The position numbers and the translations under genes are program-made. The notes under the pieces are model-generated. The model saw only the letters and a list, made by a program, of their open reading frames with translations, did not search any database and was not told the origin of the DNA. Below, piece after piece: positions 1 to 64,000 of a stretch of DNA of 64,000 bases. This DNA is from Acidovorax sp. NCPPB 4044 (GTDB taxonomy: Bacteria; Pseudomonadota; Gammaproteobacteria; Burkholderiales; Burkholderiaceae_C). The DNA lies in NCBI RefSeq assembly GCF_028069655.1, contig NZ_JAMCOS010000001.1, positions 2,324,001 through 2,388,000 on the forward strand, read 5' to 3'. The stretch's first letter is position 1, and each line of letters starts with the position of its first letter.

Positions 1-375
1 TGGCCCGACCAGCCGGCAGGCGGCCCTGCCGCTGCCCCTGTGGATTGCCCCGCCCTTCCCGACCGACCGGTTGACCCGCGCACCGGTGCGGACCGTGGCA
101 CGGCGCGCGCAGCGGGCAGCTCGCTCATCGGCCTGCCCACCGTTGCCACCCCGGCCCTCGCCCCGCAATCCGTCGCCCCTGGCATCCGGCCCGACCGGCA
201 GCAGCGGCAGGCGATGCTTCCCGGGCGCGCAACCACCACGGGCGCCCCCGGAACGGTGCGGGTGGTGAAGCGCCGCCAGGCCGGCGCGCCCGAGCGCTTC
301 GTGATTTCCGGCCGCATGGCGGATGTGCGTGCCGAACTGGAACGCTGGGCCGCGCTGGAAGCCGTCTTGCACTGA
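1..375 (+). CDS. C-terminal part of an unrecognised protein (5' end outside or uncertain)
   Basis: The frame is open from the first base of the window to a tga at 373-375, so the true start may lie upstream; an internal GTG at 40 is the first possible start inside the window. I do not recognise the family. The first two thirds are rich in Pro, Ala and Arg and look disordered. The last 50 residues look more structured, with a basic stretch (GTVRVVKRRQ) and an acidic amphipathic helix near the end (SGRMADVRAELERWAALEA). It faces hrpA tail to tail with about 330 bp between them. It could also be a chance GC-rich frame, but the ordered C-terminal end argues for a real gene. Confidence 0.45.
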   Translation, partial: WPDQPAGGPAAAPVDCPALPDRPVDPRTGADRGTARAAGSSLIGLPTVATPALAPQSVAPGIRPDRQQRQAMLPGRATTTGAPGTVRVVKRRQAGAPERFVISGRMADVRAELERWAALEAVLH

Positions 376-704
376 TCGGTTTGCCGCCGGCCCGCGCTGA
401 CAGGGGGCCGGCAAGCGGCAAGCGGCAAGCGGCCGATAGGCGTTTTGCCGGTGCCGCGATGGCGTCCAAGAGCTTTCCGGCCGTGGCCGCGTGGCCAGAA
501 GCCGCGGCCCCTGCCGCCGGCTCCCGCCGCATGGAGTCCCGCCACGCCACTGCTGCGGAGGACGCCCGCCGTGCGCACGCCCTTCCCGCTCCAGCCTTTT
601 GCTTTTCCTCTCCTGCTTCCTCTTGCCCTCTTCCGACCTGTTCGGCTCGCTCGGCCCGTTCGGCCCGTTCGGCCCGTTCGGCCCGTTCGGCGCGCTCAGC
701 TTTT
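376..704. other. intergenic region between convergent genes, with two small tandem repeats
   Basis: No supportable gene is seen in these 329 bases. They separate the stop of the partial gene from the stop of hrpA on the other strand. The region contains a 7-bp tandem repeat (GCAAGCG, three copies, 411-431) and a 9-bp tandem repeat (CGGCCCGTT) next to the hrpA stop. A pyrimidine-rich stretch runs from about 585 to 645. Confidence 0.6.
643..696. repeat. 9-bp tandem repeat just after the hrpA stop
   Basis: Four perfect copies of CGGCCCGTT occupy 652-687, with one degenerate copy on each side (CGGCTCGCT at 643, CGGCGCGCT at 688). The array starts about 10 bp beyond the hrpA stop codon at 705-707. 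The unit length is a multiple of three, so a change in copy number would not shift a frame if the region were translated. Such an array is prone to slippage and may vary between strains. Confidence 0.85.
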
Positions 705-3700
705 TCAGCTGTTGATCTGCGCCCACAGCTTGTCCAGCCGCTTCACGCTCACGGGCTGCGGGGTGCGCAATTCCTGCGCAAAGAAGCTCACGCGCAACTC
801 CTCCAGCAGCCAGCGGAATTCCTGCATGCGCGCATCCACCTGGCCCTTGCGCTCGGCCACCAGCCGCCAGTAGCGCTGCTCCTGCGGGCGGAGTTCCGCC
901 AGCCGGCCGGTGTCGCGCACGGCATCGGCCCGGACCTTGTCCAGGCGCAGGGTGATGGCCTTCAGGTACCGGGGGAAGTGCGCCAGTTGGGACCACGGCG
1001 CGCCGGCCAGGAAACCCTTGGGCACGAGCCGCTGCAGTTGCTGCTGCGCATCCTGCGTGGCCTCGGGCGCGCCCTTGGTGTCCTTGATCTTGCGCACCGC
1101 GGTGGCGTATTCGGCCAGGATCGCGCCGGCCAGGCGGGCCACCTCGTTGGCGATCAGCGTGAGCCGGCCACGGCCCTCCTGCACGCGGCGCTGGAAGTCC
1201 GCCTCGTGGGTGGGCAACGGATCGACCAGGAAGGCGCGGTCCAGGGCGACGTCGATGATCTGCGCGCGCAGCTCCTCCTGGGTGCCCAGCGGCATGTAGG
1301 CCACGGCCATTTTCTGCAGGTCCGGGATGTTCTTTTCCAGGTACTTGAGCGCGTCCTTGATCTGCAGGGCGAAGAGCCGGCGCAGGCCCGCGCGGTGCCG
1401 CGCGGCGGCCACCTCGGGCTCGTCGAAGACCTCGATGGTGACGGCGTCCGTGCCGTCGATGAGTGCGGGGAATCCGATCAGCGTCTGGCCGCCCTTGCGG
1501 ATCTCCATGAGTTCCGGCAGCTCGCCGAAGGTCCAGGCCGTATAGCGCTGCCCTGCCGGTGAAGCGCCAGCGTGGGCCGGGCCCGGTGCCGGGGCCGCCG
1601 CCTTGCCGCCGCCCGCGCGGGAGGGAGCAGAAACTGTGGTTTCGGTTTTTGCTCCTTTTTTAGTAGCAAACTTTTCAATGTTTCCGGCGGCATGGAGGGG
1701 TTTTTCCTCCGATACCGCGGAGCCGCCCGCCAGTTTCAGCCCCGCCAGTGCCTGGAAGGCCCCGCGCGCCTTGGCGCCCCATTCGGCCTTGAGCGCGCCC
1801 AGGTTGCGGCCCTGCCCCAGCTGCCGGCCGTCCTCGTGCACCACGCGGAAGTTCATGAACAGGTGCGGGCTCAGCATGTCGAGCTTGAAGTCGGCGCGCT
1901 TCACGTCGAGCGAGGTTTCGTCGCGCACCTGCTTGAGCAGCACGTCGATCAGGCTCCCCTGCCCGAAGCGCTCGGGCGTGCCCAGCAGTTCCGCCAGCCG
2001 TGCGGCGTTGTCGGGCAGCGGCACGAAGCGGCTGCGCGGGCGCTGCGGAAGGCTCTTGAGCAGCGCCTGGATCTTGTCCTTGAGCATGCCGGGCACCAGC
2101 CACTCGCAGCGCTCGTCGCTGACCTGGTTGAGCACGAAGAGCGGCACCGTGACCGTCACGCCATCGCGCGGGTCGCCCGGCTCGTGCAGATAGGCCGCGG
2201 CGCAGTCCACGCCGCCCAGGCGCACCACACGCGGGAAGGCGTTGGTGGTGATGCCGGCCGCCTCGTGGCGCATGAGCTCCTCGCGCGTGAGCTTGAGCAG
2301 GTCGGGATTCGCCTGGCTGGCCTCGCGGTACCAGGCCTCGAACCCCGCGCCGGTGCAGAGGTCGGCAGGCACCAGCTGATCGTAGAAGGCATAGATCAGC
2401 TCGTCGTCCACCAGCACGTCCTGGCGGCGCGACTTGTGCTCGAGCTCCTCCACCTTGGCGATGAGCTTCTTGTTGGCCGCAAGGAAGGGCAGGCGCCGCT
2501 CCCAGTCCTGCGGCCATTGGTCGCCCACGAGCGCCTCGCGCAGGAAGATCTCGCGCGCCGAGCGCGGGTCCACCGTGCCGAAATTCACGCGGCGGCTGTT
2601 GTAGATGACGATGCCGTAGAGCGTGGCGCGTTCCAGGGCCGTGACCTGCGCGGCCTTGCGCTCCCAGTGCGGATCAAGCAGCTGCTTCTTCAGCAGGTGG
2701 CCGCCCATCTCCTCGATCCACTGCGGCTCGATGGCCGCGATGCCGCGGCCGAACAGCCGTGCCGTCTCCACGAGTTCGGCCGCCACGATCCAGCGCCCGG
2801 GCTTCCTGGACAGGTGCGCGCCCGGGTGCTTGTAGAACTTGATGCCGCGCGCGCCCAGGTACCAGTCTTCCTCGTCGCTCTTCACGCCGATGTTGCCCAG
2901 CAGGCCCGCAAGCATGGAGCGGTGGATCTGCTCGTAGCTGGCCGGCTGCACGTTCAGGCGCCAGCGGTGCTCGGTCACCACGGTGAGCAGTTGCGTGTGG
3001 ATGTCGCGCCACTCGCGCAGGCGCCGCACGCTGATGAAGTTCTGGCGCAGCAAGGCCTCGTACTGGCGGTTGCTGAGCTTGTGGGTGGGCGCGGGCACCG
3101 CAGCAGCAGCTGCTGCAGCGGTGGCGGCCTCGGGCGCAGCGGCCGCGCGGCTCTGGCGCTGCGCCACGGGCAGCACGGCCTGCGACGGCGCGCCCCTGCG
3201 GGCGGCATCGCGCTGCACCCGCGCGGACGGCAGGCTGGGGGCGCCGCCGCGCGCTTCGTTGATCCATTTCCAGAGCTTCAGGTAGCCGCTGAATTCGCTC
3301 TTCTCGTCGTCGAACTTGGCATGGGCCTGGTCGGCCTGCTGCTGGGCCTCGAGCGGTCGGTCGCGCACGTCCTGCACCGACAGGGCGGACGCGATCACCA
3401 GCACCTCGTCCAGCGCCTGGCGCTCGCGCGCCTCCAGGATCATGCGTCCCACGCGCGGGTCGAGCGGCAGGCGCGAGAGCTCCGCGCCCATGGGGGTGAG
3501 TTCGTTGGCCTCGTCGACCGCGCCCAGCTCGGCCAGCAACTGGTAGCCGTCGGCGATGGCGCGGCCCGAGGGCGCCTCGATGAACGGGAACTGCACCACG
3601 TCGCCCAGGTGCAGCGACTTCATGCGCAGGATCACGCCGGCCAGCGACGAGCGCAGGATTTCCGGATCGGTGAAGCGCGGGCGGCCGTTGAAGTCGGCCT

Positions 3701-4940
3701 CGTCGTAGAGGCGGATGCAGATGCCGTTGGCCACGCGGCCGCAGCGGCCCGCGCGCTGGTTGGCGGCGGCCTGGCTGACGGGCTCGATCAGCAGTTGTTC
3801 GACCTTGCTGCGGAAGCTGTAGCGCTTCACGCGCGCGGTACCGGCATCGATCACGTAGCGGATGCCCGGCACCGTGAGCGAGGTCTCGGCCACGTTGGTG
3901 GCCAGTACGATGCGGCGGCCCGTATGGCCTTCGAAGATGCGGTCCTGCTCGGCCTGCGAGAGCCGCGCGAAGAGCGGCAGCACCTCGGCGCCGCGCATCA
4001 CGGGCTGGTGCGCGAGGTGCTTGCGCAGGTGGTCGGCCGCCTCGCGGATCTCGCGCTCGCCCGGCAAGAAGACCAGGATGTCGCCGGCCGCACCTGGCCC
4101 CCACGCTCCACGCTTCGCGCCGTCGCTGCCCCCCGAGGGAGCCGCGTCCGGCTGGGGGCGGCCCGGCGCCGGACGACCGGCCCACAGCTCGTCCACGCCG
4201 TCGGCGATGGCCTCGTTCAGGCCGTAGTCGCGGCTTTCCTCGAAGGGCCGGTACCGCTGTTCCACCGGGAATGTGCGGCCGGACACATAGATGACCGGGG
4301 CAGGCCCCTTCGCCGATTCGAAGTGCTTCGCGAAGCGTTCGGCATCGATGGTGGCCGAGGTGACGACCACCTTGAGGTCGGGCCGGCGCGGCAGGATCTG
4401 GCGGATGTAGCCCAGCAGGAAGTCGATGTTCAGGCTGCGCTCGTGGGCCTCGTCCAGAATGATCGTGTCGTAGGCCTTCAGCAGCGGGTCGGTCTGCGTC
4501 TCGGCCAGCAGGATGCCGTCCGTCATGAGCTTGACCGAGGCATCGCGCGAGAGCCGGTCCTGGAAACGCACCTTGAAGCCGACCACGTCGCCCAGCGGCG
4601 TGTGCAGCTCTTCGGCGATGCGCTTGGCGACGCTGCTCGCCGCGATGCGCCGCGGCTGCGTGTGGCCGATGAGCTGCCCCTTCTGCCCGGGCGCGGCGTT
4701 GCACTTGCCGCGGCCGAGGGCCAGCGCGACCTTCGGCAGCTGCGTGGTCTTGCCCGAGCCGGTCTCGCCGCAGACGATGATGACCTGGTGGGCCTGCATC
4801 GCGGCCATGATCTCCTCGCGCCGGGCCGATACCGGCAGGCCCGGCGGGAATTCGATGCGCAGCGGTGCGGGCGGGGCCGCCGGTCGGGCCGTTGCGGAGG
4901 GGGCGGGAGCGGGGGAATGCGGGGGCGCGGAACCATTCAT
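705..4940 (-). CDS. hrpA: ATP-dependent RNA helicase HrpA (DEAH box)
   Basis: DEAH-box RNA helicase of the HrpA family, about 1411 residues (family usually about 1300), acting in the cytoplasm on RNA. Visible motifs are Walker A (GETGSGKTT, residues 58-66), DEAH (163-166), TSAT (194-197) and the RecA2 motif LFPG-like segment (DILVFLPGE near 287), followed by HA2/OB and the long HrpA C-terminal region. I chose the ATG at 4938-4940; a second in-frame ATG lies four codons upstream (4950-4952) and neither has a strong Shine-Dalgarno. Two low-complexity inserts interrupt the fold: residues about 255-286, just before DILVFLPGE, and a segment (PLHAAGNIEKFATKKGAK) encoded by a dispersed DNA repeat at 1647-1698. 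An Ala-rich linker (about 3100-3240) is a third spacer. The frame is intact throughout, so the gene is probably functional. Confidence 0.93.
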   Translation of the reverse strand: MNGSAPPHSPAPAPSATARPAAPPAPLRIEFPPGLPVSARREEIMAAMQAHQVIIVCGETGSGKTTQLPKVALALGRGKCNAAPGQKGQLIGHTQPRRIAASSVAKRIAEELHTPLGDVVGFKVRFQDRLSRDASVKLMTDGILLAETQTDPLLKAYDTIILDEAHERSLNIDFLLGYIRQILPRRPDLKVVVTSATIDAERFAKHFESAKGPAPVIYVSGRTFPVEQRYRPFEESRDYGLNEAIADGVDELWAGRPAPGRPQPDAAPSGGSDGAKRGAWGPGAAGDILVFLPGEREIREAADHLRKHLAHQPVMRGAEVLPLFARLSQAEQDRIFEGHTGRRIVLATNVAETSLTVPGIRYVIDAGTARVKRYSFRSKVEQLLIEPVSQAAANQRAGRCGRVANGICIRLYDEADFNGRPRFTDPEILRSSLAGVILRMKSLHLGDVVQFPFIEAPSGRAIADGYQLLAELGAVDEANELTPMGAELSRLPLDPRVGRMILEARERQALDEVLVIASALSVQDVRDRPLEAQQQADQAHAKFDDEKSEFSGYLKLWKWINEARGGAPSLPSARVQRDAARRGAPSQAVLPVAQRQSRAAAAPEAATAAAAAAAVPAPTHKLSNRQYEALLRQNFISVRRLREWRDIHTQLLTVVTEHRWRLNVQPASYEQIHRSMLAGLLGNIGVKSDEEDWYLGARGIKFYKHPGAHLSRKPGRWIVAAELVETARLFGRGIAAIEPQWIEEMGGHLLKKQLLDPHWERKAAQVTALERATLYGIVIYNSRRVNFGTVDPRSAREIFLREALVGDQWPQDWERRLPFLAANKKLIAKVEELEHKSRRQDVLVDDELIYAFYDQLVPADLCTGAGFEAWYREASQANPDLLKLTREELMRHEAAGITTNAFPRVVRLGGVDCAAAYLHEPGDPRDGVTVTVPLFVLNQVSDERCEWLVPGMLKDKIQALLKSLPQRPRSRFVPLPDNAARLAELLGTPERFGQGSLIDVLLKQVRDETSLDVKRADFKLDMLSPHLFMNFRVVHEDGRQLGQGRNLGALKAEWGAKARGAFQALAGLKLAGGSAVSEEKPLHAAGNIEKFATKKGAKTETTVSAPSRAGGGKAAAPAPGPAHAGASPAGQRYTAWTFGELPELMEIRKGGQTLIGFPALIDGTDAVTIEVFDEPEVAAARHRAGLRRLFALQIKDALKYLEKNIPDLQKMAVAYMPLGTQEELRAQIIDVALDRAFLVDPLPTHEADFQRRVQEGRGRLTLIANEVARLAGAILAEYATAVRKIKDTKGAPEATQDAQQQLQRLVPKGFLAGAPWSQLAHFPRYLKAITLRLDKVRADAVRDTGRLAELRPQEQRYWRLVAERKGQVDARMQEFRWLLEELRVSFFAQELRTPQPVSVKRLDKLWAQINS
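1647..1698 (+). repeat. dispersed palindromic repeat, copy 1, inside hrpA
   Basis: An AT-rich imperfect palindrome (TTTGCTCC ... GTAGCAAAC) is followed by TTTTCAATG, then CCGGCGGCATGGAGG. This matches the copies at 16906, 35792, 53903 and 56882 in order and spacing. It lies in the hrpA coding frame and is translated on the minus strand as a linker. Confidence 0.85.
4083..4178 (-). repeat. GC-rich in-frame insert in the second RecA domain of HrpA
   Basis: This part of hrpA encodes about 32 residues of Pro/Gly/Ala/Arg-rich sequence between two conserved helicase blocks (ending ELWAG and starting DILVF). Other HrpA proteins join these blocks directly, as far as I recall. The DNA contains CTGCCCCCCGAGGG, which I associate with a GC-rich dispersed repeat of Comamonadaceae genomes. 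Copy number elsewhere could not be checked. Confidence 0.4.
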
Positions 4941-5053
4941 AGAGGGCTGCATTATCCGAACGATCCGTTGGCACCGTACAACGCAGGCTTTCGCGCCGCC
5001 TTGCGCCGCGCCGGCAGTCCCGACAGAATCCGCGCCTTCGCCCCGTACGGAGC

Positions 5054-5128
5054 GTGCAGTGCCCCTCCAGGCACCGCGAAACCGTACCGACCGCCGCAGC
5101 AACGAACGACCTTGCCGCGGCACTGCAC
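5054..5128 (+). promoter_or_regulatory. long inverted repeat in the leader of the 10-codon ORF
   Basis: GTGCAGTGCC (5054-5063) and GGCACTGCAC (5119-5128) are perfect 10-bp complements. The right arm ends where the AGGAG ribosome binding site of the 10-codon ORF begins. Competing shorter pairings exist: GTGCC 5059-5063 with GGCAC 5070-5074, and GTACGG 5045-5050 with CCGTAC 5082-5087. If transcribed, this RNA could fold in more than one way near the ribosome binding site. Confidence 0.45.
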
Positions 5129-5141
5129 AGGAGCTTTTTCC

Positions 5142-5174
5142 ATGACCCTTTCCCTGGTCCATTCCATCGACTGA
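5142..5174 (+). CDS. 10-codon ORF: leader peptide or ComM N-terminal remnant
   Basis: ATG at 5142 follows a good AGGAG (5129-5134) at normal spacing and encodes MTLSLVHSID before tga. The first eight residues closely resemble the conserved start of ComM/YifB Mg-chelatase-like proteins (typically M-S-L-S-L-V-x-S-R-A), but nothing of that protein follows. It may be the remnant of a deleted comM or a true leader peptide; the inverted repeat before it and the terminator-like hairpin after it favour a regulatory leader. No evidence of translation beyond the start signals. Confidence 0.35.
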   Translation: MTLSLVHSID

Positions 5175-5266
5175 ATACGGTTCTCCGCCCCGGCTGGACC
5201 GTGTGTCGTTTCCACACTGTCCGGCCCGAGGCCCGCGCTGTCCTTCTCCCAGAGAGCGGCAGGCAC

Positions 5267-5300
5267 GCAAAGCCCCGGTCCGCCCAGCCGGGGCTTTTGC
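5267..5300 (+). terminator. terminator-like hairpin upstream of the small basic protein gene
   Basis: GCAAAGCCCCGG (5267-5278) pairs with CCGGGGCTTTTGC (5288-5300) around a 9-base loop. The T-run is part of the stem, followed by ATTTG. It sits 19 bp before the next start codon, so it could end a leader transcript or act as an attenuator. Confidence 0.6.
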
Positions 5301-5318
5301 ATTTGAGGAACCGCACGC

Positions 5319-5561
5319 ATGAGTGCACAGAAACGTTCCCGCGCCTTCGCCGAAGGCCGGGTCAAGGCCCTGCGCCGCATGAAGCAGCCGATCGCGCTGC
5401 GCATCGAGGCCAGCGCGCCGCCCCGCAATCCCGTGGCACGCGCCCTCGCGGCTCGCAGCCTCGGAGGCGGCGGCGGCCGGCACATCCGCAGCCAGGGCGC
5501 CCAGCGCCGCGCCGAGCGCGTCGCGCTGCAGCGCGTGTTGCGCAGCGGCTGGGACGGCTAG
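5319..5561 (+). CDS. small basic protein, unknown function
   Basis: 80 residues, with ATG at 5319 preceded by GAGGA (5305-5309). The protein is strongly basic (many Arg) with a glycine run (SLGGGGGRHIRS). Its C-terminal half has the pattern RNPVARAL ... GGRH ... RR ... VAL, which I remember in other short Burkholderiales proteins of unknown role. Charge and size fit binding to RNA or the ribosome, but there is no direct evidence. A terminator-like hairpin ends only 19 bp before the start, so expression may depend on read-through or on a promoter within the hairpin region. It is separate from the flavoprotein gene that starts 150 bp downstream. Confidence 0.6.
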   Translation: MSAQKRSRAFAEGRVKALRRMKQPIALRIEASAPPRNPVARALAARSLGGGGGRHIRSQGAQRRAERVALQRVLRSGWDG

Positions 5562-5710
5562 ACGCAACCCACCCCGGCCGGACGGGCGGATCCGGCCGCG
5601 CCGCCTCCACCTTTCGTGGAAGAATGGCGCGGCCGGGCCGCACGTCCGGCTTTTTTCTTGCGTCGTTGCATCCCCCATCCCACCACCGCTCCCGCTTGCA
5701 CGGCAGACCG

Positions 5711-7027
5711 ATGTCCTCCACTCCAGGCTCCAGCGCAGAACGCCGCCGGCACGTCGTCGTGATCGGCGCGGGCATCGTGGGCACGGCCTGCGCGATCGAG
5801 CTGCTGCGCTCCGGCCGCGCTGTCACGTTGCTCAACCCGCATGCCGCGGGCGGCCCGGAGGCCACCAGCTACGGCAACGCTGGATGGCTGTCTTCGCATT
5901 CCATCCTGCCGCCCTCGGGGCCCGGCATGTGGCGCCAGGTGCCCGGCTATCTCATGGACCCCGCCGGCCCGCTCACGGTGCGCTGGGGCTACCTGCCCCG
6001 CGCGCTGCCCTGGCTGTGGCGTTTCCTGCGTTCGGGGCGGACGCCCGCGCACGTGGCCCGCACGGCGCATGCGCTGCGCCAGCTGCTGCGCGATGCGCCC
6101 GCGCTGCACGCCCGGCTGGCCGCAGAAGCAGGCGTCGCGCACCTGATCGCCCGGCGCGGCCTGCTGCACGTCTATCCCTCGCGCGCGGATTTCGCGGCGG
6201 ACGCGCTCGGCTGGCGGCTGCGCGGCGAGGAAGGCATCCGCTTCGACACGATCGAGGGCGCCGAACTCCGGGCGCAGGAGCCCGATCTGCGGCCGTCCTA
6301 CGGTTTCGGCGTGCGCGTGGACGAGGCCGGCCACTGTGCGAACCCTGGCGCCTACCTGGCGGCCCTGGCCGCCCATGCGCAGTCGCAGGGCGCGCGCTGG
6401 ATCACCGGCCGCGCGACCGGGCTGCGCATCGGGTCCGGCCGCCTGCTGGCCGTGCAGACCGACCAGGGCGAGCTGCCCTGCCAGGCCGCCGTCATCGCGG
6501 CGGGCGCCTATTCGCGGCCCCTGGCCCGGGCGGCCGGCGACCGCGTATGGCTCGATACGGAACGCGGCTACCACGCGATGCTGGATGTGCGCGCCGGCAC
6601 GGCCGAGCCCGCCCCGCCCGGGCCCCGCACGTCCACGATGGTGATGGACCGCAAGCTCATCGTGCACCAGATGGCGCACGGCCTGCGCGTGGCGGGCCAG
6701 GTAGAGATCGCCGGCCTGCACGCCGCGCCGGACTGGCGCCGCGCACGCATCCTGCTCGGACACCTGTTCGATCTCTACCCTTCGCTGCCCCGCGGCGCGC
6801 TGGAACCGGGCGCCGCCTTCTGGATGGGCCGCCGGCCGAGCACCAGCGACGGCCTGCCCTGCATCGGCCCCGCGAGCGGCTGTGCCGACGTCATCCACGC
6901 GTACGGCCACGGCCACGTCGGCCTGGGCGCGTCGGCCCGCACGGCCACGCTGGTGGCGCAATCGGTGGATGGCCGGCCGCCCGGCATCGACCTCGCCCCC
7001 TTCAGCCCGGCCCGCTGGCGACGATAA
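5711..7027 (+). CDS. FAD-dependent amine/D-amino acid oxidoreductase (DadA-like)
   Basis: 438 residues of the DAO (glycine oxidase/D-amino acid dehydrogenase) family. The N-terminal Rossmann motif VVVIGAGIVGTACAIELLRSG (about residues 15-35) binds FAD, followed by a family-typical GNAGWL segment near residue 57. The C-terminal G-R-R-P-S-T-S-D-G-L-P-C-I-G block and the GHGHVGLG motif contact the flavin. Such proteins oxidise D-amino acids or related amines and pass electrons to quinones or oxygen. The exact substrate cannot be read from sequence, so no symbol is given. The ATG at 5711 has a weak ribosome binding site. It precedes argA by 89 bp on the same strand. Confidence 0.85.
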   Translation: MSSTPGSSAERRRHVVVIGAGIVGTACAIELLRSGRAVTLLNPHAAGGPEATSYGNAGWLSSHSILPPSGPGMWRQVPGYLMDPAGPLTVRWGYLPRALPWLWRFLRSGRTPAHVARTAHALRQLLRDAPALHARLAAEAGVAHLIARRGLLHVYPSRADFAADALGWRLRGEEGIRFDTIEGAELRAQEPDLRPSYGFGVRVDEAGHCANPGAYLAALAAHAQSQGARWITGRATGLRIGSGRLLAVQTDQGELPCQAAVIAAGAYSRPLARAAGDRVWLDTERGYHAMLDVRAGTAEPAPPGPRTSTMVMDRKLIVHQMAHGLRVAGQVEIAGLHAAPDWRRARILLGHLFDLYPSLPRGALEPGAAFWMGRRPSTSDGLPCIGPASGCADVIHAYGHGHVGLGASARTATLVAQSVDGRPPGIDLAPFSPARWRR

Positions 7028-7116
7028 TCCGGCCCGCACCAAAACGCCGCTCCACCGCGCCGGAGCCTCGGCCATTCCCGGGCATTCCCGGCCCCGCTTC
7101 CTTCACCACTCCCGCC

Positions 7117-8463
7117 ATGTCCGCTGTCTTCAATTTCACCTTCGTGCCCTGGTTCCGGTCGGTGGCGCCGTACATCCACAAGTTCCGCCACCAGACCTTC
7201 GTGGTCGGCCTCACCGGCGAAGCCATCGCGGCGGGCAAGCTGCAGGCCATTGCGCAGGATCTGGCGATGATCCAGGCCATGGGCGTGAAGATCGTGCTGG
7301 TGCACGGGTTTCGCCCGCAAGTGAATGAGCAGCTGGCGGCCAAGGGCCATGCGGCGAAGTATTCGCACGGCATCCGCATCACCGACTCCGTGGCGCTCGA
7401 CTGCGCGCAGGAGGCTGCCGGGCAGCTGCGCTACGAGATCGAAGCCGCCTTCAGCCAGGGCCTGCCCAATACGCCGATGGCGGGCTCCACGGTGCGCGTG
7501 ATCTCGGGCAACTTCCTCACCGCGCGGCCCGTGGGCATCGTCGACGGGGTGGATTTCAAGCACTCGGGACTGGTGCGCAAGGTGGACGTGGCGGGCATCC
7601 GCCGCTCGCTCGACATGGACGCGCTGGTGCTGCTCTCGCCCTTCGGGTTCTCGCCGACCGGCGAGGCCTTCAACCTGTCGATGGAAGAGGTGGCCACCTC
7701 GGTGGCGATCGCGCTCAAGGCCGACAAGCTCGTCTTCGTCTGCGAAGTGCCCGGCATCCGCATCGACCCCGAGCAACCCGAGAGCGAAGACAACCCCATC
7801 GACACCGAACTCCCGCTCGCTCAGGCCCGGCAGATGCTAGCGCGCGTGCCGCCGAGCCAGAAGCCCACGGACACGGCCTTCTACCTGCAGCACTGCGTGA
7901 AGGCCTGCCAGAACGGCGTGGAACGCAGCCACATCATCCCGTTCGCCGTGGACGGAGCGCTGCTGCTGGAGATCTACGTGCACGACGGCATCGGCACGAT
8001 GGTCGTGGACGAGAAGCTCGAAGAGCTGCGCGAAGCCACCCCCGACGACGTGGGCGGCATCCTGCAGCTCATCGAGCCGTTCGAGAAGGACGGCACCCTG
8101 GTCAAGCGCGACCGCACCGAGATCGAACGCGACATCTCCAACTACACCATCATCGAGCACGATGGCGTGATCTTCGGCTGCGCGGCGCTCTACCCGTACC
8201 CAGAAGCCAGCACCGGAGAAATGGCGGCCGTGACGGTATCCCCGCACAGCCAGGGAACGGGTGACGGCGAGAAGCTGCTCAAGCGCATCGAGCAGCGCGC
8301 CCGCGGCATGGGCCTCAAGAGCCTCTTCGTGCTCACCACGCGCACCATGCATTGGTTCATCAAGCGCGGCTTCCAGCCTGTGGACCCGGAGTGGCTGCCC
8401 GAGGCCCGCAAGAAGAAATACAACTGGGACCGGCGCAGCCAGGTGCTCGTGAAGAACCTCTGA
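7117..8463 (+). CDS. argA: amino-acid N-acetyltransferase (N-acetylglutamate synthase)
   Basis: 448 residues, close to the usual ArgA length of about 440. It makes N-acetylglutamate from glutamate and acetyl-CoA, the first step of arginine synthesis. The N-terminal part is an amino-acid-kinase fold (VLVHGFRPQVNEQLA near residue 68, where kinases have the glycine-rich loop), which in this family binds the arginine inhibitor. The C-terminal GNAT domain (about residues 300-448) includes AAVTVSPHSQGTGDGEKLL, the acetyl-CoA loop, and the conserved end KRGFQPVDPEWLP. It converges with the beta-lactamase gene, whose stop is only 13 bp away; a short hairpin (TGAGCC/GGCTCA, 8461-8480) spans both stops. 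Confidence 0.95.
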   Translation: MSAVFNFTFVPWFRSVAPYIHKFRHQTFVVGLTGEAIAAGKLQAIAQDLAMIQAMGVKIVLVHGFRPQVNEQLAAKGHAAKYSHGIRITDSVALDCAQEAAGQLRYEIEAAFSQGLPNTPMAGSTVRVISGNFLTARPVGIVDGVDFKHSGLVRKVDVAGIRRSLDMDALVLLSPFGFSPTGEAFNLSMEEVATSVAIALKADKLVFVCEVPGIRIDPEQPESEDNPIDTELPLAQARQMLARVPPSQKPTDTAFYLQHCVKACQNGVERSHIIPFAVDGALLLEIYVHDGIGTMVVDEKLEELREATPDDVGGILQLIEPFEKDGTLVKRDRTEIERDISNYTIIEHDGVIFGCAALYPYPEASTGEMAAVTVSPHSQGTGDGEKLLKRIEQRARGMGLKSLFVLTTRTMHWFIKRGFQPVDPEWLPEARKKKYNWDRRSQVLVKNL

Positions 8464-8476
8464 GCCCGCCGAAGGC

Positions 8477-9394
8477 TCAGCGTGCCCCGGATGCCGCCAG
8501 GGCCCAGCGCGCGGCGAGCACGCCCACCTGCGCGATGGCCTCGTCGCGCCGCGCCGGCTCGGCGGGACTGCCCGTCAGGTAGCAGCTCACCATGACGGGC
8601 TTGCGTCCCGGGGGCCAGAACAGGCCGGCATCGTTGCTCGTGCCGCGCGGGCCGGTGCCCGTCTTCTCGCCGATGCGCCAGCCTTGCGGCATGCCGGCGC
8701 GCAGCCGCTTGTCGCCCGTGCGGTTGCCCACCAGCCAGTCGATGATCTGCCCGCGGCCTGCGGCCGACAGCGCCTCGCCATGCGTGATGGCCCAGACGGT
8801 GCGGGCCATCGCGCGCGGCGTGGTGGTGTCCCGCACTTCACCTTCCGGCACATCGTTCAGTTCAGGCTCCTTGCGGTCCAGCCGCGTGTGTGCATCGCCC
8901 AGCGAGCGCAGCCAGGCCGTCAACCCCTGCGGCCCGCCCTGCGAGTCCAGCAGCAGGTTGGCAGCGGTGTTGTCGCTCAGGGTCACGGCCGCTTCGCACA
9001 GCTGCCCGACGGTCATGCCCTCGCCGTCCGCGTGCGGCGCGGTCGCGGGAGAGTATTCGACCAGATCGGCCTTGCGGTAGGTGACGCGGCGGTCCAGCTG
9101 CTCCTGACCCTGGTCCACCCGCCGCAGGACCTGCGCAGCCAGCAACAGCTTGAAGGTGCTGCACAGCGGGAACAGCTCATCGCCGCGGTAGGCCGCGTGC
9201 CGGCCGGCTTCGACGTCCAGCAGGCCGACGCCCAGCCGCCCGCCCACCGCGGCCTCGATGCGCTGCAGCGCCTCTTGCAGCCCGGCCGCGTCCGGGGCCA
9301 GGATTTTCTTGCCCTGGGCATGGATGCTGGAAACCCCCAGCCCGGCGGCTGCCGCCGCGGCCCAACCCATCAAAGTGCGTCTCTGCATTGCCAT
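8477..9394 (-). CDS. class A beta-lactamase
   Basis: 305 residues with all class A active-site elements: STFK (catalytic Ser79), SDN (140-142), the omega-loop ExxLN (Glu176, Asn180) and KTG (in EKTGTG). It hydrolyses beta-lactams in the periplasm. The N-terminus MQRRTLMGW followed by an Ala-rich hydrophobic stretch looks like a twin-arginine (Tat) signal, with cleavage after a run ending IHAQ. The ATG at 9392-9394 has GGAGCGAAGAA upstream; a second ATG two codons later (9386-9388) is possible. It is divergent from a LysR gene with AmpR-like features, so it is probably inducible. The substrate profile cannot be inferred; a cysteine precedes the serine (CSTFK), as in many class A enzymes. Confidence 0.93.
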   Translation of the reverse strand: MAMQRRTLMGWAAAAAAGLGVSSIHAQGKKILAPDAAGLQEALQRIEAAVGGRLGVGLLDVEAGRHAAYRGDELFPLCSTFKLLLAAQVLRRVDQGQEQLDRRVTYRKADLVEYSPATAPHADGEGMTVGQLCEAAVTLSDNTAANLLLDSQGGPQGLTAWLRSLGDAHTRLDRKEPELNDVPEGEVRDTTTPRAMARTVWAITHGEALSAAGRGQIIDWLVGNRTGDKRLRAGMPQGWRIGEKTGTGPRGTSNDAGLFWPPGRKPVMVSCYLTGSPAEPARRDEAIAQVGVLAARWALAASGAR

Positions 9395-9405
9395 TTCTTC
9401 GCTCC

Positions 9406-9430
9406 ATCGTTGAACAGTGGGCGCAACGAT
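9406..9430. promoter_or_regulatory. candidate AmpR/LysR operator between beta-lactamase and regulator
   Basis: ATCGTTG (9406-9412) and CAACGAT (9424-9430) form a perfect 7-bp inverted repeat with an 11-bp spacer, the spacing expected of LysR-type half sites. It lies 12 bp upstream of the beta-lactamase start and about 70 bp from the regulator start. Confidence 0.55.
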
Positions 9431-9500
9431 ATCGGGGCATGGCGAGCGTGACCATCGACAATAATCGCCGCCTTCCCCAAGAAAAACTCATGCCTTCACC

Positions 9501-10397
9501 ATGCATTTGCCACTCAACGCCCTGCGCGCGTTCGAAGTCTCGGCGCGGCACCTGAACCTCACGCGCGCGGCCGAGGAGCTGCATGTGACGCAGACGGCCG
9601 TGAGCCAGCACATCCGCAACCTGGAAGAGCGCTTGGGAAAGCCGCTGTTCCGCCGGTTGCCGCGCGGCCTGGCCCTCACCGACGAAGGGCTGGCGCTGCT
9701 GCCGGCACTGGCGGACGCCTTCGGCCGCATGGAGCAGGCACTGGCGCAATTCAGCGATCCGCGTCCGCGGGAGGTGCTCACCGTGGGGGCCGTGGGCACT
9801 TTCGCCGTGGGGTGGCTGCTGCCGCGCCTGCGCGATTTCCACCAGCAATGCCCGTTCGTGGACCTGCGCCTGCTCACCAACAACAACCGCGTGGACATCG
9901 CGGGCGAAGGGCTGGACTGCGCCATCCGCTTCGGCGACGGCGCGTGGCACGGGACCGAGGCCGACCGGCTGATGGATGCGCCGCTGTCGGCCATGTGCTC
10001 GCCGGCCCTGGCTGCGCGGCTGCACACGCCGGCCGACCTGGCACGCGAGCCCCTGCTGCGCTCCTACCGCACCGACGAATGGGCCGCCTGGTTCCAGGCC
10101 GCTGGCGTGCCCTGCCCGGTCGTGCGCGGCACGGTGTTCGACTCGTCGCTGGCCTTGGCCGAAGCGGCGGCCCAGGGCGCGGGCGTGGCGCTGCTGCCCA
10201 CCCGGCTCTTCGAGCGCGAATTGCTTCAGGGCCGGCTGGTGCGGCCGTTCGGCGCGGAAATCGCCCTGGGAGCGTATTGGCTCACGCGCCTGCGCTCGCG
10301 CGCTCCGTCTTCGGCCATGGCGGCTTTCCGCGAGTGGCTGGTGGGTGCCTGCACCACCGGGCGCCCCACCGAAGGCAGCGGCGCCGGCCACCCTTGA
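9501..10397 (+). CDS. ampR: LysR-type regulator, AmpR-like
   Basis: 298 residues. The N-terminal winged helix-turn-helix (LNALRAFEVSARHLNLTRAA, then VTQTAVSQHIRNLEE, residues 5-50) is typical of the AmpR/GcvA branch. The C-terminal effector domain includes a GEGLDCAIRFGDG segment. AmpR-type regulators sense cell-wall muropeptides and control an adjacent divergent beta-lactamase gene; here the beta-lactamase starts 106 bp away on the other strand, with an inverted repeat between them. That context is the main reason for the name. Start ATG at 9501; ribosome binding site weak. The next gene on the same strand, trhO-GST, follows after 32 bp and could be read through. Confidence 0.8.
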   Translation: MHLPLNALRAFEVSARHLNLTRAAEELHVTQTAVSQHIRNLEERLGKPLFRRLPRGLALTDEGLALLPALADAFGRMEQALAQFSDPRPREVLTVGAVGTFAVGWLLPRLRDFHQQCPFVDLRLLTNNNRVDIAGEGLDCAIRFGDGAWHGTEADRLMDAPLSAMCSPALAARLHTPADLAREPLLRSYRTDEWAAWFQAAGVPCPVVRGTVFDSSLALAEAAAQGAGVALLPTRLFERELLQGRLVRPFGAEIALGAYWLTRLRSRAPSSAMAAFREWLVGACTTGRPTEGSGAGHP

Positions 10398-10429
10398 TGC
10401 CCGGCCTGCCCGCTTATCATCCCCGCCCC

Positions 10430-12100
10430 ATGCCCGAGATCCTCACCGCCGCCCTCTACCATTTCGTGCCGCTGCCCGACTGCGAAGCGCTGCGCGGCCC
10501 GCTGCAGGCCGAATGCGATCGCCACGGCGTGCGCGGCCTGCTGCTGCTGGCGCCCGAAGGCATCAACGGCACCATCGCCGGCCCACCCGAAGGGGTGCAG
10601 GCCGTCCTGCAGTGGCTGCGCTCGGATGCGCGGCTGGCGGCCCTGCGGCACAAGGAAGCGCACGGCGACCGCATGCCGTTCTACCGCATGCGCGTGCGCA
10701 TCAAGCGCGAGATCGTCACCCTGGGCGTGCCCGGCGTCGATGCGGCGCGCGATGCCGGTACCTATGTGAAGCCCACCGACTGGAATGCGCTCATCGACGA
10801 CCCGGAGGTGGTGGTGATCGATGTGCGCAATGGCTACGAAAGCGGCATCGGCAGCTTTGCGGGCGCCGTGCGGCCCGACACGCGCAGCTTCACGGAATTT
10901 CCCGCGTGGGTGGCCGAGCAATCCGCCCCGGGCGGACTGCTGGAGGGCAAGCCCCGCGTGGCCATGTTCTGCACGGGTGGGATCCGCTGCGAGAAATCGA
11001 CCGCACTGCTGCGCATGCAGGGGTTCGAGGACGTCTACCACCTCGAAGGCGGCATCCTCCAGTATCTGGAAGACGTTCCAGCCGAGCACAGCCGCTGGGA
11101 AGGCGATTGCTTCGTCTTCGACGAGCGGGTGTCCGTCGGGCACGGCCTCGCCCCCGGGGCGCACCGGGACCTGTGCCGCGCCTGCCGCATGCCGCTGGGC
11201 CCGCAGGAACTGGCCTCGCCGCACTACCTTGCCGGGGTGCGCTGCCCCTATTGCCACGGAACGCGCCCGGCCGCGCAGGAACACGCGCTGGCGGAGCGCG
11301 AGCGCCAGATGGCCCTGGCGCGTGCCCGCGGCACGGACCATCTGGGCGCGCGCCAGCCCGGCACCGGGCCGCGCAATGCCGAAGACCTGCCCCTCGGCGG
11401 TGGCGCCGTCCTCTCCGGCCCACCCCCCACGGAGCCCGTGCCGGTGCTCTACACCTTCCGCCGCTGCCCCTTCGCGATCCGGGCACGCCTGGCCCTCGCG
11501 GCCAGCGGCCAGCGCTGCGAGTGGCGGGAGGTGGTGCTGCGCGACAAGCCGCCGGAGCTGCTGCAGGCCTCGCCCAAGGCCACCGTTCCGGTGCTGGTCC
11601 TGCCGGATGGCCAGGTGCTGGAGCAAAGCCTGGAAATCATGCGCTGGGCCCTGCACCGCAACGATCCCCTGGCTTGGCTGGAGACCGGTGATCCGCAGAC
11701 CGTCGCCGACCTGATCGCAGCATGCGACGGCCCGTTCAAGCAGGCGCTGGACCGCTGCAAGTACCCCGAACGGCATCCGGACAGCCCCCCGGAGATCGCC
11801 CGTGCCCAGGCCTTCGGCTGGTTGGCAGACCTGGAGGCGCGGCTGGCGCAATCGGCATTCCTGTGCGGCAGCCAGGCATCGCTGGCCGACGCAGCGCTGA
11901 TGCCGTTCGTGCGCCAGTACGCAGCCATCGACCGGGCGGACTGGGCTTGCCGGCCATGGCCCCGGCTGCAGGCCTGGCTGGCCGGATGGGAAGGCGGCGC
12001 GCTCTGGGAAACGGTGATGCAGAAGGCCCCTGCCTGGCACAGCGGCCAGGCCGTGCAGTACTTTCCCGCGCCACCTGCCGGCCCGCCGATACCGGCCTGA
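10430..12100 (+). CDS. trhO: tRNA U34 hydroxylase TrhO fused to a glutathione S-transferase domain
   Basis: 556 residues, much longer than TrhO alone (about 300). Residues 1-300 are the TrhO/YceA family: an N-terminal acylphosphatase-like domain, then a rhodanese domain with active-site Cys181 (FCTGGIRCEKS) and a zinc-binding-like end (C249, C252, C272, C275). TrhO hydroxylates uridine 34 of some tRNAs to ho5U using prephenate. After a Gly/Pro-rich linker (about 300-335) comes a thioredoxin/GST fold with CPFAIR (Cys346), the cis-proline motif ATVPVLV (385-390) and EQSLEIMRW, then a helical C-terminal domain. There is one continuous frame with no internal stop. The link between the two activities is unknown. 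A strong terminator follows. Confidence 0.9.
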   Translation: MPEILTAALYHFVPLPDCEALRGPLQAECDRHGVRGLLLLAPEGINGTIAGPPEGVQAVLQWLRSDARLAALRHKEAHGDRMPFYRMRVRIKREIVTLGVPGVDAARDAGTYVKPTDWNALIDDPEVVVIDVRNGYESGIGSFAGAVRPDTRSFTEFPAWVAEQSAPGGLLEGKPRVAMFCTGGIRCEKSTALLRMQGFEDVYHLEGGILQYLEDVPAEHSRWEGDCFVFDERVSVGHGLAPGAHRDLCRACRMPLGPQELASPHYLAGVRCPYCHGTRPAAQEHALAERERQMALARARGTDHLGARQPGTGPRNAEDLPLGGGAVLSGPPPTEPVPVLYTFRRCPFAIRARLALAASGQRCEWREVVLRDKPPELLQASPKATVPVLVLPDGQVLEQSLEIMRWALHRNDPLAWLETGDPQTVADLIAACDGPFKQALDRCKYPERHPDSPPEIARAQAFGWLADLEARLAQSAFLCGSQASLADAALMPFVRQYAAIDRADWACRPWPRLQAWLAGWEGGALWETVMQKAPAWHSGQAVQYFPAPPAGPPIPA

Positions 12101-12106
12101 AATGCC

Positions 12107-12136
12107 GAAGGGCGCCCCAGGGCGCCCTTCTTTTTT
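12107..12136 (+). terminator. rho-independent terminator after trhO-GST
   Basis: GAAGGGCGCC pairs with GGCGCCCTTC around CCAG, followed by six T. On the opposite strand it may also end dsbB transcripts. Confidence 0.85.
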
Positions 12137-12178
12137 CTTTCCTGGATGGCCGAGCGTGCCACGCCCAGGCCAGCGCAT

Positions 12179-12712
12179 TCAGACCGCGGCGAGCCCGGCG
12201 CGTCCCCGGCCGCGGCGCAATGCACGGGCCAGCAGCACCAGCAGCGCGGCCCCCATCAGCGTGAAGCAGACGAACGACCAGTTCGCGATGGAACCGCCCA
12301 GGAACGTCCAATCGATGGCCGCGCAGTCACCCGAGCCGCGGAAGATCATGGGAATGGCACGGCCGAGGGGGAAGTTCTCGATCATTCCGTAGAAATCACG
12401 GCCGCAGGTGGCGATTTCCGGCGGGTACCACTGCAGCCAGCTCTGGCGGGCCGCCACGAAGGCACCGAAGCCCGAGAACACCAGCGCCAGCACGGCCCAG
12501 GTCATCCACCAGCCGCGCCCACCGCGCAGGCTGGCCAGGCCGGTGAAGACGGCCACGCCGATGAGCGCATACCGCTGCACGATGCACATGGGGCAAGGCT
12601 CCAGCCCCACCACGTGCTGCAGGTACATGCCGAAGGCCAGCATGGCCACGCAGGCCGCGCATATGAGAGCCAGCACGCGGCGCGGCGCGGCATCCAACCA
12701 GTTTGAAACCAT
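12179..12712 (-). CDS. dsbB: disulfide bond formation protein B
   Basis: 177 residues with four predicted membrane helices. DsbB reoxidises periplasmic DsbA and passes electrons to quinone. The first cysteine pair is in EPCPMCIVQRYAL (about residues 38-50), the quinone-reactive CxxC after the first periplasmic turn, and the second pair is the Cys of IATCGRDF and of GSGDCAAI in the second periplasmic loop. I chose ATG 12710-12712 (MVSNWL), which follows AAGGAC; a longer frame exists but lacks a family-like start. It lies 57 bp downstream of cysA on the same strand and may be cotranscribed with the sulfate operon, though it is also found alone in other bacteria. Confidence 0.93.
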   Translation of the reverse strand: MVSNWLDAAPRRVLALICAACVAMLAFGMYLQHVVGLEPCPMCIVQRYALIGVAVFTGLASLRGGRGWWMTWAVLALVFSGFGAFVAARQSWLQWYPPEIATCGRDFYGMIENFPLGRAIPMIFRGSGDCAAIDWTFLGGSIANWSFVCFTLMGAALLVLLARALRRGRGRAGLAAV

Positions 12713-12769
12713 GGAATCTTGTCCTTGAAAGCCCGGGCCCGCGAGCGGCACCCGGCAAGGTGCTGCGCG

Positions 12770-13894
12770 TCAGATGCCCGCGGCGTGATCCAGAAAAACC
12801 CGGGCGCGGCGCGGTGTGACCACCAGCGTTTCACCCTCTTTGAAACCCTCTTCCCGGAACTGCTGCGCAGGGATCTGCGCTTCGATCAGGGCGTCGGGTT
12901 CTGCATTGTCCGCTGGTTTGTGGTCGGCGTCGGGGATAAGTTCCAGCCGCGCGATGGGCCCCACCACGATGGCGCGCGAGAGCTGCGCGACGATGCCGCG
13001 CGGCCGGCCATCGGCATCCACGCCCTGCCCCGGCGAATAGCGCTGTACATCGAGGTCGTGCGGGCGCACGTAGGCGAAGGCATTGGCGTTCTGGGCCGAT
13101 GCATGCTCTGGCGAGTCGATGGCCATGCCTTCGACGTGTACCAGGCCTTCGTGGGCGCGCCCGCGGAACAGGTTCACGTCGCCCAGGAATCCATAGACGA
13201 AAGGGCTGGCCGGCTGGTCCCAGACCTCCTGCGGAGAGCCGCTCTGCTCGATGCGGCCCTGGTTGATCACCACCACGCGGTCGGCCACTTCAAGGGCTTC
13301 TTCCTGGTCATGCGTCACGAAGATCGAGGTCACGTGCAGTTCGTCGTGCAGGCGGCGCAGCCAGCGGCGCAGTTCCTTGCGCACCTTGGCGTCGAGCGCG
13401 CCAAAGGGCTCGTCGAGCAGCAGCACCTTGGGTTCCACGGCCAGCGCGCGCGCCAGCGCGATGCGCTGGCGCTGCCCGCCCGAGAGCTGCGACGGGTACC
13501 GGTCGGCGAGCCAGTCGAGCTGCACCAGCTTGAGCAGTTCGGTCACCTTCTGGCGGATCTGCGCGTCCGAAGGGCGCTCGCCGCGCGGCTTGACGCGCAG
13601 GCCGAAGGCCACGTTTTCGAACACCGTCATGTGGCGGAACAGCGCGTAGTGCTGGAACACGAAGCCCACGCCGCGGTCGCGCACGTGCACATCGGTGGTG
13701 TCTTCTCCCGAGAAATGGATGCTGCCGGTGTCCGGCGCTTCCAGGCCAGCGATGATGCGCAGCAGCGTGGTCTTGCCGCAGCCGGAAGGGCCGAGCAGCG
13801 CGATGAGTTCGCCGGACTGGATGTCCAGGCTCACGTCGCGCAGCGCCTGGAAATTGCCGAACTGCTTGCTGATGTTGCGGATTTCGATGCTCAT
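12770..13894 (-). CDS. cysA: sulfate/thiosulfate ABC transporter ATP-binding protein
   Basis: 374 residues. The ATPase domain has Walker [10 protein letters not shown], the Q-loop ([12 protein letters not shown]), signature [16 protein letters not shown], Walker [13 protein letters not shown] and the H-loop THDQEEA. The C-terminal TOBE-like regulatory domain (about 240-374) is typical of CysA. It powers sulfate and thiosulfate import with CysT, CysW and Sbp. It is last of the transport genes, 18 bp after cysW. Confidence 0.96.
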
Positions 13895-13912
13895 GTCTTT
13901 CCCTGTGCTCGT

Positions 13913-14848
13913 TCAGCGGGGTGCGGGGGCGGCAGTGGCGGCCGCAGCGGTGGGCCGCTCCGGGGGCAGGTTGGCGGCGGCCTTGCGCTCCTGTTCGTTG
14001 CGCCACTCCGCGAAGGTCTTGATCACCAGCGTGACCAGCGCCAGGAGGGCCAGCAGCGAGGCGGCGGCGAAGGCCGCGACCGACTGGTACTCGTTGTAGA
14101 GGATCTCCACGTGCAGCGGAATCGTGTTGGTCTGCCCGCGGATATGGCCAGACACCACCGAGACGGCGCCGAATTCGCCCATGGCGCGGGCATTGCACAG
14201 GATCACGCCGTACAGCAGGCCCCACTTGATGTTGGGCAGCGTCACGTGCCAGAAGGTCTGCCAGCCGCTTGCGCCGAGAACGATCGCAGCCTGTTCCTCG
14301 TCGCTGCCCTGCGCCTGCATCAGGGGAATCAGCTCGCGTGCGATGAACGGGAAGGTCACGAACACGGTGGCCAGCACGATGCCCGGGATCGCGAAGATGA
14401 TCTTGATGTCGTGCTCGGCCAGCCAGGGCCCGAGCCAGCCGTGGGCACCGAACATCAGCACGTAGACCAGGCCCGCCACCACCGGGGAGACGGAGAACGG
14501 CAGGTCCACCAGCGTGGTGAGGAAGGCCTTGCCGCGGAACTCGTACTTGGCGATGGCCCAGGCCGCCGCCACCCCGAACACGAGGTTGAGCGGAACGGCA
14601 ATGGCCGCGGTTATGAGCGTAAGGCGGATCGCCGACCACGCATCGGGCTCGCGCAGCGCATTCAGGTACGCGCCGAAACCCTTGCTCAGCGCTTCGGTGA
14701 ACACGGCCGCCAGGGGCAGCACGAGGAACAGCAGCAGGAAGGCGAGCGCGATGCCGATCAGCAGCCAGCGCACCCACGCGGCCTCCGTGGTGCCCGCCTG
14801 CGCTCGGCGCACGGGCTGCCGGGAGGGAGAGGAAGGACTACCGCTCAT
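13913..14848 (-). CDS. cysW: sulfate ABC transporter permease
   Basis: 311 residues of the BPD transport permease family with six membrane helices. The EAA coupling loop is visible ([21 protein letters not shown]). The C-terminal tail is Ala/Pro-rich and probably unstructured. Its start overlaps the cysT stop (ATGA, 14845-14848), so the two are translationally coupled. With CysT it forms the sulfate channel energised by CysA. Confidence 0.96.
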
Positions 14849-15732
14849 GCCGGGGCTCCCGCGTGGCGGCGCTGCCAGGCCTGCAGCGCATTGATGACGA
14901 ACAGCAGCACGAACGAGATCACCAGCATCACCACGGCCACGGCCGTCGCGCCTGCATAGTCGTACTGCTCCAGCTTGCCGATGATGATGAGCGGCGTGAT
15001 CTCCGAAATCATGGGCATGTTGCCCGCGATGAAGATCACCGACCCGTACTCACCCACCGCGCGGGCGAAAGCCATGGCGAAGCCCGTGAGCAGCGCGGGC
15101 GTGATGGAGGGCAGGATGACCTTGGCGAAGATCTGCCAGCGCGTCGCGCCCAGGCTGGTGGCGGCTTCCTCCAGTTCCTTCTCGGCGTCTTCCAGCACGG
15201 GCTGCACGGTGCGCACCACGAACGGCAGGCCGATGAAGATGAGCGCGATCACCACGCCTGCGGGCTTGAACGCGAGCTGGATGCCCAGCGGTTCGAGGTA
15301 TTGCCCCACCCAGCCGTTGCCCGCGAGCAGCGCGGTGAGGGAGATGCCGGCCACCGCCGTGGGCAGGGCGAACGGCAGATCGACCAGTGCGTCCACGATC
15401 TTCTTGCCGGGAAACTGGTAGCGAACGAGCACCCAGGCGATGAGCAGCCCGAACACGAGGTTCACGAGCGCGGCCAGGAACGAGGCGCCGAAGGTCAGCC
15501 GGTACGAGGCCAGCACGCGTGGTGCGCTGATCGCCACCCAGAACTGGTCCCAGGTCATCGAGAAGGTCTTGAGGATGAGCGCCGACAGCGGGATGAGGAC
15601 GATGATGCTCAGGTAGAAAAGCGTGTAGCCCAGCGTGAGCCCGAAGCCGGGCAGCACCCGCCTGGCACCGCGGCGGGCGCGTGTCGCCGCCTGCGGCGCA
15701 GCGGCGCCCAGGGAAGAGGTGGCCGCGCCCAT
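14845..15732 (-). CDS. cysT: sulfate ABC transporter permease
   Basis: 295 residues, six membrane helices, with the coupling loop [21 protein letters not shown]. It is the partner of CysW in the sulfate/thiosulfate importer. An N-terminal Ala-rich cytoplasmic tail precedes the first helix ([20 protein letters not shown]). It starts 3 bp after the sbp stop and overlaps the cysW start by 4 bp, so all four transport genes form one transcription unit. Confidence 0.96.
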
Positions 15733-15735
15733 GGA

Positions 15736-16749
15736 TCAGCGGCCGCCAGGGGTGTAGAGCTTGTCGAACTGGCCGCCGTCGTTGAAGTGGACCTTCTGCG
15801 CCTCGCCCAGCGAACCGAAGTACTTCGCCACCGTGAACTGCTTGAGCGGCTTGAAGACGTCGGCGTGCTTCTTCAGCACGGCCTCCGAGCGGGGGCGCAG
15901 GGCATGCTGCGCGGCGATTTCCTGGGCTTCATCGGAATACAGGTAGTCGAGGTAGGCCTTGGCCAGTTCCGCCGTTCCCTTCTTGGCCACCGTGCGCTCC
16001 ACCACGGCCACGGGGTTCTCGGCCACGATGCTCACCGACGGATAGATGGCATCGACCTTGCCCTTGCCGAATTCTCGGTCGATGGAGAGCACTTCGGATT
16101 CGAAGGTGATCAGCACGTCGCCCGTGTTGCGCTGCAGGAAGATGCTGGTGGCATCGCGCCCGCCCTTGCCCAGCACGGGCACGTTCTTGTAGAGCTTGCT
16201 GACGAATTCGGCGGCCTGGGCCTCCGTGCCGCCCTTCTCGCGCACATAGCCCCAGGCAGCCAGGTACGCGTAGCGGCCGTTGCCGCCGGTCTTGGGGTTC
16301 ACGACCACCACCTGCACGCCCGGCTTGACCAGGTCGTCCCAGTCCTTGATGTTCTTCGGATTGCCGTTGCGCACCAGGAACAGCATCGTGGAGGTGGTGG
16401 GCGAAGCGTCGTTCGGAAACTTCTTGGCCCAGTCCTTCGCGACCACGCCGTTGCTTGCCAGGAAGTCGATGTCGGTCGTGGTGTTGAAGGTGACCACGTC
16501 GGCAGCCAGGCCGTCGTTGACGGCGCGCGCCTGGGCGCTGGAGCCGCCATGGGCCTGATCGATCTTGATGTCCTTGCCGGTCGTCTTCTTGTAGTGGGCG
16601 ATGAAGGCAGGGTTGTAGTCCTTGTAGAACTCGCGGGCCACGTCGTAGGACACGTTGAGCAGCGTGGCGGTCTGCGCCGAAGCCGTTGCAGCCGTGGCGG
16701 CCAGGGCCAGGACGGCCAGGAAGGTCTTGAGTCGTGTCCGGGAATTCAT
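15736..16749 (-). CDS. sbp: periplasmic sulfate-binding protein
   Basis: 337 residues. A Sec signal peptide (KTFLAVLALAATAATASAQ) is followed by the Sbp/CysP fold, with the family segments LLNVSYDVAREFYKDYN, HGGSSAQARAV (oxyanion binding) and GGNGRYAYLAAWGY. It captures sulfate for CysTWA. I chose the ATG at 16747-16749 (MNSRTRLK), which follows GGGTGA; an ATG 11 codons upstream has no ribosome binding site. It is the first gene of the sulfate operon, and its upstream region carries a 14-bp palindrome containing a 10-mer also found upstream of the encapsulin operon. Confidence 0.94.
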   Translation of the reverse strand: MNSRTRLKTFLAVLALAATAATASAQTATLLNVSYDVAREFYKDYNPAFIAHYKKTTGKDIKIDQAHGGSSAQARAVNDGLAADVVTFNTTTDIDFLASNGVVAKDWAKKFPNDASPTTSTMLFLVRNGNPKNIKDWDDLVKPGVQVVVVNPKTGGNGRYAYLAAWGYVREKGGTEAQAAEFVSKLYKNVPVLGKGGRDATSIFLQRNTGDVLITFESEVLSIDREFGKGKVDAIYPSVSIVAENPVAVVERTVAKKGTAELAKAYLDYLYSDEAQEIAAQHALRPRSEAVLKKHADVFKPLKQFTVAKYFGSLGEAQKVHFNDGGQFDKLYTPGGR

Positions 16750-16810
16750 GTGTGAGTCACCCACGGTTAGCTGCGAATGCAACGAATTGTGGGTGCCGGC
16801 GCTTCAAACT

Positions 16811-16827
16811 CAAAAGAATAGATTCTT
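16811..16827 (-). promoter_or_regulatory. palindrome upstream of sbp, candidate sulfur-control site
   Basis: AAGAAT-AG-ATTCTT (16814-16827) is a near-perfect palindrome 65 bp upstream of the sbp start in an AT-rich stretch. It includes CAAAAGAATA (16811-16820), repeated exactly at 32591-32600 upstream of the rhodanese/encapsulin operon. A CysB-type regulator is the obvious candidate, but no binding consensus was tested. Confidence 0.45.
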
Positions 16828-16905
16828 GTTTATTTATCAACGAGGTGCATAAAGAGAGGCAAACGCCGGTGCAGCCCCTTTTGGATAAATCCAGGCATGA
16901 ATATG

Positions 16906-16958
16906 CCTCATGCCGCCGGTTTCATTCAATAGTTTGCTATCAAATAAATAGCATTTAA
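16906..16958 (-). repeat. dispersed palindromic repeat, copy 2
   Basis: On the minus strand: TGCTAT ... GATAGCAAAC, ATTGAATG, then CCGGCGGCATGAGGC. The TAA stop of the serine hydrolase gene forms its outer edge, so the element begins right at the 3' end of that gene. Confidence 0.85.
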
Positions 16959-17587
16959 GCGGCAGAGCGTGCCGGCTCGGTCCCGGAACCCAGCCCCCAG
17001 CCTGCTCCTTCGAGCAGCGAATGCAGCAGCGCCCAGCCGAGCGGCCATTCCCCGTGGCCCGATTCCACATTGACATGCCCGGCCTGCTGAAGCCGCACGA
17101 ACTCGCTGCCCCAGGCCCGCGCATAGGCTCCGGCGAGGCGGATGGGGCAATAGGGGTCGTTGCTGCTGGCCACCAGGATGCTGCGGTAAGGAAGCGGCGC
17201 ATAGGGCACCGGCGCGAAATCGCTCAACACGGCCCGGCGTTCCGGGTCGGCGGGCGCCACGAGCAGTGCGCCCGTTACCCGGGCACTTGCTTCCGGCCCC
17301 ATGTGCGCGGTGGCGATGCAGCCCAGGCTGTGGGCCACGATGACGACGGGATGCGGTGCCTCCAGCACGGTGCGCTCCAGCGTCGGCACCCAGGCACGGC
17401 GCACCGGCGTGATCCAGTCGTCCTGCACCACGCGGCTGGCCTGCGCCAGGCGCTCGGTCCACAGGGACTGCCAGTGGCCCGGCCCGGAATCGCGCCAGCC
17501 CGGCACGACGATGATGGATACGGGGTCCGGCGCCGCTGCGGCGCCACCGGTGGCGCCAGGCAGCACGGAGCCGTTCGCCACGCTCAT
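16955..17587 (-). CDS. RBBP9/YdeN-type serine hydrolase
   Basis: 210 residues of the small alpha/beta hydrolase family Ser_hydrolase (RBBP9/YdeN). Visible features are the opening strand with PGWRDSGPGHWQSLW, the nucleophile elbow AHSLGC (Ser in the AHSLG motif), the acid in SSNDPYCP and the catalytic His in QAGHVNVESGHG. The start at 17585-17587 has an excellent GGAGGAGG. The natural substrate of this family is not generally known. It lies between sbp and a LysR gene, all on the minus strand, but is about 190 bp from the regulator. Confidence 0.85.
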   Translation of the reverse strand: MSVANGSVLPGATGGAAAAPDPVSIIVVPGWRDSGPGHWQSLWTERLAQASRVVQDDWITPVRRAWVPTLERTVLEAPHPVVIVAHSLGCIATAHMGPEASARVTGALLVAPADPERRAVLSDFAPVPYAPLPYRSILVASSNDPYCPIRLAGAYARAWGSEFVRLQQAGHVNVESGHGEWPLGWALLHSLLEGAGWGLGSGTEPARSAA

Positions 17588-17781
17588 GGACGGCCTCCTC
17601 CGGCGACGCGGACAGGAGAGCGTGAACAGCGCGGGCGCCGTGGGAGGGAAAACGGTGCGTGGGCCATGGGCGATTCCTCTGCAGTCGGTGCAAACCGATT
17701 CTGCGAGGCGGCCTATAAAACCCAAACGACTATATTTTTCTGAATTAATGGGAAAAAGATCTTTAGAGGAGCGCTGCCAAG

Positions 17782-18723
17782 TCACGGCGCGTCCGCGGCC
17801 ACCGCACCGCTGCGTCCCGGGATGCTGTTGAGCCCCGGCACGGTCTCGCCGAGGAAATCCAGAAAACTCCTCACGGCCGGCGCCAGTCCGCGCCGCGACG
17901 GGAACACCGCGTGCACCACACTGCGCGGGAGCGACCATTCCGGCAGCAGGCGCACCAGCCGCCCGGCGCGCACGTCGTCATGGCACATGTAGTCGGGCAG
18001 CCAGCACATGCCCACACCTGCGAGGGCTGCGAACCGCAGCGTCAGCAGGTCGTCGGCCACATACCGCGGGGTGTGCTGCAGCACTTCCTCGCGACCATCG
18101 GGCGAGATCAGCCGCATCGTGGCGCGGCCATCGGCGGTGGAAAGCGCCAGGCTGTCCAGCCGTGCGAGGTCTTCGAGCGTGGCGGGAACACCCTGCCGCT
18201 CGAGCAGCGCAGGGCTGGCCACGATGGTCTGCTGCGCGTCGTCCAGCCGCTTCACTACCATGCTGCCGCTTTCCTCCAGGCTGGGGCGCACGCGCAGGGC
18301 GACGTCCACGCCCTCTTCCACCAGATTGACCACCCGGTTGCTGACCTGCATTTCCAGGCGCACCTCGGGATGCCGCAGCAGGAACAGCGGAACCAACTCT
18401 CCCACCACGGCCTGTGCGAGCGTGACCGGGCAGACCACCCGCACCGTGCCGCGCGGCTCGGTCTGCAACTGGGCGACGGTATCGGCGGCGGCCTGTGCGG
18501 CCTCGCGCACCGCCTGGCAGTGCCTCAGGTACGCCTCGCCCACCTCCGTGAGGGAAAGGCGCCGCGTGGTCCGCTGCAACAGGCGCACGCCCAGCTGGGA
18601 TTCCAGTTCCGACACCCGGCGCGACAGCCGCGATTTCGGCACGCCGAGCGCCCGGCCCGCGGCTGCGAAGCCGCCGCGCTCGACCACTTCGGCGAAGAAC
18701 AGCATGTCGTTGAGATCCTGCAT
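17782..18723 (-). CDS. LysR-type regulator next to azoreductase
   Basis: 313 residues. The N-terminal helix-turn-helix (FAEVVERGGFAAAGRALGV, then KSRLSRRVSELE) and C-terminal substrate-binding fold are of the CrgA/DmlR type. Start ATG at 18721-18723. It is divergent from azoR, with overlapping inverted repeats in the 157-bp gap, a typical arrangement for a LysR protein that represses itself and controls the neighbouring quinone/azo reductase. The likely signal is an electrophile or quinone, inferred only from context. Confidence 0.88.
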   Translation of the reverse strand: MQDLNDMLFFAEVVERGGFAAAGRALGVPKSRLSRRVSELESQLGVRLLQRTTRRLSLTEVGEAYLRHCQAVREAAQAAADTVAQLQTEPRGTVRVVCPVTLAQAVVGELVPLFLLRHPEVRLEMQVSNRVVNLVEEGVDVALRVRPSLEESGSMVVKRLDDAQQTIVASPALLERQGVPATLEDLARLDSLALSTADGRATMRLISPDGREEVLQHTPRYVADDLLTLRFAALAGVGMCWLPDYMCHDDVRAGRLVRLLPEWSLPRSVVHAVFPSRRGLAPAVRSFLDFLGETVPGLNSIPGRSGAVAADAP

Positions 18724-18734
18724 CACGCCCGCCC

Positions 18735-18766
18735 ATTGTTCCAATATTGCAACAATCTAATGCAAT
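18735..18766. promoter_or_regulatory. two overlapping inverted repeats, LysR operator of azoR
   Basis: ATTGTT (18735-18740) pairs with AACAAT (18751-18756). ATTGCA (18746-18751) pairs with TGCAAT (18761-18766) over a 9-bp spacer. Both fall 12-43 bp upstream of the LysR start in an otherwise GC-rich gap, so the same protein could occupy alternative sites. Confidence 0.65.
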
Positions 18767-18880
18767 AGGCCTGCCTTATCAATCATTGATGCACCCCACA
18801 CAATCTATCCAACCGCGCACCGTCGGGCTCTGAAGACCGGCAAAGGCGTTCCAACCACCTTCTCCCCCAGGAGCTTCACC

Positions 18881-19513
18881 ATGCAACTGCTGCACATCGA
18901 TTCCGCCATCACGGGCCAACACTCCGTGTCCCGCCAACTCACGGCCCGCACCGTCGCCGCGTGGGTGGCGGCACACCCCGGCACGCAAGTCGATTACCTG
19001 GACCTCGTGGCCGAGGCCCCGTCCCACTTCACGATGGATGCCATGGCCCTGCGCACCGGTCAGACGGAAGGGCTCAACGAAAACCAGCAACGCGAGAACG
19101 CGGTGTCCGAACGCCTGGTGGCGCAATTCCTCGCGGCGGACGTGATCGTGGTGGGCGCGCCCTTCTACAACTTCGGCATTCCCACGCAGCTGAAGGCCTG
19201 GGTGGACCGCATCGCGCAGCCCGGCCGCACGTTCCGCTACGGCGCCAGCGGCCCCGAAGGCCTGGCCAGCGGCAAGACGGTGATCGTGGCGTCGTCGCGC
19301 GGCGGTGTGTACTCCACCAGCGAAGGCGGACGCGCCATGGAGCACCAGGAAAGCTATCTGCAGACCGTGTTCGGGTTCTTCGGCGTCACCGATGTGCGCT
19401 TCGTGCGCGCCGAAGGCGTGGCCATGGGCCCGGAAGCAAAAGCCCAGGCCCTGGCGGGCGCGGAGGCCGACATCCAGGCCCACGCCGCGGCCGCACTGGC
19501 CGAAGCCGCCTGA
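18881..19513 (+). CDS. azoR: FMN-dependent NADH-azoreductase
   Basis: 210 residues, the usual AzoR length. The flavodoxin-like fold shows [17 protein letters not shown] (phosphate-binding start), [17 protein letters not shown] (FMN/dimer contact) and SSRGGVYS. It reduces quinones and azo dyes with NADH in two-electron steps and protects against electrophiles. A clear AGGAG precedes the ATG at 18881. It is divergent from its probable LysR regulator. Confidence 0.93.
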
Positions 19514-19571
19514 ACGGCCGCCTCGGGCACGCCTCCCCGGTAACTCCGGGGCCTTGCCGGCGGCGCGCTGC

Positions 19572-19973
19572 CTAGCGCAGGTCGAAACGCACGGTGGCGA
19601 CCTTGCCGCCGCGGCTCACCTGCACCAGTGCCTTGGTTCCGGGGGCCAGCTTGAAAGCGCCCCGCGCCTCCAGCCGGTCACCGGCGGGGGCCAGTGCCAC
19701 GTCCTGCTTGTCGGCGCCGGCCAGCAGCGTGACTTTGGCGCTGGCCTGTGCCACGTCCACGGGCTTTCCGTGGTCGCGCAGGTAAAGCTGCAGCACATCG
19801 GCCTTGGCCACCAGTTCGTAATCCATGTCCTTCACCTCGGCCACGGTGCCGCCGTGCAGGGGTTGGTGCGCATGGCCGTGGGCGTGCTCGCCGGCCGCGC
19901 GCGCGGGAGCCGAGGCCAGCAGTGCCGAAAACGCGGCGGCTGCCGCCAGGGTGCGTGCAAGGGTTGGTTTCAT
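19572..19973 (-). CDS. periplasmic His-rich protein of the metal-efflux operon
   Basis: 133 residues. It has a signal peptide (LAAAAAFSALLASAPARAA) followed by a His-rich start of the mature chain (GEHAHGHAHQPLHGG), which could bind metal ions, then a small beta-rich domain. I do not recognise a named family. It is the last gene of the czc-like operon, 95 bp after czcA with a hairpin in the gap. A periplasmic metal chaperone or sensor for the RND pump is a reasonable inference. Confidence 0.7.
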   Translation of the reverse strand: MKPTLARTLAAAAAFSALLASAPARAAGEHAHGHAHQPLHGGTVAEVKDMDYELVAKADVLQLYLRDHGKPVDVAQASAKVTLLAGADKQDVALAPAGDRLEARGAFKLAPGTKALVQVSRGGKVATVRFDLR

Positions 19974-20040
19974 AGGTCGTTACCTCCAGGGGATGGGCCA
20001 GGCCATCGTTGAAAAAGCCGCGCGGGCGCGGAACAAGACA

Positions 20041-20061
20041 GGGCCGGCACGCTGCCGGCCC
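20041..20061 (-). terminator. hairpin between czcA and the last operon gene
   Basis: GGGCCGGC (20041-20048) pairs with GCCGGCCC (20054-20061) around ACGCT, 6 bp after the czcA stop. There is no good T-run, so it may be a stabilising or partial-termination stem rather than a full terminator. Confidence 0.4.
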
Positions 20062-20067
20062 GGGCGA

Positions 20068-23223
<3,156 letters not shown>

Positions 23224-23241
23224 GGGACAGGCTCCTGGGTG

Positions 23242-24390
23242 TCAGCGGATCTGGTTGAGGAGCGTGGCGGCCTGCGTGACCACGCGGTCACCCGCGGCGA
23301 GGCCGGAGGTCACCGCCACGGAAGACCCGTCGAGCGGCTCCACCGTCACCGGGCGCGGCGCGAAGTTCTCCGGCCCCGTCTTCACCCAGACGATGGATTG
23401 GTTGGCGGCGTTCCTGAGCACCGATGCACTCGGCACGCGCAGGCCCTGCACGGTGGCCGCGCCCTGCACGAACACCGCCACGGGCTGGCCGACCGCCAGG
23501 CGCGCGACCCGCGTGCCTGAAGCGCTGAACAGCAGCGGCAACGCCTGCTCGCGCAGGCTGCGCCCCGCGCCGAGGAACGTGAGCGGAATGCGCTCGCCGT
23601 CCACGGCCAAGGAAGCTGCAGCCACGTCGCGCGCCACGGCCGCGTCGTAGGCCAAGGCCTCGATGCGCAGCCGCTGCGGGTCCACCACCTCGAACACCAG
23701 TTCGCGGGCATCCACCACCTGCCCCGCCACGGCGTTGCTCGAAGCGATGACGCCATCCACGGGAGCCACCAGGGCGTCGCGCCCCGACAGGCCCGAGCCC
23801 AGCGCCGAGATGCGCGCGGCCAGGCTCGCGGATTCGCTCTCGGCCGCCTCGATGTCCTTGCGGGGCACGGTCTCGCTCAGCTCCCGCAGGCGCGCCAGGC
23901 GCCTTTCGGCCAGTGTCCGCGCGGCGCGCAGTTCGGCGACCTGGGCCATCTGGCCGGAACGCTCGATCGATCCCTGGGCGGGTTGCACATGGGCCAGCAC
24001 CTCGCCGCGGCGAACGGCCTGCCCGATCTGCGGCAGGCCCCTCGGACCCGGCTCCAGGCGCCCGGCCACCATGGCCTGCACCTTGCCGCCCGCGTTCGGG
24101 TCCATCACCACCCGGCCCGCCAGCTCGTGCGCGCGCGCCAGCGCCTCTTGCGCCACGGGCTGCGTGCGCACCTGGAGCTGGCGCTGCGCCGGTTTGGGCA
24201 GGAAGACGCTGCCGTCGGGCAGACGGCTCGGCCCGTTGCCCGGCGCCGCGGGCGGCGCTTCGCCATGGTCATGGCCCGGCCCGGCATGGGCCGGCAGCAC
24301 CAAGGCCCAGGCCAGGGCCGCTGCACACATGCCGGCGAGGGCCCGCCGCGCTGCCAGGGGCAGGTTTTGCATCGGACGGCGCGCGGTCAT
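23242..24390 (-). CDS. czcB: RND efflux periplasmic adaptor (CzcB/CusB-like)
   Basis: 382 residues. A signal region and hydrophobic segment (ALAGMCAAALAWALVLPAHAG) is followed by a short His-containing start (GPGHDHGEAP), then lipoyl and beta-barrel halves around a helical hairpin (about residues 120-200). It bridges the inner-membrane pump and the outer-membrane channel. The start at 24388-24390 overlaps the upstream stop as ATGA, so the two are translationally coupled. A longer upstream frame is rejected because of this overlap. Confidence 0.88.
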   Translation of the reverse strand: MTARRPMQNLPLAARRALAGMCAAALAWALVLPAHAGPGHDHGEAPPAAPGNGPSRLPDGSVFLPKPAQRQLQVRTQPVAQEALARAHELAGRVVMDPNAGGKVQAMVAGRLEPGPRGLPQIGQAVRRGEVLAHVQPAQGSIERSGQMAQVAELRAARTLAERRLARLRELSETVPRKDIEAAESESASLAARISALGSGLSGRDALVAPVDGVIASSNAVAGQVVDARELVFEVVDPQRLRIEALAYDAAVARDVAAASLAVDGERIPLTFLGAGRSLREQALPLLFSASGTRVARLAVGQPVAVFVQGAATVQGLRVPSASVLRNAANQSIVWVKTGPENFAPRPVTVEPLDGSSVAVTSGLAAGDRVVTQAATLLNQIR

Positions 24391-24965
24391 GCGGCACCTC
24401 CGATCGCACTCCGGCGGCCCGCGCCCGCACGGCGGCGCAGCGCCACGGCAGCCAGCACAAGCGCCAGCACGGCACCGGCGATCCAGGGTGCCCGGGTGCG
24501 CCACGGGCTGCCGGCGGATTCAGGTCCGCTTTCTGCGTGGCCATGGATATCGAGCGTGCCCGCCAGCACATCGTTGGCGGCGCCCACGGCCACCACCGCG
24601 GCCACGGCGGCTTCGCCTTCGGGCAGCGGCTCGGGCAGCAGCGCTTCGAAACGGCCATCGCCACCGCTCGGGCTCAAGGCCACCGGGCGGCCGTTGATTT
24701 CGAGATCGAGTCGTGCGCCCTCGGCCGGCCGGTTGTCGGCCGCGTGGTCCAAATACAGCGACAAGCGTTGCCCGTCGAGCACGCCCACCAGCTCGAATGC
24801 ATCCGATACCGCCGTGAAGCGGGGCAGCATGCCGGCACCGGCGGCCACCGGCGCTTCGTCATCGTGGCCTTCGTGCGCCACCGACCAGGCCGGCAGCAGC
24901 GCCAGCACGACCGCCAGGCTCCGGGCCCGGGTCAACCAAAGAGAGTTCGTCATTGTGTTTGCCAT
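24387..24965 (-). CDS. membrane-anchored periplasmic protein of the czc operon
   Basis: 192 residues: signal peptide (LAVVLALLPAWSVA), then HEGHDDE, a His/Asp cluster that could bind metal, a beta-rich periplasmic domain and one C-terminal membrane helix (PWIAGAVLALVLAAVAL) with an Arg-rich cytoplasmic tail. Similar genes sit between the CzcC and CzcB genes in some heavy-metal efflux operons, but the role is not established. The start could be the ATG at 24963-24965 or the one four codons later; neither has a strong ribosome binding site. Confidence 0.75.
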   Translation of the reverse strand: MANTMTNSLWLTRARSLAVVLALLPAWSVAHEGHDDEAPVAAGAGMLPRFTAVSDAFELVGVLDGQRLSLYLDHAADNRPAEGARLDLEINGRPVALSPSGGDGRFEALLPEPLPEGEAAVAAVVAVGAANDVLAGTLDIHGHAESGPESAGSPWRTRAPWIAGAVLALVLAAVALRRRAGAGRRSAIGGAA

Positions 24966-24984
24966 GCAAGTGGAGGGCGGGCGC

Positions 24985-26331
24985 TCAGCGCGCGCCCGAA
25001 AGGGGGGAAGAAAGGGGCAGGCCGCTGTCGGACGGAAGAAAGCCCAGCGCCTGGTTCAGCGCGGAAACGGCCGCGTCGCGGTCCAGGCGCGCGCGCAGGG
25101 CCTCGCGCCCTGCATCGGCGGCTTCCTGCTCGATGCGCAGGCGTGTGGGGAGATCGGTTTCGCCCAGCGCGAAGGACTTCTGCAGGAAGCCGCGCGTTGC
25201 CGCGGCCAGTGCTTCCCGCTCCCGCGCGGCGTCCCACTGGGCCTGCGCGGCCGCATGGCGCGCGTAGGCCGCGGCGATGTCCGCGCGCACACGGGCGTGG
25301 TCGCGTTCGGATTGCGCTTGCGCTTCGGTGGCGTCGGCCAGCGCCGCAGCGAGCCGTGCCTCGTGCCGGCTGCCGCCGCCGAAAGGAATGCGCACGGCCA
25401 CGGTCAGGCTCTGCTGGTACGCCTCGCCGCGGGCGCCGCGGTCGCGCGTGGTGGCGATGGAGAGTTCCGGGTTGGCGCGCTGTTGTACCGCAGTGAGTTC
25501 GGCAGTGCGTCGGGCCACTTCCTCCTTCTGCCGCACTTCCGCCAGCGCGGGGTGCGCGTCCACGGCATTGCCAGCCGCCGTACCGGCAGGCAAAGGCTCC
25601 ACCATGCCCGGCGCGTCCAGCGGCAGGCCTTGCAGCTCCATGGCCGCCAGGGTACCCGGCGCGAGAGCCTCCAGCCCGAGGCGGGCCACCTGCAGCGCGC
25701 CTTCGGCTTCCGCCACGGCAGCCGTGGCAGAGGCCACTGTGCCCATGGCCTGGTGCCGGTCCACCAGCGCCAGGTCGCCGGCCTGCACACGCCGCGCCAC
25801 GTCGGAGGCCAGATCCCGGGCGCTTTTCAGGCGGTCCCGGGCCCACTCCAGACCGGCACGCGCACGCAGCCACTGCCACCACGCCTCGCGCACCGAGCCG
25901 GCCGTGCGCAGCCGCGCAGCCTCCAGGCGGCCGCGCTCCGCGCTCTCCTGCGCATCGGCCAGCCGCGCGGTGCGCCCTCGCTCACCCGGCAACCAGAGCG
26001 GCAGCGCCACTCCCGCCTCGTACTCCCGGGCGCCTTCCCGGCCATTGAAACGGTCGGTCTTGGCCGACAGGGAAACGGCCGGCGCCTCCGCGATCCACTG
26101 CCCTGCAGCCTGCCGGCGCGACGCGGCAGCGCGCAACCGATCGCCAGCCGCCAACGCCTCGGGCTGCGCCGCCCAGGCGGCCTCGAAAAGGCGTGACAGC
26201 GGCGTGCCGGCGGGCGCCTGCGCTTTGATTTCCAGGGCGCTCGGCGGCGCCACCATCTGTGCCGGAACCATGCCGGCCGACAACCCAGCCAGGGCGCCAC
26301 ACAGGCCCCAGCGAACCATATTTCGGTGCAT
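24985..26331 (-). CDS. czcC: outer-membrane efflux channel (CzcC/TolC family)
   Basis: 448 residues from the ATG at 26329-26331, preceded by GGAGAGAAAT; in-frame ATGs also exist at 26344-26346 and 26317-26319. A signal peptide (GLCGALAGLSAGMVPAQ) leads into two repeats of long Ala/Glu/Arg-rich helices, the TolC outer-membrane efflux fold. With CzcB and CzcA it forms the tripartite metal exporter. It is 183 bp after czcI and 20 bp before the next gene. Confidence 0.88.
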   Translation of the reverse strand: MHRNMVRWGLCGALAGLSAGMVPAQMVAPPSALEIKAQAPAGTPLSRLFEAAWAAQPEALAAGDRLRAAASRRQAAGQWIAEAPAVSLSAKTDRFNGREGAREYEAGVALPLWLPGERGRTARLADAQESAERGRLEAARLRTAGSVREAWWQWLRARAGLEWARDRLKSARDLASDVARRVQAGDLALVDRHQAMGTVASATAAVAEAEGALQVARLGLEALAPGTLAAMELQGLPLDAPGMVEPLPAGTAAGNAVDAHPALAEVRQKEEVARRTAELTAVQQRANPELSIATTRDRGARGEAYQQSLTVAVRIPFGGGSRHEARLAAALADATEAQAQSERDHARVRADIAAAYARHAAAQAQWDAAREREALAAATRGFLQKSFALGETDLPTRLRIEQEAADAGREALRARLDRDAAVSALNQALGFLPSDSGLPLSSPLSGAR

Positions 26332-26513
26332 CCGATTTCTCTCCATCCAAGCCATGGGGGAAGTGATGGATCGGAGAGGCAGCACGGCCCCATCCCCCGG
26401 GCCGCAGCTCCCCTGTTCAGGGGCGCTGCGGCGCAGGACCGCCGGCCATGCACGCAGAGCGCGCCAGGCCGGCCGTCGTCAGAAGGGATGCTGGGCGAAG
26501 AACGCCTCGCCGA

Positions 26514-26864
26514 TCAGGCGAGGCGCGGCCAATTGGGCCGGTCGGGCAATGCAGGGGGCGGAGCGAGGGGCGTGCCCTGAGTCCGCAAGGCATGTTCCGC
26601 GCGGAGCGCGGGCACATCAGGCTGCGAGCGCGCGATCAGGGCAATGGCACAACCTGCGTGGCAAGCGCTGCAATCCTGGTCGGCATCGCCGGAAAGGGCG
26701 GCACCGTCCACACCGCTGTCGGCCGGGCCTTCGTGCTGGTGGACATGGTGGCCAAAATGCTGGCTGGCCGCCGTGGGCTCGTGCGCGCAATAGCCTGCGG
26801 CTTCCGCCCAGGTGAACTGGAGCGGCAGCAGGGTCAGCAGGAAAATGAGCAACCAGCGGCGCAT
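26514..26864 (-). CDS. czcI: CzcI-like small periplasmic protein
   Basis: 116 residues. The N-terminus MRRWLLIFLLTLLPLQFTWA, followed by AAGYCAHE, closely matches the start of CzcI proteins, which precede czcC in Cupriavidus-type operons and are thought to modulate induction. His and Cys residues (HFGHHVHQHEG, CSACHAGC) are consistent with metal binding. The C-terminal end is Pro/Arg-rich. It is the first gene of the efflux operon; no metal-responsive regulator gene lies next to it. Confidence 0.8.
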   Translation of the reverse strand: MRRWLLIFLLTLLPLQFTWAEAAGYCAHEPTAASQHFGHHVHQHEGPADSGVDGAALSGDADQDCSACHAGCAIALIARSQPDVPALRAEHALRTQGTPLAPPPALPDRPNWPRLA

Positions 26865-26868
26865 GGCC

Positions 26869-26900
26869 GAAAATTGTAGCGGGGCCGGACGAAGCCCCGC
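26869..26900 (-). terminator. terminator after the NADPH-FMN reductase gene
   Basis: On the minus strand GCGGGGC and GCCCCGC (26879-26885 and 26894-26900) form a 7-bp stem with an 8-base loop, followed by TACAATTTT. It separates the reductase gene from the czc operon. Confidence 0.7.
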
Positions 26901-26934
26901 CCCGCCTGGGGCCATGCAAAAGGCTCTGCGGCCC

Positions 26935-27489
26935 TCAGACCTTGGCGTGCCGGCGCACCCAGTCGGCGTACTTTTCCACCCAGGTCTGAACGAACTGCCG
27001 GCTGGCTTCGCCGATGTTGCCATCGTCGTCGAAAAGATTGTCCTTGGCCTGGATGAATGCCTCGGGCTGGCCCAGCGTCGGCACGTCGAGGTAGGCCAGC
27101 ACATTGCGAAGATGCTGCTGCGCCAGCGCGGTGCCGATGGCGCCGATCGACACGCCCAGCACGCCCGCGGGCTTGCCGCTCCACACGCTCTGGCCGTAGG
27201 GGCGGGAGGCGTGGTCGATCGCGTTCTTCAGCACGCCGGGGATGGAGCGGTTGTATTCCGGGGTGACGAACAGCAGCCCCTGCGCTTTGGCAACCTCGGA
27301 CTTGAGCCGCAGCACGGCAGCGTTCTGGTGGCCGTCGTCGTCCTGGTTGTAGAGCGGCAGGTCGTCGATGCGCACCTGCACCAGCGTGAAATCGGGAGGC
27401 ACCAGCTTGACCAGCGCGTCGGCCAGGCGGCGGTTGAAGGAATCCTTGCGCAGACTGCCCACGAGGACGGCGATAGTGAATTGGCTCAT
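26935..27489 (-). CDS. NADPH-dependent FMN reductase
   Basis: 184 residues of the flavodoxin-like NADPH:FMN reductase (ChrR/SsuE-like) family. It shows VGSLRKDSFNRRLADAL, the phosphate loop of the flavin, and VTPEYNRSIPGVLKNAIDHASRP, the family signature. It reduces quinones, flavins or chromate with NAD(P)H. The start at 27487-27489 has AAAGGAGC. Possible jobs here are oxidative-stress defence or supplying reduced flavin to the SsuD-like monooxygenase at 44-45 kb; the second is speculation from shared theme only. Confidence 0.88.
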   Translation of the reverse strand: MSQFTIAVLVGSLRKDSFNRRLADALVKLVPPDFTLVQVRIDDLPLYNQDDDGHQNAAVLRLKSEVAKAQGLLFVTPEYNRSIPGVLKNAIDHASRPYGQSVWSGKPAGVLGVSIGAIGTALAQQHLRNVLAYLDVPTLGQPEAFIQAKDNLFDDDGNIGEASRQFVQTWVEKYADWVRRHAKV

Positions 27490-27634
27490 GAAAGCTCCTT
27501 TGCTTTGGAAGGTCGGCTGAAGAGAAGGTCGGCATGCATGCCCCTGCGGCACGCGACCCCACGCGGCATGATCGCGCCCGGCCATACCGGCGGCTGTCAG
27601 GCAAGCGCGCATTCGCGCCAATGGCCCGGAACGG

Positions 27635-27672
27635 AAAAGCCCCCCGGCACCTGCGGCGCCGGGGGGCTTTCG
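27635..27672 (-). terminator. strong terminator at the end of the encapsulin operon
   Basis: AAAGCCCCCCGGC pairs with GCCGGGGGGCTTT around a 9-base loop; on the minus strand the stem ends in CTTTT. It lies about 45 bp beyond the cysteine desulfurase stop. Confidence 0.85.
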
Positions 27673-27715
27673 TGGATCGATGGCCGGGCCACGCGATTTG
27701 CGCGGCCGGCCGGTT

Positions 27716-29740
27716 TCAGGGCCTGCGCGCGGAGAGCCGCTCCACCACGGCGACGAGGCGATCGATTTCCTCGAACGTGTTGTAGAACGCCAGCGACGGC
27801 CGCACCGTGGCCTCCACGCCGAAGCGGCGCAGGATGGGTTGCGCGCAATGGTGGCCCGTGCGCACGGCGATCCCTTCCTGGTTGAGCGCGTCGCCCACCT
27901 CGGCCGTCGTATGGCCTGCCAGCACGAACGACATCACGCTCGCCTTGTCGGCCGCGGTGCCGATGAGGCGGACGCCGCGCACGCTGCCCAGCGCACGCAT
28001 GCCGTACTCCAGCAGTTCGTGCTCGTAGCGCGCAATGGCCTCGATGCCGACACGGCCGACGTAATCGATGGCCGCGCCCAGGCCCACGGCATCGGCGATG
28101 TTTCCGGTGCCGGCCTCGAAGGTGTTGGGCAGCGGCTGGTACACCGTCTTCTCGAAGGTGACATCGGCGATCATGTTGCCGCCGCCCTGCCAGGGCGGCA
28201 TGTCTTCCAGCACCTCGCGCTTGCCCCACAGCGCGCCGGTGCCCGTGGGCCCGAACACCTTGTGGCCCGAGAAGACGAAGAAGTCCGCGCCGATGTCCTG
28301 GACGTCCACGCGCATGTGCGACACGGACTGCGCCCCGTCCACCAGCGCCCGGGCCCCGGCCCGGTGCGCCATCTCCACGATCTGCTTGACCGGCACCACC
28401 GTGCCGAGCGCATTGGACACCTGGGTCACCGCGACGATCCTGGTGCGCGAATTCAGCAGCTTCTGGTACTCGTCCAGCCGCACCTGCCCGGTGTCGTCCA
28501 CGGGGATCACGCGCAGCTTCGCTCCCTTGGCGGCAGCCAGCTGCTGCCACGGAACGATGTTGGCGTGGTGCTCCAGATGGCTCACGATGATCTCGTCGCC
28601 CTCGCCCACGTGCTGCACGCCCCAGCTCTTCGCCACGAGGTTGATGGCCTCCGTCGTGCCCCGCACGAAGATCACCTCGTTCACATCCGGCGCGTTCAGG
28701 AAGCGCCGCACGCGCTCGCGGGCGCCTTCGTAGGCGTCCGTGGCGCGCGCGGCCAGTTCATGGGCCGCGCGGTGGATGTTGGAGTTCTCGTGCTCGTAGA
28801 AGTGGCTGATGCGCTCGATGACCGAACGCGGCTTGTGCGTGGTGGCCGCGTTGTCCAGCCACGCCAGGGGCCGGCCGTTCACGCGCTCGGCAAGGATCGG
28901 AAAATCCCGCCGCACCGCATGCACGTCGAAGGCGCTGCGCGCGGACGATCCGATCGTGGGAGCGGCACCTGAGGCCGCCCCTCGGCCCGAGGCCGCGCCG
29001 CTGTCGGTGCCCTGCCCCTGCCGCGAGGGGTGGAGCGGCGTCACGTAGCCATCGGGCAGCGTGACCGCGTCCACGAAGTAGAAGCGCGGCTCGGCCGAAG
29101 GCAGCGCTCCCGCGGCGGCGGAACCCGGGACCGGCGCCGCGCGGGGCGCCTCGGGCACGGCGAACGGCAGGCGGGCCAGCGCGTCCAGCCCGGACGGCTC
29201 CCGAGGGCCAGCGGCAGCAGGAGCGCCAGGCTTCGGAAGGTCGCTGAAATAGAAGGGCGACGACAATGCCGAGGCCGGCAATGCAGCACCGCCCGCAGCA
29301 GGCCCGGCAGGCGCCACGGCCGGAGGAACGCCGGTCACCGCACTGCCGATGCGCGGCTCGTAGGCCGGCAAGGCGCCGAGCGCGTGGTCGGGTACGCCGT
29401 TGCCCGCCTGCGCATGCGGCAGCAGGCCCGGCACGCGGTTGGCAAGCGACGCCAGGGGCGTCGGCGACGACGGCAGCAGATTGCTGCCCGGAATCTGGCC
29501 CAGCGGCACGGGCGTGCCCGGGATGCCCGGTGCCAGCCCCGCAGGGCTGGCGAGCGGCGAGCCGGCAGGCGCCACGTTCACGGGGGCCTGAACGCCCGGA
29601 ACCGAAGCCAGCGCCTGCTGGCCCGGCGCCGCACCGAACAGCGCATTGGCCATGCGCGCGAGCTGCCCGACATCCAGCGGCGACGGCGCACCGTCGGCCA
29701 CACCGGGCAAGGAAGGGGTCGTCGAGGAGGAAATCGCCAT
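27716..29740 (-). CDS. encapsulin cargo cysteine desulfurase (SufS-like) with long N-terminal loading domain
   Basis: 674 residues. Residues about 271-674 are a SufS-type cysteine desulfurase: LDNAATTHKP, the PLP lysine in SGHK (Lys494), NAGTGNI-like AGTGNIAD, and active Cys632 in HHCAQP. It removes sulfur from cysteine as a persulfide, releasing alanine. The first 270 residues are Pro/Ala/Gly-rich and probably disordered, with short conserved-looking islands: LARMANALFG (27-36), FYFSDLPKPG (163-172) and FYFVDAVTLPDG (220-231). This matches the cargo-loading extension of Family 2A encapsulin desulfurases. The start at 29738-29740 is 17 bp after the shell stop, so shell and cargo are coexpressed. 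The frame runs open far upstream, but that part lies over the shell gene and is not coding. Confidence 0.94.
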   Translation of the reverse strand: MAISSSTTPSLPGVADGAPSPLDVGQLARMANALFGAAPGQQALASVPGVQAPVNVAPAGSPLASPAGLAPGIPGTPVPLGQIPGSNLLPSSPTPLASLANRVPGLLPHAQAGNGVPDHALGALPAYEPRIGSAVTGVPPAVAPAGPAAGGAALPASALSSPFYFSDLPKPGAPAAAGPREPSGLDALARLPFAVPEAPRAAPVPGSAAAGALPSAEPRFYFVDAVTLPDGYVTPLHPSRQGQGTDSGAASGRGAASGAAPTIGSSARSAFDVHAVRRDFPILAERVNGRPLAWLDNAATTHKPRSVIERISHFYEHENSNIHRAAHELAARATDAYEGARERVRRFLNAPDVNEVIFVRGTTEAINLVAKSWGVQHVGEGDEIIVSHLEHHANIVPWQQLAAAKGAKLRVIPVDDTGQVRLDEYQKLLNSRTRIVAVTQVSNALGTVVPVKQIVEMAHRAGARALVDGAQSVSHMRVDVQDIGADFFVFSGHKVFGPTGTGALWGKREVLEDMPPWQGGGNMIADVTFEKTVYQPLPNTFEAGTGNIADAVGLGAAIDYVGRVGIEAIARYEHELLEYGMRALGSVRGVRLIGTAADKASVMSFVLAGHTTAEVGDALNQEGIAVRTGHHCAQPILRRFGVEATVRPSLAFYNTFEEIDRLVAVVERLSARRP

Positions 29741-29757
29741 GGGTGCGCCCCCGCCGC

Positions 29758-30690
29758 TCACTTGTAGGTGTCCGGATAGTCGTGGTAGCGGTTCACTTCC
29801 ACATCGTCGAGCACCGCCAGCGCGTCGGGCGTGAGCACGGCGAGCGAGCAGTAGAGGGAGATGAGGTAGGAAGCGATCGCATGGTTGTTGATGCCCATGA
29901 AGCGCACCGACAGGCCGGGGCTCTGCTCGCCCGGCAGGCCCGGCTGGAAGAGGCCCACCACGCCCTGGCGGCGGTCGCCCACGCGCAGCAGCAGGATCTT
30001 GCTCTTGCCGTCGGCCACGGGCACCTTGTCCGAGGGAATCAGCGGGATGCCGCGCCACGTGATGAACTGCGAGCCGAACAGGCTCACGGTGGGCGGCGGC
30101 GTGCCGCGGCGCGTGGCTTCGCGGCCGAAGGCGGCGATGGCCAGCGGGTGGGTCAGGAAGAAAGCCGGCTCTTTCCAGACCTTGGTGAGCAGTTCGTCGA
30201 GGTCGTCCGGCGTGGGCGCACCCGTGAGCGGGAAGATGCGCTGCTCTTCGGTCACCTGGGCCAGCAGGCCGTAGTCCGGGTTGTTGATGAGCTCGCTCTC
30301 CTGGTTCTCCTTGATGGTCTCGATGGTGAGGCGCAATTGCTCCTTCACCTGGTCGTGCGGGCTGCTGTAGAGGTCGGAGATGCGCGTGTGCACGTCGAGC
30401 ACGGTGGACACTGCGTTCAGGAAGAACTCGCGCGGGTTCTCCTCGTAGTCGACGAAGGTGCGGGGAAGCTGGTTCTCTTCCTGCTTGGCCGTGCAGGTGA
30501 CCTTGATCGACTCGGGGTTCTTGACCCGGTTCAGGCGGTAGATGCCTGCTTCCACCGGCACCCATTGCAGCAGGTGCGTGAGCCAGCGCGGGCTGATGGT
30601 GGAAAGCTGCGGCGCGGTCTTGGTGGCGTTCGCCAGTTGCCGTGCTGCGTTGTCGCCGAGTGCGGTCGTTCCGCCCAGTGTTGCCGACAT
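29758..30690 (-). CDS. Family 2A encapsulin shell protein (SrpI-like)
   Basis: 310 residues. The sequence matches the SrpI family closely: ARQLANATKT near the N-terminus, VDVHTRISDLYSSPHDQVKE, NPDYGLL, GAPTPDDLDELLTKVWKEPA, LFGSQFITWRG and the C-terminal YCSLAVLTPDALAVLDDVEV. These proteins have the HK97 phage capsid fold and self-assemble into icosahedral shells that hold a cysteine desulfurase. The start has AGGGAG upstream. The gene directly precedes the desulfurase and follows an XRE regulator, a serine acetyltransferase and a rhodanese, which is the known Family 2A neighbourhood. Shell size and pore properties cannot be read here. Confidence 0.95.
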   Translation of the reverse strand: MSATLGGTTALGDNAARQLANATKTAPQLSTISPRWLTHLLQWVPVEAGIYRLNRVKNPESIKVTCTAKQEENQLPRTFVDYEENPREFFLNAVSTVLDVHTRISDLYSSPHDQVKEQLRLTIETIKENQESELINNPDYGLLAQVTEEQRIFPLTGAPTPDDLDELLTKVWKEPAFFLTHPLAIAAFGREATRRGTPPPTVSLFGSQFITWRGIPLIPSDKVPVADGKSKILLLRVGDRRQGVVGLFQPGLPGEQSPGLSVRFMGINNHAIASYLISLYCSLAVLTPDALAVLDDVEVNRYHDYPDTYK

Positions 30691-30760
30691 GTCAAAAACT
30701 CCCTGTGGTTCGTAGCGGTGATGGAAAACCCGCAGAGTGTCCCGGCCTCTACTGTCGCGT

Positions 30761-31033
30761 TCAACATGCTATAGCCGCCAAGCCTGCGTGATCGCCGCGG
30801 CGCGCCTCGGCCAGTTGCTCTCCGCGCCCGAGCAGAGCGGACGCGGGCACGCCCAGCGACGTGGCCAGCTTGGACACCGTGACCAGCGAGGCCACGACCG
30901 CCCCGCGCTCGATCTCCCCGACATACGAGCGGTTGAGATCGGAATGCTCGGCCAGCCGCTCCTGCGACCAGCCCAGCGATTCGCGCGACTGGCGCACGGC
31001 GATGCCGAAGCTCTTGACCAGGTCCGCCGTCAT
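30761..31033 (-). CDS. XRE-family regulator within the encapsulin operon
   Basis: 90 residues with one Cro/C1-type helix-turn-helix: LGWSQERLAEHSDLNRSYVGEIERG (about residues 20-44), and little else. Its ATG overlaps the serine acetyltransferase stop (ATGA, 31030-31033). The 70-bp gap to the shell gene is the longest in the operon after the promoter and could hold a second, XRE-controlled promoter. Related small XRE proteins of the SinR/CysB-neighbour type often control sulfur genes, but the target here is inferred from position only. Confidence 0.85.
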   Translation of the reverse strand: MTADLVKSFGIAVRQSRESLGWSQERLAEHSDLNRSYVGEIERGAVVASLVTVSKLATSLGVPASALLGRGEQLAEARRGDHAGLAAIAC

Positions 31034-31992
31034 GCGCCCGCCCTCCCCGCCGGTTCCTGGGAAGGTGCGCTCTCCCGGGCACTTTCCCGGCCGTTTTCCC
31101 GGGCCGTCGCCTGCGTGATGTGCGCGCCGGCGGGCACGTCATGGGTCACCCAGACATTGCCGCCGATGACGGCACCGCGGCCCAGGGTGACCCGGCCGAG
31201 GATGGTGGCGCCGGCATAGATAACGACGTCGTCCTCCACCCGCGGATGGCGCGCCAGGCCCTTCTGCGGCCGGCCCTCGGCATCGGTGGGGAACCGCTTG
31301 GCGCCCAGCGTCACGGCCTGGTAGAGGCGCACGCGTTCACCGATCACGGCGGTCTCGCCGATCACCACGCCCGTGCCGTGGTCGATGAAGAAGCCGGCGC
31401 CGATGCGTGCGCCGGGATGGATGTCGATGCCCGTCTGCGCATGCGCCAGCTCCGACACCATGCGCGCCAGCAGCGCCAGGCCCAGCCCGTAGAGGATGTG
31501 CGCGAGCCGGTGGTGGATCATCGCCAGTACGCCGGGGTAGCACAGCAGCACCTCGTCCACGCTGCGCGCCGCGGGGTCGCCCCGGTAGGCGGCCAGAACG
31601 TCCGAATCCAGCAGGCGGCGGATGTCCGGCAAGGCCTCGGCGAATGCCCGCGCTGCGCTCAGGGCGGCGGCTTCCCGGTCTTCCGCCTCGGCTGCTGCGC
31701 CCGCATGGCGCGTGCCGTGCCCCAGTTCGAGCGCGATCTGCCCGTGCAAGGTCTGCAGGGCGGCATCGAGCTGGTGGGCCACGAACAGGTCTTCGCTCTC
31801 GGGCCGCAGGTCATGGGGGCCGAGCCGCAGCGGAAACAGCGCGCCCTTGAGCTGCTCCACGATGCGCGCGACCGCATCGCGCGACGGGAATTCACGGCCC
31901 GCAGGCTCCTGTTCGCGGTTCTGGGCTTCGCGCCATTCGCGACGCACAGCATGCAATCGTTGGCCGATGCCGGCAATGTCGAAGGTGGCCAT
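31030..31992 (-). CDS. serine O-acetyltransferase (EpsC-type), encapsulin-linked
   Basis: 320 residues. The N-terminal helical domain (about 1-190) precedes a left-handed beta-helix of hexapeptide repeats with the active-site segment IDIHPGARIGAGFFIDHGTG and VVIGETAVIGERVRLYQAVTLG. It transfers acetyl from acetyl-CoA to serine to give O-acetylserine, the precursor for cysteine. The Ala/Glu/Arg-rich C-terminal tail after AHITQA is longer than usual. Start ATG at 31990-31992. The serine acetyltransferase is a regular partner of Family 2A encapsulins and suggests that cysteine supply and desulfuration are coordinated. Confidence 0.92.
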   Translation of the reverse strand: MATFDIAGIGQRLHAVRREWREAQNREQEPAGREFPSRDAVARIVEQLKGALFPLRLGPHDLRPESEDLFVAHQLDAALQTLHGQIALELGHGTRHAGAAAEAEDREAAALSAARAFAEALPDIRRLLDSDVLAAYRGDPAARSVDEVLLCYPGVLAMIHHRLAHILYGLGLALLARMVSELAHAQTGIDIHPGARIGAGFFIDHGTGVVIGETAVIGERVRLYQAVTLGAKRFPTDAEGRPQKGLARHPRVEDDVVIYAGATILGRVTLGRGAVIGGNVWVTHDVPAGAHITQATARENGRESARESAPSQEPAGRAGA

Positions 31993-32021
31993 GGACAACT
32001 TTCCTCGTGGATGGCCCGTGG

Positions 32022-32504
32022 TCAGTCCTGCACCCAGGGCAGGCCATGGAAGCGCCAGCCGTCGTCGCTGCCGCGGTGCTGCAGCGCGTCCAGTTCTCCC
32101 TCGAAGCCTTCGAGCACATTGAACACGCTGCCAAAGCCTGCCTGCGCCGCTGCCTGAGCGGCCAGCACGGACCGCTTGCCGCTGCGGCACAGCAGCAGCG
32201 CCACGGCGTTGCGTCCGCCGTGTGCGGCCAGCTTGGCCTCCAGCTCTCGCGCGAAGCGCGGATTGCGGGTGAGGGCCGTGCCCGTGGCCCATGGCACATG
32301 CAGCGAACCCGGCACGTGTCCGACGAATTTGCGTTCCTCCGCCGAGCGCACGTCCACCAGCACGGCCTCGCCCCCCTGGTGCAGCCGCCAGGCGACGGGC
32401 GGCGAGACCCCTCCGGCATACGCCAGACCTTCGCGCTGGGCCTGCTCGCGTGCAGTTTCCAGTTCGGTCGGCAGAACAGTTTCGAGGGCAGCGGCGGACG
32501 ACAT
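32022..32504 (-). CDS. single-domain rhodanese of the encapsulin operon
   Basis: 160 residues. The rhodanese domain spans about 40-155, with the active Cys in LLLCRSGKRS, the CRxGxR loop, and conserved LVDVRSAEE and GHVPGSLHVPW. It can carry a persulfide and pass sulfane sulfur between thiols. The start at 32502-32504 has AGGAGAAG at good spacing; a longer frame of 21 codons lacks one. It is the first gene of the operon, 29 bp before the serine acetyltransferase. The likely role is handling sulfur delivered from, or to, the encapsulated desulfurase. Confidence 0.9.
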   Translation of the reverse strand: MSSAAALETVLPTELETAREQAQREGLAYAGGVSPPVAWRLHQGGEAVLVDVRSAEERKFVGHVPGSLHVPWATGTALTRNPRFARELEAKLAAHGGRNAVALLLCRSGKRSVLAAQAAAQAGFGSVFNVLEGFEGELDALQHRGSDDGWRFHGLPWVQD

Positions 32505-32590
32505 GGGGGGCTTCTCCTGAGCGATGGATGGAAGCGGCTTTTTCTCGGAAAGCGCGCTGGCAGCCACTTTAGGCGGCGCCCCACGGAACC

Positions 32591-32600
32591 CAAAAGAATA
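32591..32600 (-). promoter_or_regulatory. 10-mer shared with the sbp promoter region
   Basis: CAAAAGAATA at 32591-32600 lies 87-96 bp upstream of the rhodanese start and is followed by an A/T-rich run (to about 32620). The same 10-mer lies 62-71 bp upstream of sbp in the same orientation. This supports a common regulator, possibly CysB-like. Confidence 0.45.
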
Positions 32601-32666
32601 AAAAATTAAAACTTCAAAACAAAATCATCCATGGCGGGCTGGGGATCGCACGGTGCAGCGCAAAGC

Positions 32667-32704
32667 AAAAGCCGCATGCCGCCCGGAGGCTGCATGCGGC
32701 TTTC
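32667..32704 (-). terminator. terminator after metQ
   Basis: AAAGCCGCATGC (32668-32679) pairs with GCATGCGGCTTT (32692-32703) around 12 bases. It lies 70 bp beyond the metQ stop, on the minus strand, and isolates metNIQ from the encapsulin operon. Confidence 0.8.
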
Positions 32705-32774
32705 TGTGGGGGCAGGCCACGGCCTGCCCGACGCCGGGTTGGCCGGCGAGCAAGCAAAGGGAAGAGAAAGGCGT

Positions 32775-33572
<798 letters not shown>

Positions 33573-33752
33573 GAGGTCACCTTGTCGTATGGGAAAGCGT
33601 GCATCTTAGGTTTCACGCGATACAACCCATAACAATAGGTTTTCATTTCCTTACAACGCACCGGCATAAAAGACCCAGCCAGGCGAGCCGTGGTGTCGGT
33701 CCCCCGGGACACTCACGGCACGCCGCCCGGGCGGCCGGGCGCCCGCGCCGCC

Positions 33753-34418
33753 TCAGCGGTGGCTCAGCCGGCGCACCGCCCAATCGCCCAGGCTCTGCAC
33801 GGCCTGCACGAAGAAGATCAGCACCACCACCACGGCCAGCATGATGTCGGGCAGGAAGCGCTGGTAGCCGTAGCGGATGCCCAGGTCGCCCAGGCCGCCG
33901 CCGCCGATGGCCCCGGCCATGGCCGAATAGCCCGTGAGGCTCACGAAGGTGATGGTCAGGCCTGCTACGATGCCGGGCAGCGCCTCGGGCAACAGCACCT
34001 TCCAGACGATCTGCGAGGTGGTCGCGCCCATGGCCTGCGCGGCCTCGATGAGGCCGTTGTCCACTTCGCGCAGCGAGGCTTCCACCAGCCGCGCCACGAA
34101 GGGGGCCGCGGCGATGGTGAGCGGCACCACGGCGGCCGCCGTGCCGATCGAGGAGCCCGTGATGAGGCGCGTGAACGGGATGATCGCCACCAGCAAGATG
34201 ATGAACGGCGTGGAGCGCACGGCGTTCACGATCCAGCCGACGATCTTGTTGGCGGGGCCGTTCTCCAGCACGCCGCCGCGGTCGGTCAGGCGCAGGAACA
34301 CGCCCAGCGGGATGCCGATGAGCGCACCCACGAGGCCCGAGATGCCCACCATCACGAGCGTCTCCCACAGCGAGCTGACGAACAGCTCCAGCATCATTTC
34401 CGAAAAATTCTCGAACAT
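33753..34418 (-). CDS. metI: methionine ABC transporter permease
   Basis: 221 residues with five to six membrane helices. The coupling loop (EAAQAMGATTSQIVWKVLLPEA) and the family end GYQRFLPDIML are visible. It forms the channel of the methionine importer with MetN and MetQ. Its start is 4 bp after the metN stop. Confidence 0.95.
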   Translation of the reverse strand: MFENFSEMMLELFVSSLWETLVMVGISGLVGALIGIPLGVFLRLTDRGGVLENGPANKIVGWIVNAVRSTPFIILLVAIIPFTRLITGSSIGTAAAVVPLTIAAAPFVARLVEASLREVDNGLIEAAQAMGATTSQIVWKVLLPEALPGIVAGLTITFVSLTGYSAMAGAIGGGGLGDLGIRYGYQRFLPDIMLAVVVVLIFFVQAVQSLGDWAVRRLSHR

Positions 34419-34422
34419 CGCC

Positions 34423-35478
34423 TCAGCCTTCCACAGTCACTTCTTCCACCACCACGCCCTCGGCGCGCAACTGCGCGACGGCCTGGCCCAGCCGGGCGCT
34501 TTCGCCGCTGGCATACACCGCCAGCGAGCCGAAGGTCTGGCCCTGGATCTCGTCGATCTGCCCGTGCAGGATGGACAGGTCCAGCCCGTGCTCGCGGATC
34601 AGGCGCGAGAGGATGGGCTGGTAGGCGCGCTCGCCCGCGTACGACAGGCGCAGCAGCCGGCCCACGCCGCCCTGCCCCTGCGCGATGAGTTGCGCGGCGA
34701 GGTGGCGCACGTGGTCCAGCACGCTCTCGGGCAGGTCCTGCGGCACGATCTCGTCGATCAGGCTCCGGGTAATGGGCTGCTGCGGGCGCGTGAATACCTC
34801 CAGCACGGGGCCCTGCTCCACGATGCGGCCCGCGTCGATGACGGCCACGCGGTCGGCCACCTGCTTGATGACCTGCATCTGGTGGGTGATGAGCACCACG
34901 GTGAGGCCCAGCTCCCGGTTCACCTGCCGCAGCAGCGCCAGGATGGAGCGCGTGGTCTCGGGGTCGAGCGCGGAGGTGGCCTCGTCGGAGAGCAGCACCT
35001 TGGGGCGGCTGGCGAGCGCGCGCGCGATGCCCACACGCTGCTTCTGCCCGCCGCTGATCTGCGCGGGATAGCGGGTGGCCAGGTGCGACAGGCCCACCAG
35101 TTCGAGCAGCGGGTTCACGCGCTCGCGGATGGCGGCGCGGTCCATGCCGGCCAGCTCCAGCGGCAGCGCCGCGTTGTCGAAGACCGTGCGCGACGAGAGC
35201 AGGTTGAAGTGCTGGAACACCATGCCGATGTCGCGCCGCGCCGCGCGCAGGTCGGCATCGCCGAGTTTCGTGAGGTCCCGGCCCGCGACGATGACCTCGC
35301 CGGCCGTGGGCCGGTTCAGCAGGTTGATGACGCGCACGAGCGAACTCTTGCCCGCGCCGCTGCGGCCGATGATGCCGAACACCTCGCCCGGCTGGATGTG
35401 CAGGTCGATGCCCCGCAAGGCTTCCACGGGCCCGGTCGGGCCCTGGTAAATCTGGGTGATACCCCGTAAGTCGATCAT
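34423..35478 (-). CDS. metN: methionine ABC transporter ATP-binding protein
   Basis: 351 residues. Walker [10 protein letters not shown], signature [16 protein letters not shown], Walker [13 protein letters not shown] and H-loop THQMQV are present. The C-terminal regulatory domain (about 270-351), a ferredoxin-like fold that binds methionine and inhibits transport, is also present. Start ATG at 35476-35478 (MIDLRGI). First gene of metNI; no SAM riboswitch or other known element was recognised in its leader. Confidence 0.95.
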
Positions 35479-35791
35479 GGCTGTGCGCTTGGCGCCGCGC
35501 CCGGCTTGGGGTGCGGCGGTTTCTGGAGAAAAGAAGAAAAAAGAAAAAGACGAAGAAAGGTGGGCGGGACGGACGGCGCTGAGCGAAGCGCCGGAAGGCA
35601 ACGCAGCGGGCGCGGGCGCCGCTACCGGTGCCGGAGCGTGGCCCGGGCCGGAGGCCCGACACCGCCGCCGGCGAGTGCGCGACTGTACGGGCTGCACCGG
35701 CCGATGCCAACGAACCAGGGATTGGATGCTAAGACGCCATGGTTATGAGCGTGCGAGCGCGCGGGGCCGGGCCTGCACGCGGATTTTCGTA
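35479..35791. other. leader region of metN
   Basis: About 310 bases without a supportable gene. A purine-rich run (35523-35561, mostly A and G on the plus strand) is the only clear compositional feature. The metN promoter must lie here, but no good -35/-10 pair stands out. Confidence 0.5.
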
Positions 35792-35846
35792 TTTGCTACT
35801 ATTTTTATAGCAAACTATTCAATGGATCCGGCGGCATGGAGGCTTT
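35792..35846 (+). repeat. dispersed palindromic repeat, copy 3
   Basis: TTTGCTA (35792-35798) pairs with TAGCAAA (35808-35814), followed by CTATTCAATG, CCGGCGGCATGGAGG and CTTTTT. It begins 7 bp beyond the stop of the histidine kinase gene, which faces it from the right. Confidence 0.9.
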
Positions 35847-35852
35847 TTGACA

Positions 35853-37925
35853 TCAACCCTTGGGCGAACCCACCATGCCCAGCACCTTGTGCACCAGCGC
35901 CTGCGCGTCGAACGGCTTGACGATGAGTTCCATCTGGTGGGCCACCAGGAAGCTCGGGTCCATGGCCGCCTGCTCGGCATAGCCGGTCATGAGCAGCACG
36001 TGGATCTGCGGAAGGCGCTCGCGCGCGAAGTCGGCCACCTGCCGGCCGTTGGGGCCCGGAAGGCCCACGTCCGACACCAGCAGGTCGAAGTGGAGCGCGC
36101 CCGAGAGCATCGCCATGCCTTCCGCGCCGGAGCCGGCCGACATCACCTGGAACCCCAGGTCGCGCAGCAGTTCGCAGACGAATTCGCGCACGGTGGCGTC
36201 GTCTTCCACCACCAGGATGGAGTCGGGGCGCTTGTCGGCCGCGGCACTCTCCAGGCCTTCGGGCACGTCTTCGGCCACGACCTGCTGCGACCGCGGGAAA
36301 TAGAGCGACACGCAGGTGCCCTCGCCCACCGTGCTGTCGATGGCCACGGCGCCGCCCGACTGGCGCATGTAGCCGTAGATCATCGACAGGCCCAGCCCCG
36401 TGCCCTGTCCCAGCGGCTTGGTCGTGAAGAACGGGTCGAAGGCCAGTTCCAGCACTTCCTTGGACATGCCGTGCCCGGTGTCGCAGACCTGCACCCGCAC
36501 CAGTTCGCCCGCCGGCAGGCCCATCGCCTCGCGTTCATGCGCCGTGAGGCCCTGGCCGCCGTCCGGCAGGTTGTCGCCGTTGATGCGCAGTTCACCGCCT
36601 TCGGGCATGGCGTCGCGCGCATTGATGGCCAGGTTGAGCACGGCGCTTTCGAGCTGGTGGGCATCGGTGAGCACGGGCCACAGCTCGGCCGGGATCTCGA
36701 CGGCCAGCGAGATGTTCTCGCCGCAGGTGTTGCGTAGCATGGACTCCAGGCTGCGGATCGATCCGCCCACGTCCACGGGCCGCACGTCGAGCGGCTGGCG
36801 CCGCGAGAACGCGAGCAGCCGCTGCGTGAGGGCGGCCGCGCGGCGCGCCGAGGCGAGGCCGGCCTCCACATAGCGGGGAATGTCGTCCATGTGGCCGCGC
36901 GCATGGCGCTGGCCGATCAGCTGCAGGGGCAGCACGACGCCCTGCAGCATGTTGTTGAAGTCGTGCGCGATGCCGCCCGTGAGCTGGCCGATCGCTTCCA
37001 TCTTCTGGCTGTGCCGCACCCGGTCCTGTGACTGCAACAGGGCCTCGGTGCGCGCGCGCTCGTCGGTCACGTCGCGTCCGACGGCCTGCACGAAGCCGTC
37101 GCCGGGCACGGCCGTCCAGTCGATCCAGCGGACGGCACCGCTCTTGTGGCGAAAGCACAGCGTGGCCTGGTGGCGCTGGGCGGCCTCGGCCAGGCGCTGC
37201 ACGTCGTGCGGCACCCGCGTGGCTTCTTCGCCGTGCAGGAAGGACAGCACGCGCCGGCCCAGGGTCTCGTCCTCCGAGTAGCCCAGCGTGGCCTGCCAGG
37301 CGGGGTTGACGGCGGCGATGGTGCCGTCCAGCCGGGCCACCACGAGCATCGCGTCCGACAGCAGCCAGAGCCGGTTGCGGTCGGCCGTGCGGTCGGCCAC
37401 CTGCTGCTCCAGGGAAGAGGCCAGCTCCTTCAGGCGCTGCTGCGCCGTGAATTTGCCGGTGGTCTCGATCACGGTGTCCATGAAGCCCGCCACGTTGCCG
37501 GCGCCGTCGTGGACGGGGCTGTAGCAGAAGGTGAAATAGGCCTGCTCTTCCTGGCCGCCGCGTTGCACCCGGAGCGGAAAGTCCTCGTAGTACATCGATT
37601 CACCCGCCAGCGCGCGCTCGGCGATCGGCCGTATCGTCTCCCAGGCCTCGGCCCAGATTTCATAAAAAGGCTCTCCCAGCACATCGGGCTTGCCGCCCAG
37701 GATGGTCCGGAAGGCATCGTTGTAGATCGCCGTCATCGCGGGGCCCCATACCAGGCACTTCGGGAACTGCGAGGCCAGCACCATCTGCGCGGCCACGCGC
37801 AGCACCTCGGGCCACCCGTCGATCGGGCCGAGCGGCGTCGCAGCCCAGTCGTGCGCTCGCACGCGCTCGCTCATCGCGCTGGCGGTGTGGGGGAAGGTGG
37901 AAGGCGTGCGGAAGGAGGCGGCCAT
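35853..37925 (-). CDS. hybrid sensor histidine kinase with C-terminal receiver
   Basis: 690 residues from the ATG at 37923-37925; a second ATG 17 codons later (37872-37874) is equally possible, and neither has a clear ribosome binding site. Two PAS-like sensor regions (about 20-165 and 195-315) are followed by the HisKA box (HSQKMEAIGQLTGGIAHDFNN, with the phosphorylated His), an ATPase domain with N-box NLAINARDAMP and G-boxes GHGMSKE and GTGLGLSM, and a receiver with DD and phosphorylated Asp (LLVSDVGLPG). No transmembrane segment is seen, so it is probably cytoplasmic. There is no adjacent response regulator, so partner and signal are unknown. Confidence 0.9.
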   Translation of the reverse strand: MAASFRTPSTFPHTASAMSERVRAHDWAATPLGPIDGWPEVLRVAAQMVLASQFPKCLVWGPAMTAIYNDAFRTILGGKPDVLGEPFYEIWAEAWETIRPIAERALAGESMYYEDFPLRVQRGGQEEQAYFTFCYSPVHDGAGNVAGFMDTVIETTGKFTAQQRLKELASSLEQQVADRTADRNRLWLLSDAMLVVARLDGTIAAVNPAWQATLGYSEDETLGRRVLSFLHGEEATRVPHDVQRLAEAAQRHQATLCFRHKSGAVRWIDWTAVPGDGFVQAVGRDVTDERARTEALLQSQDRVRHSQKMEAIGQLTGGIAHDFNNMLQGVVLPLQLIGQRHARGHMDDIPRYVEAGLASARRAAALTQRLLAFSRRQPLDVRPVDVGGSIRSLESMLRNTCGENISLAVEIPAELWPVLTDAHQLESAVLNLAINARDAMPEGGELRINGDNLPDGGQGLTAHEREAMGLPAGELVRVQVCDTGHGMSKEVLELAFDPFFTTKPLGQGTGLGLSMIYGYMRQSGGAVAIDSTVGEGTCVSLYFPRSQQVVAEDVPEGLESAAADKRPDSILVVEDDATVREFVCELLRDLGFQVMSAGSGAEGMAMLSGALHFDLLVSDVGLPGPNGRQVADFARERLPQIHVLLMTGYAEQAAMDPSFLVAHQMELIVKPFDAQALVHKVLGMVGSPKG

Positions 37926-38287
37926 GGCAGACAACGCGTGGGGGGATGGGCCGGTGGCGCACCGGTCCCGCGAAGGGCGAAGCCGGTGCCGGCCCGAGGG
38001 CGGCGGTCTTGCACCGGGTCCGCCCGCATGATGACACGCTGCGCCCCCCCGGGCCGCTCCGGGCGCATGCGACCCCACGCACCGGCGGCACGTTCCGATC
38101 TGCGGAAATGAAAGGGCTGCCGCCCGCGCGCCCCGCCGCGCCCGGGCGGCCGGGCAGCACCCACGGCATTTGCTATGTTTTTAATAGCAAAAAATGACCA
38201 AAATACAGCGGCATCAGGCCGCTCTGGCATCCAATCGCGTTCCGGCGGCCGCCACGGCACCGGACTGGCCGCGCCGCCCGCCCGGCG
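37926..38287. other. intergenic region between histidine kinase and binding-protein gene
   Basis: About 360 bases without a supportable gene. The left part is GC-rich and would contain the histidine kinase promoter. The right part holds a degenerate copy of the dispersed repeat at 38169-38219. Both flanking genes are on the minus strand. Confidence 0.5.
38169..38219 (+). repeat. dispersed palindromic repeat, degenerate copy 4
   Basis: TTTGCTAT (38169-38176) pairs perfectly with ATAGCAAA (38184-38191). The second half has diverged: AAATGACC, then CAGCGGCATCAGGCC, where other copies have CCGGCGGCATGAGGCC. Confidence 0.7.
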
Positions 38288-39280
38288 TCAGGCCTCGGGC
38301 GCGCCGAAGCCGGTGTCGAAGGTCTGCTGCACGTCGAGGCGCCGCCGCAGCAGCCCGGCCGAGAGGTAGAAATCGGCCGTGCGCTGCTGGTCGGCCAGCA
38401 CGGCCGCATCGATGGGCAGCCAGCGCGTGGCGCGCCGCTCGAACTGCAGCCGGGCCGCCTCGGCCGGGATGCCGATGATGCGCGCCAGCGTCTCGCCGAA
38501 CGGCTGCGCGTTGCGGTACCACCAGCGCTGTGCGCGCTCCACCCGGGCCTTGAAATCGGCCAGCGCGCCGCGCCGGGTCGCCAGCGCCTTGTCGGTGGCC
38601 GCCAGGAAGCTGAGTCCGCTCGACAGCCCCCGGCCGCTCACCAGCACCCGCGCGTGGCCGCTGGTCTCCGCCAGCGCGGTGTAGGGCTCCCAGGTGGCCC
38701 AGGCATCCACCGCGCCCTGCGTGAGCGCGAGCTTGGCCTCGGCCGGCGGGATGAAGCGGATCTGCGCGTCCTGCGGGCCCAGGCCCGCCGATTCCAGCGC
38801 CTTCAGCGCCACGAAGTGGCCGATGGAGCCGCGGTTGGTCGCGATGCGCAGCCCCTTGAGGTCCGCCGCGGAGCGGTAGGGGGCATCCGGCCGCACCAGC
38901 ACGGCCGTGCCGTAGGGGTCGGAGCGGTTGGCCGCGAAGGCCTTCACCCCGCTGCCGGCGGCCAGCGTGAAAAGCAGCGGCGCATCGCCGATGGGCCCGA
39001 AATCCACCGCATCGGCGTTGAGCGCCTCGGCCAGCGGCGCCGCGGCCGGGAACTCGCTCCACTGGATGTCGTAGGCCAGCGGCTGGCGCAGCTCGCCCGA
39101 GGCTTCGAGCAGCGCGCGCAGGCCGCCCTTCTGGTCGCCCGCGCGCAACACCGTGCGGCCGGCCGATGGGCTCCGGCCGCTTTGCGCGTGCGAGAGCGCC
39201 GGCGAGAGCAGCGAGGCCGCCGCGGCGGCACAGGCGGTGGTCATCCAGAGGCGTTGGAAGTCGCGGCGTTGCATGGTCAT
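38288..39280 (-). CDS. sulfonate/taurine-type ABC substrate-binding protein (SsuA-like)
   Basis: 330 residues of the SsuA/TauA/NMT1 family. A twin-arginine start (MQRRDFQRLWM) and Ala-rich signal lead to a binding fold with VDFGPIGDAPLLFTLAAGSG, LKGLRIATNRGSIGHFVAL, and LTQGAVDAWATWEPYTALAE, all typical. It should capture aliphatic sulfonates or a related anion in the periplasm. No matching permease or ATPase gene is next to it, so it is an orphan in this window. The start could be the ATG at 39278-39280 or two codons later. Confidence 0.85.
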   Translation of the reverse strand: MTMQRRDFQRLWMTTACAAAAASLLSPALSHAQSGRSPSAGRTVLRAGDQKGGLRALLEASGELRQPLAYDIQWSEFPAAAPLAEALNADAVDFGPIGDAPLLFTLAAGSGVKAFAANRSDPYGTAVLVRPDAPYRSAADLKGLRIATNRGSIGHFVALKALESAGLGPQDAQIRFIPPAEAKLALTQGAVDAWATWEPYTALAETSGHARVLVSGRGLSSGLSFLAATDKALATRRGALADFKARVERAQRWWYRNAQPFGETLARIIGIPAEAARLQFERRATRWLPIDAAVLADQQRTADFYLSAGLLRRRLDVQQTFDTGFGAPEA

Positions 39281-39579
39281 CCTGGCTTTCGGGGGAAGTG
39301 GGCGGACAGGGAAGAAGCAAGAAGAAGAAGGCGCGGCCCCGGGGCCGCGCTGGAACGGACCCGCTCCACGGGGCGGCGCAATGCCGTGGCCCCCGCGGAG
39401 CGCCGGGGCCCCTGCCCGCCGGTGCGCCTTGCCGGCGCCGCGCCGCCCGCCGGCCGGTGCACCAATGGCTCCGGCAGGAAGGCGCCCCGGCGGTCCGGGC
39501 CGCGGTGCCGGGCAGACCGCACCACCCATCCCCGCGCCGTGGGGCCGGCGAAGTGGATGGGGGCGATGGCGGCAGGCAT
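39277..39579 (-). CDS. doubtful 100-codon ORF coupled to the binding-protein gene
   Basis: The only support is positional: an AAGGTGG-like ribosome binding site before the ATG, and a stop that overlaps the next start as ATGA (39277-39280). The predicted protein is Arg/Pro/Ala-rich, without recognisable domains, and looks like a chance reading of GC-rich DNA. If not coding, the whole 39281-39720 stretch is empty apart from regulatory sequence. Confidence 0.25.
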   Translation of the reverse strand: MPAAIAPIHFAGPTARGWVVRSARHRGPDRRGAFLPEPLVHRPAGGAAPARRTGGQGPRRSAGATALRRPVERVRSSAAPGPRLLLLASSLSAHFPRKPG

Positions 39580-39720
39580 GGCACCACCTTACGGACCGCG
39601 CCCCGGTCCCCCAACGAAGAAAAACGTCTGTGCACATGCGGCGCACAGCGGCCGGGCAGCCCCGCGCCCTGCCCGGTATGCCCGCAACGGAACGCAGCCG
39701 CTGCCGGGCTGGGGCCGGGC

Positions 39721-40959
39721 TCAGTGCGCGGGAGCCGTTCGGCCACCGGCCATGCGCACCGCCAGGGCTGCGGCACAGGCCAGCGTGGCCAGCGCCACCA
39801 CGCCCATCCAGCCCCATTGCGCCAGGGCCACGGCGCCCAGGGCCGAGCCCGCGGCCATGCCGATGAACACGCCCGTGAACAGCAATGCGTTCAGCCGGCT
39901 GCGCGCGGCGGGGTCGAGCCCGTAGACCAGGGTCTGGTGCGCAACGAGCGTGGCCTGGATGCCGAAATCGAAGCCGATGGCGCTGGCCACCAGCAGGCCC
40001 AGTTGCGCCCAGGCGGGCAGCCATTGCGCGGCCGCCAGGAGCGCGAAGGACACGAGCGCGAGCCCGGCACCCAGGCGCGTCACCCGCTCCGGCCCGCTGC
40101 GGTCGGCCAGCCGGCCGGCCAGCGGCGCGGCCAACGCGCCTGCCGCCCCGGCCAGGCCGAACGCGCCGGCGGCGGCGCTCCCCCAGTGGAACTGGCTGTG
40201 CAACATCACCGCCAGCGTGGACCAGAAGGCGCTGAACGCCACCGACAGCAGGCCCTGCGCCAGCGCGGCGCGGCGCAGCGGCTGCCGGGCACGCCACAGC
40301 GAGCCCATCGATGCCAGCAACGCGCCATAGCCCAGGTGGGTGGTCGGCACGAAACGCGGCAGCCCGCGCCAGGCCGCCATGCCCAGCAGAGCGACGGCCA
40401 CCGCTGCCGCGCCATACACCGCGCGCCAGCCGAAATGCGCCGCGCCCAGCCCGCTCACCACGCGCGACAGCAGGATGCCCAGCAGCAGGCCGGTCATCAC
40501 CGTGCCCACCACCTTGCCGCGCTGGTGCGCGGGCGCCACCGTGGCGGCGGCGGGCACCACGTCCTGCGCCAGCGTGGCGGCCAGGCCCACGGCCAGGCTG
40601 GCGGCCAGCAACGCGCCGATGCCCGGCGCCACGGCGCTCGCCAGCAGCGCAACGGCCAGCGCCGCCGCCTTGGCGAGGATGATGCGGCGGCGGTCGTAGC
40701 GGTCGCCCAGCGGGGCGAGCAGCAGGATGCCGAGCGCGTAGCCCAGCTGCGTGAGCGTGGGCACGAAGCCCACGGTGCGCTCCGCGGCCTGGATGTCCGG
40801 ACCCAGCACGCCGAGCATCGGCTGGCTGTAGTAGAGCGATGCCACGCTCACCCCGGCCGTGGTGGCCAGCAGCAGCACCAGGGAGGTGGGCACCTCGCTC
40901 GCAGCCGCGCCTGTGGCGTGCGCCCGGCCCGCAGTATGCGTTTCTTGAATGGAAGCCAT
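39721..40959 (-). CDS. MFS exporter (YnfM/DHA-type)
   Basis: 412 residues with about 12 membrane helices. The first half has the MFS loop 2-3 motif (LLLAPLGDRYDRRRII) and the opening TSLVLLLATTAGVSVASLYYSQPML is typical of YnfM-type drug/arabinose exporters. Start at 40957-40959 with GAGG upstream. It is divergent from a LysR regulator with a 97-bp gap containing a perfect 10-bp palindrome, so it is probably controlled by it. The substrate is unknown. Confidence 0.85.
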   Translation of the reverse strand: MASIQETHTAGRAHATGAAASEVPTSLVLLLATTAGVSVASLYYSQPMLGVLGPDIQAAERTVGFVPTLTQLGYALGILLLAPLGDRYDRRRIILAKAAALAVALLASAVAPGIGALLAASLAVGLAATLAQDVVPAAATVAPAHQRGKVVGTVMTGLLLGILLSRVVSGLGAAHFGWRAVYGAAAVAVALLGMAAWRGLPRFVPTTHLGYGALLASMGSLWRARQPLRRAALAQGLLSVAFSAFWSTLAVMLHSQFHWGSAAAGAFGLAGAAGALAAPLAGRLADRSGPERVTRLGAGLALVSFALLAAAQWLPAWAQLGLLVASAIGFDFGIQATLVAHQTLVYGLDPAARSRLNALLFTGVFIGMAAGSALGAVALAQWGWMGVVALATLACAAALAVRMAGGRTAPAH

Positions 40960-41032
40960 GGGGAAACCTCGGAGACGAAAGAATGGTCCGCAGTGTCGTG
41001 CGCTGGGCGCTGCCGCGGTAGTGGCCTGCGGC

Positions 41033-41042
41033 GCAGATCTGC
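41033..41042. promoter_or_regulatory. palindrome between MFS exporter and LysR genes
   Basis: GCAGATCTGC is a perfect 10-bp palindrome in the 97-bp divergent intergenic region, 15 bp before the LysR start. It could be part of the operator, but a 10-bp palindrome can occur by chance. Confidence 0.35.
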
Positions 41043-41056
41043 TATACGCTGCACGC

Positions 41057-42034
41057 ATGACCATGCCCTCTTCCTCCGCGGTCCTGCCCTCGGGCGCGGA
41101 CCGCATCGAACTGCTGCAGACCTTCGTGCGCATCGTGGAGAGCGGCAGTCTCTCGGCGGCGGCGCAGCAGCTGGCCACGACCCAGCCCACCGTGAGCCGG
41201 CGCCTGCAGACGCTGGAGCGCGGGCTGGGCCTGCGCCTGCTGCAGCGCTCCACCCACGGCATGAAGCTGACCGAGGACGGCGAGCGGTGCCTCGCCCATG
41301 CGAAGGAGTTGCTCGGCAACTGGCAGGCGATGGAGTCGGACCTGCGCGGCGCGCAGGACACGCCGCGCGGCACCCTGCGCGTGCAGGCACCGCACGCCTT
41401 CGGGCAGGACCAGCTCATCGTGCCCCTCACGGCCTACCTGCGGCGCTATCCCGATGTATCGGTGGAATGGCTGCTGCACGACCGGCAGCCGGATTTCATC
41501 GCCGAGGGCCTCGACTGCGCCGTGCAGGTCGGCCCCGTGCTGGACCCGTCCGTGATCGCCCAGCGCATCGCCGAAGTGCCGCGCATCGTGGTGGCCTCGC
41601 CCGCCCTGCTGGAGCGGCACGGCGGCGCCCCGGCGCACCCGCGCGAACTGCTGGCCCTGCCCTGGCTGGCGCTGCGCACCTACTACCTGCGCGAAGTGGT
41701 GCTCCATCCCGCCGACGAAGAGGCGCCCCCGCTCGGCCCCGGCAGCGCCAGCGGCGCGGAGACCCTGCCCATCCAGCCGCGCATGGCGACCGACAGCCTC
41801 TATGCGCTGCGCAACGCGGCCCTGGCGGGCCTCGGGGTGGCGCTGGTGTCGGCCTGGGTGGTGCAGGATGACCTGGCCGCGGGGCGGCTCCTGCACATCG
41901 TGCCGGGCTGGCTTGCCGCGCCCCTGCCGGTGCATCTGGTCTACCCGCCCACCCGGCACCCGCCGGCGCGGCTGCGCGCTTTCCTGGAGACCCTGCGAGA
42001 GGCGATCCCCTCGATTGCGGGAATGCGGGTGTGA
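41057..42034 (+). CDS. LysR-type regulator beside MFS exporter
   Basis: 325 residues. The N-terminal helix-turn-helix is clear (LLQTFVRIVESGSLSAAAQQL, then TQPTVSRRLQTLE). The C-terminal domain is of the CrgA/DmlR kind. Divergent from the MFS exporter gene, which is its likely target; the oxidoreductase gene 107 bp downstream may be another. The inducer cannot be inferred. Confidence 0.87.
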   Translation: MTMPSSSAVLPSGADRIELLQTFVRIVESGSLSAAAQQLATTQPTVSRRLQTLERGLGLRLLQRSTHGMKLTEDGERCLAHAKELLGNWQAMESDLRGAQDTPRGTLRVQAPHAFGQDQLIVPLTAYLRRYPDVSVEWLLHDRQPDFIAEGLDCAVQVGPVLDPSVIAQRIAEVPRIVVASPALLERHGGAPAHPRELLALPWLALRTYYLREVVLHPADEEAPPLGPGSASGAETLPIQPRMATDSLYALRNAALAGLGVALVSAWVVQDDLAAGRLLHIVPGWLAAPLPVHLVYPPTRHPPARLRAFLETLREAIPSIAGMRV

Positions 42035-42141
42035 GACCCATTGCTGCACCTGCTGCAGGATTGAACTGCAGGCGCCTTCGTTGGCGACTGCGGGAGCAGG
42101 AATTAACCTTCCGTTTCCCCAACACCCCCGGAAGGAAAACC

Positions 42142-43116
42142 ATGGTGGTCCATGTGCGGATCGATGCGGCAGGCGGCCCGGAAGCGCTGCGCCTGGAGAC
42201 AACGGCGCCGCGGGCGCCCGGACCCGGCGAGGTCTGGCTGGAGCAGAGCGCCATCGGCGTGAACCCGCTCGACGTGGGTCAGCGCAAGGGCACGGTGCCG
42301 ATCGCCTTTCCCTCCGGCCTCGGGCTCGAGGGAGCCGGCCGGGTGGTGTCGTTGGGGCCCGGCGTGGAAGGCCTGCAGCCCGGCGACCGCGTGGGCTACG
42401 CCACCGGCCCGCTGGGAGCGTATGCGAGCGCGCGGCTCTACCCGGCCGAGCGGCTGGTGCCACTGCCCGACACCCTCACGGCCGAAGCCGCAGCCGCCGT
42501 GCTGTTCAAGGGCATCACGGCGCAGTACCTGCTCAAGACAACGTATGCCGTAGGGCCGGGTACGCGCACCGTGGTCTACGGGGCTGCCGGTGCGCTGGGC
42601 CAACTCCTGTGCGCCTGGGCCCGACACCTGGGCGCATCGGTGATCGGCGTTGTGTCCCGTGCGGCCAGCGTGGAGCGCGCACGCGCGGCGGGCTGCGACG
42701 AAGTGTTCGTGTTCGATGCCGGCACGCTGCCCCGCCAGGTGCTGGAGGCGACGCAGGGCCGCAAGGCCGATGTCGTGTACGACCCCATCGGCCGCGCCAC
42801 GCTGCAGGCCTCGCTGGACTGCCTGCGGCCCCGCGGGCTGCTGGTGTCGTTCGGCGCCACCTCGGGGGCTCCGGCGCCCATCGACGTGGGCACGCTCAAT
42901 GCCAAGGGCTCGCTCTATCTCACGCGGCCTTCGCTGGTCGCGCACACGGCCACGGCGGCCGAGTACCAGGAGCGTGCACGCGACGTGCTGGCGGCCGTCT
43001 CGGCCGGCATCCTGCAACCGCGGGTCTGGCGCGAATACGCTCTGGCCGACGTGGCGGCGGCGCACGCCGATCTGGAGCACGGCCGCTCGCAGGGCGCGAT
43101 CGTCCTCAGACCTTGA
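42142..43116 (+). CDS. quinone oxidoreductase (NADPH, medium-chain reductase)
   Basis: 324 residues of the zinc-independent QOR family. The N-terminal GroES-like domain contains GLEGAGRVVSLGPGVEGLQPGDRVGY, and the nucleotide-binding fold has VVYGAAGALGQLLCAWARHLGA. It reduces quinones with NADPH. GGAAGGAAAAC precedes the ATG at 42142. It is followed 21 bp later by a LysR gene on the same strand. Confidence 0.92.
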   Translation: MVVHVRIDAAGGPEALRLETTAPRAPGPGEVWLEQSAIGVNPLDVGQRKGTVPIAFPSGLGLEGAGRVVSLGPGVEGLQPGDRVGYATGPLGAYASARLYPAERLVPLPDTLTAEAAAAVLFKGITAQYLLKTTYAVGPGTRTVVYGAAGALGQLLCAWARHLGASVIGVVSRAASVERARAAGCDEVFVFDAGTLPRQVLEATQGRKADVVYDPIGRATLQASLDCLRPRGLLVSFGATSGAPAPIDVGTLNAKGSLYLTRPSLVAHTATAAEYQERARDVLAAVSAGILQPRVWREYALADVAAAHADLEHGRSQGAIVLRP

Positions 43117-43137
43117 ACCCGGAGAGCATGCAAGCCC

Positions 43138-44097
43138 ATGGACCTGCCAGACAGCCAGCACACGGATGAACTCGCCACCCTGCTCGCCCTGCGCGACCAA
43201 GGCTCGCTCGCCGCCGCCGGGCGGGCGCTGCAGCGGCACCCGTCGGTACTGTCGAAGCGGCTGGCCGCACTCGAACGCCGGCTGGGCGTGCGCCTGGTGG
43301 AGCGCACCACGCGGCAGTTGCACTTCACCGACGCGGGCCTGCGGCTGGTGGAAAAAGTGCAGCAGGCGGCCGGCCTGATCGCGGACGCCGAGCAGGAGGC
43401 CGCCCAAGGCGCCTCGCAGGTGCAGGGCCGGCTGCGCATCGCGATGCCGGCCGCCATGGGCCGGCGGTGGCTCAGCCCCATGGTGGCCGAGTTCGCCCTC
43501 GCCCACCCGCAGGTCGTGCTGGAGGTCGAATATTCCGACCGCCTGGTGGACATCGTCGGCGAGCGCTTCGACGGCGCGATCCGCATCGGGACACTGGCCG
43601 ACAGCCGGCTCGCAGCCACCCGGCTGTGCGGCCACCAGCGCATCCTCTGCGCCTCGCCGGCCTACCTGCAGCGCCGCGGCACGCCCAGGGTGCCCGCCGA
43701 TCTGGCGCGCCACGACTGCCTGGGATTCACCGGGCTGCTGTCGTACCCCGAGTGGCACCTGATGCGCCCTGGCGAGCCGCGGCACACGGTGCTGGTGCAC
43801 GGCCCCATCGTGAGCAACGACAGCGAAGCCCTGCTCACCGCCGCGCTCATGGGCGTCGGCGTGCTTGCCGGGGGCGACTGGCTCATGAAGCCGCACGGGG
43901 CTGCAGGCACGCTCGTGCACGTGCTCCCGGGGTGGCGGCTGGACGTGGATTCGGGCATCCACCTCGTGCGGCCGTCGGCCCGGTTCAGCACCGCGGCGAT
44001 GGCCGCCTTCCGCGAGTGGGTGGTGGCATGGTTCGCGACCCGAGAGCCCTGGCAAGGCGAGCACGTCGAGCACGTCGAGCACGGCGAGGATGCCTGA
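43138..44097 (+). CDS. LysR-type regulator after quinone oxidoreductase
   Basis: 319 residues. The N-terminal helix-turn-helix (LLALRDQGSLAAAGRALQ, then HPSVLSKRLAALE) and CrgA-type effector domain are present. The final codons contain a 9-bp tandem repeat (GAGCACGTC, three copies, about 44061-44087), translated as EHVEHVEHGED, an unusual acidic/His tail. Its stop lies 27 bp from the converging SsuD-like gene. It may regulate the upstream oxidoreductase, with which it could be cotranscribed. Confidence 0.87.
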   Translation: MDLPDSQHTDELATLLALRDQGSLAAAGRALQRHPSVLSKRLAALERRLGVRLVERTTRQLHFTDAGLRLVEKVQQAAGLIADAEQEAAQGASQVQGRLRIAMPAAMGRRWLSPMVAEFALAHPQVVLEVEYSDRLVDIVGERFDGAIRIGTLADSRLAATRLCGHQRILCASPAYLQRRGTPRVPADLARHDCLGFTGLLSYPEWHLMRPGEPRHTVLVHGPIVSNDSEALLTAALMGVGVLAGGDWLMKPHGAAGTLVHVLPGWRLDVDSGIHLVRPSARFSTAAMAAFREWVVAWFATREPWQGEHVEHVEHGEDA

Positions 44098-44124
44098 ACG
44101 GCCTGCGCCCCGCCGGCCGCCCGG

Positions 44125-45231
44125 TCAGGCCACCTTGAGCGCCGCCCGCCCTGCGGCCGAGCGGTCCCGCTCCGCCACCCGCTCGCGCACGCGCGGCAGC
44201 AGTTCGCGGCCGTAGAGGATCGCATCGACCAGCGGGTCGAACCCGCGCAGCAGGAAGGTGGCGATGCCCAGGTCGTAGTACTTGAGCAGCGCGTCGGCCA
44301 CCTGGTCGGGCGTACCCACGAGCGAGGTCGAATTGGAGCGCCCGCCGTTCTCGCGCGCGATCGCGGTCCAGAGCCGTTCGTCCACGCGGTCGCCCAGCGC
44401 CGCGTCGGACAGCAGGCGCCGCGCGCCCTCGCTCTGCTGCGGGCCCGTGCCCCGCGTGTAGCCCTGCTGCACCTTCAGGCGCCGCGTGGTCTCCAGGATC
44501 TGCGCGGCCCGCTCCCAGGCCTCGTCTTCGGTGCGCCCCAGGATCGGGCGAAAGGAAATGCTGAACCCCGGGCTCCGACCGTGCGCGGCCGCCTCGGCGC
44601 GCACGCGGCGCACCAGTTCGCCGGCCTGGACGAGCGACTCGCCCCAGAGCGCGTAGACATCGGCATGGCGGCCGGCCACCCGCAGCGCGGGCTCGGAGGC
44701 TCCGCCGAAATACAGCGGCACCCCGCCCGCCTGCAGTGGCTTGACCTCCGACCATGCGCCCTGCACGCGGTAGTGCGCACCCTCGTGGTCGAAGGGGCGG
44801 TCTTCGGTCCAGACGCGGCGCAGCAGCCCCAGGTACTCGTCGGTGCGCGCATAGCGCTCGTCGTGCGATAGAAAGTCGCCATCGCGCCGCTGGTCTTCGT
44901 CGGAGCCGCCCGTGATGGTGTGCACGGCCAGCCGGCCGCCGCTGTAGTGGTCCAGCGTGGCGAACTGGCGCGCGGCCAGCGTGGGCGCCACGAAGCCGGG
45001 CCGGTGCGCCAGCAGGAAGTGGATGCGCTCGGTGGCCGCCGCGGCATAGGCCACGGTCAGCACGGTGTCGGGGCTGGTGGCGCTGGCGGGCACCAGGATG
45101 CGGTCGAACCCCGCGTGCTCGTGCGCCTGGGCGAAGGCCCGCACATAGGCGGTATCCACCGCCGGCCCCTGCCGGGCGATGGTTTCGGACACTTCGTGCG
45201 GCTGGATCATTCCGATGAACTGGGCGGGCAT
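44125..45231 (-). CDS. LLM-class flavin-dependent monooxygenase (SsuD-like)
   Basis: 368 residues of the bacterial luciferase-like family, alkanesulfonate monooxygenase branch. Typical segments are HRPGFVAPTLAARQFATLDHYSGGR, HTITGGSDEDQRRDGDFLSHDERYARTDEYL and LYFGGASEPALRVAG. It uses reduced flavin and oxygen to oxidise a substrate, in SsuD splitting sulfite from alkanesulfonates. GAGGAG precedes the start at 45229-45231. It is divergent from the thiol dioxygenase gene, and a sulfonate-type binding protein lies 5 kb away, which supports a sulfur role. Confidence 0.85.
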   Translation of the reverse strand: MPAQFIGMIQPHEVSETIARQGPAVDTAYVRAFAQAHEHAGFDRILVPASATSPDTVLTVAYAAAATERIHFLLAHRPGFVAPTLAARQFATLDHYSGGRLAVHTITGGSDEDQRRDGDFLSHDERYARTDEYLGLLRRVWTEDRPFDHEGAHYRVQGAWSEVKPLQAGGVPLYFGGASEPALRVAGRHADVYALWGESLVQAGELVRRVRAEAAAHGRSPGFSISFRPILGRTEDEAWERAAQILETTRRLKVQQGYTRGTGPQQSEGARRLLSDAALGDRVDERLWTAIARENGGRSNSTSLVGTPDQVADALLKYYDLGIATFLLRGFDPLVDAILYGRELLPRVRERVAERDRSAAGRAALKVA

Positions 45232-45500
45232 GCGGACTCCTCGTTTCGGCCCTGTCGCGGCCGGTGCATGGCGGGGGATGGGAAGACTGGACGGCCATGG
45301 TCCCGCCACGGCGCCGCGGCCGGCAACGAAGGAAAACGCCTGAGCAACTGCGCTTTCCGGCGCACGCCTGGCGGATGTGAAAGGCCCGGGCCCGGCCCGC
45401 CCCACGCGCACGCGGTGGAACGGTGGAAAAGAACAAAACCGCCGATGCATATGCGAAACCGTCAGTACCGTGCGGCGCGGCAGGCTGCTGCAATCGGCGC

Positions 45501-46148
45501 ATGGTTCCTTCGACGCCCAACGCGCCCCCGGCCGCGGCAGACATCGGGCCGCTGCGGCGTTTCGTGCAGCGGTTCACGCAGCTCATCGACACCCGCCCCG
45601 CCGAGCCCGAGGTGATCCGGCACGGCAGCGCCCTGCTGGCCGAACTGGTCGCGCGCGATGGCTGGCTGCCGGCGGACTACGCCCGGCCCGACCCGGCCCG
45701 CTACCAGCAGTACCTGCTGCACGCCGATGCGCTCGACCGCTTCTCGGTGGTGAGCTTCGTCTGGGGGCCGGGGCAGTCCACGCCCATCCACGACCACACC
45801 GTATGGGGCCTGATCGGCATGCTCCGCGGCGGCGAGGATGCCCAGCGCTTCGCGCAGGATGCCGAAGGCCGCTGGCAGCCCCAGGGCCCGGCGCACCGGC
45901 TGCGGCCGGGCGATGTCGAAGCCGTCTCGCCGCGCATCGGTGACGTGCACCGCGTGGGCAATGCCTTTGCCGACGCCGTCTCGGTCAGCATCCACGTGTA
46001 TGGCGCCAACATCGGCAACGTGCACCGGTCGGTGTACCCGCCGGAGGGTGGCCGCAAGCCTTTCGTCTCGGGCTACAGCAACGCGGCGCTGCCCAACCTC
46101 TGGTGGGCGCCAGCCAAGTCGCCGCCTGCCGCCCCGGCAACCGCATGA
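45501..46148 (+). CDS. thiol dioxygenase (3-mercaptopropionate/cysteine dioxygenase)
   Basis: 215 residues of the cysteine dioxygenase cupin family. The sequence ARYQQYLLHADALDRFSVVS, then FVWGPGQSTPIHDHTVWGLI, and SPRIGDVHRV with VSIHVYGANIG, is close to the bacterial 3-mercaptopropionate dioxygenase of Pseudomonas (as I remember it). Iron ligands would be the two His of HDH and the His of DVHRV. It oxidises a thiol to a sulfinate with oxygen. Start at 45501 (MVPSTPN) is chosen as the family-like one; an earlier in-frame ATG (45423) exists. The four-domain rhodanese gene follows after 50 bp, the same order as in Pseudomonas. Confidence 0.88.
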   Translation: MVPSTPNAPPAAADIGPLRRFVQRFTQLIDTRPAEPEVIRHGSALLAELVARDGWLPADYARPDPARYQQYLLHADALDRFSVVSFVWGPGQSTPIHDHTVWGLIGMLRGGEDAQRFAQDAEGRWQPQGPAHRLRPGDVEAVSPRIGDVHRVGNAFADAVSVSIHVYGANIGNVHRSVYPPEGGRKPFVSGYSNAALPNLWWAPAKSPPAAPATA

Positions 46149-46197
46149 CGGGCGCATGCCCACTGCCCACCTTCCCCCTCATCCGCATCCGCACGCC

Positions 46198-47847
46198 ATG
46201 ACCGCCCAGCTGCTCGCCCCCTACCGCGCCGTGACCGCTCCCGGCACCGTCCTGCAGGCCCTGCGCGCCCGCACCGAGATCGCGCTGCTCGACGTGCGCG
46301 AGGAAGCGACGTTCGCCCTGGGCCACCCGCTCTTCGCGGCCAACCTGCCCCTGGGCCGGATCGAGGTGGAAGCCTGGGCGCGCATCCCGCGGCGCTCCAC
46401 GCCCATCGTGGTGTACGACGACAGCGAAGGCCTCGCGGTGCAGGCCGTCCAGGCGCTGCACCGCCTGGGCTACACCGAGGTGTCGGAACTGGCCGGCGGC
46501 CTGCAGGGCTGGAGGGATACGGGCGGCGAACTCTTCATCGACGTGAACGTGCCCAGCAAGGCCTTCGGAGAATGGCTGGAAGCCCGGAGGCACACGCCCT
46601 CGCTCTCCGCGCTGGAGGTGAAGGCGCTGCTCGACGCGCGCTCCGACGTAGTGGTGCTCGACGCGCGCCGCTTCGACGAATACCAGACGATGAACATTCC
46701 CGGCAGCACCAGCGTGCCGGGCGCCGAACTCGTGCTGCGCGCCCGGTCGCTGGCACCCGACGCGGCCACGCGCATCATCGTGAACTGCGCAGGCCGCACG
46801 CGCAGCATCATCGGCACGCAGTCGCTGGTGAACGCGGGCATCCCCAACCCGGTGGCCGCGCTGCGCAACGGCACCATCGGCTGGCTGCTCGCGGGGCAGG
46901 CGCTGGAGCACGGCGCGGGGCGGCGGCCCGGGCCGGTGGAGGGTGCCGCGCGGGCCGATGCCGCGATCCGCGCGCGCGCCGTGGCCGACCGCGCCGGCGT
47001 GCGCCGCGCCAAGGCCGCCGACCTGCAGCGCTTCGCCGCCGAAGCCGGCCAGCGCACCACCTACCGCATCGACGTGCGCTCCCCCGAGGAATATGCCCAG
47101 GGCCACGTGCCGGGCTGGCGCAACGTGCCCGGCGGGCAACTGGTGCAGGAAACCGACCACACCGCGCCCGTGCGCGGCGCCCGCATCGTGCTGGTGGACG
47201 GCGAGGACGCCACGCGGGCCGACATGACCGCCTCGTGGCTCGCGCAGATGGGCTGGGAAGCCTGGGTGTGGGACGACGCCGCGGATGCCGCACGCACCGA
47301 GACCGGCTCGCCGCCCCCGCTGGCGCCCGAGCCCGCCGGCCCGCTCAACGGGGTCTCGCCTCGGCAGCTGGCACGGTGGCTGGGCTTGGTCGATGAAGAA
47401 AGCGCCGGCGCTGCTGCCGGTGGCGCCGCGAACGTGGCCGTGCTGGATTTCACGGCCAGCGCGCGCCATGTGCAGCGCCACATTCCCGGCGCGTGGTTCG
47501 CGCTGCGCTCGGCCCTGCCCGCCGCGCTGGCCGCCATCCCGCGCGCGGACCGCTACGTGCTGACCTGCGGCACGGGCTTTCTGGCCCGCTATGCGGCGCA
47601 GGACGTGGCCCGCTGGACGGGCGCGCCCGTGTCGGTGCTGGAGGGCGGCACGCAAGCCTGGATCGACGCCGGCCTGCCCCTCGACCAGGGCGAAGCGCAT
47701 TTGGCGTCACCCCGCACCGACCGCTACCGCCGGCCCTACGAAGGCACGGATGCGCCCCGCGAAGCCATGCAGGCCTACCTGGACTGGGAGTTCGGCCTCA
47801 TCGCCCAACTGGACCGCGACGGAACGCATGCCTTCACCGCGGTCTGA
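46198..47847 (+). CDS. four-domain rhodanese-like sulfurtransferase
   Basis: 549 residues made of four rhodanese modules: about 12-112, 135-235, 270-365 and 385-495. Active cysteines are present in module 2 (Cys197, VNCAGRTRS) and module 4 (Cys457, LTCGTGF), while modules 1 and 3 carry Asp at that place (Asp74 in VVYDDSEG, Asp334 in VLVDGEDA). So the protein is a pair of inactive-active units, a duplication of the two-domain rhodanese. It probably transfers sulfane sulfur to thiols or cyanide. It follows the thiol dioxygenase gene on the same strand, probably cotranscribed, and may process its product or a related sulfur intermediate. Confidence 0.9.
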   Translation: MTAQLLAPYRAVTAPGTVLQALRARTEIALLDVREEATFALGHPLFAANLPLGRIEVEAWARIPRRSTPIVVYDDSEGLAVQAVQALHRLGYTEVSELAGGLQGWRDTGGELFIDVNVPSKAFGEWLEARRHTPSLSALEVKALLDARSDVVVLDARRFDEYQTMNIPGSTSVPGAELVLRARSLAPDAATRIIVNCAGRTRSIIGTQSLVNAGIPNPVAALRNGTIGWLLAGQALEHGAGRRPGPVEGAARADAAIRARAVADRAGVRRAKAADLQRFAAEAGQRTTYRIDVRSPEEYAQGHVPGWRNVPGGQLVQETDHTAPVRGARIVLVDGEDATRADMTASWLAQMGWEAWVWDDAADAARTETGSPPPLAPEPAGPLNGVSPRQLARWLGLVDEESAGAAAGGAANVAVLDFTASARHVQRHIPGAWFALRSALPAALAAIPRADRYVLTCGTGFLARYAAQDVARWTGAPVSVLEGGTQAWIDAGLPLDQGEAHLASPRTDRYRRPYEGTDAPREAMQAYLDWEFGLIAQLDRDGTHAFTAV

Positions 47848-47935
47848 CCGGCGCAGCGGTCGATGCGGACACCTTCGCGCAGACCGCCGCCAAGTACGGA
47901 TAGAATCCCGTCCGGCCGCTGCAATGGCGGCCCAT

Positions 47936-48009
47936 GCGGGTGTAGTTCAATGGTAGAACGGCAGCTTCCCAAGCTTCATACGAGGGTTCGATTCCCTTCA
48001 CCCGCTCCA
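47936..48009 (+). tRNA. glyU: tRNA-Gly (anticodon CCC)
   Basis: 74 bases including encoded CCA. Acceptor stem GCGGGTG pairs with CACCCGC; the D-arm TAGTTCAATGGTAGAAC, the anticodon loop TTCCCAA (anticodon CCC) and T-loop GGTTCGATTCC are clear. It closely resembles E. coli glyU. Confidence 0.97.
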
Positions 48010-48041
48010 AATTTCCCCAGCCCCCAGCCCCCCTTGCCGCA

Positions 48042-49268
48042 TCAGCGGACGGCCGATAGCCGGAACGCCAGCCAGGACAGCGCCAGGCTCCCCGCCATGA
48101 CGAGGCAGAAGGCTGGATAGGCGGGCAACGCCAGCGACGAGACCACCCCGATCGCCAGCGCAGCGCAGCCCATCTGCAGAAAGCCGAGCAGGGCCGAGGC
48201 AGCGCCGGCCTGCTGCCCGAAGGGCTGCAGCGCGATGGCGGTGCCCAACGGGTTGATGAGGCCCATCCCGACCAGGAACACGGTCAGCGCGGCCGAGAAA
48301 TGGTAGACATCCTCCCGTCCGGGCCACAGGGCGAGGCTCCCCGCGAGCGCAATGGCAATGCCCGCCATCGCCGCCCGCCGGGCACCCCACCGCCGTGCCA
48401 GCCGCGGCGCCAGGAGGCCGGCGCCGAACACCACGAAAACGGTGGATGCGAAGAACAGCGCCAGCCCGAACGGCGAGAAGCCGAACCCTTCCATCAGGAT
48501 CGCCGGCGCCATCGCGAAGAACATGTACAGAGAACCGATGACGAGGCTCACCGAGAGCGCGGGCGCGATGAACCGCCGGTCCGCCAGCAGTCGCCCGTAG
48601 TTTCGCGCCACGGCCGGCAGGGAGAGTGCCGCGCGGCGGTCGGCCGGGTGTGTCTCGCCCAGGCGAAGCAGGTAATGGATGCCCAGCGCCACCGCGCACG
48701 CGCCGACGACCCCGAAGGTCGCCCACCAGCCCAGCCAACTGTTGAACGCACCCCCCAGCAGCGGCGAGAAGCCGGGTGCCGCGGCCATCGCGACCATCAT
48801 GAGCGACAGCGCGCGCGCCAGTGCCTCCCCATCGAACAGGTCCCGGGCGATGGCCCGCGACAGCACGGAGGTGGCGCACACGCCCAGGGCCTGCACGATG
48901 CGCCCTACGATCAGCTGGGGCAGGCTGGCCGACAGCGCACAGGCCAAGGTGCCCGCCAGGAACACGAGGAGGCCGCACAGCACCAGCCACCGGCGCCCGA
49001 ACCGGTCGGACAGCGGGCCGACGAACAACTGCCCCACGGCGAAAGCCACGAAGAAGCTCCCCAGCGTGGCGCTCAGGCCCTTCACCGATGTGCCCAGGTC
49101 GGTGGCCATGGCGGGAAAGGCGGGCAGGATGATGTTGGTGGCGAGCGCCCCGAGCGCTGCCAGGCCGGCGAGCAGGAGCAGCAGTTCGCCGCTGAACTCC
49201 CGCGGAGTGGGCCGCGTCCCATGGCCCGCCGATGAAGGCGATTGCTTTTGCATTGCTGGCGACCCCAT
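48042..49268 (-). CDS. Bcr/CflA-type MFS multidrug exporter
   Basis: 408 residues, about 12 membrane helices, of the Bcr/CflA drug:H+ antiporter family. LPAFPAMATDLG, the loop motif LFVGPLSDRFGRRWLV and the antiporter segment RIVQALGVCATSVLSRAIARDLF are present. The start at 49266-49268 is 2 bp after the MarR stop, so the two are cotranscribed; a later ATG (49251-49253) is also possible. Regulated by the adjacent MarR protein, probably by its own substrate. Confidence 0.9.
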   Translation of the reverse strand: MGSPAMQKQSPSSAGHGTRPTPREFSGELLLLLAGLAALGALATNIILPAFPAMATDLGTSVKGLSATLGSFFVAFAVGQLFVGPLSDRFGRRWLVLCGLLVFLAGTLACALSASLPQLIVGRIVQALGVCATSVLSRAIARDLFDGEALARALSLMMVAMAAAPGFSPLLGGAFNSWLGWWATFGVVGACAVALGIHYLLRLGETHPADRRAALSLPAVARNYGRLLADRRFIAPALSVSLVIGSLYMFFAMAPAILMEGFGFSPFGLALFFASTVFVVFGAGLLAPRLARRWGARRAAMAGIAIALAGSLALWPGREDVYHFSAALTVFLVGMGLINPLGTAIALQPFGQQAGAASALLGFLQMGCAALAIGVVSSLALPAYPAFCLVMAGSLALSWLAFRLSAVR

Positions 49269-49270
49269 GG

Positions 49271-49771
49271 TTATTTCAAGGGGCGCTTGCCGGGAGCGCC
49301 GCCCTGCGGATCGGCACCGTTTCCGGCAGGGCTCTCCGGGTCGTCGTCGAGGCATTGAATGCAGGCGTCCAGCAATTCATGCAATGCGGCAACGCGTTGT
49401 GCACCCAGCCGCGCGTTGAGTGCGGTCTGCGCCGCCTTCCATGCGCGTTGCCCCTCCGAGCGCTTCTCGATGCCCGCGGGCGTCGCCTCGACCAGCCGGC
49501 TGCGCGCGTCCTCGCCGGCGCCGACCTCGATCCATCCCTGGGCGGCCAGGGGCTGCAGGTTGCGCGTCAGCGTCGAAGCATCCATCTGCATGCGCCTGGC
49601 CAGATCGCCGGGCCGGATGGGGCCGAGCTTGACGACGTGCGACAGCAGGGCGTACTGCGTGTTCTTCAAGCCGGCCTCGGCAATGTAGTGGTCGTAATGC
49701 CGCGTCACCATGCGGCCGAGCTGGCGCAGCTTCAGGTTGGTGCAGCCCTGCGGTTGGATGGCGCTTTTCAT
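49271..49771 (-). CDS. MarR-family regulator
   Basis: 166 residues with the winged helix of MarR proteins: YALLSHVVKLGPIRPGDLARRMQMDASTLTRNLQPLAAQGW (about 41-81), then a wing with GEDARSRLVEATPAG. It is divergent from a thioesterase gene with a 57-bp gap that holds two palindromes, and precedes the exporter gene by 2 bp. It is probably a repressor of both directions. Confidence 0.9.
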   Translation of the reverse strand: MKSAIQPQGCTNLKLRQLGRMVTRHYDHYIAEAGLKNTQYALLSHVVKLGPIRPGDLARRMQMDASTLTRNLQPLAAQGWIEVGAGEDARSRLVEATPAGIEKRSEGQRAWKAAQTALNARLGAQRVAALHELLDACIQCLDDDPESPAGNGADPQGGAPGKRPLK

Positions 49772-49779
49772 CTGATATA

Positions 49780-49806
49780 TTGTATCTACAACTATTGCAT
49801 ATGCAA
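49780..49806. promoter_or_regulatory. two palindromes in the MarR/thioesterase gap
   Basis: TTGTA-TC-TACAA (49780-49791) and the perfect 12-bp TTGCATATGCAA (49795-49806) sit in the 57-bp divergent gap, the only AT-rich stretch nearby. Both have the shape of MarR operators and overlap where promoters of either gene must lie. Confidence 0.7.
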
Positions 49807-49828
49807 CCTATCCATAAAGGAGCTGTCC

Positions 49829-50386
49829 ATGACGGTCGATCAGGTCATCGCGCGTTGGAGAGAAGACGAGGCCGCCGTGCGGTCACGGTTGAGGGCGCCC
49901 GATGCGGCGTCCCCGGAGCAGGTCGCCGGCCGGTCCGGCATGCAAGTCCTCGAGGCGATCTTCGCGGGCGAACTGCCTCCGGCCCCCATCGGAGACACGT
50001 TGGACTTCGTTCCGATCCACATGGCGCCCGGAGAAGCCGTGTTCCAGGGACGCCCGCAGCGCCGCCACTACAACCCCCTGGGCACGGTGCACGGCGGCTG
50101 GTTCGCCACCCTGCTCGACTCGGCCGTGGGTTGCGCCATCCACTCCACCCTGCCCGCGGGCAAGGGCTACACCACGCTGGAACTCAAGGTGAACATGGTG
50201 CGGTCGCTCAGCGACGGCGTGCCGCTCGTGCGCGCCGAAGGCAAGGTGATCCATGCCGGGCGCCAGGTGGCCACGGCCGAAGGCCGCATCGTCGGGCCGG
50301 ACGGCAAGCTGTACGCCCATGCGACCACGACCTGCCTCATCTTCGACCATCCCGCCATCGGCAGGGCGCCCCACGCGCAGGCCTGA
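49829..50386 (+). CDS. PaaI-type hotdog thioesterase
   Basis: 185 residues. The hotdog core has NPLGTVHGGWFATLLDSAVGCAI (catalytic HGG region) and LELKVNMVRSL, with GKVIHAGRQVATAEGRI near the end. It hydrolyses acyl- or aryl-CoA thioesters. AAAGGAGC precedes the ATG at 49829. It is divergent from MarR and faces the pseudouridine synthase gene, which ends 13 bp away. Confidence 0.88.
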   Translation: MTVDQVIARWREDEAAVRSRLRAPDAASPEQVAGRSGMQVLEAIFAGELPPAPIGDTLDFVPIHMAPGEAVFQGRPQRRHYNPLGTVHGGWFATLLDSAVGCAIHSTLPAGKGYTTLELKVNMVRSLSDGVPLVRAEGKVIHAGRQVATAEGRIVGPDGKLYAHATTTCLIFDHPAIGRAPHAQA

Positions 50387-50398
50387 GTTCGCCTTCGG

Positions 50399-51319
50399 TC
50401 AGGCCGCCGGAAGCTCCAGCCGCCTCGCGCTCTCGAACGACACCGCCCGCCCCGTCACCGGATCGGTGAAGGCGATGGCCCGCGCTAGCAGTTGCAGCGG
50501 CCGCGAGAAATCGCCCTCCGGCGGATCGTTCACCTCGGGATAGAACGCATCGCCGCGCAGCGGCAGGCCCAGCGCGGCCATGTGCACGCGCAGCTGGTGG
50601 CGCTTGCCCGTCACGGGCGAGAGGCGGTAGCGGGCCCAGGCGCCCGCCACGTCGAGCAGCTCCATGCGCGTGAGGGTGTTGGGCTCGCCGGGCACCTCGT
50701 GCATGCGGAAGAACTGCGGGCTCTCCTCGATCCGGCTCGCGTGCTCGCGCGGAAAGGCGATGTCCGCGCGCCACGGGGCAATGGCCTCGTAGGTCTTGTC
50801 CACCACGCGGTCGCGGAACAGCGCCTGGTAGCGGCCCCGCGTGGCGCGCTGCACCGAGAACAGCACCAGGCCCGCGGTGTCGCGGTCGATGCGGTGCACG
50901 GGCGACAGCTCGGGCAGGCCCAGGCGCCGCTTGAGCCGCACGAGCAGCGTGTGCTGCAGGTAGCGGCCCGTGGGCACCACGGGCAGGAAATGGGGCTTGT
51001 CGGCCACGAGCAGGTGCTCGTCCCGGTAGAGCACCGATTCCTCGAAAGGGATGGCGGTTTCGCTCGCCAGTTCGCGGTAGTAATAGATCCGCAGGCCGGG
51101 CTCGAAGGGGTGGGCGGGGGCCAGCACGCGCGCGTTTTCGTCCACCACTTCGCCGCGCTCCATGCGCAGCGCCCAGTCCGCCCGGCCCACCACCGACAGG
51201 CGCTCCGCCAGGAAATCGATGAGCAGGCCCTGGCCCGTGCCCTGGCTGGGCGTGACCACGCAACTGGGGCTGACGCCGTCGCGCGTGGGCAGGACGCGCG
51301 GATCGTGGGAGTTGTGCAT
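50399..51319 (-). CDS. RluA-family pseudouridine synthase
   Basis: 306 residues. The catalytic motif HRIDRDTAGL (142-151, with Asp145 as nucleophile) and the family KRHQLRVHMAALG near the C-terminus are clear. It converts specific uridines in rRNA or tRNA to pseudouridine. The N-terminal region (about 1-80) is short and lacks an obvious S4 domain. Which RNA is modified cannot be told. The ATG at 51317-51319 gives a family-like start; the frame remains open further upstream over the AsmA gene, which is not coding. Confidence 0.9.
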   Translation of the reverse strand: MHNSHDPRVLPTRDGVSPSCVVTPSQGTGQGLLIDFLAERLSVVGRADWALRMERGEVVDENARVLAPAHPFEPGLRIYYYRELASETAIPFEESVLYRDEHLLVADKPHFLPVVPTGRYLQHTLLVRLKRRLGLPELSPVHRIDRDTAGLVLFSVQRATRGRYQALFRDRVVDKTYEAIAPWRADIAFPREHASRIEESPQFFRMHEVPGEPNTLTRMELLDVAGAWARYRLSPVTGKRHQLRVHMAALGLPLRGDAFYPEVNDPPEGDFSRPLQLLARAIAFTDPVTGRAVSFESARRLELPAA

Positions 51320-51523
51320 GCGAAATTCTAGGAGGGCGATGGCCGCAGGGCCGGCGCGGAGCCCGGCGGACCCCGCCTGCCGAGCTGCGAATGCGCGCCA
51401 AGGCTGGCCGATGCCATGCCGCGCGGCACGCCGGCCCCCGCGGCGCCACCCAAAACCTGTAGGACACGGGCCCGCGACTCTTGGGATGCCTGCCGTCGCC
51501 AGGGCCTGCAGGGCCGCACTAGC

Positions 51524-53896
51524 ATGGCAGCCACAGGCTCCGTCCGCCACACCCCTACCGACATGCGCCCACAGCACGCCCTTTCTCCCCCCTCCTCCGG
51601 CTCCCCCCTCCCACCGCAGCGCCGCCGCGGGCCCCGCACCGCGCGGCCCGCGCAGGGCCGCGCCATGCCGTGGCTGCTGGGCATCGTGGGCGCGCTGCTG
51701 GCCGTGCTGGCGATCGCCCTCATCGTGCTGCTCACCTTCGACTGGAACCGCGCGAAGCCCTGGATCAACGAGCGCGTGAGCGCCGCGACGGGGCGGCACT
51801 TCGCCATCGAGGGCGATCTGTCGGCGCGGTGGCATTGGCCGCAACCGGTGGAGATGGAGACCGGATGGCGGCGCTGGGTGCCCGGGCTGACGGTGCAGGC
51901 CGACCGACTCGTGCTGGGCAACCGCGCCGATTTCGGGCGCTACGGCGCCGTGGGCATGGAGGCGGACAACGCCGATGCGCGCGTGGTGGAGCGCCGCGCC
52001 GTGTCGGCGTCCGCACCGGCCTCCGGAGCCTCCGCCCCGGCCTCTGCGGGATCGGCCCCTGCCACAGCCGCCAGCGGGCCGGGCGCCACCGCCGCTGGCA
52101 GCGCACCGGCCGGCAGCGTGCCGCCGGCAATGGCGTCGGTGGGACGGGCCAGCGCCTCGCTGAGCCTGCTGCCGCTGCTGGCGCGGCATGTATCGATCGG
52201 CACGCTCTCGGTCGAGACGCCCGACGTGGCCCTGGCGCGCCGCGCCGACGGCAGCAACAACTGGACCTTCGACCGCCCCGCCCCCGATGGCGGCGAGCCG
52301 AATCCCAACCCCTGGACGGTGGATGTCGACCGCGTGGTGGTGCGGGAGGGCCGGCTGGCCCTGGCCGATGCCGCCAAGGACCTGGCCTTCGTGGCGCACC
52401 TCGCCACCGTGGACGAGCCCGGGCCCTACGGCGTGCGCTTCGACGTGCGCGGCCGCTACGCCAAGGCGCGCATCGAAGGCAACGGCCAGGCGGGCCACGT
52501 GCTGTCGCTGCGGCAGAAGGAAGTGCAGTACCCGCTGCAGTTCAAGGCCCGCGCCGGCACGGTGCGCGCCGAGGTCGAGGGCACGCTCTCCAACCCCGCG
52601 GCGTTCGCCGGCATGGACATGCAGGTGCTGCTGCAGGCCGAGAGCATGGCCGACCTGTACCCGCTGACCGGGCTGGTGCTGCCCAACACGCCGCCCTTCC
52701 GCACCAAGGGCCACCTCGTGGGCAGCCTGGAGCCCGGCCGCGCCGTGTGGGACTACCGCGACTTCACGGGCACCGTGGGCCAGAGCGACCTGCGCGGCCA
52801 GCTCACCTACACCTCGGCGCAGCCGCGCCCGCGCCTCACGGGCGAGATGGCCTCGCGCCAGTTGCGGCTGGCCGACCTGGGCCCCGTGGTGGGCGCGCCC
52901 TCGGGCGACCGCCCCCAGGAGAAAGGCACATCCAGGCGCTCCGGCAAGGTGCTGCCCGACAACGCCTTCGCCACCGACCGCTGGAACGCGATGGACATGG
53001 ACCTGAAGTTCAAGGGCGAGCGCATCGTGCGCGACGAGAGCCTGCCCATCGAGAACCTCGACGTGCACGCCAAGCTCGACAACGCCCAGCTCACGCTGGC
53101 GCCGCTGCGCTTCGGGGTGGCGCAGGGCAAGATCGATTCCAATGTGGTGCTCGACGGGCGGGGTGAACCGCTCAAGGCGCAGTTGCGCGGCAGCGTGGAA
53201 GGGCTGCGCCTGTCGGCCCTCTTCCCCAAGGTCGAACTGATGGAGAAGAGCTTCGGCCGGCTCGACGGTGCCATGGCCGTGAACGGCACCGGCAACTCGA
53301 TCGCGAAGATGCTGGGCACCAGCAACGGCGAGGCGCGCGTCTACATCCGCGACGGGCGCTTCAGCAAGCAGATGCTGGATTTGGCCGCGCTCAACGTGGG
53401 CAGCGTGGTGGTGGCCAAGCTCTTCGGCGAGAACAAGGAAGTGCAGCTGCGCTGCGCGGTGGCGGATTTCGGCATCAAGGACGGCATCGCCCAGACGCGG
53501 GCGGTGAAGCTCAACACCGAAGAAGCCGTGGTGGAGGCCGTGGGCACCATCGACCTGGGCCGCGAATACATGGACCTCTACATCAAGCCCGAATCGCTGA
53601 AGCTGAAGTTCTTCTCGCTGCGCACCCCCCTCTACGTGCGCGGCAACTTCGCCGACCCGAAGGTGGGGCTGGAAGCCGGCCCGCTGCTGCTGCGCGCCGG
53701 CGCCGCCGTGGCGGCCGTGGCCGTGGCCCCCGTGGCGCTGGCCCTGGTGCCCGTGACCGTGCCGGCCGCCGAGGACGACGAGAACTGCGCCGCGATCCTG
53801 GCGCGTGCCGACCGCAACGTGCAGGCCGGCAAGGCGGGTGCCGCGCCCAAGCCGGCGGTATCGGCCCCGGCCCGCGCGGCATCCGCCACCCGCTGA
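51524..53896 (+). CDS. AsmA-family membrane-anchored protein
   Basis: About 790 residues. An N-terminal Pro/Arg-rich tail is followed by one membrane helix (PWLLGIVGALLAVLAIALIVLLTF), then the AsmA beginning with DWNRAKPWINERVSAATGRHFAIEGDL, and a long periplasmic beta-rich body. AsmA-like proteins are thought to be bridges or lipid transporters between the two membranes. A Ser/Ala/Gly low-complexity insert lies at about 52000-52130, and a second hydrophobic Ala/Val segment near the C-terminus. The start is uncertain: ATGs at 51524 and 51563 are both possible and neither has a good ribosome binding site. Confidence 0.85.
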   Translation: MAATGSVRHTPTDMRPQHALSPPSSGSPLPPQRRRGPRTARPAQGRAMPWLLGIVGALLAVLAIALIVLLTFDWNRAKPWINERVSAATGRHFAIEGDLSARWHWPQPVEMETGWRRWVPGLTVQADRLVLGNRADFGRYGAVGMEADNADARVVERRAVSASAPASGASAPASAGSAPATAASGPGATAAGSAPAGSVPPAMASVGRASASLSLLPLLARHVSIGTLSVETPDVALARRADGSNNWTFDRPAPDGGEPNPNPWTVDVDRVVVREGRLALADAAKDLAFVAHLATVDEPGPYGVRFDVRGRYAKARIEGNGQAGHVLSLRQKEVQYPLQFKARAGTVRAEVEGTLSNPAAFAGMDMQVLLQAESMADLYPLTGLVLPNTPPFRTKGHLVGSLEPGRAVWDYRDFTGTVGQSDLRGQLTYTSAQPRPRLTGEMASRQLRLADLGPVVGAPSGDRPQEKGTSRRSGKVLPDNAFATDRWNAMDMDLKFKGERIVRDESLPIENLDVHAKLDNAQLTLAPLRFGVAQGKIDSNVVLDGRGEPLKAQLRGSVEGLRLSALFPKVELMEKSFGRLDGAMAVNGTGNSIAKMLGTSNGEARVYIRDGRFSKQMLDLAALNVGSVVVAKLFGENKEVQLRCAVADFGIKDGIAQTRAVKLNTEEAVVEAVGTIDLGREYMDLYIKPESLKLKFFSLRTPLYVRGNFADPKVGLEAGPLLLRAGAAVAAVAVAPVALALVPVTVPAAEDDENCAAILARADRNVQAGKAGAAPKPAVSAPARAASATR

Positions 53897-53902
53897 CAAC
53901 GG

Positions 53903-53954
53903 TTTACTATGAAAAAGATAGCAAACTATTCAATGAAACCGGCGGCATGAGGCC
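53903..53954 (+). repeat. dispersed palindromic repeat, copy 5
   Basis: TTTACTAT (53903-53910) and ATAGCAAA (53918-53925), then CTATTCAATG and CCGGCGGCATGAGGCC. It starts 6 bp after the AsmA stop, in the same orientation as the gene, as copy 2 does after the hydrolase gene. Confidence 0.9.
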
Positions 53955-54143
53955 AAAAAGACCCCGGACTCCGCCCTGACCTCCCCTGGGAGGGCCAGGG
54001 CCTGCCGGGCCGCTCGCCATGGCGCCGCAAGGCCCGCTGCGGTGGTGCCTGCGGGCGCGGGCTGCGCACATGTCAGCGCATGCACGGCCTGCGATGCGGC
54101 GCCTGGCCGGAACCCGCTCGGGCGGGCCTCCGTCGGCCGCCGT

Positions 54144-57100
54144 TCAGTGGAAATCCCGGCTGCCTTCCAGCGCAGGCGCGAGCCGGCCGAGCAGCGGCGT
54201 CAAATCCTTGCAGCGCTGCAGCACGAGGTGCCGCACCACGGCGCCGCCCGGCCCGGCGCCGTCCGGCCGGTGGCATTGCCAGAGCCCTTCGACGGCCAGC
54301 AGGCGCGAGCGCAGCAGCGGGTTGCGCCACTCCTCGACCAGCGCGGGCCAGACGATGACGTTCACCGTGCCGGTCTCGTCTTCCAGCGTGACGAACATCG
54401 TGCCCTTGGCCGAGCCCGGCCGCTGGCGCACGGTGACGATGCCGCAGGCGCGCACGCGGCGGCCGTGGGGCACGGCCTGCAGCGCCTGCGCGCCCAGGAT
54501 GCGCCAGCCGGCCATGCGCTCGCGCAGCAGCGCCATCGGGTGGCGGCGCAGCGTGAGGCCGGTGGCGGCGTAATCGAAGACGATCTCCTCGCCCTCGGGC
54601 GCCTCGGGCAGGGCCAGGGGCGCTTCGTGCACGGGCGCATCGCGCAGCAGCGCCGGCGCGCGGCGCTGGGCGGCCGCATCCCACATCTGCTGGCGCCGGT
54701 GGCCGGACAGCGACCGCAGCGCATCGGCCGCGGCCAGGGCCTGCAGGTCCTGCCGGCCCAGGCGCGCGCGCAGGGCCAGGTCCTGCGCATCGGCGAAGGG
54801 CTGCTGCGCCCGGGCGCGCACGAGCCGCTCGGCCGCCTGCGCCCCGAAGCCGGCGACGAGGCGCAGCCCCAAGCGCACCGCGGGCTGCGGCGGACCTCCG
54901 GCGGGCAGCGGCTCGGCCGGGCCTTCGAGCGTGCTGTCCCGGTCGCTGTGCACCACGTCGACGGGCCGCACGCGCAGCCCGTGGCGGCGCGCATCCTGCA
55001 CGAGCTGCGAGGGCGTGTAGAAGCCCATGGGCTGCGAGTTGAGCAGCGCCGCCAGAAAGCACGCCGGCTCGTGGCGCTTGAACCAGCTGCTCGCATAGGC
55101 CAGCAGCGCGAAGCTGTAGGCGTGGCTTTCGGGAAAGCCGTATTCGCCGAAGCCCAGCATCTGCTGGTAGATGCGCTGGGCGAAATCCTCGGAATACCCG
55201 TTGTTCTTCATGCCCTCCATCAGCGCCTGCTCGAAGCGGTGCACGCCGCCGCGCCGTTTCCATGCGGCCATGGAACGGCGCAGGTCGTCGGCCATGCCCG
55301 GCGTGAAATCGGCCGCGATCATCGCGATCTGCATCACCTGCTCCTGGAAGATCGGCACGCCCAGCGTGCGTTCGAGCGCCGGCCGCAGGTCCTCGTGCTC
55401 CAGCACCAGCGCCTCATCGCGCCCCCGCCGTTCGCGCGCCTGCAGGTACGGGTGCACCATGCCGCCCTGGATCGGCCCGGGCCGCACGATGGCGACCTCC
55501 ACCACCAGGTCGTACAGCTCGCAGGGCCTGAGGCGCGGCAGCATGCTCATCTGCGCGCGGCTCTCGATCTGGAACACGCCCACGGTGTCGGCCGCGCAGA
55601 TCATGTCGTAGGTGGCGGGGTCTTCGCGCGGGATGGCGGCCAGGTCCCAGGCCTCGCCGCGCAGCGCGCAGCGCAGGTCGAGCGCGCGGCGCAGCGCGCT
55701 CAGCATGCCCAGGGCCAGCACGTCCACCTTCATGAGGCGCATGTCCTCCAGGTCGTCCTTGTCCCACTGGATGATGGAGCGGCCGTCCATGCTGGCGGGC
55801 TCCACGGGCACGAGGCGCGTGAGCTTGCCCTCGGTGAGCACGAAGCCGCCCACGTGCTGGCTCAGGTGCCGCGGAAAGCCGCGCAGGTCGTCGGCCAGCT
55901 CCAGCCACAGCGCGGCCGTGTGCGCGGCGATCGGCGCGCCCAGGCCGGCGGCGAGTTCCTGCAGGCGCTCGGTGGCGATGGCTTCGTCGAACCAGTGGTG
56001 GTCCTTGGCGAAGGCATCGACGACGGCGGGCGCCACGCCCAGGGCCTTGCCCACGTCGCGCAGCGCGCTGCGCGTGCGGTAGCAGATGACCACCGCCGCG
56101 ATGGCCGCGCGCTCGCGGCCGTATTTGCCGTAGATGTACTGGATGACCTCCTCGCGCCGGTCGTGCTCGAAATCCACGTCGATGTCGGGCGGCTCGTCGC
56201 GCTCCCGGCTGATGAAGCGCTCGAAGAGCAGCCGGGTCTTGGCGGGGTCCACGGCCGTGATGCCGAGGCAGAAGCACACCGCCGAATTGGCCGCCGAGCC
56301 CCGGCCCTGGCAGAGGATGCCGAGCTGGCGCGCGTGGCGCACGATGTCGTGCACGGTGAGGAAGTACATCTCGTAGCGGCAGTGCGCGATGAGTTCCAGC
56401 TCTTTGGCGATCTGCGCGCGCACGTCGTCCGGCACGCCCCCGGGGTAGCGCTGCCGCGCGCCGGCCTCGGTATGGGCCGCCAGGGCCTCGCCCGCCGTCA
56501 TGCCCTCGGGCACGTTCTCGCGCGGGTAGCGGTAGCGGATCTCGTCCAGGCTGAAGGTGCAGCGCTGCGCCACCTCCAGCGTGGCCGCGAGCAATTCGGG
56601 CGGATAGAGCGAGGCCAGGTGCATGCGCGCGCGCAGGCGGCGTTCGGCGTTGGGCTGCAGTTCGAAGCCGCATTCGGCCACCGGCCGGCCCAGGCGCACG
56701 GCGGTGACCACGTCCTGCAGCGGCTTGCGCTGCCGCACGTGCATGTGCACGTCGCCGGCCGCCACGAGCCGCAGGCCCAGGGCCGCGCCCGCGTGTTCCA
56801 GCGCGGCGAGCCAGAGCGCATCGTCGGGCGCCATGTGCAGCTCCACCGCCAGCCAGGGGCGCAGTCCATGGGGCTCCAGCAGGCCGCATGCCGCCGACAA
56901 CATTGAATTGATTGCTACCAAATCAATAGCATCGAGCTGATCCCTGCGCGGCGCGACGAGCACCTCGCAGCCGCGCAGGCGCGAGAAGTCGCTGCCCGTG
57001 TGCACGCGGTACTCGCCCTTGGGGGCGATGCGCCGCGCATCGCTGATGAATTCGCACAGGTTGCCCCAGCCCGCCTCGTTGCGCGCCAGGGCCACGAGGC

Positions 57101-57434
57101 GCACGCCGCCGCAGGCGAATTCGCTGCCCGCGATGAAGCGCAGCCCGAGCCGGCGCGCCGCCGTGTGCGCGCGCACCACGCCGGCCACCGAGCATTCGTC
57201 GGTGAGCGCGAGCGCCGCGTAGCCGAGTGCGGCGGCGCGCTCCACCAGTTCCGCGGGGTGCGATGCGCCGCGCTGGAAACTGAAATTGCTGAGGCAGTGC
57301 AGCTCGGCGTACTCGGGCAGCCGGCCGGTGGCGGAGGCCGGGCCTTCGCTCTCCCCCGGGCCCTGGCCCTCGCCGCCGCTCCGGCCCCCGCCACGCGCAC
57401 CGGGCGGCGGCGCGGCCGCATCCCGGCCCCTCAT
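54144..57434 (-). CDS. dnaE2: error-prone DNA polymerase ImuC/DnaE2
   Basis: 1096 residues. A Gly/Arg-rich N-terminal tail (about 40) precedes the PHP domain (YAELHCLSNFSFQRGASHP), then the C-family polymerase core with PDIDVDFEHDRREEVIQYI holding two of the catalytic aspartates, and a C-terminal OB domain (VRACGIVTVRQRPG, then FVTLEDETGTVNVIVW). It is the translesion polymerase of the ImuABC mutasome. The start overlaps the imuB stop as ATGA (57431-57434). A dispersed repeat at 56882-56931 is translated inside the PHP region as AIDLVAINSMLSAACG, an insert of about 17 residues. The frame is open throughout. SOS-induced through the LexA box before imuA. Confidence 0.95.
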   Translation of the reverse strand: MRGRDAAAPPPGARGGGRSGGEGQGPGESEGPASATGRLPEYAELHCLSNFSFQRGASHPAELVERAAALGYAALALTDECSVAGVVRAHTAARRLGLRFIAGSEFACGGVRLVALARNEAGWGNLCEFISDARRIAPKGEYRVHTGSDFSRLRGCEVLVAPRRDQLDAIDLVAINSMLSAACGLLEPHGLRPWLAVELHMAPDDALWLAALEHAGAALGLRLVAAGDVHMHVRQRKPLQDVVTAVRLGRPVAECGFELQPNAERRLRARMHLASLYPPELLAATLEVAQRCTFSLDEIRYRYPRENVPEGMTAGEALAAHTEAGARQRYPGGVPDDVRAQIAKELELIAHCRYEMYFLTVHDIVRHARQLGILCQGRGSAANSAVCFCLGITAVDPAKTRLLFERFISRERDEPPDIDVDFEHDRREEVIQYIYGKYGRERAAIAAVVICYRTRSALRDVGKALGVAPAVVDAFAKDHHWFDEAIATERLQELAAGLGAPIAAHTAALWLELADDLRGFPRHLSQHVGGFVLTEGKLTRLVPVEPASMDGRSIIQWDKDDLEDMRLMKVDVLALGMLSALRRALDLRCALRGEAWDLAAIPREDPATYDMICAADTVGVFQIESRAQMSMLPRLRPCELYDLVVEVAIVRPGPIQGGMVHPYLQARERRGRDEALVLEHEDLRPALERTLGVPIFQEQVMQIAMIAADFTPGMADDLRRSMAAWKRRGGVHRFEQALMEGMKNNGYSEDFAQRIYQQMLGFGEYGFPESHAYSFALLAYASSWFKRHEPACFLAALLNSQPMGFYTPSQLVQDARRHGLRVRPVDVVHSDRDSTLEGPAEPLPAGGPPQPAVRLGLRLVAGFGAQAAERLVRARAQQPFADAQDLALRARLGRQDLQALAAADALRSLSGHRRQQMWDAAAQRRAPALLRDAPVHEAPLALPEAPEGEEIVFDYAATGLTLRRHPMALLRERMAGWRILGAQALQAVPHGRRVRACGIVTVRQRPGSAKGTMFVTLEDETGTVNVIVWPALVEEWRNPLLRSRLLAVEGLWQCHRPDGAGPGGAVVRHLVLQRCKDLTPLLGRLAPALEGSRDFH
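56882..56931 (-). repeat. dispersed palindromic repeat, copy 6, inside dnaE2
   Basis: On the minus strand: TGCTATTGA ... GGTAGCAATCA, ATTCAATG, then CGGCGGCATGCGGCC. The order and spacing match the intergenic copies. The divergence is greater, as expected if the coding frame has constrained or eroded it. Confidence 0.75.
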
Positions 57435-58876
57435 GCGTACACCCCGTGCCAGAACCAGTGGAAGCGGCCGGTGGTGCCCTCCCCCTGCCATTGCCGGTAG
57501 ATCCAGACCGTGCCCACCTCGGGGTTGTCGGCCACGAAATATTCGCGCCGCTCCGCGCACGCCTCCCACCAGCCGCCGTCGAAGCGGTGCGGCCCCGCCA
57601 GCAGCCGCAGCGGGCCCTGCAGGCAGGGGCGGTCACCCTGCAGGGCCAGCGGGCGGGGCGGGTGCACCAGCCAGCCGGGCCAGAACGCGGCATCGGCGGC
57701 CGTGCCCGCGGCTTCGGCGGGCGGCGGCGCTGCGGGGGCGCCGCCGCGGCCAGCACGGGGGCGCGCGGGCGCCAGCGCCTTGGCGCCCTGCCCGGCCGCC
57801 GCCTCCCAGCGCTGCATGCGCTCGGGGCGGTGGTCGGCCTCCAGCACGGGCACGCGCACCTGCCCGGGGCCCCAGCGGGCAGAAAGCCGCTCCACCCACT
57901 GGTGCCAGCTTTCTCCGGCCGCGCCCGGCCCCTCGCAGGCGCCGCCCGCCTCGCCCGGCATGCCGGAGGGCGGCAGGAGGCTTTCGCTGGCCTGCGGCAG
58001 GCAGGCCGTGTCGGTCGCCCGCAGCGTGAGGTGATTGACCGGCGCCGCCAGCGGCTGGCGGGCCAGCCGCTCCGACAGCAGGCGGCGCAGGTGGACCAGG
58101 TCCTGCGTGGCCTCGGCCGTGCGCACGGCGAGCTGGCCGCTCGCCGGCAGGTCCACGCCATCGATGCGGCGCAGGTCGTGGCGCCACTCCAGCTCCAGCG
58201 CCAGCACGCCCTGGTGGCGCGCCTGCAGCCAGCCGCGCAATGCGCCGAGCAGGCGGCCTGCGGTCCAGAGCAGTTGTTCGGCCGAGGTGGCGAGCGCGGG
58301 CAGCTCGGCGCGCATCTCGAAGCGCTCGGGCAATTCGAGCCAGGGCACGGGGTGCGGGACGTCGCCCCAGGCCTGGTCCAGCGCCCGCAGCGGCTCGGCA
58401 CCGAACCGCCGCGCGGCGCCGTCGCGGGGCAGCGCGCGCACGGCCGCCCAGGTGCGGCATCCCATGCGCTCCAGGCTGGCGGCATGGGGCCGCAGCGCCG
58501 TGAGGGTGGCCAGCGGCAGACCGTGCGGCACGCGGCGCGGCACGGCGCGCCCCGCCTGCTGCAGCCGCAGCAGGGCCAGCGCCTGCAGTGCGGTGGGCGC
58601 CTCGGCCAGCGGCCGGCCGCCACCGGGCAGGGTGTCGGGCGCGCCATCGCGCCCCGTTCCCGGGCCGGCGCTCGCATGGTGCTCGCGCAGCAGCGCCAGA
58701 AGATGCTCCCGCCCACCCCAGAGGCGCTCGGTGCCGGCCACTTCCAGCAGCACGGCCTCGTCCAGCAGCGCCACGCGGGGTGTGAAGCGCAGCGCCCACC
58801 AGCCGGCCGCCGCCGCGGGCACGCCCGGCGGCAGGGCCTCTTCAGCGTGCGGCGACGGCAGCGCGACCCAGTGCAT
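57431..58876 (-). CDS. imuB: Y-family polymerase-like protein ImuB
   Basis: 481 residues, starting MHWVALPSPHAEEALPP. It resembles Y-family DNA polymerases (helix-hairpin-helix area around ATLTALRPHAASLERMGC) but lacks the acidic metal-binding residues, as is usual for ImuB, so it is an adaptor rather than an active enzyme. It links ImuA, ImuC and the sliding clamp. The C-terminal half is Pro/Ala-rich. Its start lies inside the imuA 3' end (35-bp overlap) and its stop overlaps dnaE2. Confidence 0.92.
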   Translation of the reverse strand: MHWVALPSPHAEEALPPGVPAAAAGWWALRFTPRVALLDEAVLLEVAGTERLWGGREHLLALLREHHASAGPGTGRDGAPDTLPGGGRPLAEAPTALQALALLRLQQAGRAVPRRVPHGLPLATLTALRPHAASLERMGCRTWAAVRALPRDGAARRFGAEPLRALDQAWGDVPHPVPWLELPERFEMRAELPALATSAEQLLWTAGRLLGALRGWLQARHQGVLALELEWRHDLRRIDGVDLPASGQLAVRTAEATQDLVHLRRLLSERLARQPLAAPVNHLTLRATDTACLPQASESLLPPSGMPGEAGGACEGPGAAGESWHQWVERLSARWGPGQVRVPVLEADHRPERMQRWEAAAGQGAKALAPARPRAGRGGAPAAPPPAEAAGTAADAAFWPGWLVHPPRPLALQGDRPCLQGPLRLLAGPHRFDGGWWEACAERREYFVADNPEVGTVWIYRQWQGEGTTGRFHWFWHGVYA

Positions 58877-59762
58877 CGCGGGTCTCCGGTGCCACACCGG
58901 GCGCGGATGAAGAAAGAAAAGCTGCTGCAAGCGCTCCGGCCCGGCCCCGGGTTCCGGGCCGCCGGGGCGCCGCCCTCCACGCGGCCCAGGCGGCCAGGCG
59001 CCGCTCCTTGGCGCTGCGTGCCGCGGCCAGCGCGGACTCCAGGGCCGCGCCGTGCGCGGGCAGCGCCACCGGCTCCAGCAGCGGCGCCCCACGGCGCTTG
59101 ACGATGTGCACCCGCAGGGTCGCGGCCTCCTCTTGCGACGGCTGCACCCACAGGCGCAGCGGCGCGGGCGAGGCCTGCTGCCGCTGCGCCTCGGCACGGA
59201 ACACCCAGAGCAGCGCGCCCCGCTGGGCCGCGGCCAGCTGCAGCCGCCGCAGCATTTCGGGCTGCGCGCGGGGCAGCCACGCGAGCACGGCCAGCACGTC
59301 GCGGCAGCGCAGCGCCTGCTCGCAGGCCCAGGCGGCCGCGGCATTGCGCGCGTCTGCGGGCGGCGCCACCCAGCACAGCCGGCCAGCCCGCAGGCCCGCC
59401 GCATGCAGCACGGGCACGAAGGGCTCGTGCGGCGGCGCCACCAGCACCACCTGCCCTGCCCGCCGTGCCGCCAGCCCGGCCAGCGCGGGCAGCACCAGGG
59501 GCCATTCATGGCGGCCGCGATCGGGGAGCAGCACTTCCGACAGCGCCCCCTGCGGCCAGCCGCCGCCGGGCAGTTGCGCATCGAGCGCCGCATGCCCCGA
59601 GGGCTGCACCCGCGCCGGCGCCCCGCCCTGGCCCCCCAGTCCGCCGCCCAGCGAGGCGCCGCGCCACACGCCGGGCACCTCCACCCCTGCCGCCCGTGCG
59701 GCCAGGGAAAGCGCCCGGGCCGGCGGGGCGGACGAAAGCGCATGCGAGTGAAGGGCAGCCAT
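58842..59762 (-). CDS. imuA: ImuA, RecA-like accessory of the SOS mutasome
   Basis: 306 residues. The region QLPGGGWPQGALSEVLLPDRGRHEW, followed by a RecA-like core (VLVAPPHEPFVPVLHAAGL, then LRCRDVLAVLAWLP), is typical of ImuA/SulA-like proteins; there is no perfect Walker A. With ImuB and ImuC it makes damage-induced mutations. First gene of the cassette, with a LexA box 24 bp upstream of the start at 59760-59762. Confidence 0.92.
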   Translation of the reverse strand: MAALHSHALSSAPPARALSLAARAAGVEVPGVWRGASLGGGLGGQGGAPARVQPSGHAALDAQLPGGGWPQGALSEVLLPDRGRHEWPLVLPALAGLAARRAGQVVLVAPPHEPFVPVLHAAGLRAGRLCWVAPPADARNAAAAWACEQALRCRDVLAVLAWLPRAQPEMLRRLQLAAAQRGALLWVFRAEAQRQQASPAPLRLWVQPSQEEAATLRVHIVKRRGAPLLEPVALPAHGAALESALAAARSAKERRLAAWAAWRAAPRRPGTRGRAGALAAAFLSSSAPGVAPETRDALGRAAVAAR

Positions 59763-59785
59763 GGGGGTCCAGCCAGGAAAAGATA

Positions 59786-59801
59786 CTGTTTAAATATACA
59801 G
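59786..59801 (-). promoter_or_regulatory. LexA (SOS) box before imuABC
   Basis: CTGT-N8-ACAG with an all A/T core (TTAAATAT), a perfect match to the LexA consensus used in beta- and gammaproteobacteria. It lies 24 bp upstream of the imuA start. Confidence 0.92.
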
Positions 59802-59951
59802 CACTCTTTTGGACCCTCTGCAGGACGGTTGCCCGATTCCATGCCGCAGGATCCTCCCCGGGAGGCATCGACGCCGAAGAAGCCGGACCTGGAAAGCACT
59901 GCCGCGTGCCCCGGCAGGAACGCAGGGCTGCGCTGCGCCGCGACCGGGCCG

Positions 59952-61343
59952 TCAGGCCGCCGCCAGCAGCCCCGCGCAGTGCGCGCACCAGGCGGCCACC
60001 GCCGCCTCGGCCGCATCGATGGGCGCATTGCCGCTCAGCCGGGGCCAGCGGCGCTGCGTGGCATGGACGATGCTGCCCAGCTGCCAGAGCGCTTCGCCGC
60101 GCACCAGCGCCAGTTCCGAGGCGCCCTGCGGATCGCCCTGCAGGTGCACGGCGATCTCGCTTTCCTGGCGGGGGTGCGCGCCAGCCTCGACCAGCGACTG
60201 CTGAAGGGCCTGCAGGCGCTGCTCCACGAAGGCGCCCGGGTGCCGGCTGTCGCCGGCCAGCAGGCCCGTGGGCACGCCGGTCCGCAATTCGGCCCAGCGG
60301 TCGAACGCACCGCCCAGGGTGGCCAGCATCCGGCCTGCCTCCTCCTGCGGGGGCGACAGCGCCACCGCGGCACCCGGGCCGTCGGCCAGCAGGGGCTGCA
60401 GCAGCGCCGCCAGGTGCGGTGCGAACTTGCGGTGGTTGAGCCGCAGGCTGAGCGAGAGCCGCTGCGCGGCCAGCGCGCTGTATTTCTCGAAGAAGGCGGT
60501 CGCCACCTCGGCGAGCATCAGGATCTGCCCCATGGGCGAGATGTCCGGGCCCCGCAGACCGCGCGGGTAGCCCGTGCCGTCCATGCGCTCGTGGTGTTCC
60601 AGCACGGCGGTCTCGACCGCCGGTGGAAAAGCGCCCTGCGCGCGCAGCAGCAGCGCGGCGGTGATGGGGTGCGCGACGAGGTGCTTGCGGTCGGGGCCCG
60701 TGACCTTGTGCTCGGGGTCGTTCCACACCGGGTCCATGTGCATCACCCCGATGTCGTGCAGCAGCGCGGCCGCGGCCAGCAGCGAGGCATCGCGCGCGCC
60801 CAGGCCGCTGCCCAGCGCCAGGTGCACCGCCAACAGCATCATGCGCACGCTGTGGTCGAAGAGTTCGCGGCGCTGCTCGCGCATCACCGTGAGCTTGAAG
60901 GCCATCGGCGCGGGCAGCACCATGCCGCGCAGCGGCGCGATCAGCGCCTCCGGGCCGCCGTGCGCGCGCGCCAGCAGGGCGCCCAGGCCGCCGCCCGCCT
61001 GCTCGTCGGCGCACTGCGCGAGCGCCGCCGCCTCGATCGCGGGCAGATCCACGGTGTGTTCGGCGCCCAGCAGGCCGTCGATCGGATCGCGCAGCTTGTG
61101 CTGCACCAGGCGGTCGTAGAGGCGGCTGTCGATGCGCACGCCCTTCTCGACGAGCTTGATGCCGCTGTCGGTGTAGATGGCGTCCTGGGTGACGACCGGG
61201 CAGTGCTCGGCCATGTCGGTCACGCTGCGCAGGTAGTGCGTGCCATCCTCGGCCAGCGCCTGCGCATCGGCCAGGGCCTGCTGCGCGGCCGCTGCCGACA
61301 TCGCGGGCGGTGCGTGGGGGTTGCGTCGGTCGTGGTCGTTCAT
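59952..61343 (-). CDS. HD-GYP domain protein, probable cyclic-di-GMP phosphodiesterase
   Basis: 463 residues. The HD pair (AALLHDIGVMH), HPITAALLL and the HHERMDGTGYPRGL motif match HD-GYP catalytic residues closely and look intact. Such proteins cleave cyclic di-GMP. The N-terminal 130 residues have no domain I recognise; the C-terminal 170 are helical. No receiver domain is attached, so the input is unknown. Its stop lies 150 bp from the LexA box of imuA, on the same strand. Confidence 0.88.
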   Translation of the reverse strand: MNDHDRRNPHAPPAMSAAAAQQALADAQALAEDGTHYLRSVTDMAEHCPVVTQDAIYTDSGIKLVEKGVRIDSRLYDRLVQHKLRDPIDGLLGAEHTVDLPAIEAAALAQCADEQAGGGLGALLARAHGGPEALIAPLRGMVLPAPMAFKLTVMREQRRELFDHSVRMMLLAVHLALGSGLGARDASLLAAAALLHDIGVMHMDPVWNDPEHKVTGPDRKHLVAHPITAALLLRAQGAFPPAVETAVLEHHERMDGTGYPRGLRGPDISPMGQILMLAEVATAFFEKYSALAAQRLSLSLRLNHRKFAPHLAALLQPLLADGPGAAVALSPPQEEAGRMLATLGGAFDRWAELRTGVPTGLLAGDSRHPGAFVEQRLQALQQSLVEAGAHPRQESEIAVHLQGDPQGASELALVRGEALWQLGSIVHATQRRWPRLSGNAPIDAAEAAVAAWCAHCAGLLAAA

Positions 61344-61386
61344 GCGCCTCTGAATATACGGGCCGCCGCAGCCCCCGCCGGCAAAG

Positions 61387-61422
61387 AAAAAGCCTGCGGG
61401 CGCACAGCCGGCAGGCTTTTTC
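61387..61422 (-). terminator. terminator after ppa
   Basis: AAAAAGCCTGC pairs with GCAGGCTTTTT around 12 bases, 40 bp beyond the ppa stop on the minus strand. Confidence 0.85.
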
Positions 61423-61461
61423 TGGGCGAAGGCAGCGCGCGGGGCGCCGCCCGGCGGGCGA

Positions 61462-61998
61462 TCAGCCCTGCGACTTCTTGTAGCTGTCCACGCCGTCGGT
61501 GATCTCCTTGTGGGCGGCCTCGACGCCTTCCCAGCCCAGCACCTTGACCCACTTGCCTTCTTCCAGGTCCTTGTAGTGCTCGAAGAAGTGGCTGATGGCC
61601 TTCAGGCGCACGGGGTTCACGTCGTCCACGGTCTTCCAGCCTTCGTACATCTTGAGGATCTTGGTGGTGGGCACGGCCAGCACCTTGCCGTCCACGCCGG
61701 CTTCGTCTTCCATCTTCAGGATGCCGAGCGCGCGGCAGGGCACGACCACGCCGGGGTGCAGGGGGTAGGGGGTGATCACCAGCACGTCGACCGGGTCGCC
61801 GTCGCCGGACAGCGTCTGGGGCACGTAGCCGTAGTTGCAGGGGTAGTACATGGCCGTCGTCAGGAAACGGTCCACGAAGACCGCGCCGGACTCCTTGTCC
61901 ACCTCGTACTTGATCGGATCGGATTCCGCGGGGATCTCGATGACCACGTTGAAGGTTTCGGGAAGCTTCTTGCCGGGGGTGACGTTGTTCAGGGACAT
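61462..61998 (-). CDS. ppa: inorganic pyrophosphatase
   Basis: 178 residues, the usual size of family I soluble pyrophosphatase. [35 protein letters not shown] and [19 protein letters not shown] supply the metal-binding Asp/Glu residues. It hydrolyses pyrophosphate to phosphate in the cytoplasm. It is divergent from the membrane pyrophosphatase hppA, so the cell has both a soluble and a proton-pumping enzyme side by side. Confidence 0.96.
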
Positions 61999-62194
61999 GG
62001 TTGCAATGGATGGATGGGAATGCAGAGGATGCGGAGAGCGCGCCGGCCGGGCCGCAGGTGGCGCATTCTAGAGCGGCAGGCGCGGCCCCCTGCGCCGGGC
62101 CCCGGCCGCGGCGGCTTGCGGCGCGGCCCCCGCGGGCGTACATTGCGCCCGTTGGCCAATCGTCTCCACCCGCCTTCGCGGGCCGATGGGCACG

Positions 62195-62246
62195 AGGAAG
62201 CAACGCAGCGGAAACACTCCCCGCCCCGCGTTGCGTGTTTCCTTCC
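62195..62246 (+). promoter_or_regulatory. interleaved inverted repeats in the hppA leader
   Basis: GCAACGC (62200-62206) complements GCGTTGC (62228-62234), and GGAAACAC (62210-62217) complements GTGTTTCC (62235-62242). The order A-B-A'-B' means the two stems compete or form a pseudoknot-like fold. They end about 20 bases before the ribosome binding site of hppA. There is no proof that this RNA is transcribed. Confidence 0.4.
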
Positions 62247-62274
62247 GTGCATCCCCCTGACAGGAGACGACGAC

Positions 62275-64000
62275 GTGGCTGCTTCCTCCCTCTTCCATCC
62301 CTTTTCCGGCACCCTGGGCCCGGCCCTCTGGCTGGCGCTCGCCTGCGGCGCGATCGCGGTGGCCTACGGCCTCTGGGCGCGCGGCTGGATCCTTGCGCAG
62401 GACCCCGGCAGCGACCGCATGCAGGCCATCGCCGCGGCGATCCAGGCCGGCGCGGCGGCGTACCTCGCGCGGCAGTACCGCACCATCGCCGTGGCCGGCG
62501 CCGTGCTGGCCGTGCTCATCGGCATCTTCCTGGACCTGCGCACGGCGGGCGGTTTCGTGCTGGGTGCGGTGCTTTCGGGCGCGTGCGGCTTCATCGGCAT
62601 GAACGTGTCGGTGCGGGCCAACGTGCGCACCGCGCAGGCGGCCGCGCTGGGCATCGGCCCGGCCTTGAAGGTGGCGTTCCGCGGCGGCGCGATCACGGGC
62701 ATGCTGGTGGTGGGCCTGGGGCTGCTGGGCGTGGCGGGCTTCAGTGCCTTCCTGCTGGGCGCGGGGCCGGGCGGCGGCAACGGTGCGCAGAGCCTGCCGG
62801 CGCAGTTGCACCCGCTCATCGGCTTCGCCTTCGGCGCGTCGCTGATCTCGATCTTCGCGCGGCTGGGCGGCGGCATCTTCACCAAGGGCGCGGACGTGGG
62901 CGCCGACCTCGTGGGCAAGGTGGAGGCCGGCATTCCCGAGGACGACCCGCGCAACCCGGCCGTGATCGCCGACAACGTGGGCGACAACGTGGGCGACTGC
63001 GCCGGCATGGCGGCCGACCTGTTCGAGACCTATGCCGTGACGCTGATCGCGACGATGGTGCTGGGCGCGCTGGTGGGCTTCCCGCCGGGCGTGGCGGTGG
63101 CGTACCCGCTGGCGCTGGGCGGCGTGTCGATCCTGGCGTCGATCGTCGGCTGCGCCTTCGTGAAGGCATCGCCGGGCATGGCCAACGTGATGCCCGCGCT
63201 CTACCGGGGCCTGGCCGTGGCGGGCGGGCTGTCGCTGGCGGCGTTCGGGCTGGTGACGTTCTGGCTGGTGCCCGATGCCTCCATCGCCGTGCACGGCAGC
63301 GCCTGGCGGCTCTTCGGCGCCTGCGCCACCGGCCTGGTGCTCACGGCCGCGCTGGTCTGGATCACCGAGTACTACACGGGCACGCAGTACGCGCCGGTGC
63401 GCCACATCGCCCAGGCGTCCACCACGGGGCACGGCACGAACATCATCGCGGGGCTGGGCGTGTCGATGCGCTCCACGGCCTGGCCGGTGGTCTTCGTCTG
63501 CGCGGCCATCGTGGTCTCGTACACCCTCGCGGGGCTCTACGGCGTGGCCGTGGCGGCCACGGCCATGCTCAGCATGGCGGGCATCGTGGTGGCGCTGGAC
63601 GCCTACGGCCCCATCACCGACAACGCCGGCGGCATCGCCGAGATGGCCGAGCTGCCGGCCGCCGTGCGCGCCGTGACCGATCCGCTCGATGCAGTGGGCA
63701 ACACCACCAAGGCCGTCACCAAGGGCTACGCCATCGGCTCGGCGGGCCTGGCGGCGCTGGTGCTGTTCGCCGACTACACGCACCAGCTCGGCGCGCAGGG
63801 GCAGGCGCTGCGCTTCGACCTGTCGGACCCGATGGTCATCGTGGGGCTGTTCATCGGCGGGCTGGTGCCCTACCTGTTCGGCGCCATGGCGATGGAGGCC
63901 GTGGGTCGCGCGGCGGGCGCCGTGGTGGTCGAGGTGCGCCGGCAGTTCGCCACCATCGCCGGCATCATGGAAGGCCGTGCCCAGCCCGAATACGGCCGCG
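62275..64000 (+). CDS. hppA: K+-independent H+-translocating pyrophosphatase (cut by window end)
   Basis: At least 575 residues with about 14 membrane helices to the window edge, where the frame is still open. Pyrophosphate-binding segments [38 protein letters not shown] (about residues 203-237) and the second site [14 protein letters not shown] are present. The motif [10 protein letters not shown] has Lys where K+-dependent enzymes have Ala, so it should be the K+-independent proton pump. The start is GTG at 62275, after AGGAGACGACGAC; this is why ATG-only searches miss it. It is divergent from soluble ppa. Confidence 0.95.

What the first reader, a model, noticed from the sequence alone, without database searches (positions are those of the whole stretch)
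27716..32504. Complete Family 2A encapsulin operon with cysteine desulfurase cargo
Five minus-strand genes form a unit: rhodanese, EpsC-type serine acetyltransferase, XRE regulator, SrpI-like HK97-fold shell, and a SufS-like desulfurase with a 270-residue disordered extension. Seen: overlaps or short gaps (ATGA between acetyltransferase and XRE, 17 bp between shell and cargo), a strong terminator after the cargo, and intact catalytic residues (Lys494, Cys632). Known: Family 2A shells package such desulfurases and have been linked to sulfur storage. Inferred: acetyltransferase feeds cysteine synthesis, the caged enzyme strips sulfur from cysteine, and the rhodanese carries persulfide sulfur. 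The XRE gene inside the unit, with the widest internal gap after it, suggests a second control point at the shell/cargo pair.
Basis: partly seen in the sequence, partly recalled or inferred. Interest (0 to 1): 0.88.

Follow-up and report, generated by a model that had tools for sequence, protein, structure and literature searches.

The report
Sulfur protein cage with built-in switch
This is a known type of bacterial protein cage that houses a sulfur-releasing enzyme, but its gene cluster also carries its own small regulator and a strongly conserved DNA switch in front of the cage genes, which suggests that cage-making is turned on as a separate, second step.

Summary
Shell and cargo pass curated Family 2A encapsulin models, and the five-gene order recurs in 70 of 80 named relatives. 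The compartment is a known kind; acetyltransferase and rhodanese are its published partners. The regulation looks new. A 21-bp element, TTGGCGGCTATAGCATGTTGA, overlaps the end of the XRE gene upstream of the shell: 101 of 102 distinct XRE-bearing loci have it at up to 6 mismatches, 0 of 22 XRE-less ones. It is kept as DNA, not protein: invariant rare ATA codon in 62 of 62 in-frame cases, kept across or beyond the XRE stop in 13 of 75. It ends in a -35-like TTGA with an NACACT-like hexamer 17-18 bp on in 99 of 102 (shuffles: mean 22). A related palindrome sits at the first promoter in 58 of 83 XRE-bearing relatives (3 of 14 without XRE), but not in the window. XRE's nearest solved relatives are restriction-modification controller proteins. 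Best reading: sulfur-limitation control drives rhodanese-acetyltransferase-XRE; XRE then activates an internal shell/cargo promoter. Binding, activation and sulfur response are inferred.

The parts
32587..32600 (-). P1 upstream element TATTCTTTTGGGTT, candidate sulfur-limitation (CysB-type) activator site
   Evidence: In the own genome the 14-mer pattern is exact only here and before the sbp sulfate-transport gene of this window (16807-16820), the two sites it was drawn from; one further hit at 1 mismatch is at 17719-17732. A related element is enriched upstream of the rhodanese: mean best score 11.7/14 vs 9.2 for shuffled patterns in 79 regions (window and 78 named loci). The CysB identity is inference.
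32566..32571 (-). P1 -10-like TAAAGT
   Evidence: Letters checked. A loose -10-type pattern stands directly before the P1 palindrome in 35 of 50 named loci that have one; the window has no such palindrome.
32022..32504 (-). rhodanese (sulfurtransferase)
   Evidence: PF00581, 49 bits; CRSGKRS loop by eye.
31030..31992 (-). EpsC-type serine O-acetyltransferase
   Evidence: NF041874, 168 bits, over its cut-off of 150.
30761..31033 (-). small XRE/Cro-type regulator, controller-protein-like
   Evidence: HTH_3; nearest solved relatives C.AhdI and C.BclI by sequence, C.BclI and C.AhdI by fold; S23-Q24-E25 kept in 73 of 76 (75 relatives and the window; SQG or SQD in L051, L060, L063).
30761..30781 (-). 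P2 operator element TTGGCGGCTATAGCATGTTGA, overlapping the last 7 codons (stop included) of the XRE gene
   Evidence: At up to 6 mismatches in 101 of 102 distinct XRE+ loci and 0 of 22 XRE- loci; at 7 mismatches one XRE+ locus (L062) and three XRE- loci. One copy in the own genome at up to 3 mismatches.
30759..30764 (-). P2 -35-like TTGAAC
   Evidence: TTGA invariant in the 102 XRE+ elements; letters checked.
30736..30741 (-). P2 -10-like GACACT, 17 bp after the -35-like hexamer
   Evidence: Best NACACT-like hexamer at 17 or 18 bp in 99 of 102 loci; in 200 shuffles of the downstream bases mean 21.7, maximum 34.
29758..30690 (-). Family 2A encapsulin shell (SrpI-like)
   Evidence: NF041162, 528 bits; PF19307, 341 bits; PDB 8t6r 561 bits, 6x8m SrpI 483 bits.
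27716..29740 (-). cysteine desulfurase cargo with a long, presumably disordered N-terminal extension
   Evidence: NF041166, 908 bits; LARMANALFG at 27 and SSPFYFSDLP at 160 resemble the published LARLANEFFS and AASPYYFLDG motifs. Disorder was not computed here.
27635..27671 (-). intrinsic terminator after the cargo
   Evidence: 17-pair stem in the fold of 27620-27690, z -5.7.
32667..32704 (-). terminator-like hairpin after the upstream MetQ-like gene (named by eye), separating it from P1
   Evidence: Fold of 32650-32720, z -2.7, 3 of 200 shuffles as good.

Best explanation
A Family 2A encapsulin locus whose shell and cargo are switched on by a dedicated, built-in regulator. Shown: the five genes, family membership of shell and cargo, conserved order, and a conserved operator-promoter-like element (P2) between the XRE and shell genes. 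Inferred: sulfur limitation acts on the first promoter (P1) and yields rhodanese, serine acetyltransferase and XRE. A dimer of the XRE protein, in which only the HTH domain is recognised and which resembles restriction-modification controller proteins, binds the GGCTATAGC core centred near -42.5 and touches sigma-70 through its SQE motif, firing P2. Shell and cargo are then made, the cargo is packaged through its N-terminal extension, and it takes sulfur from cysteine for the rhodanese. In many relatives, but not visibly in the window, XRE also represses P1 through a 20-bp palindrome, giving a self-limiting switch.
For: Curated models for shell and cargo. Five genes in order in 70 of 80 named loci; XRE found in 75 of 80. 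P2 element at up to 6 mismatches in 101 of 102 XRE+ and 0 of 22 XRE- distinct loci; XRE- best matches have 7-10 mismatches. Constraint on DNA: 62 of 62 in-frame cases use ATA for Ile, against 2.3% ATA in the rest of these genes, and 13 of 75 keep the element across or beyond the XRE stop. TTGA invariant; NACACT-like hexamer at 17-18 bp in 99 of 102 (shuffles mean 21.7, maximum 34), while the distance to the shell ATG varies from 80 to 241. A 16-mer core scan hit 32 of 299 genomes, 30 of them just upstream of a shell gene; the reversed-pattern control hit 5. A palindrome with the same half-site and centre lies at P1 in 58 of 83 XRE+ loci vs 3 of 14 XRE- (Fisher p 0.0009, not corrected for relatedness), 37-38 nt after the upstream element in 37 of 50. 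XRE resembles C.AhdI and C.BclI. Published C proteins bind centred on TATA (PMC4041747, passages), are said to contact sigma-70 through SQE, and both activate and repress (PMC4824078, passages). In 15 genomes whose locus lacks XRE the best match elsewhere is 57.6 bits, vs 146.6 for the own XRE (no XRE+ relative was scored for comparison).
Against: The P2 element overlaps the XRE gene, so their joint loss could be one deletion and is not independent evidence. The window's own P1 has no recognisable palindrome (11/20, chance level), and 25 of 83 XRE+ relatives fall below the threshold. Three of 14 XRE-less loci (L018, L188, L189) still carry the P1 palindrome. The P2 hexamers match the sigma-70 consensus poorly (7 of 12, by eye) and the promoter scan found none in 27500-32900. 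SQE is weak evidence: it is also found in phage repressors, it is SQG or SQD in 3 of 75 relatives, and the SQE variant of C.Csp231I lost DNA binding in the cited tests, so its role may not be sigma contact alone. Binding, activation and sulfur response were not measured. The CysB assignment at P1 rests on similarity to one other promoter.
Confidence: 0.65

Rival explanations
1. XRE is a repressor at both promoters: it keeps P2 silent and is inactivated by an unknown signal, so shell and cargo are de-repressed.
For: Many small XRE proteins are repressors (recalled); the P2 operator touches the -35-like hexamer; the P1 palindrome lies at the -10/start region, a repressor position.
Against: No sensor domain recognised in 90 residues. 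The operator centre near -42.5, the weak -10, and the controller-protein resemblance fit an activator better; the SQE motif adds a little.
Confidence: 0.25
2. The conserved tail LAAIAC of the XRE protein, not the DNA, is what selection keeps (for example a thiol or a degron), and there is no P2.
For: 51 of 75 XRE proteins end in AC; the last four residues are invariant in the 16 aligned, which were chosen with full tails.
Against: ATA at 62 of 62 in-frame Ile codons; similar DNA kept across or after the XRE stop in 13 of 75 loci, whose XRE proteins lack the tail; a conserved hexamer at fixed spacing outside the gene.
Confidence: 0.05
3. An ordinary single Family 2A operon read from P1; the XRE gene is an incidental regulator of P1 only, and the P2 element belongs to another factor.
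For: XRE-less loci often place the shell close behind the acetyltransferase and must rely on P1 or an unseen promoter; no transcript data here.
Against: The P1 palindrome and P2 element share one half-site and centre and go with the XRE gene; P2 occurs nowhere else in the own genome at up to 3 mismatches.
Confidence: 0.1

Closest known systems
Family 2A encapsulin SrpI with CyD cargo, Synechococcus elongatus (PMC8049743, passages read)
   Same: Shell family; SufS-like desulfurase with a disordered N-terminal domain and two similar motifs; sulfur link (upregulated on sulfate starvation there).
   Different: The word 'regulator' does not occur in that paper's main text and the passages read report no operator; here a small XRE gene and a conserved P2 element precede the shell.
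Family 2A desulfurase operons in the survey PMC8346489 (passages read)
   Different: No XRE gene or promoter element appears in the passages read; its supplementary figures were not available to me.
Controller (C) proteins of type II restriction-modification systems: C.AhdI, C.BclI, C.Esp1396I
   Same: Small XRE fold; TATA-centred palindromic operator; SQE motif; operators placed for activation and repression.
   Different: Would drive an encapsulin, not a restriction enzyme; half-site GGC-TATA-GCC, not GACT-tat-AGTC; the operator sits at the end of its own gene and serves a downstream promoter.
lambda CI at PRM (recalled)
   Same: Activator bound just upstream of the -35, repressing another promoter.
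   Different: No lysogeny or cleavable domain; a single gene cluster.

Membership tests
Family 2A encapsulin shell | Match over the curated Family 2A model | tested here: met
   NF041162, 528 bits vs 380
Family 2A encapsulin shell | No cNMP-binding domain (separates 2A from 2B) | tested here: met
   310 aa; only SrpI-like found by Pfam. The 2B model also passes (416 vs 400 bits); its best stretch covers the shell part (profile 212-450)
Family 2A encapsulin shell | Assembles into an icosahedral cage | not testable with these tools
   Needs purification and EM; relatives are solved (8t6r, 6x8m)
Family 2A desulfurase cargo | SufS-like domain with catalytic Lys and Cys, plus N-terminal extension | tested here: met
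   NF041166, 908 bits; K494, C632 and motifs
Family 2A desulfurase cargo | Packaged in the shell | not testable with these tools
   Not measured
R-M controller (C) protein | Small all-helical XRE protein close to C.AhdI/C.BclI | tested here: met
R-M controller (C) protein | SQE motif | tested here: met
   Present in the window's XRE and in 72 of 75 relatives; not specific to C proteins
R-M controller (C) protein | C-box GACT-tat-AGTC (C.PvuII-like class) | tested here: not met
   Element core is GGCTATAGC; other C-protein classes use other boxes
R-M controller (C) protein | Controls adjacent restriction and methylation genes | tested here: not met
   The genes on either side are acetyltransferase and shell; R-M genes were not searched for genome-wide. 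It may work like a C protein and is not filed as one
R-M controller (C) protein | Binds its operator and activates transcription | not testable with these tools
   Needs binding and reporter assays

The most novel reading that the evidence does not exclude
A restriction-modification-type controller protein has been recruited to run a protein nanocompartment. It forms a two-stage, possibly bistable switch in which sulfur stress first makes the sulfur-handling enzymes and the controller, and only past a threshold of controller commits the cell to building large numbers of shell subunits, with feedback on the first promoter in many relatives.
Probability: 0.45. Interest if true: 0.75.

Novelty: new variant of a known kind. 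Interest (0 to 1): 0.55.

Why it matters
I saw no description of how desulfurase-encapsulin production is timed by a local regulator in the passages and listings I could reach. Here is a candidate dedicated regulator with a sequence-defined operator that can be tested with one protein and two short DNA fragments, in a widespread set of desulfurase cages. It would tie cage assembly to a threshold decision, give a handle for inducing native cages, and show controller-protein logic outside restriction systems. Without this the locus is an ordinary Family 2A operon.

Tried and rejected
Tail-as-sensor idea: the C-terminal Cys of the XRE protein first looked like a thiol sensor. Dropped when similar DNA proved to be kept out of frame.

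Regulon search: no other copy of the P2 element in the own genome at up to 3 mismatches. In 299 family genomes 2 of 32 hits of the 16-mer (G113, G271) lie in stretches with no significant match to any gene of the unit and look like chance; the reversed-pattern control gave 5 hits over the same genomes.

CysB: the short pattern hit only P1. The 14-mer hits P1 and the sbp promoter exactly, but it was drawn from those two; counting hits with up to 2 mismatches it is below the control (17 vs 24). The second sbp-like gene (L165) has only a loosely similar element, by eye. A paper search on CysB/SsuR sites gave 3 papers, none opened.

XRE elsewhere in XRE-less genomes: only weaker XRE proteins; none at all in G051.

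Promoter scan: no sigma-70 consensus promoter in 27500-32900; the one terminator-like site listed lies inside the acetyltransferase gene and is below the shuffle mean.

Papers: no paper in the CC-licensed library holds both 'encapsulin' and 'XRE family' (18 papers with two of three terms, all listed). One search ('encapsulin', 'helix-turn-helix', 'operon') gave 3 papers, not opened. In one search no paper held all three of 'encapsulin', 'restriction-modification' and 'controller protein'; 8 of 44 two-term papers were listed, none with 'encapsulin'. led nowhere (8 of 166 listed, none with 'encapsulin'). One search did not find the Acinetobacter sulfur-storage work that I recall. Subscription papers are not covered.

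Rows dropped: one search leaves out loci whose shell match is under 280 residues or that have under 300 bp upstream, and merges loci identical from 100 bp before to 600 bp into the shell; the own genome counts once among the 102. L184 had no rhodanese match and is outside the P1 count. The window itself (11/20) is outside the 83. Only 19 of the 57 shell-bearing family genomes, plus one of another order, were fetched for P1. One search printed only loci with a shell match.
Full report
What is there. Five minus-strand genes fill 32504-27716. Curated models name the shell (encap_f2a 528 bits, cut-off 380) and the cargo (f2_encap_cargo1 908 bits, cut-off 800), and EpsC is over its cut-off. The shell's nearest solved relatives by sequence are 8t6r, 9ksl, 8wol and 6x8m/SrpI. 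The cargo carries LARMANALFG (27) and SSPFYFSDLP (160) in its extension and intact K494 and C632, close to the LARLANEFFS and AASPYYFLDG motifs reported for SrpI-associated desulfurases (PMC8049743, passages). A survey already names serine O-acetyltransferases and rhodaneses as the most enriched accessory components of such operons (PMC8346489, passages). So the compartment, its cargo and two partners are a new member of a known kind. The own genome (unnamed, 5.32 Mb) has a single SrpI-like match; the nearest named shell is that of Paracidovorax konjaci, 99.7% identical. In the family 57 of 299 genomes have a shell match; of four genomes of the same genus, the own included, two match and two do not.

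Conservation of the unit. Of the other ten, L018, L042, L076, L078 and L079 lack XRE, L072 lacks an acetyltransferase match, and L009, L037, L060 and L070 are cut by contig ends. Identity to the window (medians): shell 93%, rhodanese 73%, acetyltransferase 72%, cargo 70%, XRE 61%; the shell figure is raised by selecting loci on it. Of 12 genomes outside the order with a shell match none shows XRE within about 1.5 kb of the shell.

The P2 element. Reading the XRE-shell interval in the named loci showed a strongly conserved stretch at the end of the XRE gene. Across 124 distinct loci with a near-complete shell match, 101 of the 102 with XRE carry it at up to 6 mismatches (100 at up to 5); L062 has 7. 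The 22 without XRE have best matches of 7 (three loci) to 10, the background level. It is not protein conservation. In 62 of 75 named loci it forms the last seven codons of XRE, stop included, with ATA for Ile in 62 of 62 although ATA is 2.3% of Ile codons in these genes. In 13 of 75 it lies across or beyond the XRE stop, and there the XRE tail is gone. Column statistics show invariant GTTGA and, 17 (79 loci) or 18 (20 loci) bp after TTGAnn, the best NACACT-like hexamer, against a mean of 21.7 and a maximum of 34 loci in 200 shuffles, while the distance to the shell ATG varies from 80 to 241 bp. That is promoter geometry: -35 TTGAAC, -10 GACACT in the window, with the GGCTATAGC core centred near -42.5 (worked out by hand from an assumed start 7 nt after the -10), where activators touching sigma-70 sit. 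The hexamers match the sigma-70 consensus weakly (7 of 12) and the consensus scan does not call them, as expected for an activator-dependent promoter but also compatible with no promoter.

The P1 palindrome. Upstream of the rhodanese many relatives carry a 20-bp palindrome TTGRYGGCTATAGCCRYCAA, whose left half and centre match the P2 element. At 15 of 20 or more it is present in 53 of 73 named and 5 of 10 further XRE+ loci, against 1 of 5 and 2 of 9 XRE- loci; permuted palindromes served as controls. A loose -10-type pattern stands directly before it in 35 of 50 named loci, a repressor position, and it lies 37 or 38 nt after a TTTTTATTCGTTTG-like element in 37 of 50. P1 lies about 1.5 kb from the XRE gene, so this association, unlike that of P2, is not forced by overlap; relatedness is not corrected for. 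The label XRE needs 11 changes on the shell tree, at least 7 on well-supported branches; the bootstrap had not settled. The window and its closest relatives (L002, L003) lack a recognisable P1 palindrome, so feedback on P1 is a claim about the wider group, not about this genome. L018, L188 and L189 keep the palindrome without XRE; they may be recent losses.

The regulator. The XRE protein (90 aa, model pLDDT 91.7, last ten residues 57) is nearest, among solved proteins, to C.AhdI (1e-15) and C.BclI by sequence and by fold (TM-score by target 0.86-0.92). Controller proteins bind centred between A and T of a TATA (PMC4041747), are said to contact sigma-70 through an SQE motif, and activate at low and repress at high concentration (PMC4824078). 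Here SQE is kept in 73 of 76 proteins; it is also found in phage repressors, and changing it in C.Csp231I cost DNA binding too, so I give it little weight. The half-site differs from the GACT-tat-AGTC box and no restriction genes are in the unit, so I say it works like a controller protein, not that it is one.

Sulfur input. The upstream P1 element TATTCTTTTGGGTT recurs as TATTCTTTTGAGTT before the sulfate-binding gene of the sbp-cysTWA-like cluster in the same window; no other exact match to the joint pattern exists in the genome. Since the pattern was drawn from these two, and hits with mismatches are no more than the control gives, this only suggests shared (CysB-type) control. Hairpins after the MetQ-like gene and after the cargo bound the unit.

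Verdict. Known compartment, confirmed; new regulatory variant with a strong footprint and an untested mechanism. The searches named under Tried and rejected found no earlier description in the open library; subscription papers were not covered.

Noticed in passing
window 12770-16782: A sulfate transport cluster (sbp, cysT, cysW, cysA-like) lies in the same window, and MetN/MetI/MetQ-like genes lie just upstream of P1 (32775-35697): a sulfur-rich neighbourhood. Only sbp was tested by profile; the rest by eye.
   Followed up: partly
G003:C1:1338677-1339398: One relative's shell gene is matched in two partial, overlapping pieces, while an XRE match and the P2 element (1 mismatch) stand in front of it (L114).
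   Followed up: no
L018, L188, L189: XRE-less loci that still carry the P1 palindrome; either recent loss of XRE or another factor using the site.
   Followed up: partly
L016, L032, L047, L062, L071: Unusually long XRE-shell intervals (132-346 bp). In L032 and L071 the element stays at the end of XRE, its start 241 and 153 bp from the shell; in L016, L047 and L062 it lies beyond the XRE stop.
   Followed up: no
window 8477-10397: Beta-lactamase-like gene with a divergent LysR-type neighbour, by eye from the translations.
   Followed up: no
window 20068-26385: Heavy-metal-type RND efflux cluster (outer membrane, adaptor and pump genes), by eye from the translations.
   Followed up: no
window 26935-27489: FMN reductase-like gene (by eye) directly downstream of the cargo terminator, found at the same place in 7 of the 80 named loci at the tblastn cut-off (L002, L003, L006, L011, L025, L029, L035).
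   Followed up: no
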